Assembly: GCF_037975245.1 (NCBI RefSeq) | Contig: NC_092582.1 | Coordinates: forward strand, 26,352,077-26,416,076 | Length of the DNA stretch: 64,000 nucleotides | DNA from: Apostichopus japonicus | Taxonomy: Eukaryota; Echinodermata; Holothuroidea; Aspidochirotida; Stichopodidae | Direction of reading: 5' to 3' | Part shown: positions 1 to 64,000 of the stretch, one piece after another | Position numbering within the stretch: position 1 is the stretch's first letter | How the letters are laid out: the number at the start of each line of letters is the position of its first letter | The notes under the pieces: generated by a model | The model's database searches: none | The model's input: the letters and a program-made list of their open reading frames with translations, nothing else | Told to the model about the DNA's origin: nothing | Program-made: the position numbers and the translations under genes

Positions 1-2640
1 TGTCCTGGTTAAGTTTCAAACAATTAACCCGCATCCACCGGACTATATCTGAAAGGCATGCTTGGACCTTTAAAGATACATCATTCCAGGACTCAAGGGC
101 ACCAAAATTCAAATACAATTGCGTATCATCAGCATAACAGTGATGGTTGATGTTATGGCGCTGAATTATTTCTCCAACTGGACGGGTAAACATACAATAT
201 ATCAAAGGACCAAGTACAGATCCTTGTGGCACCCCAAATCTTAGCTGTTTCTCATCAGATATAACATTGTCAATTTGTATACATTGCATTCTGTCCCTAA
301 AATATGATTTAAACCATTTTAATGAGTTTGACGCAATTCCAAAAGTATGTTGGAGACGATTAAAAAAGATCTCATGATCAATAAGATCGAAGGCTGCCGA
401 TAGGTCCAACATGACCATCATTGTTTGGGACCTCTTGTCAAGAGCTGCGGCAATATCGTTATGTACTCTTAGTAAAGCTGACTCAGTTGAATGGTACTGG
501 CGATATGCAGATTGGAGATAATCATGCAAAGCATTGGCATTTAAGTGATGTTGAAGGCGTATTGCAACAACTTTTTCTAAAAGTTTGGATATAAAAGGTA
601 AATTTAATACAGGTCGGTAGTTTTTAAACACTTCTTTATTCATACCAGGCTTTTTGAGCAGTGGTTTAACAATAGAACGCTTAAAACAAGACGGCACCTT
701 TGATTCAATGAGTGATTGGTTTATGATGGCGGTTATAATTGGCAAGAGTGCATCGACACATTGCTCCAATAGCCAGGTAGGTATAGGATCCAAGTTGCAG
801 GACTTTGCTGGGGAGCTTGTAATTAGCTTCCGTACCTCTTCTTCGGTGGCAGGAGAGAAAGATTCTAGAGGACAACCACCAAAAATACTATCGTCTGCCA
901 TTATGTCTACACTGGCCGTGGCATCACAAGTATCATATTCCTCACGAATAGCTGCTACCTTGTTTATAAAGAACTCACCAATTTGATTAGCAAGACTTTC
1001 AACACATGTGTTTGATGGCAATGTGGCATCATTTGGTTCACCCATTAAGTCTTTGGTTAGACTGAAAAGTCGTCTTTGATCACTGCCACATTCCGCAATT
1101 TTGTTGCAATAATAGTTCCGTTTTTCTTGAACTAGAAGTTTATTAACAACTTTGCATTGGTTTCTATAAATTTGCCAGTGGACAGTAAGACGAGTCGTCC
1201 TCAATTTTCTTTCAGCCTTTCTTCGTTCATGTTTTGCATGTCTGAGTGTGTCTGTGAACCATGGGGTATTGGGTCGTAAAGTAATTGTCTTGGTACATTC
1301 TGGTGCATGGCGATCAACTAATTTGCTCAAATGATTAATGTAGGCAGCCACTAGCTCCTCAACCGACTGATTGACATTCATTAAGGTTTCACAATGTTTG
1401 ATGTCCTCGATAAAATCAGGAACATTGATATCACGAAACTTTCTGAACGTTGTAACTTTGCGAATGTGATCTGGTTTATGCGTATTGATGTTGAGACTTA
1501 CAGCGTAATGATCACAAGTCAAATTTCCATTCATATTACCGAGACATGCGTCAACAATAGATGGTGAACCATACAGTATGTCACTGTGTTCTCGGGTTAT
1601 CACTACATCCAGGGTATGTCCAGCACGATGAGTTGCACCAACGACATGTTGTTTTAAACCATGGACATTTAAAAGTCTAGAAAACTTCTGTGAATCAACA
1701 TCATTAGGGTTATCCAGGTGAAAGTTCAAATCACCAACGATGATCACACGATCTTTCATGGCTGTAATACTTTCTAGATAAAGTGCCCATTCATCAAAAA
1801 ATATAGAATTCTTGAATCCATTTTTAGAAGAGGGAGGGGGTCGGTAGATAACACTTAATGCAAATTGTAAATCACCAGTGCTGATACAGCAATCCATATG
1901 CTCAAAATGCGTGTAGAGATTATCCTTAGTCGAGGTGTTAATCTTTAGTGATAATCCAGATTTAAACAGCAACCCAATCCCTCCTCCAGTCTTTCCGGTG
2001 GAACGGGGGACATGCTCAAATTCATAACCCGTAGGGACAAGGTTACCTATTACAGAGCTGTCAGTCACATTTCCCAGCCATGTTTCAGTTAGTGCTAAAA
2101 TGTCAATATCATTCGATACAACAAAGTCAGAAACAGATATTGCTTTATTGCTGATGGAGCGAACATTTTGTAAGAACACTATTAGCGGCTTGGTATGCTG
2201 GTTATTGAACTTAAGTTTATGATACCTTTTTATGACATGTAAATTATTGCGGTGCGTTTTGATAGTTCTAACGTGGTTCACAAGCCTTGGTGTAATTACA
2301 GTTTGAATTTCATATTGCATATCATTATGGTATGTTTCTTTGAGTCCTGTAGGTAGCTGAATTAGATTGTTGGTAGGTAGCTGGATTAGATTGTTGAAAT
2401 TTATCCCTGATTGTTTACCCTCATTGATTTTGTTATTCCATTTAGCACAATCTCTATTTATAAGCACTGGTATGCATCTCCTGAATTTAATGCCAGCCTT
2501 TGTTCCTCTGCAAGTGGGTCTCCTGAATGGAGTAAATCATCTATTGTCCTTTTCCATGGCTGAAAGCCCACACAAGACTTAACAGATTTCTCTACAGCAA
2601 GAAGAAATTCTCTTGTGTGTTTAATGGTTACTGCATGCAT
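1..2640 (-). mobile_element. Non-LTR retrotransposon (L2/CR1-type LINE) ORF2, runs off left edge
   Basis: Reading the minus strand gives one frame open from about 2535 to base 1 (about 840 codons, no stop met). The order is: basic segment with CRGTKAG (about 2500); apurinic endonuclease motifs NVRSISNK, LALTETWLG, GDLNFHLDN and HRAGHTLDVV (about 2180-1560); a linker with TPWFTDTLRHAKHERRK; then reverse transcriptase with NYRPV, LDLSAAFDLIDHEI, GVPQGSVLGPLIYC and the catalytic YADDTQLYL (about 640-100). The end of the RT domain and the 3' end lie outside the window. A separate minus frame, 2640-2458, begins MHAVTIKHTREFLLAVEK, which looks like the usual start of such ORFs, so one frameshift near 2540-2460 probably breaks the 5' end. 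A 24-bp direct duplication at about 2345-2395 encodes NNLIQLPT twice. The element looks young. It copies itself through RNA by target-primed reverse transcription. The clade name is inferred from motifs only. Confidence 0.93.
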
Positions 2641-3159
2641 TTTCTTAACACTAGTAAGGATAGAGAGTTCAAGATTTTCTCACAAATATTTAGTGGTAAA
2701 TCCAAGTACAAAAGTCACAAAAATATGTCCATATTTAACAGAATAACAAACACAACAAATACTGAAAAACACAGCAACTTTCCAAACAATATAACACAGG
2801 TTATTCCCAAAACAATGAGGAGCACTTTTGTAGAGCTGCCATTAGATAGCGCTGCATACAGTCACAATTATATTGCATTTATAGTATCAACACGTCGACT
2901 ATACATACGCATATCACTAAGTATCTGCGTATACGTTTGTCCGTTGCACTGCACGATGGAAATAAATATTAAGTAATCGGATATATAGAGGTTTTTAGAT
3001 TGTCAATGCCACCAAACTTGGAAAAAGGTACTCAATTCAAAATAACCTGTGCTAATTTACTTGAAAGTGCGAACTTCAAGATCAAAAGTACATCTGTAGA
3101 TATAATAGGAAGGTGCTTGGAAGTTTATTAACATAAATCGTGTTTACTTTTACCCACAG
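2641..3159. other. Spacer between LINE and Ig gene exon
   Basis: No coding exon recognised. The stretch probably holds the 5' end of the minus-strand LINE and the intron before the first visible Ig exon. A pyrimidine-rich tract and AG precede the exon at 3160. I looked here for a signal-peptide exon and found none. Confidence 0.5.
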
Positions 3160-5832
3160 GCTGTGTTTGTGCGATTTGTCAGTCTCCTCAATATGTTGAA
3201 ATAGGAGGGAGTGCAGTATTAAAATGTGACTTTGATGTGAACACCCACAACGTTTACTGGTACAAGAATGTGTCTGATAGCATTCCTTTAATCAGATTTG
3301 AACAAGGGATCGTCCCACCAATTTCGGGCTCTGGCTTTGTTGATGCAAGCTACACTATCGGCAACAAAGGTTCTCTGATTATTTTTGATGTTTCAAAGAA
3401 TGAGGAGGGTACTTACAAAGTGCTGTCTTTCAACAAGAATTCCAGCAAATCAGAAATACACCTGGTTGTTGTATATGCACACGGTAAGATGATGTATTTG
3501 TCAGAGGGGTAGGCCTATGACCAAAGTTAGCACCTCAGTATTTCATAATTCTCCACATTATTTTAGTAATCACGAACACGTCATCTTGTGATTCTTCCGT
3601 CAGTATGCATGTGCGAAGTCCCTTTTTGAAGTTTACAATGACGTGGAAGGTGCAAATTTTTCTTCCAAATTCTTTTTTCAATCGCCAGACTACACGATGT
3701 TGGGGAATGATTCTTCTATATAGGAAAAATGACAAAAGTAACAATTAGTTTTGCACAAAAGAAAAGGAACAAGAACACAAATTATGAGTATATAAAAGCT
3801 AATATTAACGTCGTAAAACGAATCCCTTACTTATGATATACTTTGTTAATAATCCAGTTTTACTCTCTAAATACAGGTACTTGTGAAGGAGAGTTTCCAT
3901 TGATAAACTATTGTAAGGGCCAAACCACCTGTTTGGTAGATTTTGATAGTTTTCAACGTTTGGGTTGTTCCTTTGGATGTACAGAACCAGCTGTTGAACT
4001 GAGATGGTACATTAAACACGTAGGCTACAACGAGACAATATCAGTCAATGACACAGAGGAATCTAATGGAACATTAACCATCTTTATGTCAAGTATTGAA
4101 ATTAATAAATATATTGAAGAACCTCTAACTCAGCTTGTCTGCGAAGCAAGAGGAGCCGCCATAGGTACACGTGTCTTACAAGCTAGCATATTCATTGATA
4201 ACTCTGATGGCTGGGAGTCTAATGGCGGCAACACTAAATACTACCAAATAAACAGTCGAGCTATACTATTGTGTGGGGAGAATACGGAACCTTCTACCTT
4301 TATCTGGGAAAAAATAACTGGGAACAAGACAGAGGTTGTTATGTTTTATGACGGTGACAGACAACATTTACCTATTGGAAACTCACAGTGGTATGCTACT
4401 GAAAGAAGTACTCTAGTTGTGAAACAAGTAGATATAACATCTGAAGGAATATACAGATGTAAATTATATGATGGAGAGAACTATGGTGCTTATGAAATAA
4501 CATTGATCGTATTAGGTGAGCGGAATTTAATTACTTGGGCATATGTAGCATTTGATGAATATTATTGCGTTGATGAGTTGAAGAGGTATAGAGAAATGGC
4601 ATCATCATGAAGTTATAATATTCTGGCAAGAATTTTAATTTCAAGGATCGAATAAGGAATTATACCCATGATTAATTGCTACATATGTCAACATGTCAGT
4701 AGAACGCTACCATCAATTAACTAATCGTTTGTATATTTCCTGTTATTATTCAATCGACTTTGGTCTTGCTTTCTTCTATCAATAAAGCTTAAAGCATAGG
4801 CTTTGACCGATCGTTCAATCAATCCAGAATACAGGCTAAGGAAAATGGTATGGAGGTAGCTTATGTCATACTTCTTCTTTTGTGTTTATCTTCTATTATT
4901 AGTGAGAGGTCTGTTCACAAGCAGGGTTTTCCAATTGAGTTGTAAAACTGATTAAAAATGCCGTACTTCAAAAAAGCAGTTGAATCTAGGAAGAGGGAGG
5001 TGTACTAAAAACACTTATTTAACTACATTTATATTATGGAGACCACTTTGAGGAAAATATGTCTATTGTATTTACTCCCCTCTGATATGATGTCTATTGA
5101 GTGCCAAAAAATGTAGCTTTCACAAACGCTATATCTTTGTCTTTAGAAAAATATCGATTGAAGAATCCTGAAATAAAGAGTACTTCCATACATTTAACAC
5201 ATATATTGGAATTTGTTCGTTTTCTTTCAGTTTCTCCATCGCCACCTTTCCTACTGGTCGATGGTTGTCCACAAAATACACAACCTTGTATTGTTAACAT
5301 TAACAAGAATACTGCATACTTCAACTTAACATGTAAGGTCTACGAGGTCTATCCGCAGCCTACGTTACACATTGAAAACAATTTCCCACAAGGATTGGAA
5401 CTTCGGAGCCATACAAACTCTACCGATGGAAGAAACAATAGATACTCGGTCCGTACGTCTGCTGTGTTTCAATTATCTGAGTCTTTCAGCTATAGCGAGG
5501 ACATGTTCATAACATGTCGTGCTTTGGGTGTAGGGGCTTCCGCAATGAATTATCCGGAAAAGAAGATCAGAATATCCTACGGTAAGAGGCTGAAAAATAA
5601 ATTTAAGCCTGTTTCTATGAGTCGAATTTATTGATACTTCAGGCAAATGTACTGCACACTATATTTACATGCAAGTATATCAATGGTTGTTCGTAACAAA
5701 GTTATTTTAATTTCTTTTGCAGAAAGGTTCTCCGTGGACACAGGCACAAATTCGGCAGATTCCATCTATACAGGGAGTTTCATATCTTTTCCAATAACAG
5801 TAGTTTTGGTTTTCTTTGGTTTGTATTTTTAG
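3160..5832 (+). CDS. Immunoglobulin-superfamily cell-surface protein, 3' part, four exons, GPI-like tail
   Basis: Exons 3160-3483, 3877-4515, 5231-5581 and 5723-5832 all join in phase 1, the usual pattern for Ig-domain exons, with AG/GT borders (gtaagat, gtgagcg, gtaagag). Exon 1 encodes one V-like domain (LKCDF, VYWYK, EEGTYKV). It has the first Cys and the Trp, but the Cys expected in the YxC position is Lys-Val. Exon 2 encodes two domains: GCSFGC..LRWYI..LVCEARG and ILLCGE..FIWEK..SEGIYRCKL. Exon 3 encodes a fourth (NLTCKV..MFITCRALG). Exon 4 gives 35 residues ending in SFISFPITVVLVFFGLYF and stop, with no cytoplasmic tail. This suggests a GPI-anchor signal with a candidate omega site in GTNSADS; a bare membrane anchor is possible. 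At least eight NxS/T sequons are present. The start and signal peptide are missing, upstream or out of window. Likely an extracellular recognition or adhesion protein; ligand unknown. Confidence 0.8.
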
Positions 5833-5989
5833 CTTCTTTCTTTTGAGGAACTGAATGGAACCTATATTGTAGTTATGAATGGAACATATATTACAGTTCT
5901 GACCCGCCTACTGTTATGCAGTGTATCACAGTTTGGAGCTCACCTAAACGGAGTACAATTCACGTTTTGAAAACAGCCTGTGGATCAAT

Positions 5990-7265
5990 ATCGTCATATC
6001 GGTCTCCCCCTACAGGAACTTATTTATTAAAGACCTGTTTCGCAATTACCATTTGTGTCGAAACTAGTTGAAAGAGTCGTTGCAAACAGATAAAGTCACC
6101 ACCTAGCTGTAAATGCACTGCACGATACCTACCAGTCTGCCTACAGGCATCACCACTCAACGGAGTCCGCTCTTTTGAAGGTGCACAACGACATAGCAGT
6201 TTCACTTGATTCGAAGTTTAATGTGGCTCTTATCTTACTTGACTTGTCCTCTGCTTTCGATGTCATCGACCACCAAATTTTGTTTCAACGTCTGGGAAAA
6301 ACTTTTGGGGTTACACTAAATGCATTAAGCTGGTTTAAATCTTATATGACAGGAAGAAAGCAATGGGTCAAAATTGGCCAGACTTCGTCGACAGCTGTTC
6401 AGCTTAGCAGTGGCGTCCCACAAGGCTCAGTACTTGACCCCATCATTTATTGTATGTTCACCAAACCATTGTGTGAAATCATAAAGCGGCACCAAGTCAA
6501 CTACCACTGCTACGCCGATGATACGCAACTCTACTTACAGTTCGATCCCAAAATGCCATGGACAGAAATACAAGAAAAGTTGCAGGAATGTGTAAACAAT
6601 GTTGGGATGTGGTTGAGGAGAAACAAACTTATGTTAAATGATGTTAAAACGGAAATTATTATTTTTTCACCTAAAACCCAATTGAAAGACGATGTAACTC
6701 CGCACATAACAGTTGGGACCAATACCATTTATCCTGCATCTATTGTTAAGAATTTAGGAGTTTACTTTGACTCTCATCTTACCATGGAGACCCAAGTTAA
6801 TCATATTATCAAGTCTCGCTATTTCCATATTCGTAGTATAGGTAGAATAAGAGATTTCATTACAACTGATGCATGTAAAATACTGGTTCAATCCCTCGTT
6901 ACCTCTCGCTTCGAGTATTGCAATTCTTTACTATTTGGTATAACACAGTCTCTAACAAACCGCCTACAACGCACACAAAATTGTGCAGCTCGCCTTATAT
7001 CTAGAACTCCTCGTCGCAACCATATATCTCCTGTACTGTATGAACTACATTGGTTACCTGTACGATTTAGATCAAAATTTAAAATTCTTTTACTCACCTT
7101 TAAGGCTCTTAATCACTTGACCCCTGGTGCCTAGTTACATCACCAATGAGACCATACCTTATATTCCGCCTAGATCCTTACGCTCAATGAATAAAAATTT
7201 ACTTAGTGTGCCTTCTACCCGATCATCAACATTTGAATTTAAACAGTTATTGTTAAAGCATTAAA
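5990..7265 (+). mobile_element. 5'-truncated, degenerate L2/CR1-type LINE (RT half only)
   Basis: This is a plus-strand relative of the LINE at 1-2640. It begins inside the RT domain (RPVSQLPFVSKLVERVV), meets an in-frame TAA near 6104, and continues with HHHSTESALLKVHNDI, LLDLSSAFDVIDHQI, GVPQGSVLDPIIYC and YADDTQLYL. The longest open stretch, 6175-7134, ends at a TAG. A one-base shift restores the usual C-terminal segment (PSYIT...PPRSLRSMNK...FKQLLLKH) to a TAA at about 7264. Endonuclease and 5' part are absent, the normal result of incomplete reverse transcription. It sits just downstream of the Ig gene stop codon, possibly in its 3' UTR. Not functional. Confidence 0.92.
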
Positions 7266-7799
7266 TAATGTTGTCATAGTATAGCTAATAATATTTTGTA
7301 TATATCAAGTAATCCTTAAATACAAAGATCGGCTCTGTATAGTATATACTCTTCATTTTATTCTTTCAAGATTTATTTTAATGCGCCTTATAAATGATTC
7401 TACAGGTTTCATTTTATTCACATTTTCTTTATTTCTTTATATTCCGATATTTTCCATCCATTGATAACAATTATAAGGCTACATCTAATACTTGCTCTAA
7501 TTATTGTTATATTTAGTCATTAATTATTCGATTTCATTATACTTCATCCATTTATTAATTTTACTTTCTTTCAAGATTTATTTGCTTTCTTTCGTTCCTC
7601 CTATTTCTATGTTATGAATTAATCTTTGATATTACTCACGCGTAATACAGTGAATATTAGAAGAATATTGTTAAATGTTATCAAAATAACAATGACTGAC
7701 TGTCTACCGTTAAACCATTGATTAATGGTGCTGTTTGCTGATTAATGAACATTCATGATCTCTTCATTGTTATTCAGATTTTGTCGTATTTGCTTTAAC
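7266..7799. other. AT-rich non-coding stretch
   Basis: Follows the LINE stop. It is T-rich, with no exon or structured RNA seen. The first part may be the LINE 3' tail. Nothing else recognised. Confidence 0.4.
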
Positions 7800-10700
7800 G
7801 CAATTGGATATTATGAAGCCATAAAGGTTTACCAATATAACCCAAGCCCCATCTTGCAAAATTGAATATAATTACATAACTATACAAACACCGACTAACA
7901 TATAAATATGGAAGAAATTCTTGGTGGCGCTGCTCTAGTGGCGACACACTCGCACTAGTTCTCTCCAGTTTTTCCAGTTTTTCGTCCATTTTAATGTTCG
8001 TTTTGTATAATCGTCTACTTTCATACATACAAGATGAAGCCAATCGTCTGGATGACCATATTGGTCGTATTTCTTGGGACATTATCTCTTTGTTTTGGAG
8101 AAATCAGTGATTTTCAGTCGACCGCCGACAAGAAATATTCTACAGCCGAGCTCTACGCACTACGCAGCCAGCCTATACATAGTGAGTTACAACGTCTGTT
8201 CATTGACAATAGCATTCCCAAAGAAATTCGAAAACGGAAACGGGGTAAGGCAGGAGGTGTGAGGAAGAGGAACAGGCGATTGAAGCACAAACCCTACCTA
8301 CCATCTATCATAATGGGTAACGTAGAAATCATTCACCGAGACCTGGCTTACCGAACACCATACTGACTCCCATGCCTCGATAGAAGGATTCACACTATTA
8401 AGAGAGGATCGGACAACTCAATCCGGGAAAGGAAAAGGGGGTGGGTGTGCATATACGTGAATCAGAAGTGGTGCCACCCGAATAATGCCCATATTAAACG
8501 TCACTCATGTTCCCCCAATATCGAGATTTTAACTGTCACATGTCGCTCTTATTACTTGCCACGGGAGTTTTCTCACGTTATTATTCACACTGTCTATGTT
8601 CCACATCGCAATGTTGCCAAATCAGCGGCAATGGAACTCATTGACATTATTGATAAATTTGAAACCTCCGCGCCGGATGCTCTCACTATAATCAACGGTG
8701 ATTTTAACCATTGTAATCTCAGACGAAGCAGTGTGCATTATTATCAACAAGTCAAGTGTGCCACCCGCGAAGCTGCAACCCTGGACTTGCTCTATACAAA
8801 TGTGAAAGACGCTTATCTGTCCGTCCAACTTCCCAAACTCGGTAGAGCAGACCATAATCTGGTTAATCTGATGCCCAGATATCGACCCATCGTGAAGAGG
8901 GAGAATCCCCGTGTAATCCATGTACAACAATGGAACAATGACGCTGTTGATCATCTGCGGGCTGAGTTGGACAGTACAGACTGGGATATGTTTGTGGAGG
9001 CCAGCGCTGACCTGGATGAACTGACACGTACAATAAGTGATTACATATCTTTCTGTGTTGACAATACCATCCCTAAGAAGGAAGTCAAAGTTTTCCCAAA
9101 TAACAAACCGTGGATCACAAAGAAGGTGAAGAATATCATCAACAAGAAGAAGGGCCTATTCAAGAGGGGTGACTCGGGCGCACTGAGGGAGGTACAAAAG
9201 GAGCTTAAAAGAGTGATCGCCCAGGAGAAAGCCGCTTACCGGGACAAGATAGAGAAACTGTTCACAGACAATAACATGAAACGGGTCTGGGAGGGTATTC
9301 GCCTTATGAGTGGCTACAGTAATAACTCTAGTTCTCGCCACATACCAGAAATGAGCCATGATTATGCCAATGATTTGAATCACTTTTATAACCGTTTTGA
9401 CCAGCAAGATTTTACAGATGAATATAGTAAGCTTCAAACCTTATTGACAAATTATACTTGTGACGTAGTGGTGTCCGAGGGGGACGTTAGTCGGCAGTTT
9501 TCCAGGATAAACCCATCTAAGGCTGCTGGACCCGATAATGTCCAACCTAAGGTTTTGAAGCATTGTGCAATAGAGCTGGCTCACATTTTTACTGTAATTT
9601 ACAATTTGTCCTTCAAAACTGGGGAGGTGCCTTATCTATGGAAGCAATCCAGTATTATTCCATTGCCAAAATGTTCTGTCATCTCTCGTATGAACGACCT
9701 TCGCCCTGTAGCGTTAACTGCAGTGCCAATGAAGGTATGCGAGCGTTTATTCTTAAATCGTTTTAATCCTCTAGTTGCTCCATTTTTAGATCCTTTACAG
9801 TTTGCTTACAAGGCTAGCCGTAGTTGTGAAGATGCCATACTGCTACTTCTTCAATGCCTGTACTCACACTTAGAGCACCGTGGCAATTCTGCACGCGTGA
9901 TGTTCTTTGACTTCTCTTCTGCATTCAACACTATTCAGCCTCACAATCTTGCTACAAAGCTTATCAACATGGGCATCCCACATGGGTTTATTCACTGGAT
10001 TGTCAAGTATCTCACAAATCGCACCCAATTTGTCAAACTCGGTCCAAACTGTCGATCTAACATTATTACCTCCAACACCGGAGCGCCGCAAGGCACAGTT
10101 CTAGCTCCGTTTCTTTTCACCTTGTACACGTCTGACTGCAGATCCCAGGAGAAGATATGTCCCATCATCAAGTTTGCCGATGACACAACCATGGCTGGTC
10201 TCATTCGTGGTAATGATGATGGGGCATATCTCTGCCAGCTGCAGTCATTCGTTGACTATTGTGACAGTAACTTCTTGCAATTGAATATTTCTAAAACGAA
10301 GGAAATGATCATCGACTTCCGCCGTAATGCTGTTGAACCTCCTCCAGTCATGATCAAGGGTAAAGAAGTTGAAAGGGTTCACTCCTACAAGTATCTGGGT
10401 ATTCACCTCAACAATAGCTTATAACATGGGATGGTCACGTGGATGCCCTGGTTAAGAAGTTAAATACCAGGTTATATTGTCTCAGAAAGTTGTCCAAATT
10501 CAACGTACGTACCGATATAATGCAAATGTTTTATAATTCTATTATTTGCGGAGTTTGGAGATACTGTCTTATATGTTGGGGTGGGAATGTCACTAAAGTC
10601 GAGAAGGACCGTATCGATCACATAATTAGAAAAGCTGGGGGAGTCATTGGAGGTCAACAGCATACAGTCGACTCGGTGTACCAGTCACTGCTTCAAACAA

Positions 10701-11065
10701 AGCTAGATTCAGTTTGGAATGACTGTTGCCACCCCTTCACTGTTATCTTAATGACAATGTAATTAACAGAGGCAGTGGCAGACTGAGACAGCCGTACACG
10801 AGAACTAATCGCTATCGTAACTCGTTCACTCCCCGTGCAATCAAACTTTTCAATGTCAACTTACGTCGCTAGGCTGTTGCAATAATCTTTTATCCTGTCC
10901 TTGTCTTACTGTTTTTCATTCTCATTCTTTAATCTCCATCTGTATATAGATATATTCTGTTGTATTTTCCTATGCTCATTTATTTTTGTACTGTTTTGAA
11001 CTTTTATGTGCGAGACACTAATTTCCTTATTTGGAGCAATAAAGTTTTACTTACTTAAATCATTG
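7800..11065 (+). mobile_element. Rex1/CR1-like LINE, nearly full length but broken
   Basis: Three open pieces make one degraded element. 8034-8366 starts MKPIVWMTILVVFLGTLSLC, followed by the LINE-like segments STAELYALRSQ and RKRGKAGGVRKRNRR. At about 8325 the frame jumps from PSIIMGNV to, in another frame, FTETWLTEHHTDSHASIEGF, so about 40 codons of endonuclease are deleted. 8445-10424 carries the endonuclease end (INGDFNHCNL, RADHNLVNLMPRYRP) and the RT (KAAGPDNVQPKVL, FFDFSSAFNTIQPH, GAPQGTVLAPFLF, catalytic FADDTT, YKYLGIHL). Frameshifts at about 10424 and 10735 separate the C-terminal pieces, which end NSFTPRAIKLFNVNLRR at 10872. The 3' tail ends with an aataaag signal and ttacttactta near 11055. 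The 5' border is approximate. Clade is judged from motifs. Non-autonomous in this copy. Confidence 0.9.
8034..10872 (+). pseudogene. Endonuclease-reverse transcriptase ORF of the Rex1-like LINE, disrupted
   Basis: This is the coding part of the element at 7800-11065. It is read in three frames: 8034-8366, 8445-10424 (659 codons, intact RT catalytic core FADDTT) and 10439-10762, then a final short piece to the TAG at 10870-10872. The breaks are one deletion in the endonuclease plus at least two single-base shifts. The RT core keeps all motifs, so the copy is not old. The N-terminal 22 residues are hydrophobic and look like a secretion signal, which is odd for a LINE protein. Confidence 0.85.
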
Positions 11066-14000
11066 CGTCGCAGTATCTGTTTATGATATTAGATATTACC
11101 AAGGAAATAATGTTTCCCTTCCTTTGTATTGTACTTGGTATCTTCCGTATTTCTGCATGTAAGTACAAATATATAATTTTTGCAACCAAACACACTTGTT
11201 CCCTTTGAGGCGATCCTGGTCTCTCATTGTGATAAAATTACAACCTATTCATTCCGTTTATCTGTTCCTATATCATAAGTTCATATCGTAAAATCTTATA
11301 ATGAAATTATTGATATGTATTGATGTTGTAATGTCAATGGAAGCAATAAAAGAAAACTAATCAGATAAATATTGTCAACAGTGTTATCTCTGTGTAACAT
11401 GTAGTCTATATACTAACCTGTAATATCAACCTCTTACTCTTTTCCTGTCCTGCATCAAGATCACACAGGTCATGGCTATACAGTAACTCTCAAAACAGGT
11501 GAGGCTGGTAGGCCTATATAGTTGCGGTTGGGATAAAAAAAAATCTTGTCCTAATAAAACTGTTGATAACGCTCTGTGAGTCTTTAATTATAACTTTCTC
11601 TTCAAGTTCATCTCAATTTTCTAGAAAGAAGTGCTTTTTGAAAGATTTTAACTTGCAACCTATTTACCAAATATTCAAGAGCGTATAATAAAATGATCGT
11701 AAAGTATATTGCTCAATGTGGCATCTGGTGACCATTATCTGATATTATAGCGTATTTTGGGGACACAATATCTGAATCATCTCCAGGCAGGATTTTTAAC
11801 GGTTTTAAATTGTACTGTTTTTTTTTCTTCTTAAAGAAGCGAATTTCCCTCGTCCCCATATGAAGATTTCTCCATCCATTGTGTTGATCATTGACGTCTC
11901 TGCACGAGTGAGGGGGGGGGGGTGTTGTGGTCTTGCAGCAAAAGAGATATATCGTCTCATTAACACCGCGGTTTATTGTATACCGCAAGCTGACATATTG
12001 TGACAATTCATGCTAAGCAAGAGATAGTATGGCAGATTGATACAAAGTTCAGTGATGGGGTAATGATTGCTCCTTGTTTTAGGTGTTTAATTAGTCAACG
12101 TACTGATAATAATCAGTTAATAAGTAAAAAATAAAAGAGAACACACATCAAAGTTCAAAATACGAAAGGGAAGAGGGGAAGGGGTGGCTGAAAATCTGGA
12201 CACACTAGCATATATGACGCCATTGTTGGTGCGTAAGATATGCATCACCATACATATATCATGACAAGACTGGACTGGAGAGTGCAGGAGGGGGGTGGGG
12301 GAGGGGGGAGGTTGGCGTGGTTTAGTTACATTATTTAGGTTGTACTGAGGCCACATGTGGTTCAATATCTTACCATGAACATTGCCTTGACAATGTCAAG
12401 TATAAATGAAGTAATTTTGACTTTTTTTTGCCGGAAGTCATTGTTTTCCAAGATGAATATGTTACGGAAAACGACAGTGGATCCATTTCGAGAGTGAGGC
12501 AAGAACGGGATGAGTGTGGAAGACTAATGTGACCGGAACGACGGTAAAACCTGATCATGTTTGGTTAACGTACGGATGAAAATAATTTATGATTTAACAA
12601 CACTTTAAGTAGCACTTTTGTGTGTACATTTGTAACTTCATTCGTCCCGACCAAATCATGTAATGTTAACTCCTATGATAATATAATCAACATGTTTAAC
12701 CATGTGACTGTGGCCGTACACCTGATGATAAGAAAGTACATGTTTTGACCAATAATACACGATGATAATTCATGACATACATTCATGTTATCTAACACAA
12801 ATTCAGTGTTATCTTTTACTTCTTCATTTACAAGCCTTCTATCTGCATACATTATTACATCGTGTAATGATATCATAATAAACCTGAACTTACTCTTAAG
12901 ACAACGTTACTTTACACATCTGTGATGAAAAGAAAATGTTTTTCTCTTTATAAACATTAAAGCAGCCAAAACCTTCAGACTCTTCAAAATTAGATTGTAA
13001 TTAATCAGATTAAGGCACCTTGTTGTATGTCTGTTAATGAGAGTAATTAATAAAGTACATGAGTTTGCAACCTGTCGTCAGACAATTAGTTTTTTATTTA
13101 GATTTAATCCTTTGAAGAACTAAAGATGAACTGGAAACATCCAAACTTGAATTTACTATTTGTTTGAAGTAAACCTTACAATTTCAACAAAGACTTTTGC
13201 CACGCTATTCCTGAAGCAAATAACAAATTTACCCAAAATCGACCTAAATATTTGTTATAAATATACAAATAATCTGCTTAGCCTAAAACGAAAGAGCCCA
13301 ACGTAACATATAGCATTCAATCTAAGAATACACTTAAAAAAATGTTGCATTCAAAGTTAACCATTTCTCTGCACTGGTTTTAACAATACGAACAGGGATC
13401 GCTGCACAGTTCTTATTTATCTGTGAGCAAAGCGTACGAGCGCCCTCTAAAAACAATAAAGTTTGCATCACCCTTCTTATTATAGTAAAGTTATCGTAAG
13501 ATGAAGACTGTGGATTACGGACAGGATAGTAAGAGTGAGGTTGTAGGATTATTTAGATCATACATGTTTATCTGAGATTAGAAGGGCCACCCTGACGTAA
13601 GTTAATTGTTAATGTTCACAGTAATGAATATTCAAAGAACATAATGATATAGATATAAACATCAAGAGAAACAAAGGTGGAACCAGAGTAATGTACAGCT
13701 TACTAAGTTACTACCGTGAAAGCTAATACCATTCATTGGAGGTTGGAGGCGGGGACTTGTGAGAGATTATAAACAATTAGATTTCGTTAACGTTCTGAAT
13801 ACAACTAAACATTTACAGGCTAAATTTAGCTAAACAATTCGTTTGAATCGGAACGATATGTTTATGATGGGAGTTAAAGGCCAAACTTGTTTTTATGTAC
13901 ATAATTTAAACAGGATGACCATCGAAATATTGCTCGTTATGGCATATATGGATACAAACGATTATTCCAGTACATTAGTCCATCATCTAGCATTTTGAAC

Positions 14001-15502
14001 GATAAGCCTGCATAGTCGGTCGAAAGACCTTGATTAACGATGATAAACTCCGATTATTAACCAGACAATCGGTCTAATTTTTAACCGATTATCCAATTTT
14101 ATTTCCTATTAGCTTTCATTTTCAGTTGTAAAACACGAAGTACCGGTTCAAAACAAGACTGGCATTGAGCAATGATCCAATTTTTCCGACATAATCAAAC
14201 TGGAATATATCATTAGTGGGTATTTTGCTTTGCCATACACGTGATTCAGGAATAATTTCGACATGCGAGTAAATATCCGGTAAGATTAGCATAACAATAC
14301 GAGTAAAATCTCATTCTGAATGAGAAGAAAACCGCAGGTGGCTTTAGCTTTGTGAACAATCCAGGGATAGATGTTCTGGTCATACAGTATTGTAATAAGA
14401 TAGCTTGAATAGGCTCGTTGCTCGTGTATACAATCCAACAATAGCAATTGAACGTACAGGGACTGCTGGTGTGATAGTGTAACCATTTAGTTAAATAATA
14501 TTTACTTCAAAGGCATCAATAAGACACTGCAACCTTCTCATCTTGCTCCTCATCTATGGAAATGTTTGTGCAAATTATTCTCATTGGATCAATATCCCAG
14601 GATTTTACCTTGTGAATATTTCACAATGATTTCGTAATCCAAAGTGATGTACCATGAATTCAGGACCAATAGTTTTCAGAGACCTGCATCATTTCGTGGG
14701 CTGAGAAAATGATTCCTTGTGAAGGAGGATTTAATTTTTCGAGAGGATCACTTAGGTTTTATACCGGGATACACTTTAAACTATAGCATAACGATAATTC
14801 TTATCAGGTGGTGAAGTTTGTAGGTAATTTTAGTATTTACCTTTCTGACTTCCCGAAAGCTTTGGAGATTAACAGATATTGGAAGACAAAGTATTGTCCC
14901 GTTGACCACTCGTCATCTGATGTGAGTACACATTCCAATGAAATTCTCTGTTAATATTATTTAACTGGAATAAACGGTATAATTAAACACGTACAACAAT
15001 TTACTTCTCAAAGTCAAAGACATAGGGTATCGTCACATCAACAAACCAGAACACAACCCAGAATTAAAACAACTTGAACTAGGCCAGCTTGAATTTTAAA
15101 AAAAAGAAGCAACTTATAATGACATTTGTTATAAGTAAGTTAAATAAATTAAATACCAGAAAACGTATCCCCTTGTAGAAACAATGACAAGGCAGTAGCT
15201 CTTAATTTAAAAATAATATGGGATAAATTTCAATCGCCTTTCCTGATATATCGATCGGAGAGGAAACAAACATACCGCTGATACCGGTCATAAAGTAAAG
15301 TAGCGGCTTAACCATCAACAGCCTAAATTGTTCTGTGGTTAAAATAATGTTTTGAACATCCTCCGATGGTCAATCACCACCCCAGTCTACCCCCTCCCAT
15401 TAAAAAGTGCATTGTGTAAGAATAGTCCTTCACTTTCAGCGGAGTTATTGTCTATCCTTTGTGCTGAAAACACAGGAACTAAAAAAGTACACATTCAACT
15501 GC
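11066..15502. other. Intergenic, no gene recognised
   Basis: About 4.4 kb of AT-rich DNA. Open frames are short and lack splice context or domain motifs. Small G-rich tracts occur at 11913-11922 and 12289-12312. No RNA gene, no clear repeat array. Confidence 0.5.
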
Positions 15503-16022
15503 GGTATGACTAATAAACATACCGGACCTATTCGGACCATATCGTACCATACCGGACCATATCGGACCATACCGGACCCAACCGGAGGCAAAATAAATGA
15601 CCATCAAACACCACTGGACTATCAAATGCTTATTTTTTATCATTAAATGAATCCCGAAAACAATGAAATCTATTTGGGATGAAATAATTCACTTGTTTAT
15701 AAACTTTGAGGTATAGGCATTACCTACATTAGTGAGATTCGGCAGTGAATCATCAGTGATGAAACTCACTTTAATCAAAGTATACACCGCTAATTAGTGA
15801 GATCAGCCTGGCCCGACAGATTCTCCTGAGTAATCGATGAAATGGTCTCTTCTTACTTGTAATTTCTGTAATTTCACATTATTTCTTTAATTAGCACATA
15901 ACCAGCATTTTAATGATAAAATGTTATAAAAATGACTCCGGTGGTGTCTGACGGTCATTTATTTTGCCTCCGGTTGGGTCCGGTATGGTCCCATTGGGTC
16001 CGGTATGGTAATTAGTCTTACC
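15503..16022. mobile_element. Foldback/MITE with arms built of ACCGGACC-type tandem units
   Basis: The left arm (15503-15612) begins ggtatgactaat, carries several copies of accggaccatatcgg/accataccggac, then ccaaccggaggcaaaataaa and tgaccatcaaacaccac. The right arm (about 15940-16022) is its reverse complement: gtggtgtctgacggtca, tttattttgcctccggttgg, fewer tandem units, and attagtcttacc. About 320 bp lie between. No ORF. The arm lengths differ because the left arm has more tandem units. No clear target duplication seen. Confidence 0.72.
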
Positions 16023-16573
16023 CCGTCACACACTGTTTATAACTATATGCTAACCTTTTTTGGGAGGTCATTTTGATAACACCATGCCGGTTTCCTTTTG
16101 TTTAAACTGCACCCATAAAAGGCAAACGAATATGTCAATTATTTTTATGTGACAAGTTTATTAAAATTTGCTGAGAATGTATATTATACATCGAATGACG
16201 ATATCCGATTCTGTTTTACTTATAATTGTATGTCGTGAATTTGAAGGTTTGCTTCATAGACTTGTTTTCAACATAGATTTCAATCCTTTGTTGTTTTCTT
16301 TCTCTTTGACTCAGTTTCTAAAGGTCGCAAACATTGACCTATATTGATGTCTATAGAAATTTCCTAATTTACTTCAAAATAACAGACAAAGAAGACTGCA
16401 TATTATAAGCTAGCCCATACGTAGTAATGTATTGGACAATCTCACACCTTACGGGTATACACATTTTCGACAAGCTGTATAAAAGTTGTGAACGGCTTCA
16501 GATCGGTTTATATGCAGGTTTGATACCCATGCACATACGTATATAATCTACATAAGACAGTGGGCCATCATAC
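16023..16573. other. Intergenic between two foldback elements
   Basis: AT-rich, no gene or repeat recognised. Confidence 0.4.
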
Positions 16574-17204
16574 TACGATGGCCCGTTAGAGCCATAGTGT
16601 CAAATTGTCAAGTAAAATTTAAAAAATTTAAAACAGTCAATTGGAGAGAAAAAATTGACAAATGAAATTTCTGTGGCAAATGAAAAATAAATTGTGATAT
16701 GAAAAAATAAATTGTGCAATGAAAAAAATTCAAACAAAGAAATAATCTGTCATAACACTAGATGTTCTAATCGTAGTAACAGATTATTTTATCTGTTGTA
16801 ACAGAGTATTTAAACTGCAATAATGCTGACCAAAATCATGGAGGGGGCGCTGTCACAACACAGTGCGAGTGCAACATATACAGTACTGCATATAGCGCAT
16901 GACATATTCCACTTACCGAACAGTCATTAGAAGTTAAGTGTGTATAGCTAGTATAGTTCTAGTATTACATTTCTACGTCATTATGGGGGGGGGGGATTTT
17001 TATTAACGTGTAAGGTTCACATAATTTTGTAGTGCATTTTTGTCGGTTTTGGAATTCCATATACTCTTTGTTTGAGGTGTGAAGCCGACTTTTGTCGAAA
17101 AAAAATCTCTTCTCATGAATTATTTTTTCTTTGGCATTTTTTTCATAATTTTATTTTTACTTGACAATTTTTATTCACTATGGCCCTAATGGGCCTCCAT
17201 CGTA
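16574..17204. mobile_element. MITE with tacgatgg... terminal inverted repeats
   Basis: The left end reads tacgatggcccgttagagcc then atagtg, followed by attgtcaagtaaaatt. The right end, reverse-complemented, reads tacgatggaggcccattagg then gccatagtg and attgtcaagtaaaaa. The subterminal parts hold short A-rich direct repeats (aaatgaaaaataaattgtg and similar). About 630 bp, no ORF. A non-autonomous DNA transposon; superfamily not assigned. Confidence 0.7.
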
Positions 17205-18563
17205 TTATACAGTCAGCTTTCTAGGAGAGAAAATCTGATGAACATAAAAGTCAGGATATTTGTGGAAAACCTTGAGCATGTTTTACCCTGCTAATGTTTT
17301 GGTTTTATGCTAAATCAACTGTGTGGTTTAGGGGTGGGTAGGGGTTGGGAAGGGGCAAGTTTATAGGAGAGGATGGGATAGGGTGACCTACCGTGTCGAT
17401 ACTTTATGGAGAATTAATAATAATTTGACGTTCGTAACTATATAGGAAGTTTCTGTGCGCTGTTATTATATATAGCATATACCCTGTACAAAATAGCTAA
17501 TGTATACGGTGTTATGGATGGATGCATTTACACACACATGCATGCACAATGCATTGCAGTTCTTATCTCTCTCCGTCTATCTCTCTTCTTACGAGGAATT
17601 AAGATGTATTTTGGTTAACATTGTTAGTCTATCAAGATCCTGCTTGATTCGAAAACTTACAGGAATGTGTTATGACATGATATTATAGCATAGATTGTCT
17701 TGTAAATAGCTGTTTCCGCCAAAAGGCGCTTCATTGAGCCAGGGGCGAAAACCCTTGACCGGTAAATAATAGGATAGCTAGGATAATGTCATGACAAGAT
17801 AGAATCATTCTTTTTTTTTGTCGTTACACCGCAAGGTAGATCTCAATGAATAGATATCAATCAATATTTCAATATCAATCAATAGATATCAATCAAAATT
17901 ATATATTAGCCAATCTCACATAGGAATGTTCACGTTATAGGTGCTCTTGAAAATACAATAGAGAAGATAAAATCCATGGTACCGCTCCGTGCCACTTCAA
18001 TGTTGCAATGTAAAAGACCCGGAGATGGTTACGTGCAAACCACTTCAACTGCTTTATGACTGATGAAAGCATTGTGTTGCATATTATATAACGAATAAAT
18101 ACCAAGGCCGTTTCAACTGCATGTTCACATGACGTTCATAAAGTTGTTAACAGATTATTAGTTTAGCAAAAACTTGTTTTAAGCAAAAGATGACACAGAT
18201 ATTTTACTATTATAACCGGTGCCCATTATTAGTATGCAGGCTATCTGTCTGTTATTCTTATCGTCCGTCTGTCAGTCAATCTGTCTGTGTATATATTTCT
18301 GTCTTCTTGTATGTCAGTACTTCAAGCTGCTTTGTGTCTATGTCTGGTTATGCCTTTGTTGCATCATTTTGTCCCTATATCTGTTTTTCTCTATACATGT
18401 GTGCGTCGGTCTAATGAAATCCTCTTTAACATAAATGTACATCTTTCATGTGCTGACTATACAATGAATAGAATGGAATTAAAACTGTCACGTGATTCGT
18501 GTGTACGTCGATAACTACTAAATATTACACACTGTAGTACTACTAAACTGTGTGTTGAACTCC
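17205..18563. other. Intergenic, 3' of the transporter gene
   Basis: No exon recognised. 18240-18330 is rich in gtctgtc/ctgtctgt words. The last bases probably include the 3' UTR of the minus-strand transporter gene. Confidence 0.4.
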
Positions 18564-21481
18564 TCAGTTACTTCTCTTTCTCTTAAAGTGTAGCAGTGTC
18601 CATAACACGACCATGAGAGTTCCATTTAGGATACTGATTACCCCAAATAAGATAAATGCTCTGTTTAAGTGTCCGGTGTGATCAAGAATGTAACCTGTAA
18701 GTAGAAAGTAGATTTGTAATCAATGGAATTGTTTACTACTGCAACTTTGTCAATCTAATTATCAGAAAGAGATATTTTGAATTTGGCAAACAATAGCAAG
18801 ATCCGAGCAATGTCATCACGATAAACTATAGTATGCCTATACCGTAACCATCAGCGAGCCGTTGTAAGCATAAGTTTCTAGTATAGTTAGTTAATCATTT
18901 AAGTACACCGATGGAGATGTACTTGGTAGTTGGTACTTGTATTCGAAAATGCTCGGAAACTGATGCTTGGTACTCGGAACCTCAAGTATACTCGTTGGTA
19001 CTTGGATAAAACTATACCTGACTACAACACTATATATACCTACTATCAATTAATTTAGATCGTGCAAACTTTTTCGGCCAACTCGCTGCTAAAACGACTT
19101 CGGGCCGGAGTATGGGCTTTGCCTCGACCCCCCCCCCCCCCAGATTGGTTACCGTATATAAACCGGGAGAGTTCTTTGCTACTTACCGGGTGTGATCCCT
19201 GCCATTAAAGCTAGTATTCCATTACCAAAGTCCAATAATCCGAAGGCATCCTTGTAGTTGTCCGGTTCCACGATGTAAGTCAATAGTCCCGCGATCATCC
19301 CGGACTGCGCTGATAGGAAACACGCGTTAATGGCACTTGTAATAAACTGTAGGGCCAAAGAACCTTGGAAGGACGAGAACACTTCTTTGATGATAAAAAC
19401 GACTCCATTAATGAAATAATAAAAAGTGATTACAAGTATAGGTGAAATTTGGCATTTAAAGCTGAGAGAGGCAATTACTCTGCCAAACATCCCAGCAAGT
19501 CCTCCTATGCTTGCCGTCTGCGCTGCCTCTGAGGAAGTAAACCCTATCTCGATTGTGTGTGGAATCAGAAACAATGTCCATCCATCTGCCGGTAATTTTC
19601 GAGTGTTTGAAACAATAAAAAATAATACAAATACGGGACTTATTAATAGCAGATAATATTTTTTGATACCAGTTTTAAGTCTCTGCATCCACCTGGTATC
19701 AACATTCTGGTTATTTTCATCTCCGTTGTCTAAGTTATGTAACAACTCAATAGTTTCGTGTTCATCATCCGACTCATTAAGTTTATCATTATTCGCTGAC
19801 ACTATAAATCGTGGCTTTCGTAGAAGTAGTCCACATGGTATCAGGTGCAAACAGAGCGCGCCGAAGAGGATGAACGTGCCGTCATCTCCATAGGCAACGT
19901 GACATAATTCCATAAAAGGAGGAACCGCAATCATTCCCGCAAAACTACCCATCATCGACAGAGGCATTACGGACGCAAAGTCCTCTCGGAAATGGTCCTT
20001 CATACAAACAGCCACCGGCAGTAAAAGACAGGCGAAACCGATTCCTGCATATAATACACAAAAGAAAACGGTACGCTGCACAATTGAGGTGCTGCATATT
20101 TGACTATCTTTGTCAATAGAATACGTTGTAAAAGAGGAAAGTCCACATTTATTAAAGTGTGGACAATGGTTAATATACATTGTTTGTACCGTGGTAGAGT
20201 AGGGTCCGTTAAAAGACCCCCAGAAGTGTCCCCTTTTCATAAAATAGAAGTCCCCCCACTTCTTTTTATGGAAATGTACCATTTTTTTAATTGTCTTTGG
20301 TTGCTTTGTGTTTTGAAATTGCCCTTCAATTATTTCAAAAGTGACTTTTCTTTGAGAAATTCAAAAAATTCCGCTCACTTAGAAAGTGTTCTTTCGTTGA
20401 AAACTTAAAAGGAAAATTTTAATTAAAAAGTGCCGTTTTTTGAAACACTGAGACTTATTGTACAGGACGCAAAGAGTGTCCTCTTTGTCGAAGTTTTGAG
20501 TCAATTAAGGGCTTTGCTCTCTCAAATGTCCCACTGCATTTCGACGTTTGAACAATCCCCCTCCCCCCCCCCCTCCAACCAAAATAAACCCTCTCCCGCT
20601 GCCCAAGTCTGCCCTTCAATTACACTGAAAATACGACACTTCCGTTGATATAATTTCTTCAGGACTGTGTCGGGTGTAAATTGTGACCCCCCCAATCCCG
20701 CACCCCCCCCCCCCTTGCCCCTTTTCCTCATACCATTACACTTTCCAAACATACCTGATATTAAAGAGAAGACAATAAGCAGAACAGTTGTGTTGGCAAA
20801 TAAGCCAATGAGGATGTAGCCAAGACCAACCAGAAATCCACCAAAAGTACCGAGAACTCGATAACTAAAGAAGTTCAGCAGTATGCTGGATATCGGGCCT
20901 GAAGATTTAAACAGTTTATACGTTTGAATTTAGTCGGTGTGGTCATATAAGAGTAACTATACGGATTTTCATAAAGCCAAAGTACAGAAAGATCGGAAAT
21001 AATAATAACTCCCCCCCCCCCCCCCCCACACACACACACTTGAAAATACATTTTGTTCTAGAATATTGGCCTTGCTGACTTACATTGCTTTTATTAATTG
21101 TTTAATATTTAAATATCAAAAACATCATAATGTATAACCATTTGCCAAGTGATACTATCCCTTTCCCTGGGCCGCTTTAACAAAACCGCCGGGTACAAAC
21201 AACAATAAATTGATAGTATTCTTTCTTGCTCACCACATAGACGTCCGAGTGCATACGGTAAGAGAAGAATGAAGCCTGCTAACGTTCCAGATGTTTCTCC
21301 AGAGATAGAATTGAACAAGATTCCACCTGTCTTTACAGAACCAGTCAAGAAAAACATGACTAAGAACCTACTAGTGAAAACCAGCCACCGCGACAAATTG
21401 TCCTGTCTGTTATCTGCACATAGAAATGTATGGATATATATGGATATATATGGATATATATATATATATATATATATATAG

Positions 21482-21560
<79 letters not shown>

Positions 21561-21869
21561 GAAAATCGTAATGAGTTGGAAAATCCAGAACAGTGAAAAA
21601 ACTTCCAGCCTCAACCGGAATTCGAACCCGGGCCTCCCACTTTGTACGCGGACACCCTAACCAACTATAGGCCATGGACGCTGATTGTATGTCCAGAGGT
21701 TCGAAACCGGTAAGGATGGTCGTAATTCCACTATAGGCGTTCGTCACTATATATAAACAAAAAAAATTTAAATCTACACTTGCCTTTTCATAAAGTTTTT
21801 CATCATGCATCACACATGATATATAAATAGAGAAAATAAGACATACGTACCAGTCAATGCAGGTGCCAT
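18564..21869 (-). CDS. Monocarboxylate transporter-like protein (SLC16/MFS), complete, five coding exons
   Basis: Minus-strand exons 21869-21851, 21413-21234, 20898-20755, 20044-19187 and 18694-18564 (TGA) join in phase 1 throughout and give 443 aa. The ATG at 21869 encodes MAPALT and is followed at once by a gtacgt donor. The next exon completes an Asp codon: [13 protein letters not shown], the place of the DG-rich conserved stretch before TM1 in MCTs. Exons 2-3 hold TM1 to TM4 ([28 protein letters not shown]). Exon 4 starts [16 protein letters not shown], as in MCT TM4, and holds TM5-6, an acidic cytoplasmic loop of about 50 residues ([14 protein letters not shown]), and TM7-11. The last exon gives [16 protein letters not shown]12 and a basic tail KRKRSN. 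Twelve TM in total. Predicted proton-coupled or facilitative transport of small monocarboxylates or related solutes at the plasma membrane; substrate not deducible. The open frame extending up to 20282 is intron read-through, not a start. Confidence 0.87.
21430..21557. repeat. (AT)n microsatellite in transporter intron 1
   Basis: A run of alternating TA, interrupted by ggatatatat units at its left and one gcc at 21480. It forms the tail of the adjacent minus-strand SINE. Confidence 0.95.
21560..21690 (-). mobile_element. tRNA-derived SINE
   Basis: On the minus strand there is an A-box-like tagttggttagggtg (21667-21653) and a B-box ggttcgaattcc (21629-21618), 24 bp apart, inside a tRNA-like stretch ending ccggttgaggctgg. 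A short body (cactgttctggattttcc) and an AT-repeat tail follow. This is the layout of a tRNA-derived SINE, transcribed by RNA polymerase III in active copies. It lies in intron 1 of the transporter gene, in the same orientation as the gene. A second ggttcgaaacc on the plus strand at about 21697 may belong to another copy or be chance. Confidence 0.72.
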
Positions 21870-22992
21870 TTCTCGGCCGCCAATATTGTAATCATTAAAA
21901 CCAGATAAGGAATGTAGGATTAATGAGACCGGTGTAGGCTTTCCTTTACAAAGCCTACTATTCCGAGATTTGGAAACGACGTGAACAGTTTGAAAACTAC
22001 ACATGTGTTCTCTCCGTAGACCAACTGAATACTAACAAGAAAAGTTGGTTGCCAGTGATATAATAGTTTAAACAGCTCTTCATTTTTATATATGTGTTTG
22101 TGTGCAGAATAAAACCTAAGTCGTTCATGTGTGAAGGTCGCAACACCTACGGGAAAAAAATACCATTATCAGCATTATATCAAGCATGGTGTACTGCAAT
22201 ATATAATTATGTAGGCCTATAGCTCCCACAGTCTCACGTAGTTAATCATGCCAAACGCGGAATTCGTTTATTAAGGGGTGTAGGCTACTAGCTATGGCAA
22301 AAGTATCGAACTGTGAGCAATTCAGTCTTGGTATACCATGTCCCCACCTCTGAAATTGTTGGTGGGGACGCGTCCCCGTGTCCCTGCGGGAAACGGCGCC
22401 CCTGATACTGATATATGTGTAAGATTTAACGTTATGTTGTGTTTTCAAAAATAAACTCGATGTCACGAGCTCAGCTCATGGAAATATGGTCTTCGCGAAA
22501 TGAAGTTTCGTAATCAGTTATAGACAAAGCGATTCATGGCGTCACTATAACTATAATTAGCATCACCAACATACATTAAATAATTGAGAGAGATTGTCTT
22601 ACTAAACATTTCAGGTTGCTTATAGATAACAAATCGACTTTTTCATGGCGGTTCAGTGTATGTGACAGTTTGTTATAATATAGGTTCTTTCAATCCACTC
22701 TGTTAACAGGTCTATCAAAGTATAATTTGCTTATAGCTGTACACCGACGGACCGGAGTATTATCGTTAAATCCAGGTCTCTGCATGTAACGGGTACTATA
22801 TATTCTAAGAATTCAGCGTATACATGCAGACAGAATTTACAGTACCAAAATTGTCGCGATACCTTGATAATCTGTAGGCAATAATGCAACACATGGAGTA
22901 CGGTTATGATAATATGTTTTAGTACTCACGAGAAAGACTTTCTTTATCACCATCGTTTGATTATAAACACGATGGTTGATTTCTTTGTCAGA
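21870..22992. other. 5' flank of the transporter gene
   Basis: It should hold the 5' UTR and promoter of the minus-strand transporter gene, but no TATA box or other site could be fixed. No coding exon seen. Confidence 0.4.
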
Positions 22993-24134
22993 AGTGGCGT
23001 CGCCAGGGGGTGGCCTGGGGGCACATGCCCTCCCAAAAAATCGTGCCCCCCCCCGATGCGATTTGTAGTATTAAAAAAAAAACTCAAACAAAAACTTTAT
23101 CTGCGTCAATTACAAACATAAATATAGGACAGACTAAGTCCGAAAACTCTTGAACATAAAGTTACTTCAGGTTGCTTAAAATATCGCAAGATTGCATCTA
23201 AGGACAAGGGCGGCGGAAGCACTTTTAATCTGGGGGGGGGGGGGGGGGCACCAACGTCGAAGGGCACTTTGCAGAAATTCGATTGGACTGATGCAGCCTG
23301 ATATTTAGTACCCTTTATAACTCTTATTGTATTATCTTATTTGCATATACACATCACTCCATCAACGCCACCCCCCCCCCCTCCTCAAGAAAACAGTGCA
23401 TACTAGCACTGCAATATCTAATGTGCAAATTGGGAAACAAGGAAAAAGACAAAATGAGGTGAAATCATTATAAAGTCCAAGTCCCTGCACACGCGATCGA
23501 TACATGCATGAAAGCAAATGAAATATGTCAAAATACTGAAAGAAAAATAATTTTCTATGTGTTTTTCAATGGTTAAACTGATATTATTATGATCATTATT
23601 ATTGTAACGACTTTCCGAATAATTACAACCAATTTGGAAGGGTTATAACACGGCAAATGATGTATGTTATTGGCATGCGATGTTATAACTGATGCATGCC
23701 TATATGATATGAACATTAACATGTTGAACGCGCGAAAATTTTGGTAATATTTTTCGAGCAAGTCGTTACAGCCCCCCCCCCCAAATCAAATTGGGCTCCT
23801 ATGCCTGTGGTAGTAAACATTTAAAACTTCCCGAAATATTTCATTCGACGTGGGTTTCGCTTTGTAACTCTTTTTTATTTAGAAATTTTCATGTAGAAAA
23901 AGGGCACATTTTTAACCTGAGGAAAAGTGGGGGGCACGTTCCCCCTGTGCCCCCTCCGGTTCCGCCGCCCTTGTCTAATGACCTTAATTAATCAAACTTT
24001 TCTCAAAGGGGAGGGGATACCTCCTCATTAGACCTCTCCCCCAGGACGGATTTCACAAAAAAAAAACATGCCCCCTAATGAAGTGATGTTCCGCCCCCCC
24101 CCCCCCCAAGATTGAAATGTCTGGCGACGCCACT
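22993..24134. mobile_element. Outer MITE with agtggcgtcgccag terminal inverted repeats
   Basis: agtggcgtcgccag at 22993-23006 is matched exactly by its reverse complement at 24121-24134. Just inside both ends are long C or G runs and gtgcccc words. The flanks tttgtcaga (left) and tttgttaga (right, one base away) could be an 8-9 bp target duplication with one change, as in hAT elements; this is tentative. It is interrupted by a second MITE at 23203-23975. No ORF. Confidence 0.72.
23203..23975. mobile_element. Inner MITE with gacaagggcggcggaa terminal inverted repeats
   Basis: gacaagggcggcggaa at 23203-23218 matches the reverse complement of 23960-23975 exactly. G-rich (about 23231) and C-rich tracts lie just inside. 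It sits within the MITE 22993-24134, so it inserted later. No coding capacity. Confidence 0.72.
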
Positions 24135-24439
24135 GTTTGTTAGAGCCGTTGAATAATGGACGGATCTTCCAAATGGTAGGTGACCGAAAGTGTCACCGGA
24201 AGCAAGTTCTGGGAGAGGGATAGAAATACTGTGTGTGTATGTGCGTGTGTGTCTGCGCGTGTGTCGTTACATGTCAATTTTGTGTCAAAAGGTTCTCCTA
24301 AACAACGGCTCAATCGATTTTCTTCGAACATATATTTGGAAGGTGCCACATGATATGAGCGATAGTATGAATGGTTAGATGGGTGGTAATATAAATATAC
24401 ATCAAGGGTATAAAACATTGAATTAAATTGCAACCACAC

Positions 24440-24740
24440 ATCCCTTACCAAAATCCCAGATTTGGGCCAGATATAAGAATCCAGATCTGGCCCAGATCTG
24501 GAATATCAATCTGGGCTTGATCTGCTCCAGATCTGGAATTTATATCTGGCCAGATAAAAAAAGGGCAGATATAACTTGATATAAAATAAAGTTGGCCCAT
24601 ATAAAATTTTATCTGGTAAAAATTTATTGCTTACGTATCTGTATCTGGATAAATCTGTATCTGGATTGACTGTTTATCCAGTTATACCTGACTTTATTTG
24701 ACCAGATAAATCTTTATCTGCATATCTTTGGAATAACTGT
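24440..24740. repeat. Cluster of ccagatctgg palindromes and tatctg/agata words
   Basis: The palindrome ccagatctgg occurs three times within 24481-24536 and several related agatctgg, tatctggccagata and atctggat words follow to about 24740. No ORF. It may be a fold-back transposon end or decayed tandem unit. 24135-24439 and 24741-25428 show no gene. Confidence 0.55.
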
Positions 24741-25428
24741 ATGTAAGCGGGTTATGTCAATCAAATAGGAAAGAAGTAGCCAAACCTGGACTAGCATTGA
24801 TCAGTTATCTCTGTTCTGGTATTATCTTTATACATATGTCTAAAGATTATAGGCTATCATGCAGGTAATAAGAGTACGTAGTCTATGTGTTTACCCTGGT
24901 AACTGAAATCCAGGTCAAGTGCATAGTTTTAGCATGAAGCAAAAAATGTACCCAACTCAGTCTTCGACTCCTAAGGCGCCCCGTAGGCCTATACGGTATT
25001 GAAGACGGTCAGAATTAAAGGTCATGCAGAGGTCAAATGAAGCGATACGCGACTTTTGTGTATGAATACGAAGTCAAATCTTGAGAACTTTGTAAAACCG
25101 TCACAGTAAGTTCAGTATTAATTATCAAAAGATGGACCGAGTCAGGTTAATATTTACCTGTTTGTTATAGCCTCTATATGACACACATTTGTTTGGAAAA
25201 GTAGTCCATATCTGCAATGTCATGCAGCGAGAACACACCACTCTTTTCCCACCACCAACCACACCAATCTTTTGGTTTCTCTCGATGTTTCGTGCACATC
25301 CATATTTGAAGTTACTGTTTAATTTTGATGAAACCACTTGATTTTATGCATGGAAGTATTTCCTGTCAGATAATATTTCCACGATTTAACCTCGGGGGTC
25401 AATCCATACAGTTGAATCGTTGAAAGTT

Positions 25429-25703
25429 GGGACGGCCCGCGTATTTTTTTTCCCAGGACGAACGTGGGCATTGGCCAATCAAATCCATGGATTCCAAACA
25501 TGTGACGCTTTTTCAAAAAACATGTTCTGAATCTTTTTTTCCTAGTTTTGATCCCAGATTATGAACGACAATCCTTTATTTTCATAGTACGCGAAACCCT
25601 AACCCACTTTCTAAACCTTAACTCTGATTTCAAACGAATTTGTAAATTCCTGAAAAACCTGAAACCCACGTTCGTCCTGGGGAAAAAAAAAGCGGACGGC
25701 CCA
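25429..25703. mobile_element. Small foldback element (about 275 bp)
   Basis: The left arm gggacggcccgcg..tttcccaggacgaacgtggg (25429-25468) pairs with the right arm cccacgttcgtcctgggg..gcggacggccc (25664-25703), with a T run in one arm and an A run in the other. No ORF. Non-autonomous. Confidence 0.65.
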
Positions 25704-26069
25704 GTGTATCAATATGACAGATCACCTGATAACTGTGTTTGCGTAGACAGGTTACGGAATGACCGGACTGAACCTGGCCGACAGAGCTAGCAAACAGCAA
25801 ATTATACTCTAAAGTAGGTATAATGCGATCACCTGGCTGTAACGTGACAAACCGTGTGAATGATGAAGGCAAAGTGGGTAATATAGGATAGCATACAGTA
25901 ACACTTGGAAGAGTCCAAGTTAACGTGTTTTCTATTTATGCAAGTGCGTTGATTGTCCAAACAATTCAAATTACAATTCTCAATACTGGCGTACACATGA
26001 TTGACAAGGTGGAGAAGGGGTGGGGAGGGACTTTTTTCACGAATGAATCAATACAAACCTTAATACTAC

Positions 26070-29000
26070 CCGAATCAAGCAGAACAGCAAAAACTGTGGA
26101 CTTCCAATAATTGCTAAGTAAATCAAACAGTATCACAATTTTGTCTAATTAAATGACCATCATATATCAGAATGCAAGGCACATTTTTCTTTAGTTTTGT
26201 TGAGTTTTCATGACAATCGAAGTGGGTCTACTATCAGCAGCAGGCGCATTCCGGCAGCGCCCTCATCTCCTACTTGCAAAAAATACTACACTAAACAGCG
26301 AAAACAGCCAAAATGACAACCCCATTTAATTGCTCAATTTAACCCCGTGATAATTTTTGTGCCAGCAATTGACCATCATAAATGAATGTAGGGGACATTA
26401 TTCTTTCATTTTCATGACTTTTCATGACAATCGAAGGGGGTCTACTATCAGCAGCAGGCGGATTCCGGCAGCGCCCTCATCGGCTCAATGCAAAAATACT
26501 ACACTAAACAGCGAAAACAGCTATAATGGCAACCCCCATTAATTGCTCAATTTAACCCCGTGATAATTTTTTTTCCATCAAATGACCATCATAAATGAAT
26601 GTAAAGGACATTATTCTTTCGTTTTCATGACTTTTCATGACAATCGAAGGGGGTCTACTATCAGCAGCAGGCGCATTCCGACAGCGCCCTCATCGGCTAG
26701 TTGCAAAAATTATACACTAAACAGCGAAATCAGCCAAAATGACAACCCCAATTAATTGCTCAATTTAACCCCGTGATAATTTTTGTGCCATCAAATGACC
26801 ATCATAAATGACTGTAGGGGACACTACTCTTTCGTTTTCATGACTTTTCATGACAATCGAAGGGGGTCTACTATCAGCAGCAGGCGGATTCCGGCAGCGC
26901 CCTCATCTCCTACTTGCAAAAAATACTACACTAAACAGCGAAAACAGCCAAAATGACAACCCCAATTAATTGCTCAATTTAATCCCGTGATAATTTTTGT
27001 GCCATCAAATGACCTTTCTCAATGCATTTGAGGGACATTATTCTCTCGTTTTCATGACATTTCATGACAATCGAAGGGGGTCTACTATCAGCAGCAGGCG
27101 GATTCCGGCAGCGCCATCATCAGCTAGTTGCAAAAATACTACACTAAAGAGCAAAAACAGCCAAAATGACAACCCCCATTAATTGCTCAATTTAACCCCG
27201 TGATAATTTTTTTGCCATCAAATGACCATTCTCTATGCATTTAAGGGACATAATTCCCTCGTTTTCATGACTTTTCATAACAATCGAAGGGGGTCTACTA
27301 TCAGCAGCAGGCGGATTCCGGCAGCGCCCTCATCGGCTAGTTGCAAAAATACTACATTAAAGGGCGAAAAAAAGCCAAAATGACAACCCCAATTAATTGC
27401 TCAATTTAACCCAGTGATAATTTTTTTGCCATCAAATGACCATCATAAATGAATGTAAAGGACATTATTCTTTCGTTTTCATGACTTTTCATGACAATCG
27501 AAGGGGGTCTACTATCAGCAGCAGGCGCATTCCGGCAGCGCCCTCATCGGCTAGTTGCAAAAATTATACACTAAACAGCGAAATCAGCCAAAATGACAAC
27601 CCCAATTAATTGCTCAATTTAACCCCGTGATAATTTTTGTGCCATCAAATGACCATCATAAATGACTGTAGGGGACACTACTCTTTCGTTTTCATGACTT
27701 TTCATGACAATCGAAGGGGGTCTACTATCAGCAGCAGGCGGATTCCGGCAGCGCCCTCATCTCCTACTTGCAAAAAATACTACACTAAACAGCGAAAACA
27801 GCCAAAATGACAACCCCAATTAATTGCTCAATTTAATCCCGTGATAATTTTTGTGCCATCAAATGACATTTCTCAATGCATTTGAGGGACATTATTCTTT
27901 CGTTTTCATGACATTTCATGACAATCGAAGGGGGTCTACTATCAGCAGCAGGCGGATTCCGGCAGCGCCATCATCAGCTAGTTGCAAAAATACTACACTA
28001 AAGAGCAAAAACAGCCAAAATGACAACCCCCATTAATTGCTCAATTTAACCCCGTGATAATTTTTTTGCCATCAAATGACCATTCTCTATGCATTTAAGG
28101 GACATAATTCCCTCGTTTTCATGACTTTTCATAACAATCGAAGGGGGTCTACTATCAGCAGCAGGCGGATTCCGGCAGCGCCCTCATCTCCTACTTGCAA
28201 AAAATACTACACTAAACAGCGAAAACAGCCAAAATGACAACCCCAATTAATTGCTCAATTTAACCCCGTGATAATTTTTGTGCCATCAATTGACCATCAT
28301 AAATGAACGTAAAGGACATTATTCTTTCGTTTTCATGACTTTTCATGACAATCGAAGGGGGTCTACTATCAGCAGCAGGCCCATTCCGACAGCGCCATAA
28401 TCGGCTAGTTGCAAAAATACTACACTAAACAGCGAAAACAGCTATAATGGCAACCCCCATTAATTGCTCAATTTAACACCGTGATAATTTTTGTGCCATC
28501 AAATGAATATCATAAATGACTGTAGGGGACACTACTCTTTCGTTTTCATGACTTTTTATGACAATCGAAGGGGGTCTACTATCAGCAGCAGGCGCATTCC
28601 CGCAGCGCCCTCATCGGCTAGTTGCAAAAATTATACACTAAACAGCGAAAACAGCCAAAATGACAACCCCAATTAATTGCTCAATTTAACCCCGTGATAA
28701 TTTTTGTGCCATCAAATGACCATCATAAATGACTGTAGGGGACACTACTCTTTCGTTTTCATGACTTTTCATGACAATCGAAGGGGGTCTACTATCAGCA
28801 GCAGGCGGATTCCGGCAGCGCCCTCATCTCCTACTTGCAAAAAATACTACACTAAACAGCGAAAACAGCCAAAATGACAACCCCAATTAATTGCTCAATT
28901 TAACCCCGTGATAATTTTTGTGCCATCAATTGACCATCATAAATGAACGTAAAGGACATTATTCTTTCGTTTTCATGACTTTTCATGACAATCGAAGGGG

Positions 29001-32000
29001 GTCTACTATCAGCAGCAGACGCATTCCCGCAGCGCCCTCATCGGCTAGTTGCAAAAATACTACACTAAACAGCGAAAACAGCCAAAATGACAACCCCAAT
29101 TAATTGCTCAATTTAACCCCGTGATAACTTTTCTGCCATCAAATGACCATCATAAATGAATGTAAAGTACACTACTCTTTCGTTTTCATGACATTTCATG
29201 ACAATCGAAGGGGGTCTACTATCAGCAGCAGGCGCATTCCGGCAGCGCCATCATCAGCTAGTTGCAAAAATACTACACTAAAGAGCGAAAACAGCAAAAT
29301 TGACAACCCCCATTAATTGCTCAATTTAACCCCGTGATAATTTTTGTGCCAGCAAATGACCATTCTCAATCCATTTAAGGGACATAATTCTCTCGTTTTC
29401 ATGACTTTTCATAACAATCGAAGGGGGTCTACTATCAGCAGCAGGCGGATTCCGGCAGCGCCCTCATCCGATCCATGCAAAGTACTACACTAAACAGCGA
29501 AAACAGCTAAAATGACAACCCCCATTAATTGCTCAATTTAACACCGTGATAATTTTTGTGCCATCAAATGACCATCATAAATGAATGTAAAGGACATTAT
29601 TCTTTCGTTTTCATGACTTTTCATGACAATCGAAGGGGGTCTACTATCAGCAGCAGGCGCATTCCGGCAGCGCCCTCATCGGCTAGTTGCAAAAATTATA
29701 CACTAAACAGCGAAAACAGCCAAAATGAAAACCCCAATTAATTGCTCAATTTAACCCCGTGATAATTTTTATGCCATCAAATGACCATCATAAATGACTG
29801 TAGGGGACACTACTCTTTCGTTTTCATGACTTTTCATGACAATCGAAGGGGGTCTACTATCAGCAGCAGGCGCATTCCGGCAGCGCCCTCATCGGCTAGT
29901 TGCAAAAATTATACACTAAACAGCGAAAACAGCCAAAATGACAACCCCAATTAATTGCTCAATTTAACCCCGTGATAATTTTTGTGCCATCAAATGACCA
30001 TCATAAATGACTGTAGGGGACACTACTCTTTCGTTTTCATGACTTTTCATGACAATCGAAGGGGGTCTACTATCAGCAGCAGGCGGATTCCGGCAGCGCC
30101 CTCATCTCCTACTTGCAAAAAATACTACACTAAACAGCGAAAACAGCCAAAATGACAACCCCAATTAATTGCTCAATTTAATCCCGTGATAATTTTTGTG
30201 CCATCAAATGACCTTTCTCAATGCATTTGAGGGACATTATTCTCTCGTTTTCATGACATTTCATGACAATCGAAGGGGGTCTACTATCAGCAGCAGGCGG
30301 ATTCCGGCAGCGCCATCATCAGCTAGTTGCAAAAATACTACACTAAAGAGCAAAAACAGCCAAAATGACAACCCCCATTAATTGCTCAATTTAACCCCGT
30401 GATAATTTTTTTGCCATCAAATGACCATTCTCTATGCATTTAAGGGACATAATTCCCTCGTTTTCATGACTTTTCATAACAATCGAAGGGGGTCTACTAT
30501 CAGCAGCAGGCGGATTCCGGCAGCGCCCTCATCGGCTAGTTGCAAAAATACTACATTAAAGGGCGAAAAAAAGCCAAAATGACAACCCCCATTAATTGCT
30601 CAATTTAACCCCGTGATAATTTTTGTGCCATCAATTGACCATCATAAATGAACGTAAAGGACATTATTCTTTCGTTTTCATGACTTTTCATGACAATCGA
30701 AGGGGGTCTACTATCAGCAGCAGGCGGATTCCGGCAGCGCCATCATCGGCTAGTTGCAAAAATACTACACTAAACAGCGAAAACAGCTATAATGGCAACC
30801 CCCATTAATTGCTCAATTTAACCCCGTGATAATTTTTGTGCCATCAAATGACCATCATAAATGAATGTAAAGGACATTATTCTTTCGTTTTCATGACTTT
30901 TCATGACAATCGAAGGGGGTCTACTATCAGCAGCAGGCGGATTCCGGCAGCGCCCTCATCTCCTACTTGCAAAAAATACTACACTAAACAGCGAAAACAG
31001 CCAAAATGACAACCCCAATTAATTGCTCAATTTAACACCGTGATAATTTTTGTGCCATCAAATGACCATCATAAATGACTGTAGGGGACACTTTTCTTTC
31101 GTTTTCATGACTTTTCATGACAATCGAAGGGGGTCTACTATCAGCAGCAGGCGGATTCCGGCAGCGCCCTCATCTCCTACTTGCAAAAAATACTACACTA
31201 AACAGCGAAAACAGCCAAAATGACAACCCCAATTAATTGCTCAATTTAACCCCGTGATAATTTTTGTGCCATCAATTGACCATCATAAATGAACGTAAAG
31301 GACATTATTCTTTCGTTTTCTTGACTTTTCATGACAATCGAAGGGGGTCTACTATCAGCAGCAGGCCCATTCCGGCAGCGCCATCATCGGCTAGTTGCAA
31401 AAATACTACACTAAACAGCAAAAACAGCTATAATGGCAACCCCCATTAATTGCTCAATTTAACCCCGTGATAATTTTTGTGCCATCAAATGACCATCATA
31501 AATGAATGTAAAGGACATTATTCTTTCGTTTTCATGACTTTTCATGACAATCGAAGGGGGTCTACTATCAGCAGCAGGCGCATTCCGGCAGCGCCCTCAT
31601 CTCCTACTTGCAAAAAATACTACACTAAACAGCGAAAACAGCCAAAATGACAACCCCAATTAATTGCTCAATTTAACCCCGTGATAATTTTTGTGCCATC
31701 AAATGACCATCATAAATGACTGTAGGGGACACTACTCTTTCGTTTTCATGACATTTCATGACAATCGAAGGGGGTCTACTATCAGCAGCAGGCGGATTCC
31801 GGCAGCGCCCTCATCTCCTACTTGCAAAAAATACTACACTAAACAGCGAAAACAGCCAAAATGACAACCCCAATTAATTGCTCAATTTAACCCCGTGATA
31901 ATTTTTGTGCCATCAATTGACCATCATAAATGAACGTAAAGGACATTATTCTTTCGTTTTCATGACTTTTCATGACAATCGAAGGGGGTCTACTATCAGC

Positions 32001-34440
32001 TGCAGGCGCATTCCCGCAGCGCCCTCATCGGCTAGTTGCAAAAATTATACACTAAACAGCGAAAACAGCCAAAATGACAACCCCAATTAATTGCTCAATT
32101 TAACCCCGTGATAATTTTTGTGCCATCAAATGACCATCATAAATGAATGTAAAGGACACTACTCTTTCGTTTCCATGACTTTTCATGACAATCGAAGGGG
32201 GTCTACTATCAGCAGCAGGCGCATTCCGGCAGCGCCATCATCAGCTAGTTGCAAAAATACTACACTAAAGAGCAAAAACAGCCAAAATGACAACCCCCAT
32301 TAATTGCTCAATTTAACCCCGTGATAATTTTTTTGCCATCAAATGACCATTCTCTATGCATTTAAGGGACATAATTCCCTCGTTTTCATGACTTTTCATA
32401 ACAATCGAAGGGGGTCTACTATCAGCAGCAGGCGGATTCTGGCAGCGCCCTCATCGGCTAGTTGCAAAAATACTACATTAAAGGGCGAAAAAAAGCCAAA
32501 ATGACAACCCCCATTAATTGCTCAATTTAACCCCGTGATAATTTTTGTGCCATCAATTGACCATCATAAATGAACGTAAAGGACATTATTCTTTCGTTTT
32601 CATGACTTTTCATGACAATCGAAGGGGGTCTACTATCAGCAGCAGGCGGATTCCGGCAGCGCCATCATCGGCTAGTTGCAAAAATACTACACTAAACAGC
32701 GAAAACAGCTATAATGGCAACCCCCATTAATTGCTCAATTTAACCCCGTGATAATTTTTGTGCCATCAAATGACCATCATAAATGAATGTAAAGGACATT
32801 ATTCTTTCGTTTTCATGACTTTTCATGACAATCGAAGGGGGTCTACTATCAGCAGCAGGCGGATTCCGGCAGCGCCCTCATCTCCTACTTGCAAAAAATA
32901 CTACACTAAACAGCGAAAACAGCCAAAATGACAACCCCAATTAATTGCTCAATTTAACCCCGTGATAATTTTTGTGCCATCAATTGACCATCATAAATGA
33001 ACGTAAAGGACATTATTCTTTCGTTTTCTTGACTTTTCATGACAATCGAAGGGGGTCTACTATCAGCAGCAGGCTCATTCCGGCAGCGCCATCATCGGCT
33101 AGTTGCAAAAATACTACACTAAACAGCAAAAACAGCTATAATGGCAACCCCCATTAATTGCTCAATTTAACCCCGTGATAATTTTTGTGCCATCAAATGA
33201 CCATCATAAATGAATGTAAAGGACATTATTCTTTCGTTTTCATGATTTTTCATGACAATCGAAGGGGGTCTACTATCAGCAGCAGGCGCATTCCGGCAGC
33301 GCCCTCATCTCCTACTTGCAAAAAATACTACACTAAACAGCGAAAACAGCCAAAATGACAACCCCAATTAATTGCTCAATTTAACACCGTGATAATTTTT
33401 GTGCCATCAAATGACCATCATAAATGACTGTAGGGGACACTACTCTTTCGTTTTCATGACATTTCATGACAATCGAAGGGGGTCTACTATCAGCAGCAGG
33501 CGGATTCCGGCAGCGCCCTCATCTCCTACTTGCAAAAAATACTACACTAAACAGCGAAAACAGCCAAAATGACAACCCCAATTAATTGCTCAATTTAACC
33601 CCGTGATAATTTTTGTGCCATCAATTGACCATCATAAATGAACGTAAAGGACATTATTCTTTCGTTTTCATGACTTTTCATGACAATCGAAGGGGGTCTA
33701 CTATCAGCTGCAGGCGCATTCCCGCAGCGCCCTCATCGGCTAGTTGCAAAAATTATACACTAAACAGCGAAAACAGCCAAAATGACAACCCCAATTAATT
33801 GCTCAATTTAACCCCGTGATAATTTTTGTGCCATCAAATGACCATCATAAATGAATGTAAAGGACACTACTCTTTCGTTTCCATGACTTTTCATGACAAT
33901 CGAAGGGGGTCTACTATCAGCAGCAGGCGCATTCCGGCAGCGCCATCATCAGCTAGTTGCAAAAATACTACACTAAAGAGCGAAAACAGCAAAAATGACA
34001 ACCCCCATTAATTGCTCAATTTAACCCCGTGATAATTTTTGTGCCATCAAATGACCATTCTCTATGCATTTAAGGGACATAATTCCCTCGTTTTCATGAC
34101 TTTTCATAACGATCGAAGGGGGTCTACTATCAGCAGCAGGCGGATTCCGGCAGCGCCCTCATCGGCTCAATGCAAAAATACTACACTGAGGAGCGAAAAA
34201 AAGCAAAAATGACAACCCCAATTAATCGCTCAATATAACCCCGTGATAATTTTTGTGCCATCAAATGACCATTCTCAATGCATTTAATTAACATTTTTCT
34301 CTCGTTTTCATGACATTTCATGACAATCGAAGGGGGTCTACTATCAGCAGCAGGCGGATTCCGGCAGCGCCCTCATCGGCTAATTGCAAAAATACTACAA
34401 TAAAGAACAGAAACATCAACAATGACAGCCCCCATAATTG
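26070..34440 (+). repeat. Left array: about 39 copies of a 213-bp unit
   Basis: Starts of equivalent positions are spaced 213-214 bp (for example 31905, 32118; multiples 427, 640, 854). Each unit contains ggcgctgccgg-type sequence (here ccggcagcgcc), ctatcagcagcaggcg, two catgac words in ttcatgacttttcatgac, and accccgtgataatttttgtg. The first unit (about 26070-26190) and the last (to 34440) are degenerate. Larger blocks are duplicated: four units, 854 bp, at about 26570 and 27424; eight units, 1708 bp, at about 31264 and 32972. A 61-codon open frame recurs in many units as a by-product. Confidence 0.95.
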
Positions 34441-36531
34441 CTGTGAGACTTAACTATGTTGTTTGAAAGATAAGTTATTCGAAACGGGTTAACAAATTAC
34501 TATCACCAACCGTTGTGGAGTTATCAGCGTTTAACCGAAATTGGATAATTGGAACCGTTCACTTTAACTTTGAAGTTGCCTGAAAACTAGAGCTGTGGAT
34601 GTAAAAATTGCCCCAATCGTCTCTGTCGTTTATTGATCTACGAATTTATATTCTAATACTTTTCCTCTAAGTGAGGGCGCTATTTCATACAGCAATTTCC
34701 TATTTAATGAAATCATTAGAAATTTACGCAGGATATGTAAAATGTTTTTCCGTATCTGATGAGTGTATTTTAAAGTAAATTAAGACTCAGAATACTTTGT
34801 TATTAAGTGCACTTTATATTAAAGTAAAGTAACTACTAATTTAACATACTTTCTTTAGAGATGCCTTGGCACAAATTAATTCATTACACCATTAATACAA
34901 AATGTATGCGGTGAAAGTGTTGTGAAAACTTTCATAATGAACTACTCCGGTCTTCTACATAATCTGCATACACCATCCTATTGGCAACCGTCGGGGAAAA
35001 GAAGACAACACTGTGAAAATTAGTTTTCAAACATGCTTTCGGAGGTGGGGGATGTTGAGCCCATTCCATTTTAAAGTAGGTGTCTAGAAGTGCATGAGTG
35101 TCGTAGTTGATTACATTTGTCATTTTTCTTCTGTAAATTTAAAACGAGGTGGGAGGGGGGGGGGGTGGGTTGCACAATACATCCATAAAGGTGAATTTTC
35201 AAAACCTCCCAAAAGAAAGAGATTCTGTAGTAATTTTGTAATAGACAGAAAATGAAATGAAAAAGACATACTCAAATACACTCAAGAAAGATACAGTCGA
35301 CGAAATAATAAGCTTGCTACAGTTGCATTTATGTACAACTACTTTAATTAGTTCTTGCCACATACGCCATGCACGTTTCTGGCTTTATGTACATTACACA
35401 AAATGAAACTCGTTTCAACTTCTAGGTGCTGTTTTTTCTGCATTATTTAAAGTAGCACACCTTGTGAGGATACTCACATCATAAAATCAGGCACAAACTA
35501 TCCAGGTATACTTATTAAAACCACATCTCGGGAGCATGCTGGATGAGGAAGATAACAAATATTCAACATATTCATTTCACGGCAGTGCATTGCATGATGG
35601 GAAATATTCGTTTCACATAAAATTTGTTGATCAAAGCCTTTGTTTTTCTGTATTATCTAGACACACACGTAAATGGCACGTGTAAACACTTGGGTGTCTG
35701 TTTTTTTTTAAGTTTACTAAATCTAACCTGACACGGGGTGTTGTAAAATTCCGATGTCAAATAATGCATAACATTTAAGAAACAGCAAACATTTCGGTTG
35801 TATTTTTTGTGATATTATACCATGTAATAACCGTGCAGAAAGATGAATGAGGATGGAGGGCCCAAAGGCAGTCCAAAAATGAAATAAATGCAGAATGTAA
35901 ACCACCTCCATAAATTCTACGATCTTCTTTTTTCCATCGTTATTATTCCTCGCAAAGAACTATAGTCTTTGAAGATAGTTAAGATAGATACTTTGTGAAA
36001 AGAGAAAAGCAAATTACCATAAACATTATACTAGCATGAAGAAAACCTTCTTAAACATGTTTTCCTACCCACCCTGCAGGTTAGACCAGTAAACCGGTCT
36101 TAACTGAAGTCCTGCCTGTAAGACAGCTGATATTTGCAGACCTCATTGTAGCTTTTAATACGGTTTCTCTTAGTGTAATTTTCGATCTTAAGAATAAAGT
36201 TAATTTTACAGTAGAAATACACAGGACTTAAATGATTAATTCAGCGTGTTTACATGTACGATGCTTGTTGCAAAGTTGACATCAGAGTAAACAAGGTACT
36301 ATATAGACCAAATAAGGTTAAACAATTTTGCCATTAAATTACCGTCATAATCGAATGTAAGGGATATTATTGTTTTGTTTTAGTTACATATGGGATAATC
36401 AAATCGGATGTTTTTCTTTCGGTTACAAACGCTGGCCACACATACAACACACTACAAGGGGTTGCTCCCGTATACATAGCGCAGATGCTTAGTTTATAGT
36501 TTGACCTCTTATGTATTGATCATAGAAGCTC
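34441..36531. other. Non-coding stretch between left array and the protease gene
   Basis: No exon recognised. It is probably the 3' UTR of the minus-strand gene (adjacent to 36532) plus element interior. It includes a lone degenerate array unit at 36325-36400, and a G run at about 35152-35168. Confidence 0.5.
36325..36400 (+). repeat. Lone degenerate partial copy of the 213-bp unit
   Basis: attttgccattaaattaccg and the following tcgaatgtaagggatattattg align with the part of the array unit that reads ttttgccatcaaatgaccat. It is in the left-array orientation, 1.9 kb away from that array and close to the gene's stop codon. Confidence 0.55.
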
Positions 36532-39500
36532 CTAACTACGGGAAAGTATTGTAGTCGCTATGCGTCGTCTCTCGTAAGGTATATCATTCCATTTGACGTC
36601 TTTATTCAAACCCGTTGCGCTTTCGGCCAAGAGGCAAGTAAATACGCCGCAGTCACTCATGTTTCCTTGTTTGGCTGCGTCAGTTTTCATTCGAAAACGC
36701 CATTCATCTAGATTAAGAGATCTCTCAGTATTTGCGATCAATAAAAATTGTTTGATATGGTCGAGGTGTGTTTTGTTGTTCGTATTATTAAGAGAATCGT
36801 AGTAGACAACCTCGCGCTGAATGTTATCCACCACCACTAAAGTCCAATGAGAAACAGAATTTATGGGAATTAATAAGAAATCTTGCTGAAATATATCGGA
36901 ATTGCTACACCACCTATAAGCTTTGTCGTACCCATCGTTCAACAGGCTAGAAAAAAAGAATGTTGAGAAGGGGAATACCTTTGTGTTTAAAGATTTCTGA
37001 GCTGCCTCTGATAAAAGATTAAGATAAAAGTTAATGATATTGTCGTTTAACCACCCGTCCGGCTCCATCAGCAACTTCAAGTCGTTCACCATAACGTTAA
37101 TGCCAAATCCCCTGGTCACGGGTCGTCGTTGTGGGTTAAATAGGTCTTCGGCTACCTCGTCCTCCGTCGTCAAATCGATAATATCATCGGCACATTCTAT
37201 ATTTTTCTCAATGTTTTCCGTTGATCGATCCTGCTCAATAACAGGTGAGCGATTGTCATGTTTACCTTCTTTAGTTATCTGTGAATGTCCAGTGGTATGG
37301 TCAGATGTGCTAGTAGGGTTGCATACTTTCTCGTGGTACATGTCGTCCTTGGTCTGGGTTTTGCGCGTTTGTGTGACGAAACTTGAGTTAGACAGTGTTG
37401 GAGTCGTCGGTGAATTTTGTGTGTCAACATTGTCAACCTTTTCGTATACACATATGTATGCGTTATTAGCTGTTACTGTATGCAATGTCGACCCCAGGCT
37501 TGTATTGTCGTCTGCCACTGCCCATCCTGTCGAAGTTTTAAACAATGTTTGGTAATGTCCAGTACCAGTACTCTCACCAATGTGTTGAACCACAGTAGAC
37601 AAAGCATACACGGTGCATATCTTAGTAGGGATAACTAAATACTCTTCAATCTCTACAAAGCTACTGTCCTTTAATATTTGTTTACTTTTGCTATCGTAGT
37701 TATAACGTAGCAAGTGGACTATGAGCACTGGAGGTATTACGGTTAAAGACCTACTGATATCAAAAGTTTTATTTTTTTTACAGATATCACAATTAATAAA
37801 AGCAGAATCAGCGTTAAAATTGCAACAAATCAAGTCACTCATTGTGGTGTCGAATCTTGTGTTAGATATGGCTACCTGAAACATACAACCTGTTTCCTTT
37901 TTGATCTTTACACTACTGCACGACCTACACTTTGAATTCGTTTCCATCGTAAAAAGGATTTTGTCTGTCATACGCAAATGCGAGAGTAGTTGTATTGGTC
38001 CCTTAAGGAAAAATTCGCTGGCATCACACTGCGTACCTCTTTCAAAATCGCACAATGCGCACATAACTTTAAGAGTATGGATCATTTCGCTATCACTTAC
38101 AACCCTGCCGTGAAATAAGCTTCTCGATATATCTAGCAAAGTGTTAAGTCGCGAGTCACTCACGGATAAGGTACTTTCCCGGAAACATCTGTCTATGCTG
38201 CCAATACGAATAAATGACTGCAAAACTGAACTGAACCAGCAGTTATTTTCTAGATTTTGAAGCGGGGTGAACATAGGAACAACGTTGTCATATACGTTGT
38301 GACATTCGCTTGCCATGTCTCCACCTGTATATTCATTAATATTAACATTAGAAAGCACATTTCGTTCTTCATGAACGTTCTTATGGGGTGATTTTTGATA
38401 TACTGAACCCTGTGAATGTGATCTTTTTCGCGACCATTTTTCACGTATTAAGTTGGTGTTGCGTTTATCACCTGACTTATAGAAGTGTTTTACTGCATCT
38501 GAAAAAATAATTTCTAATCCACGAGAGTCTTTTGTTAATTCCTCGACAAGTTCGTCTATGCGATGAAATTTTCGTTTCCCTAACTGTATTTGCTTTAAAA
38601 CCCCCATACGTTGCTCCGAATGAGCTATAGACCGTGGAAACGAAATGCTGCTTGGTTGTCCATTTGCAACCTGCCATTTATGAAGAGAACTTGGTAGCAT
38701 ATCTGACCAAAGTGGTGCAGATGGAAGCAGGATTCTCTGTATCTCTTTTAGGAAAGTTACACAAAAGTAGGAGTTATGGTCGTCTCCAGTAGGTACTCCG
38801 GTGTAGTGACTGTTTCTGCAATCGAGGCGACCTTTCTCTATAACTTTACTAAAATGTTCAGTGAAAGGGGAATTCATACGGGAAAGGAATGCATCTTCTG
38901 ACAAATTAGTGCTGTTATTGTCAGAGGCAAAGTCGGTGTTACCTACAAAGAGGGGAGATAGTTCGTCTTTCTGTCCATTACCTTCTATGGATAAAGCTGT
39001 TATTCTTTGGTGTAATCTCTTTAAGCAAGACGATACTAGGGGTGACGCGCATTGGGACGAAAGAACAACAGAAATATCATAAACAATACATGCGAATGCT
39101 TTCAGGGAGCACGCATTAACCAGTAAGCTCAAGCAAAACATTCCAAAACGGTAGTGTTTTTTGTAATGTTTTTTTGTTAAATCTTTGCAATTTTTCATAA
39201 AGTGACCAATACATGCATGCGGTAAGGTTTTGTTACAGTCTTCGTGTGTTAATTTGCCATTCAAAATACTCCATGCACGGTTTAGGAACTGTTTGTAAGT
39301 TTCGTTGTTGAAAACATGCATGGCAGCCAATAAGAATACCCATGCCCTATCACTGTTGATTTGTACAGGGGTTGATATGCTACCATGCCCAAATAAAAGT
39401 TTTTCTTTATGTCTAAAAACGTTTAACCAATTCATAATGACAGGTAGACTTTGATCTTCGGATAATAGTATGGACACCGGCAAGGTTGACTTACCCTTTG

Positions 39501-42166
39501 TTAAATTTCTAACAGACAACTCATAATACAAAATTTGCTTTTTACCATGGCCTCTGTCCAACACCCCACCGGTCGCATCCCAGAATACTACGTCTGTTCT
39601 ACACATATCGTGCCATACCCTTAGTCCTCCTTCCGTGAAACATATTATATACATCGGACTAACAGATATTTGTTGTATGAAGCCGGGAACCCTACCACGA
39701 TGGTTATATTTTAAACAGTACTTCTGCTGCTTTTTTAGAAGACTTTTGATTTCGTCTTCATCATCACGTTCCTTAGACCTACTCTCACTTGAAATTTTCT
39801 GCATGACAGACAGCGTCCTGCCACAGTCGTTTCTGTTACCCGATGCTATAACTTCTGAAGATTTAGAAGACAGATTCCGTAAAAGAACTTTCATTGGCTT
39901 CACACCCATTGAGAGGGTCTTTCCCGCTAATCTCCTATCTAAGCCCCTAATTGGCCGAGCATGGATGTCGTACATGCTGTGCTTCATGTTTCCATTGAAG
40001 TTCACCGTGCATGAAAAGTTTCTATCCATGGAAATGAGTACGCTTACGGAACAATCTGCAAATTTGCAATACCCCTTGGCCCGGAATATCGTTTCACTAG
40101 TGTTATTGTCTATAAGATAATGGTATTTAAACATGATTACACAATAAGGGTTTATTTTAGACATACCATCTACGAAATACTTTTGCCATTCCCCTGTGGG
40201 AAGACACCTACCGCGTCTTTTACTTAATACTGTATTATAAGTGTCTGCATTGATTGAAAATGTTCCCTTCTTGGGAAACTGCTTAATAACGTAGTCATCA
40301 TTATTTGCTTGTGATCCAGACAACACACTTAACGTCTTATTTGATACACGGCTGGCAACTTCTGTACTTTCATTCTTACATGAATCGGTGTTTGTATCAT
40401 TACATTCATGGCTTGATTTGGCGGTAGGAGGTTGCGGATGTACTATTTCACTCGAGTTCAAGTTTTCTTTCAACTTAACACCATCTTTATCATGGTGCAG
40501 CTGAAATACATACGTACTTTCCGTTGTTACACTTACCAATACCGCAATAAAATGTTACATTAAAACCAGACTTTACCGTTGAAGGAATACGCATACAGCT
40601 GTAATGGTACCATTCATCACATTGCTTGCAATGGATGTACTGTCGTTTGTTATCATAATACGTTTGACAAGTGCAATACTTTCTTTTCATATTAATGCCG
40701 ACCCAATTACTTGAAAATCTTTCTGGCTTACGTTTCCTCTTTTCCCTTGGTTTCGTTCTTGTTGCTCCTTCTCCCGATTCTACCAGTAATCGTATGTTTC
40801 CTCTGTTATTACACCATATGCTCCGGAGGACCTTCACTGACCTCTTGAGATTTTTTGTCGACCAGCCCAGCTCCATAACGACACTCTCCCAGAAAGCTTT
40901 TGATGGTGATGAGGTAACCGTCACCTTTTTTCTCACTGACGAAATTGCGGCAGAGATCTTGGCATACTCGGTACACGCAGGTCGTCCTCGCTTGTGAGCA
41001 CCGCCCTTTAGCTGAGAGAAATCCCTTGTCGGTGATCGTTCCAGGAAATGTTCGTGTGACTCTTTCTATAAAAGGATAAATTGTATCGCAGGTTATTTAT
41101 CATTTCGGTTCTTGTTTCGTACCACATTCGCATGACTACACAGCAGCTTCACTTAAATGAAACAAATTTTGCACACATTGTAATAAATGATAACTGAAAA
41201 TCAGGTAAATACTGCTTTCAGGCCGATAGTATACGGTCATTTCTTCTCCCCTTCAGGCTTCAGGGCGTAATAGACGTAATAAAAAGAATATTTCAGTGGG
41301 ATTTGAAAGCAGCTTCTAATTGTAACGCTGCCTTCGACCTCGGATGTTATGCTGATACATGCAGTGAATTCACCTTTACTTTCGGAGAAAGATAAAGAAG
41401 GGATAGGGCATATTCCTCTGGGCCGAAAACATGCAGGGTTAGGGTATGGATTGAAGCTGAAACACTTAATACCAGAACCGGTTCTCTGTGTTTGCATCTG
41501 TTTATGTACTAGTACGTACAACGTGAAATATGTTACAAACACTGAATGTGCACCCGGGACCTTGGTGGAGAGCATGGCTCTCGCCGCTATAAATTTGCGT
41601 CGTGACCTTAACGGGGCACTCTATAACCAGCGCCGATATAAACTTAGCGGCTCACATTGACTCGCGCCGCTATATATGACCTTGCGCCGCGCACCGACTA
41701 GCAACGCCATGATCGTGGCGGCGCACAATCACAGCTCAGAATTCAGGCGATCAAATAGCCAGTACAGCAGAGGGAATAGAGGGGGAACCACGCGACAACC
41801 ACGTTAGACAAACCGACGCGCCCTTCTTCACTACAACTCACCTCCCGCACCCAAAACACTAATCCAAATGTAATTCCAATTGCAAAAGCCAATGAAAGGT
41901 CTAAAAATTTCATTCAAAACGAAGCGTTATCTTTATGGTAGTGAACTGACTATAGCCACGCGTTGATAATCAAAGTTTGGTAAAAGAACCTCGTTGGGAA
42001 ACCACTAGCATTCAATTGATAAAAAAATGCTCACCGGACGTTCGTCGCCATGATTCTGAGTTGGCCGTTTGAAGCGAATTGGCGTTGTATTAAACCCACT
42101 TGCCGTAATTGCGTGGTTCCATTGAACCTCCAAGCAATCTTCCTTTCCACCAGTGCGTTCTCCCAT
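36532..42166 (-). CDS. PHD finger - RNase-H-like transposase - USP - Ulp1 protease polyprotein
   Basis: Exons are 42166-42035 (ATG, 44 codons, phase 0, gtgagc donor), 41065 to about 40537, and about 40484-36532; about 1,537 aa if joined so. Exon 2 has KRGRP (AT-hook-like) and a PHD-type zinc finger: YCTC, HCKQC, WYHYSC, YCGIGKC. Numbering in the 40539-36532 frame (1,335 codons): residues about 80-700 look like a DDE transposase (Asp321 in VVFWDATGG, Asp397 in [11 protein letters not shown], then HACIGHF and [10 protein letters not shown]; third acid not fixed). About 760-1045 is a USP: Cys767 in [28 protein letters not shown] zinc pairs, His995 in GHYQTL, ADDN. About 1150-1320 is Ulp1/[16 protein letters not shown], His1231 in SHWTLVV, Asp1248 in YYDSL, Gln1291 and Cys1297 in [10 protein letters not shown]. 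So both proteases keep their catalytic residues. Probable roles are mobilisation of the surrounding element and removal of ubiquitin/SUMO from host or own proteins. The exon 2-3 join is unclear: a 52-bp intron with weak acceptor, or a frameshift. Confidence 0.82.
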
Positions 42167-42228
42167 TTCCGTCGTTACCTGGTACGAGAAAGTTGAGTAT
42201 AGGTCGATACATAAACAACCACACATAT

Positions 42229-42435
<207 letters not shown>

Positions 42436-43614
42436 CGCTCACCATTTCTTGGAGTTAAGGATCAACCTTTTTCTTTCTTTCGAATGCACGAGGTATATGC
42501 CTTTAAGTCATTTTTTTACTATACTTTGCCTCTCCTCATTCTTGAAATTTGTACGCAGTACATATGACAAATAGTGCATTTGGAGATGTTGTTCAGTTGG
42601 TGGTGTATTTTAACGGAAAATTTAACATTAGGCTGGACACTATATGCACATTAGAACATGGGCTACTTGTTTTGAGGTATAATGCCTGTGTCAAATGTTA
42701 TGCCTATATAAATATAGTGAGCCAGAAGTTAAAGCAGCTAAGGTCCAGGAATTTCGTTTTCATGAACAATTTGCTAATGACTTTTATTTTACTGGCAAGA
42801 TTAAAAAAAAACAAGCTGTCGCAGAGACATCAGTAAGCAGATATGGTATATGTGCCACTTTAAGAAAAGATCAATATATATCACGTTAACTTCACTATAC
42901 GGGACAACAATATTAGATCCATATGGCTGTCATATTCTAGCATTACAAAATTACTATCATATTCTAGCATTACAAAATACTTCAGGTTCTTGGCGACTAC
43001 GTTGCGTTAGATAGTGTAAAACCGCCTATACACCCCCATTTCATCTCAACAGTGAGTAATACTGTATAGAAACCAACCATAGCCTTAAAGGAATACCAAT
43101 TATACAAAACCATGATTTTAACATCAGTCAATACTACAAGGTATAACCACTTTCAATAATTAATTCACAAGGGAATACAAATATTGGCAGAAACTATAAC
43201 TAATCTATGTACTATGAAGGAAAAACTGAATGACTGATTACAACAAGTATGTTAATGATCCTATTCAGCAGATAAATCAACTTACGCCAAGATATGCGGC
43301 ATGAACTTCTAACCCCTAAAAGGGAATATGGTAAGAGAGTTACAAACACATACACACAGCGTATGGTCAAGTTAGTGCAATACAAAACTTAAGAACCATT
43401 AATTGTGTTTGTTATAAGCCTTCTTCACTCTGTATCATTGTAGGATATCTTTAATAGGCCAAATTGACGTTATATTTGTCAACTAAAGAGTTCCACAGAA
43501 TTATAAATATAAAAACCTGTCCATTTTACACACAATTAACACATTTAAAACTGGGCAATGATTTTAAAGTACTTTCTCCTTTCAGGTTGGCATATAGACA
43601 TGTAGCTAATATCT

Positions 43615-43615
<1 letters not shown>

Positions 43616-43672
<57 letters not shown>
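43616..43672. repeat. (AT)n microsatellite
   Basis: About 57 bp of alternating AT in otherwise gene-free sequence. Confidence 0.95.
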
Positions 43673-43676
<4 letters not shown>

Positions 43677-44174
43677 GTTAATTTGAAGTAAAATAGGGCC
43701 TATATATATATAGAACAACGACATTTCAGATGAATTATAATTTGTACAACTTTTGCGATTGGGCGCTCCCAATCTACGAAAAGCATGTATCTCCTATGAA
43801 ACCAGTTAACTTTAAACATTCCTTACTAAGACCAATTCAAGGCAAAAACTAGCTACCAAGTGATATCAGGTTTATTAAATGCATTCCGTATGGGTTTTTT
43901 CACGTAATGATATAGACATGATAAAGTAAGAAGATGGAAATAACATAAAATGAAAGCCACGATTTGCTCTGATTACTTACGGATATGTCGGAGGATATTT
44001 TTTCTTCCTGTTGCTTGATAAGTCATCCCATCATACCTCTACATCCTCGTCATCTGGCGTTTGGTATCGCACTTTCGTTAACATTGGATTTATTCATTAA
44101 CAACTAAAATATCGAGTAGAAACGGCTTGCTCCGCTAGGGGAAAGTGCTTCCATATTACTGACCACATCTATTT

Positions 44175-47100
44175 TAAGTATTTAGTGTAGCACTATCTGT
44201 TCATTGAGCTATTGAGGGCGCTGCCGGAATCCGCCTGCTGCTGGTAGTAGACCCACTTCGATTGTCATGAAAAGTCATGAAAATGAAAGAATAATGTCCC
44301 CTACATTCATTTATGATGGTCATTTGATGGCACAAAAATTATCACGGGGTTATATTGAGCAATTAATGGGGGTTGTCATTTTTGCTGTTTTCGCTCTTTA
44401 GTGTAGTATTTTGCATTGAGCCGGTGAGGGCGCTGCCGGAATCCGCCTGCTGCTGATAGTAGACCCCCTTCGATTGTCATGAAATGTCGTGAACATGGAA
44501 GAATAGTGTCCCCTACATATATTGAGGGTGGTCATTTGATGGCACAAAAATTATCACGGGGTTATATTGAGCAATTAATGGTGGTTGTCATTTTTGCTGT
44601 TTTCGCTCTTTAGTGTAGTATTTTGCATTGAGCCGGTGAGGGCGCTGCCGGAATCCGCCTGCTGCTGATAGTAGACCCCCTTCGATTGTCATGAAATGTC
44701 GTGAACATGGAAGAATAGTGTCCCCTACATATATTGAGGGCGGTCATTTGATGGCACAAAAATTATCACGGGGTTAAATTGAGCAATTAATGGGGGTTGT
44801 CAGTTTTGCTGTTTTCGCTCTTTAGTGTAGTATTTTGCATTGAGTCGGTGAGGGCGCTGCCGGAATCCGCCTGCTGCTGCTGATAGTAGACCCCCTTCGA
44901 TTGTCATGAAATGTCGTGAACATGAAAGAATAGTGTCCCCTACATATATTGAGGGTGGTCATTTGATGGCACAAAAATTATCACGGGGTTAAATTGAGCA
45001 ATTAATGAGGGTTGCCATTATAGCTGTTTTCGCTCTTTAGTGTAGTATTTTTGCATTGAGCCGATGAGGGCGCTGCCGGAATCCGCTGCTGCTGATAGTA
45101 GACCCCCTTCGATTGTCATGAAAAGTCATGAAAATGAAAGAGTAGTGTCCCCTACAGTCATTTATGATGGTCATTTGCTGGCACAAAAATTATCACGGGG
45201 TTAAATTGAGCAATTAATGGGGGTTGTCATTTTTGCTGTTTTCGCTCTTTAGTGTAGTATTTTTGCATTGAGCCGATGAGGGCGCTGCCGGAATCCGCCT
45301 GCTGCTGGTAGTAGACCCCCTTCGATTGTCATGAAAAGTCATGAAAACGAAAGAGCAATGTCCTTTACATTCATTTATGATGGTCATTTGATGGCACAAA
45401 AATTATCACGGGGTTAAATTGAGCAATTAATGGGGGTTGCCATTATAGCTGTTTTCGCCCTTTAGTGTAGTATTTTTGCATTGAGCCGATGAGGGCGCTG
45501 CCGGAATCCGCCAGCTGCTGATAGTAGACCCCCTTCGATTATCATGAAATGTCGTGAACATGAAAGAATAGTGTCCCCTACATATATTGAGGGTGGTCAT
45601 TTGATGGCACAAAAATTATCACGGTGTTATATTGAGCAATTAATGGTGGTTGTCATTTTTGCTGTTTTCGCTCTTTAGTGTATTATTTTGCATTGAGCCG
45701 ATGAGGGCGCTGCCGGAATCCGCTGCTGCTGATAGTAGACCCCCTTCGATTGTCATGAAAAGTCATGAAAATGAAAGAATAATGTCCCCTACATTCATTT
45801 ATGATGGTCATTTGATGGCACAAAAATTATCACGGTGTTATATTGAGCAATTAATGGGGGTTGTCATTTTTGCTGTTTTCGCTCTTTAGTGTATTATTTT
45901 GCATTGAGCCGATGAGGGCGCTGCCGGAATCCGCCTGCTGCTGATAGTAGACCCCCTTCCATTATCATGAAATGTCGTGAACATGGAAGAATAGTGTCCC
46001 CTACATATATTGAGGGTGGTCATTTGATGGCACAAAAATTATCACGGGGTTATATTGAGCAATTAATGGTGGTTGTCATTTTTGCTGTTTTCGCTCTTTA
46101 GTGTAGTATTTTGCATTGAGCCGGTGAGGGCGCTGCCGGAATCCGCCTGCTGCTGATAGTAGACCCCCTTCGATTGTCATGAAATGTCGTGAACATGGAA
46201 GAATAGTGTCCCCTACATATATTGAGGGTGGTCATTTGATGGCACAAAAATTATCACGGGGTTAAATTGAGCAATTAATGGGGGTTGTCAGTTTTGCTGT
46301 TTTCGTTCTTTAGTGTAGTATTTTGCATTGAGCCGGTGAGGGCGCTGCCGGAATCCGCCTGCTGCTGATAGTAGACTCCCTTCGATTGTCATGAAATGTC
46401 GTGAACATGAAAGAATCGTGTCCCCTACATATATTGAGGGTGGTCATTTGATGGCACAAAAATTATCACGGGGTTAAATTGAGCAATTAATGAGGGTTGC
46501 CATTATAGCTGTTTTCGCTCTTTAGTGTAATATTTTTGCATTGAGCCGATGAGGGCGCTGCCGGAATCCGCTGCTGCTGATAGTAGACCCCCTTCGATTG
46601 TCATGAAAAGTCATGAAAACGAAAGAATAATGTTCCCTACATTCATTTATGATGGTCATTTGCTGGCACAAAAATTATCACGGGGTTAAATTGAGCAATT
46701 AATTGGGGTTGTCATTTTTGCTGTTTTCGCTCTTTAGTGTAGTATTTTTGCATTGAGCCGATGAGGGCGCTGCCGGAATCCGCCTGCTGCTGATAGTAGA
46801 CCCCCTTCGATTATCATGAAATGTCGTGAACATGGAAGAATAGTGTCCCCTTCATATATTGAGGGTGGTCATTTGATGGCACAAAAATTATCACGGGGTT
46901 AAATTGAGCAATTAATGGGGGTTGTCAGTTTTGCTGTTTTCGCTGTTTAGTGTAGTATTTTGCATTGAGCCGGTGAGGGCGCTGCCGGAATCCGCCTGCT
47001 GCTGATAGTAGACCCCCTTCGATTGTCATGAAATGTCGTGAACATGAAAGAATAGTGTCCCCTACATATATTGAGGGTGGTCATTTGATGGCACAAATAT

Positions 47101-48035
47101 TATCACGGGGTTATATTGAGCAATTAATGAGGGTTGCCATTATAGCTGTTTTCGCTCTTTAGTGTAGTATTTTTGCATTGAGCCGATGAGGGCGCTGCCG
47201 GAATCCGCTGCTGCTGATAGTAGACCCCCTTCGATTGTAATGAAAAGTCATGAAAATGAAAGAATAATGTCCCCTACATTCATTTATGATGGTCATTTGC
47301 TGGCACAAAAATTATCACGGGGTTAAATTGAGCAATTAATTGGGGTTGTCATTTTTGCTGTTTTCGCCCTTTAGTGTAGTATTTTTGCATTGAGCCGATG
47401 AGGGCGCTGCCGGAATCCGCCTGCTGCTGATAGTAGACCCCCTTCGATTGTCATAAAAAGTCATGAAAACGAAAGAGCAATGTCCTTTACATTCATTTAT
47501 GATGGTCATTTGATGGCACAAAAATTATCACGGGGTTAAATTGAGCAATTAATGGGGGTTGCCATTATAGCTGTTTTCGCCCTTTAGTGTAGTATTTTTG
47601 CATTGAGCCGATGAGGGCGCTGCCGGAATCCGCCTGCTGCTGATAGTAGACCCCCTTCGATTGTCATGAAATGTCGTGAACATGAAAGAATAGTGTCCCC
47701 TACATATATTGAGGGTGGTCATTTGATGGCACAAAAATTATCACGGGGTTAAATTGAGCAATTAATGAGGGTTGCCATTATAGCTGTTTTCGCTCTTTAG
47801 TGTAGTATTTTTGCATTGAGTCGATGAGGGCGCTGCCGGAATCCGCCTGCTGCTGATAGTAGACCCCCTTCGATTGTCATGAAAAGTCATGAAAATGAAA
47901 GAATGATGTCCCCTACATTCATTTATGATGGTCATTTGCTGGCACAAAAATTATCACGGGGTTATATTTAGCGAAACATTGGGGTTGTCAAATTACCTGT
48001 TTTCGCTCTGTAGTGTAATATTTCTGCATTGCGAT
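44175..48035 (-). repeat. Right array: about 18 copies of the 213-bp unit, inverted
   Basis: Same unit as 26070-34440 but reverse-complemented: ggcacaaaaattatcacggg, attgagcaattaatggggg, gagggcgctgccggaatccg, gatagtagacccccttcg and cctacattcatttatgatgg are visible in order. Variants are shared at 3-unit and larger spacing (for example ccgctgctgctgatag at 45086, 45720, 46568 and 47210), so blocks of units have been duplicated. The outermost copy (about 47950-48035) and innermost copy (about 44175) are degenerate. Confidence 0.95.
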
Positions 48036-48960
48036 TTTATAAAATACCTTATTAAATCATATTCAATCCTCATCATTTTTCAGACCATCAGTAATATCCA
48101 AGCATAAAAAAGTAATGTGATGACTCACAAAATCTCCCCAAAATCAATAAAGCAGGTTAGTTTAGGGTTATTTTCCGAAGTTTAACCTCTCAGATCGACG
48201 TACACTAATCTAACTTTTTTAGTGATACGTCAATAACCCCGGAGTTTATTTTCCAATCTCCCTACGAGCAAACAGACGAAGAATATCTAACATCAATACA
48301 AACTTCACTTGTCAATTGGGAAATTGAGCGTAAAGAATGAGGTACAGTTTGCGCCTTCTTTTAATTCCTTAAAATTAACAGACTAAAAACTTCGCCAATT
48401 TTGTCTATTTCCCCTGTCCCTTCGTTCTCAAGAGCATCTCACTTCGCATGGTAACGTTTTTGCTGTTAACAACATTTTCCGCATATTTCACATAATTTGC
48501 GGTCAGCCTTTGACCCAAACAGCCAACCTCCGCGACTACAGTGTTGAACTTTAGCGACGACGTTTTTTTTCGAGATACCTTCCTTTGCTTCCTTGGAATG
48601 CTCGATTGTCTGTGCAACCTGCATGAATTCAATACCCTATTCGAGGTAGACGCTGTTCATTTTCAGCGATCTGTCAGAGGTCTGTTGGCCAGCTTCAGCC
48701 CGGTTACGGAATGTACGTACCTGCAGTACGTGTTCCCTTCTTTACTTCCATGCACTAAGATATAGAGCTTAGGCGACCCAAGGAGCTGCTACTCTAACAG
48801 CTCCCTGGGCGACCTAAGTACACATGCATCCATATGTTGTAACGCTGATACGTTACATAGGATTTTTCCATTCGTACGAGGTCTGCTCTCAAGTGACGGT
48901 GGTGCTGACTCTGGAGCGATAGGAGCATGCTCTCCCTGTTAGTATTTAGTCTAGCAAAAG
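48036..48960. other. Intergenic/promoter side of the ALDH9-like gene
   Basis: Lies between the right array and the ALDH9-like start. The last part should be the 5' UTR and promoter, but no core element could be fixed. It contains a hairpin at 48768-48818. No convincing exon on either strand. Confidence 0.45.
48768..48818. repeat. Hairpin near the ALDH9-like promoter
   Basis: cttaggcgacccaaggagctg pairs with cagctccctgggcgacctaag across a 9-base loop, with a few mismatches. About 170 bp upstream of the ALDH9-like start codon. Could be a small foldback repeat or an RNA hairpin. Confidence 0.6.
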
Positions 48961-48990
48961 ATGCTGAGAATTAACCATCGACTCTTGAAC

Positions 48991-62111
<13,121 letters not shown>

Positions 62112-62289
62112 CTACAATTCTATTCACTTTTGGAGTATCCTTGTGAAAAATCAAGCAAAGTATCATGTTATCATATTTTGCATTCTGAGATGTCTGTGGA
62201 CATTAAATCATCAACAGAGTGATGGATATCTCTGTCATACTTGCGTAGATGTATTATAGTGAGAACATGTGCTCTATTGTTTTTGGCAG

Positions 62290-62495
62290 CCAGTTGGGAC
62301 AATTTCCTAATGCTAATACCTCTCTTAACTGTACTCCTATATCCTGCTCTCAAAGCACTGTTATTGTCAGTACAAACAGTTCCTAACCTTGGTCTGATAG
62401 AAACATGATATTAATACTGCTTGTACTGACAATACGAGTGCTCTGAAGTGGGACATGACACTACAGTATAGTATAGACAAAATTGTCCCAACTGG
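62290..62495. mobile_element. Foldback element with ccagttgggacaattt inverted ends, copy 2
   Basis: ccagttgggacaattt (62290-62305) is exactly mirrored by aaattgtcccaactgg (62480-62495). Inner arms also pair: actgttattgtcagtacaaa with ttgtactgacaatacgagtg. 206 bp, almost wholly palindromic, no ORF. A degraded relative lies at 57175-57395. Confidence 0.78.
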
Positions 62496-64000
62496 TTGGT
62501 TTTGGAACAGACCTTATGAATATAAATGATGTTATGGGGTCAGACATAAAATCTTTATCATTCCCTCATCTGCCTATTCGAGTTGTAATAAAAATGGGTA
62601 TACAGTTGGTGGTTAATAGCTGGTACATGTAGACTTAAATTTTTTTTTGGGGGGGGGGGGACCATTCTGGGTCCATTTTTGTGAAGTTTGTAAAATTTGC
62701 AGTTTAGGTGCCACATTAGGATGGCATTAGAGCTTGTTCTTTAAGAGATGATTGGATAAAAGCTGGTAGTAATATTTTTCACTTTGCACCATTTTTCAGT
62801 GTCTTAGCATTCATGTTAGAATTCTCACTCCTTCAATAATATTGATAATAGGATATGGTAGTGAGCTCTATCTGGAGGGAGGGAGCTCATCAGGGTATGT
62901 GGAACATCCTTAAGTCATAAGCCATTGTACATCAGAAGGCAGATCCTTCCTATGCCAGTGAGGTACTTACCCATGTGTGTGTGTAAATTGCCCTGAAGGT
63001 GTATCAACCCTTACCCTTAATTGATGTTGATGATTGCCAGTTTATCTCAGGGTGCTTTAACACTAAATCTGGATCAGATCTCGACGTCAGAGTCTGATCC
63101 TGCAGTTCAGATCCGGATCTGATCCTCCTATTTTGATGCTGGCAGAGGTCACCAGGATCTGATCCGGACGTCAAGATTTATTTTATGATGTAAACACTCC
63201 CGCATAAACAGTGTCCTGAGATATCCAGCCTTGTTACGTCACAAGCATTCTCGCGTGAAATTCCAGTCCTGTATCATGCATGTGTTAATTCATATGTTGA
63301 TTGAGTGTGTGTGTGTGGACAGTATACATAGCGTAGTATTGTCACCCTAAGGCTATGCATTCATGACAATGGCAGTTTTTGAGTAAATGTACTAAACAAT
63401 CTACGTCTGCCAAAGATGACACTAAGCTTGCATGGGAAACAGGTTTAGTACCGAAACCGTTTTTTGGCCGACCAAATTTCAGTACTACATTTTATTTTAA
63501 GAAAACCGAAAAACACATGTTTTCAAACATAAATTTAAACAATTTATTGTCTATGTCGGCCTAATCCCTGCTTTTGCCAGAGACATTTTTCAACTTATAC
63601 TTGAAAGAGTAGATGGTAAATTCTCTACACTCCTTTAAGAGAAATTTATTTTACCACCAAGACACCACCCGCGAGTTATTGGACCAATCATAAAACAAGT
63701 AATTTACCAACTCCCAATTGAGCATAATGAGGTTTACGCTCTGCCCTATTCTCCGAAAATATAACATCTTAGTAGCGTAAATATGGGGGTAGAGCAATTG
63801 ATTGTATTTTCTCGGGAGGGGGTATTACAATAACATCTACATTTAGGAAGATTCTCCATCTGGTGCAAAAAGTTTTTGTGTTAACAAACGAATTCTATTT
63901 TTTTGTGTCATCATTAGCAGGTTAAACAATAAGCAACCGACCGAGCAAACACTTCCTTAGTTAACAGAAATTCTTAGACGAATGTAAGTAAATATTTACT
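62496..64000. other. Intron of the ALDH9-like gene (continues past the window)
   Basis: Expected to be intron 8, since the final ALDH9 segments are not found. It holds a G run (about 62649-62660) and, at 63065-63175, a cluster of gatctgatcc/gatccggatc words including the palindrome ggatcaga...tctgatcc. No exon recognised. Confidence 0.5.

Follow-up and report, generated by a model that had tools for sequence, protein, structure and literature searches.

In silico analysis of the window, i.e. the whole 64,000-nucleotide stretch of Apostichopus japonicus DNA under study (G000:C22:26352077-26416076), revealed a recently mobile DNA transposon of 22,943 bp at 25762-48704. The element is composed of (i) two arrays of a 213-bp unit in inverted orientation; (ii) a single gene between them, encoding a protein with a DDE transposase part and two protease domains; (iii) a terminal domain beyond each array; (iv) a 9-bp target duplication, identical on both sides. 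In the original prediction the arrays were taken for the termini; the true ends lie outside them, behind 300 bp of unique terminal DNA on the left and 676 bp on the right. The features are listed in Table 1.

Table 1. Features of the transposon and its target site (positions in the window).
Feature	Position	Strand	Basis or remark
Left target-site duplication TACGGAATG	25753..25761		same as 48705-48713
Left terminal inverted repeat, ~27 bp, starts ACCGG	25762..25788	+	terminus common to 5/5 near-full copies
Left terminal domain (LT), beyond array	25762..26061	+	inter-copy homology begins at 25762; matches elsewhere in genome
Left arm, 213-bp unit in 39 copies, outer part degenerate	26062..34442	+	repeat finding, motif count, unit homology
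Interior, no coding match	34443..36531		nearly all retained in two gene-less copies
1340-aa frame: DDE transposase, UCH, Ulp1	36532..40554	-	ORF, Pfam, genome copies
Ulp1/SENP-type protease domain (PF02902)	36556..37053	-	E 2.2e-26; SENP1 E 8.2e-32
Ubiquitin-specific protease domain (PF00443)	37444..38262	-	E 8e-21
Catalytic core D326 to E647 (1340-aa numbering)	38614..39579	-	alignment, 12 related sequences, own genome
Upstream frame with PHD finger	40493..41065	-	out of frame with main frame in window copy
Right arm, 18 inverted units	44181..48028	-	repeat finding, motif count, unit homology
Right terminal domain (RT), beyond array; last ~27 bp = right inverted repeat	48029..48704	-	inter-copy homology
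Right target-site duplication TACGGAATG	48705..48713		same as 25753-25761

Tandem Repeats Finder identified the left array as a 213-bp repeat at 26151-34442 (38.8 copies, 91% matches) and the right one as a 212-bp repeat at 44202-48031 (18.0 copies, 92%). The core motif of the unit occurs 39 times on the plus strand (26225-34335) and 18 times on the minus strand (44235-47847), in agreement with the roughly 39 and 18 units counted in the original prediction, and nowhere else in the 64-kb window with up to three substitutions allowed. Unit homology spans 26062-34442 and about 44181-48028, so that the predicted block of 26070-48035 lay close to the limits of the arrays, but not to those of the element. 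Mean divergence is 8.3% among left units, 8.5% among right units and 12.0% between left and right. Departure from the consensus is greatest in the innermost units (19.9% and 23.7%), contrary to the proposal that the outermost ones diverge most; it amounts to 7.1% and 6.1% in the outermost complete units, and degeneration is confined to the partial units outside these. The left arm holds multi-unit duplications, in which L25-L29 pair with L33-L37 at 0-1.4%. The least variable section of the unit is a core of about 46 bp containing the palindrome CGGATTCCG. An equally low variability of this 46-column window was reached in 29 of 5000 column permutations, in a test with the width picked after viewing the profile, without the two innermost units, with identical units merged and with no account of shared ancestry; constraint on the core is thereby suggested. 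The search of 26000-28500 against Rfam gave no family at E<=1, and the unit core had no match among the viral contigs and prokaryote genomes searched.

The main frame of 1340 aa greatly exceeds chance expectation, the longest frames in 20 two-base-block shuffles of the window being of 112-217 aa. Pfam scanning of the two gene frames and five small frames between the arrays gave matches above the cut-offs for this gene alone, as originally predicted. The main frame contains a UCH and a Peptidase_C48/Ulp1 domain, and the motifs found in both are presumably their active-site boxes. The upstream frame of the window copy encodes a PHD finger (PF00628, E 2.7e-7, 30.9 bits at a cut-off of 24). In the four other near-full copies in the genome, the PHD and main parts lie in a single open frame of 1509 aa, and PHD, UCH and Ulp1 follow in this order in all three copies scanned (PF00628 at 25.9 bits, near the cut-off). 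The 1509-aa frame indicates that the window copy has been shifted out of frame, and disfavours a small intron between the PHD frame and the main frame; intact copies of the gene are thus present in the genome. The complete order of the domains is PHD - DDE (D326/D402/H451/W616/E647) - UCH - Ulp1.

The catalytic residues were located by alignment of 12 sequences from the same genome, down to 24% identity, several of which are near-identical, so that the independent number is smaller. Residues D326, D402, H446 and H451 are present in 12/12 sequences, W616 in 10/10 and E647 in 8/8 of those reaching the position. The DDE region matched no Pfam family even at E<=10, no NCBIfam entry and no PDB sequence; the transposase assignment therefore rests on the order of the motifs. 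A single-sequence AlphaFold model of the transposase had a pLDDT of 34.6 and was of no use. Viral contigs searched with the protein and with a 331-aa DDE piece, and prokaryote genomes searched with the protein, yielded a few peptide-pattern matches and no confirmed relative.

The genome (671.6 Mb, 35 contigs) was searched with a 1335-aa protein, which gave at least 44 matches; with 35 of 141 candidates scored, five are near-full, namely the window copy and those called C3, C14, C4 and C8. They lie on five contigs and are 98-99% identical in protein sequence. At the other four loci 40 kb were read around each copy, with 500 bp more for C8. The elements measure 22,943 bp (window), 20,324 bp (C3), 22,524 bp (C14), 27,599 bp (C4) and 34,917 bp (C8), the interior of the last being interrupted by about 12.7 kb of foreign DNA. 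The original prediction proposed to examine whether other copies of the gene are flanked by inverted arrays; all four are, with 26/17, 23/33, 42/33 and 15/39 units, which makes 5/5 with the window copy and 15 to 42 units per arm. In the coding sequence, with the first three codons omitted, mean pN is 0.0046 and mean pS 0.0121 (10 pairs, 5 copies); pN/pS ranges from 0.20 to 1.05, and the highest value belongs to C4/C8, a pair with few changes. The low pN and pS, with pN below pS on average, point to recent spread and to constraint on the protein, judged from few changes. Within the non-coding section 34443-36400 (1.96 kb) the four other copies are 0.8-2.1% from the window copy.

Beyond the arrays the copies remain alike for a further 300 bp on the left side (225 bp in C14) and 676 bp on the right side; apart from a few bases shared by chance, the homology of the near-full copies breaks off at the ACCGG termini. 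The ends read ACCGGACTGAACCTGGCC... on the left and, inverted, ACCGGGCTGAAGCTGGCC... on the right. Perfect 9-bp direct repeats flank 5/5 near-full copies and differ from copy to copy: TACGGAATG in the window, CAAAGAAAT in C3, CTATTGAAC in C14, AACGGGAAT in C4 and TGTGAATGT in C8. The target duplication, the second check proposed beforehand, was accordingly found at every one of them. Direct repeats near the array edges are little more frequent than expected by chance (one exact 9-mer vs 0.48 expected; four 8-mers vs 1.6), indicating that the ends lie elsewhere. The terminal inverted repeat is short and imperfect, 23 of the first 30 bases agreeing in register between left and right. A permissive local alignment of the whole LT with the whole RT scored 47, no better than shuffled sequences (mean 39.8, maximum 58); the arrays therefore constitute the main inverted repeat.

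In the genome, RT has 40 matches, of which 18 cover 588-676 of its 676 bases at 89-100% identity, and LT has 36. Pairing of the two by neighbourhood and orientation resulted in 17 elements of 2.3-83.3 kb. The ends were checked in 15 elements, i.e. all except C17b and C17c, which have a truncated right domain. Eleven carry an identical 9-bp and two an identical 8-bp duplication; in C17a 7/7 visible bases agree, past a 13-bp repeat of the end, and C20 has 6 bp. The ten elements beyond the near-full five account for six of the perfect 9-bp and both 8-bp duplications, together with C17a and C20. C9a and C9b share flanks and 9-bp duplication and represent one insertion, and C11, C4b, C8b and C3b have their own duplication each. 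C10 has the right domain at both ends and an identical 8-bp duplication. C22b is 2,275 bp long, has an 8-bp duplication and, by its length, leaves room for about 6 units at most. Three giants with the same ends and identical 9-bp duplications were also found: C9a (80,590 bp), C9b (83,283 bp) and C8b (76,002 bp). Twenty pieces of the giants (11 from C8b, 9 from C9a) contained one array, one known interior and one related transposase fragment; the other 17 had no match to parts of the element or to the sister family described below (28 bases in one). The interior of the giants may be cargo or may consist of nested insertions.

The whole-genome search with the 213-bp unit gave at least 514 matches. 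The 150 listed form 15 clusters, each located inside one of the 17 elements bounded by LT and RT type domains. An unlinked satellite of this unit, named beforehand as a finding that would speak against the element, did not appear among them; these 150 of at least 514 matches leave room for a free-standing satellite elsewhere in the genome. Of the 285 units in the five near-full elements, 281 are most similar to a unit of a same-side arm (for 205 within their own copy, for 76 in a different one) and 4 to a unit of an opposite arm. With the own arm excluded, the innermost unit is closest to the same-side innermost unit of another copy in 10/10 arms, and the outermost is closest to an outermost in 8/10, with the right arm as the exception in the window copy and in C3. 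Left- and right-arm units are distinct lineages maintained across copies. The pattern of neighbours indicates that the arms retain identity and position while their middle expands and contracts, and, as the lineages are kept while the number of units varies, that arms lengthen and shorten mostly by exchange within the arm.

The interior has one and the same orientation in all five near-full copies, whereas it is reversed with respect to the termini in the two gene-less copies, C20 and C3b. Each of these two has left-type units outermost on the left and right-type units outermost on the right; its innermost units belong to the opposite type by clear margins, and some of those in between are mixed or nearly tied, so that the switch of unit type falls inside the arrays. 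The turned interiors probably arose by recombination between the inverted arms. C20 and C3b have a deletion and a nested insert (about 4.9 kb) in common and therefore represent a single event, not two.

A sister family, 39-40% identical, is represented by C12, by a copy on C8 at 40.42 Mb and by one on C20 at 28.37 Mb. The C12 copy encodes PHD, UCH and Ulp1 domains. The 14.4-kb block common to the C12 and C8 copies, which does not include the left end and was scanned apart from about 1 kb of coding sequence, showed no array of the 200-bp type; a 49-bp repeat in 17.7 copies is located outside this block. No inverted end or duplication was found in the C12 copy, whose left end is beyond the sequence read. 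These data suggest that the arrays may not be required by every relative.

The common ACCGG ends, the 9-bp duplications, the five dispersed near-full copies and the gene-less copies with the same ends establish the block as a transposon, and the originally predicted giant element, in which inverted arrays enclose a transposase/protease gene, is supported. Very probably it is a DNA transposon of the cut-and-paste class and of Mutator-like/Rehavkus type. The multi-unit duplications of the left arm are satellite-like, as would be expected if two satellite blocks had come to lie beside a host protease gene by chance or inversion, with nothing mobile; this explanation has practically no probability left, being refuted by the inverted arrays, shared ends and perfect 9-bp duplications at 5/5 near-full copies on five contigs, and every one of the 15 clusters of listed unit matches falls within such an element. 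Spread by segmental duplication instead of transposition does occur in this family, as the common flanks and duplication of C9a/C9b illustrate. For the five near-full copies it is refuted, as their homology ends at ACCGG and each has its own 9-bp duplication; C11, C4b, C8b and C3b likewise have duplications of their own, and as a general explanation it is extremely improbable. The element could also be a member of the P superfamily like Galileo, with which it has foldback-like, internally repetitive ends in common (PMC3688188). The Pfam scans of the gene frames revealed no THAP domain, the target duplications are of 9 bp, and the order of the motifs agrees with that described in MULE and hAT enzymes (PMC5225508), which makes this assignment very unlikely.

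A further alternative concerns the function of the arrays and not the nature of the element. The arrays may be passengers, a satellite expanded in the ends of an ordinary MULE-like element with no role in transposition. The variation from 15 to 42 units, with arms evolving by internal duplication, is in line with this, as are the sister family with no array in the block compared and C22b, which still has its 8-bp duplication with so few units. Against it, all copies with arms read (five near-full, two gene-less) carry inverted 213-bp arrays immediately internal to their two ends, the core is unusually constant within the limits of the permutation test, and the DNA-binding domain of the Galileo transposase binds sites in the tandem repeats of the ends (PMC3688188). 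We regard passenger arrays as a serious possibility, somewhat short of probable; a part for the arrays in loading the transposase has the better than even support of their position, orientation and constant core and of the Galileo precedent.

Movement of the transposon by a 9-bp staggered cut at the ACCGG ends is well supported, and the cut would be made by the DDE core. The arrays would serve as sub-terminal multi-site binding regions on which many transposase molecules are loaded. The UCH and Ulp1 domains may strip ubiquitin and SUMO at the complex, or may shield the transposase from host silencing or turnover; as deduced from the domains, such a role is about evenly balanced. The PHD finger, to judge by its type, may direct the transposase to chromatin. 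A broader and rather unlikely proposal, offered tentatively, is that chromatin-reading, DDE transposase, de-ubiquitinase and de-SUMOylase functions are united in one protein, that the kilobase satellite arms are both loading platform and inversion switch, and that the system, as its ends and 9-bp duplications also delimit the 76-83 kb units, might move very large cargo, and its arms might seed satellite DNA. Open genes, precise ends, target duplications, turned interiors and a copy with two right ends all occur in one genome. Three questions thereby become testable: what makes DNA transposons retain satellite arms, by what route these might give rise to satellite DNA, and what use a transposase would have for ubiquitin and SUMO proteases.

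The literature matches listed, with Repbase outside the search, include no PHD-DDE-UCH-Ulp1 fusion, and its absence is not claimed. In Ginger elements, Ulp1 is reportedly discussed together with a DDE transposon, the transposase there being said to be integrase-like, in contrast to the present one. The original prediction took the combination of array-type ends with two proteases in one protein for non-standard; ends of this design have precedents, since Rehavkus-1_TC, Tetris, Galileo and Muta1 all have tandem repeats in their inverted ends. The present element has the foldback feature of long inverted ends with tandem repeats in variable number, here in sub-terminal position. Galileo is similar in its long, internally repetitive ends (PMC3688188), and differs in its THAP domain and P-type transposase. 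Tetris of Drosophila virilis is described with tandem repeats of about 220 bp in foldback ends, which can expand into satellite arrays; unlike the present element, it is non-autonomous, its transposase gene not having been found (PMC4079207).

The MULE features present are the D-D-H-W-E order and the 8-10 bp target duplication, with no Pfam transposase match. The same residue order is described for Muta1 of Aedes, its H and W occurring also in Hermes (PMC5225508). Muta1 (3.2 kb, a 12-bp repeat in 9 copies; PMC5225508) and Tm1 of Meloidogyne (repeats mostly of 14 bp in 1-9 copies; PMC3169594) resemble the present element in their duplications of 8-9 bp or 9 bp and in the tandem repeats within inverted ends, variable in number in Tm1 and Muta1 derivatives. 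They differ in the shortness of the repeats and in having FLYWCH instead of PHD, and their published descriptions, as far as available, mention no proteases (PMC5225508; PMC3169594).

The closest likeness, by published descriptions and not by sequences, is to Rehavkus, characterized by a PHD finger, a 9-bp duplication, a minisatellite near one end and a TIR of 26-400 bp; very few members are reported, in Repbase only, with insect or annelid hosts (PMC6446971). Rehavkus-1_TC of Tribolium, of 9.5 kb, has a 164-bp repeat in its inverted termini, in short arrays of mostly five and eight monomers (PMC10218199). The PHD finger, the 9-bp duplication and the tandem satellite, in both arms of 5/5 near-full copies, are all present here. 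In contrast to Rehavkus, the present element is 20-35 kb long, has 15-42 units of another repeat per arm and encodes UCH and Ulp1 in its protein, a difference that holds as far as the Rehavkus descriptions go. As that group is barely described, a family with open genes and exact ends is of importance. The element is best filed in, or next to, the little-studied Rehavkus/Mutator group, as a giant variant of the Rehavkus/foldback MULE-type transposons whose size, arm length and double-protease fusion exceed the published descriptions of Rehavkus.

The ends of the transposon also border very large units on contigs C8 and C9 of the same genome (table). Flanks are common to both C9 units; in the C8 unit, a related transposase fragment lies in one of the pieces sampled. 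A copy on contig C10 (C10:4292981-4304216) carries the right terminal domain at both of its ends; it is bordered by an identical 8-bp duplication and encloses a fragment of the transposon's gene (C10:4297846-4298667).

In both gene-less copies, at C20:1530943-1536180 and C3:11455406-11460649, the left terminal domain is interrupted by a nested insert of about 4.9 kb. The break shows an 8-base overlap (168-175), possibly a target duplication of another transposon.

Elsewhere in the window, the two frames matching reverse transcriptase are probably retrotransposon remnants, and an AT microsatellite is located about 50 bp from the tRNA-like match.

Features of the window and related units on other contigs
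Feature	Location	Characteristics
76-83 kb unit	C9:36358889-36439478	element's ends on both sides, identical 9-bp duplications
76-83 kb unit	C9:36447244-36530526	element's ends on both sides, identical 9-bp duplications
76-83 kb unit	C8:36962927-37038928	element's ends on both sides, identical 9-bp duplications
Sister family, C12 copy	C12:23367099-23373149	2017-aa frame with PHD, UCH, Ulp1
Reverse transcriptase frame	window 6175-7134	Pfam match, PF00078
Reverse transcriptase frame	window 8445-10424	Pfam match, PF00078
tRNA-like match	window 21607-21681	Rfam, 30.6 bits, barely over the cut-off of 29
Separate 37-bp tandem array	window 55078-56598	about 41 copies; tandem-repeat scan
Tandem array	window 61063-62079	reported periods 88 and 135 bp; tandem-repeat scan

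In the sister family on contig C12, no arrays of the 213-bp type were found within the compared block of 14.4 kb. The right end of this family bears an apparent resemblance to the element's terminal repeat over the stretch TGAAGCTGGC. The DDE region of the family is 40% identical to that of the element.
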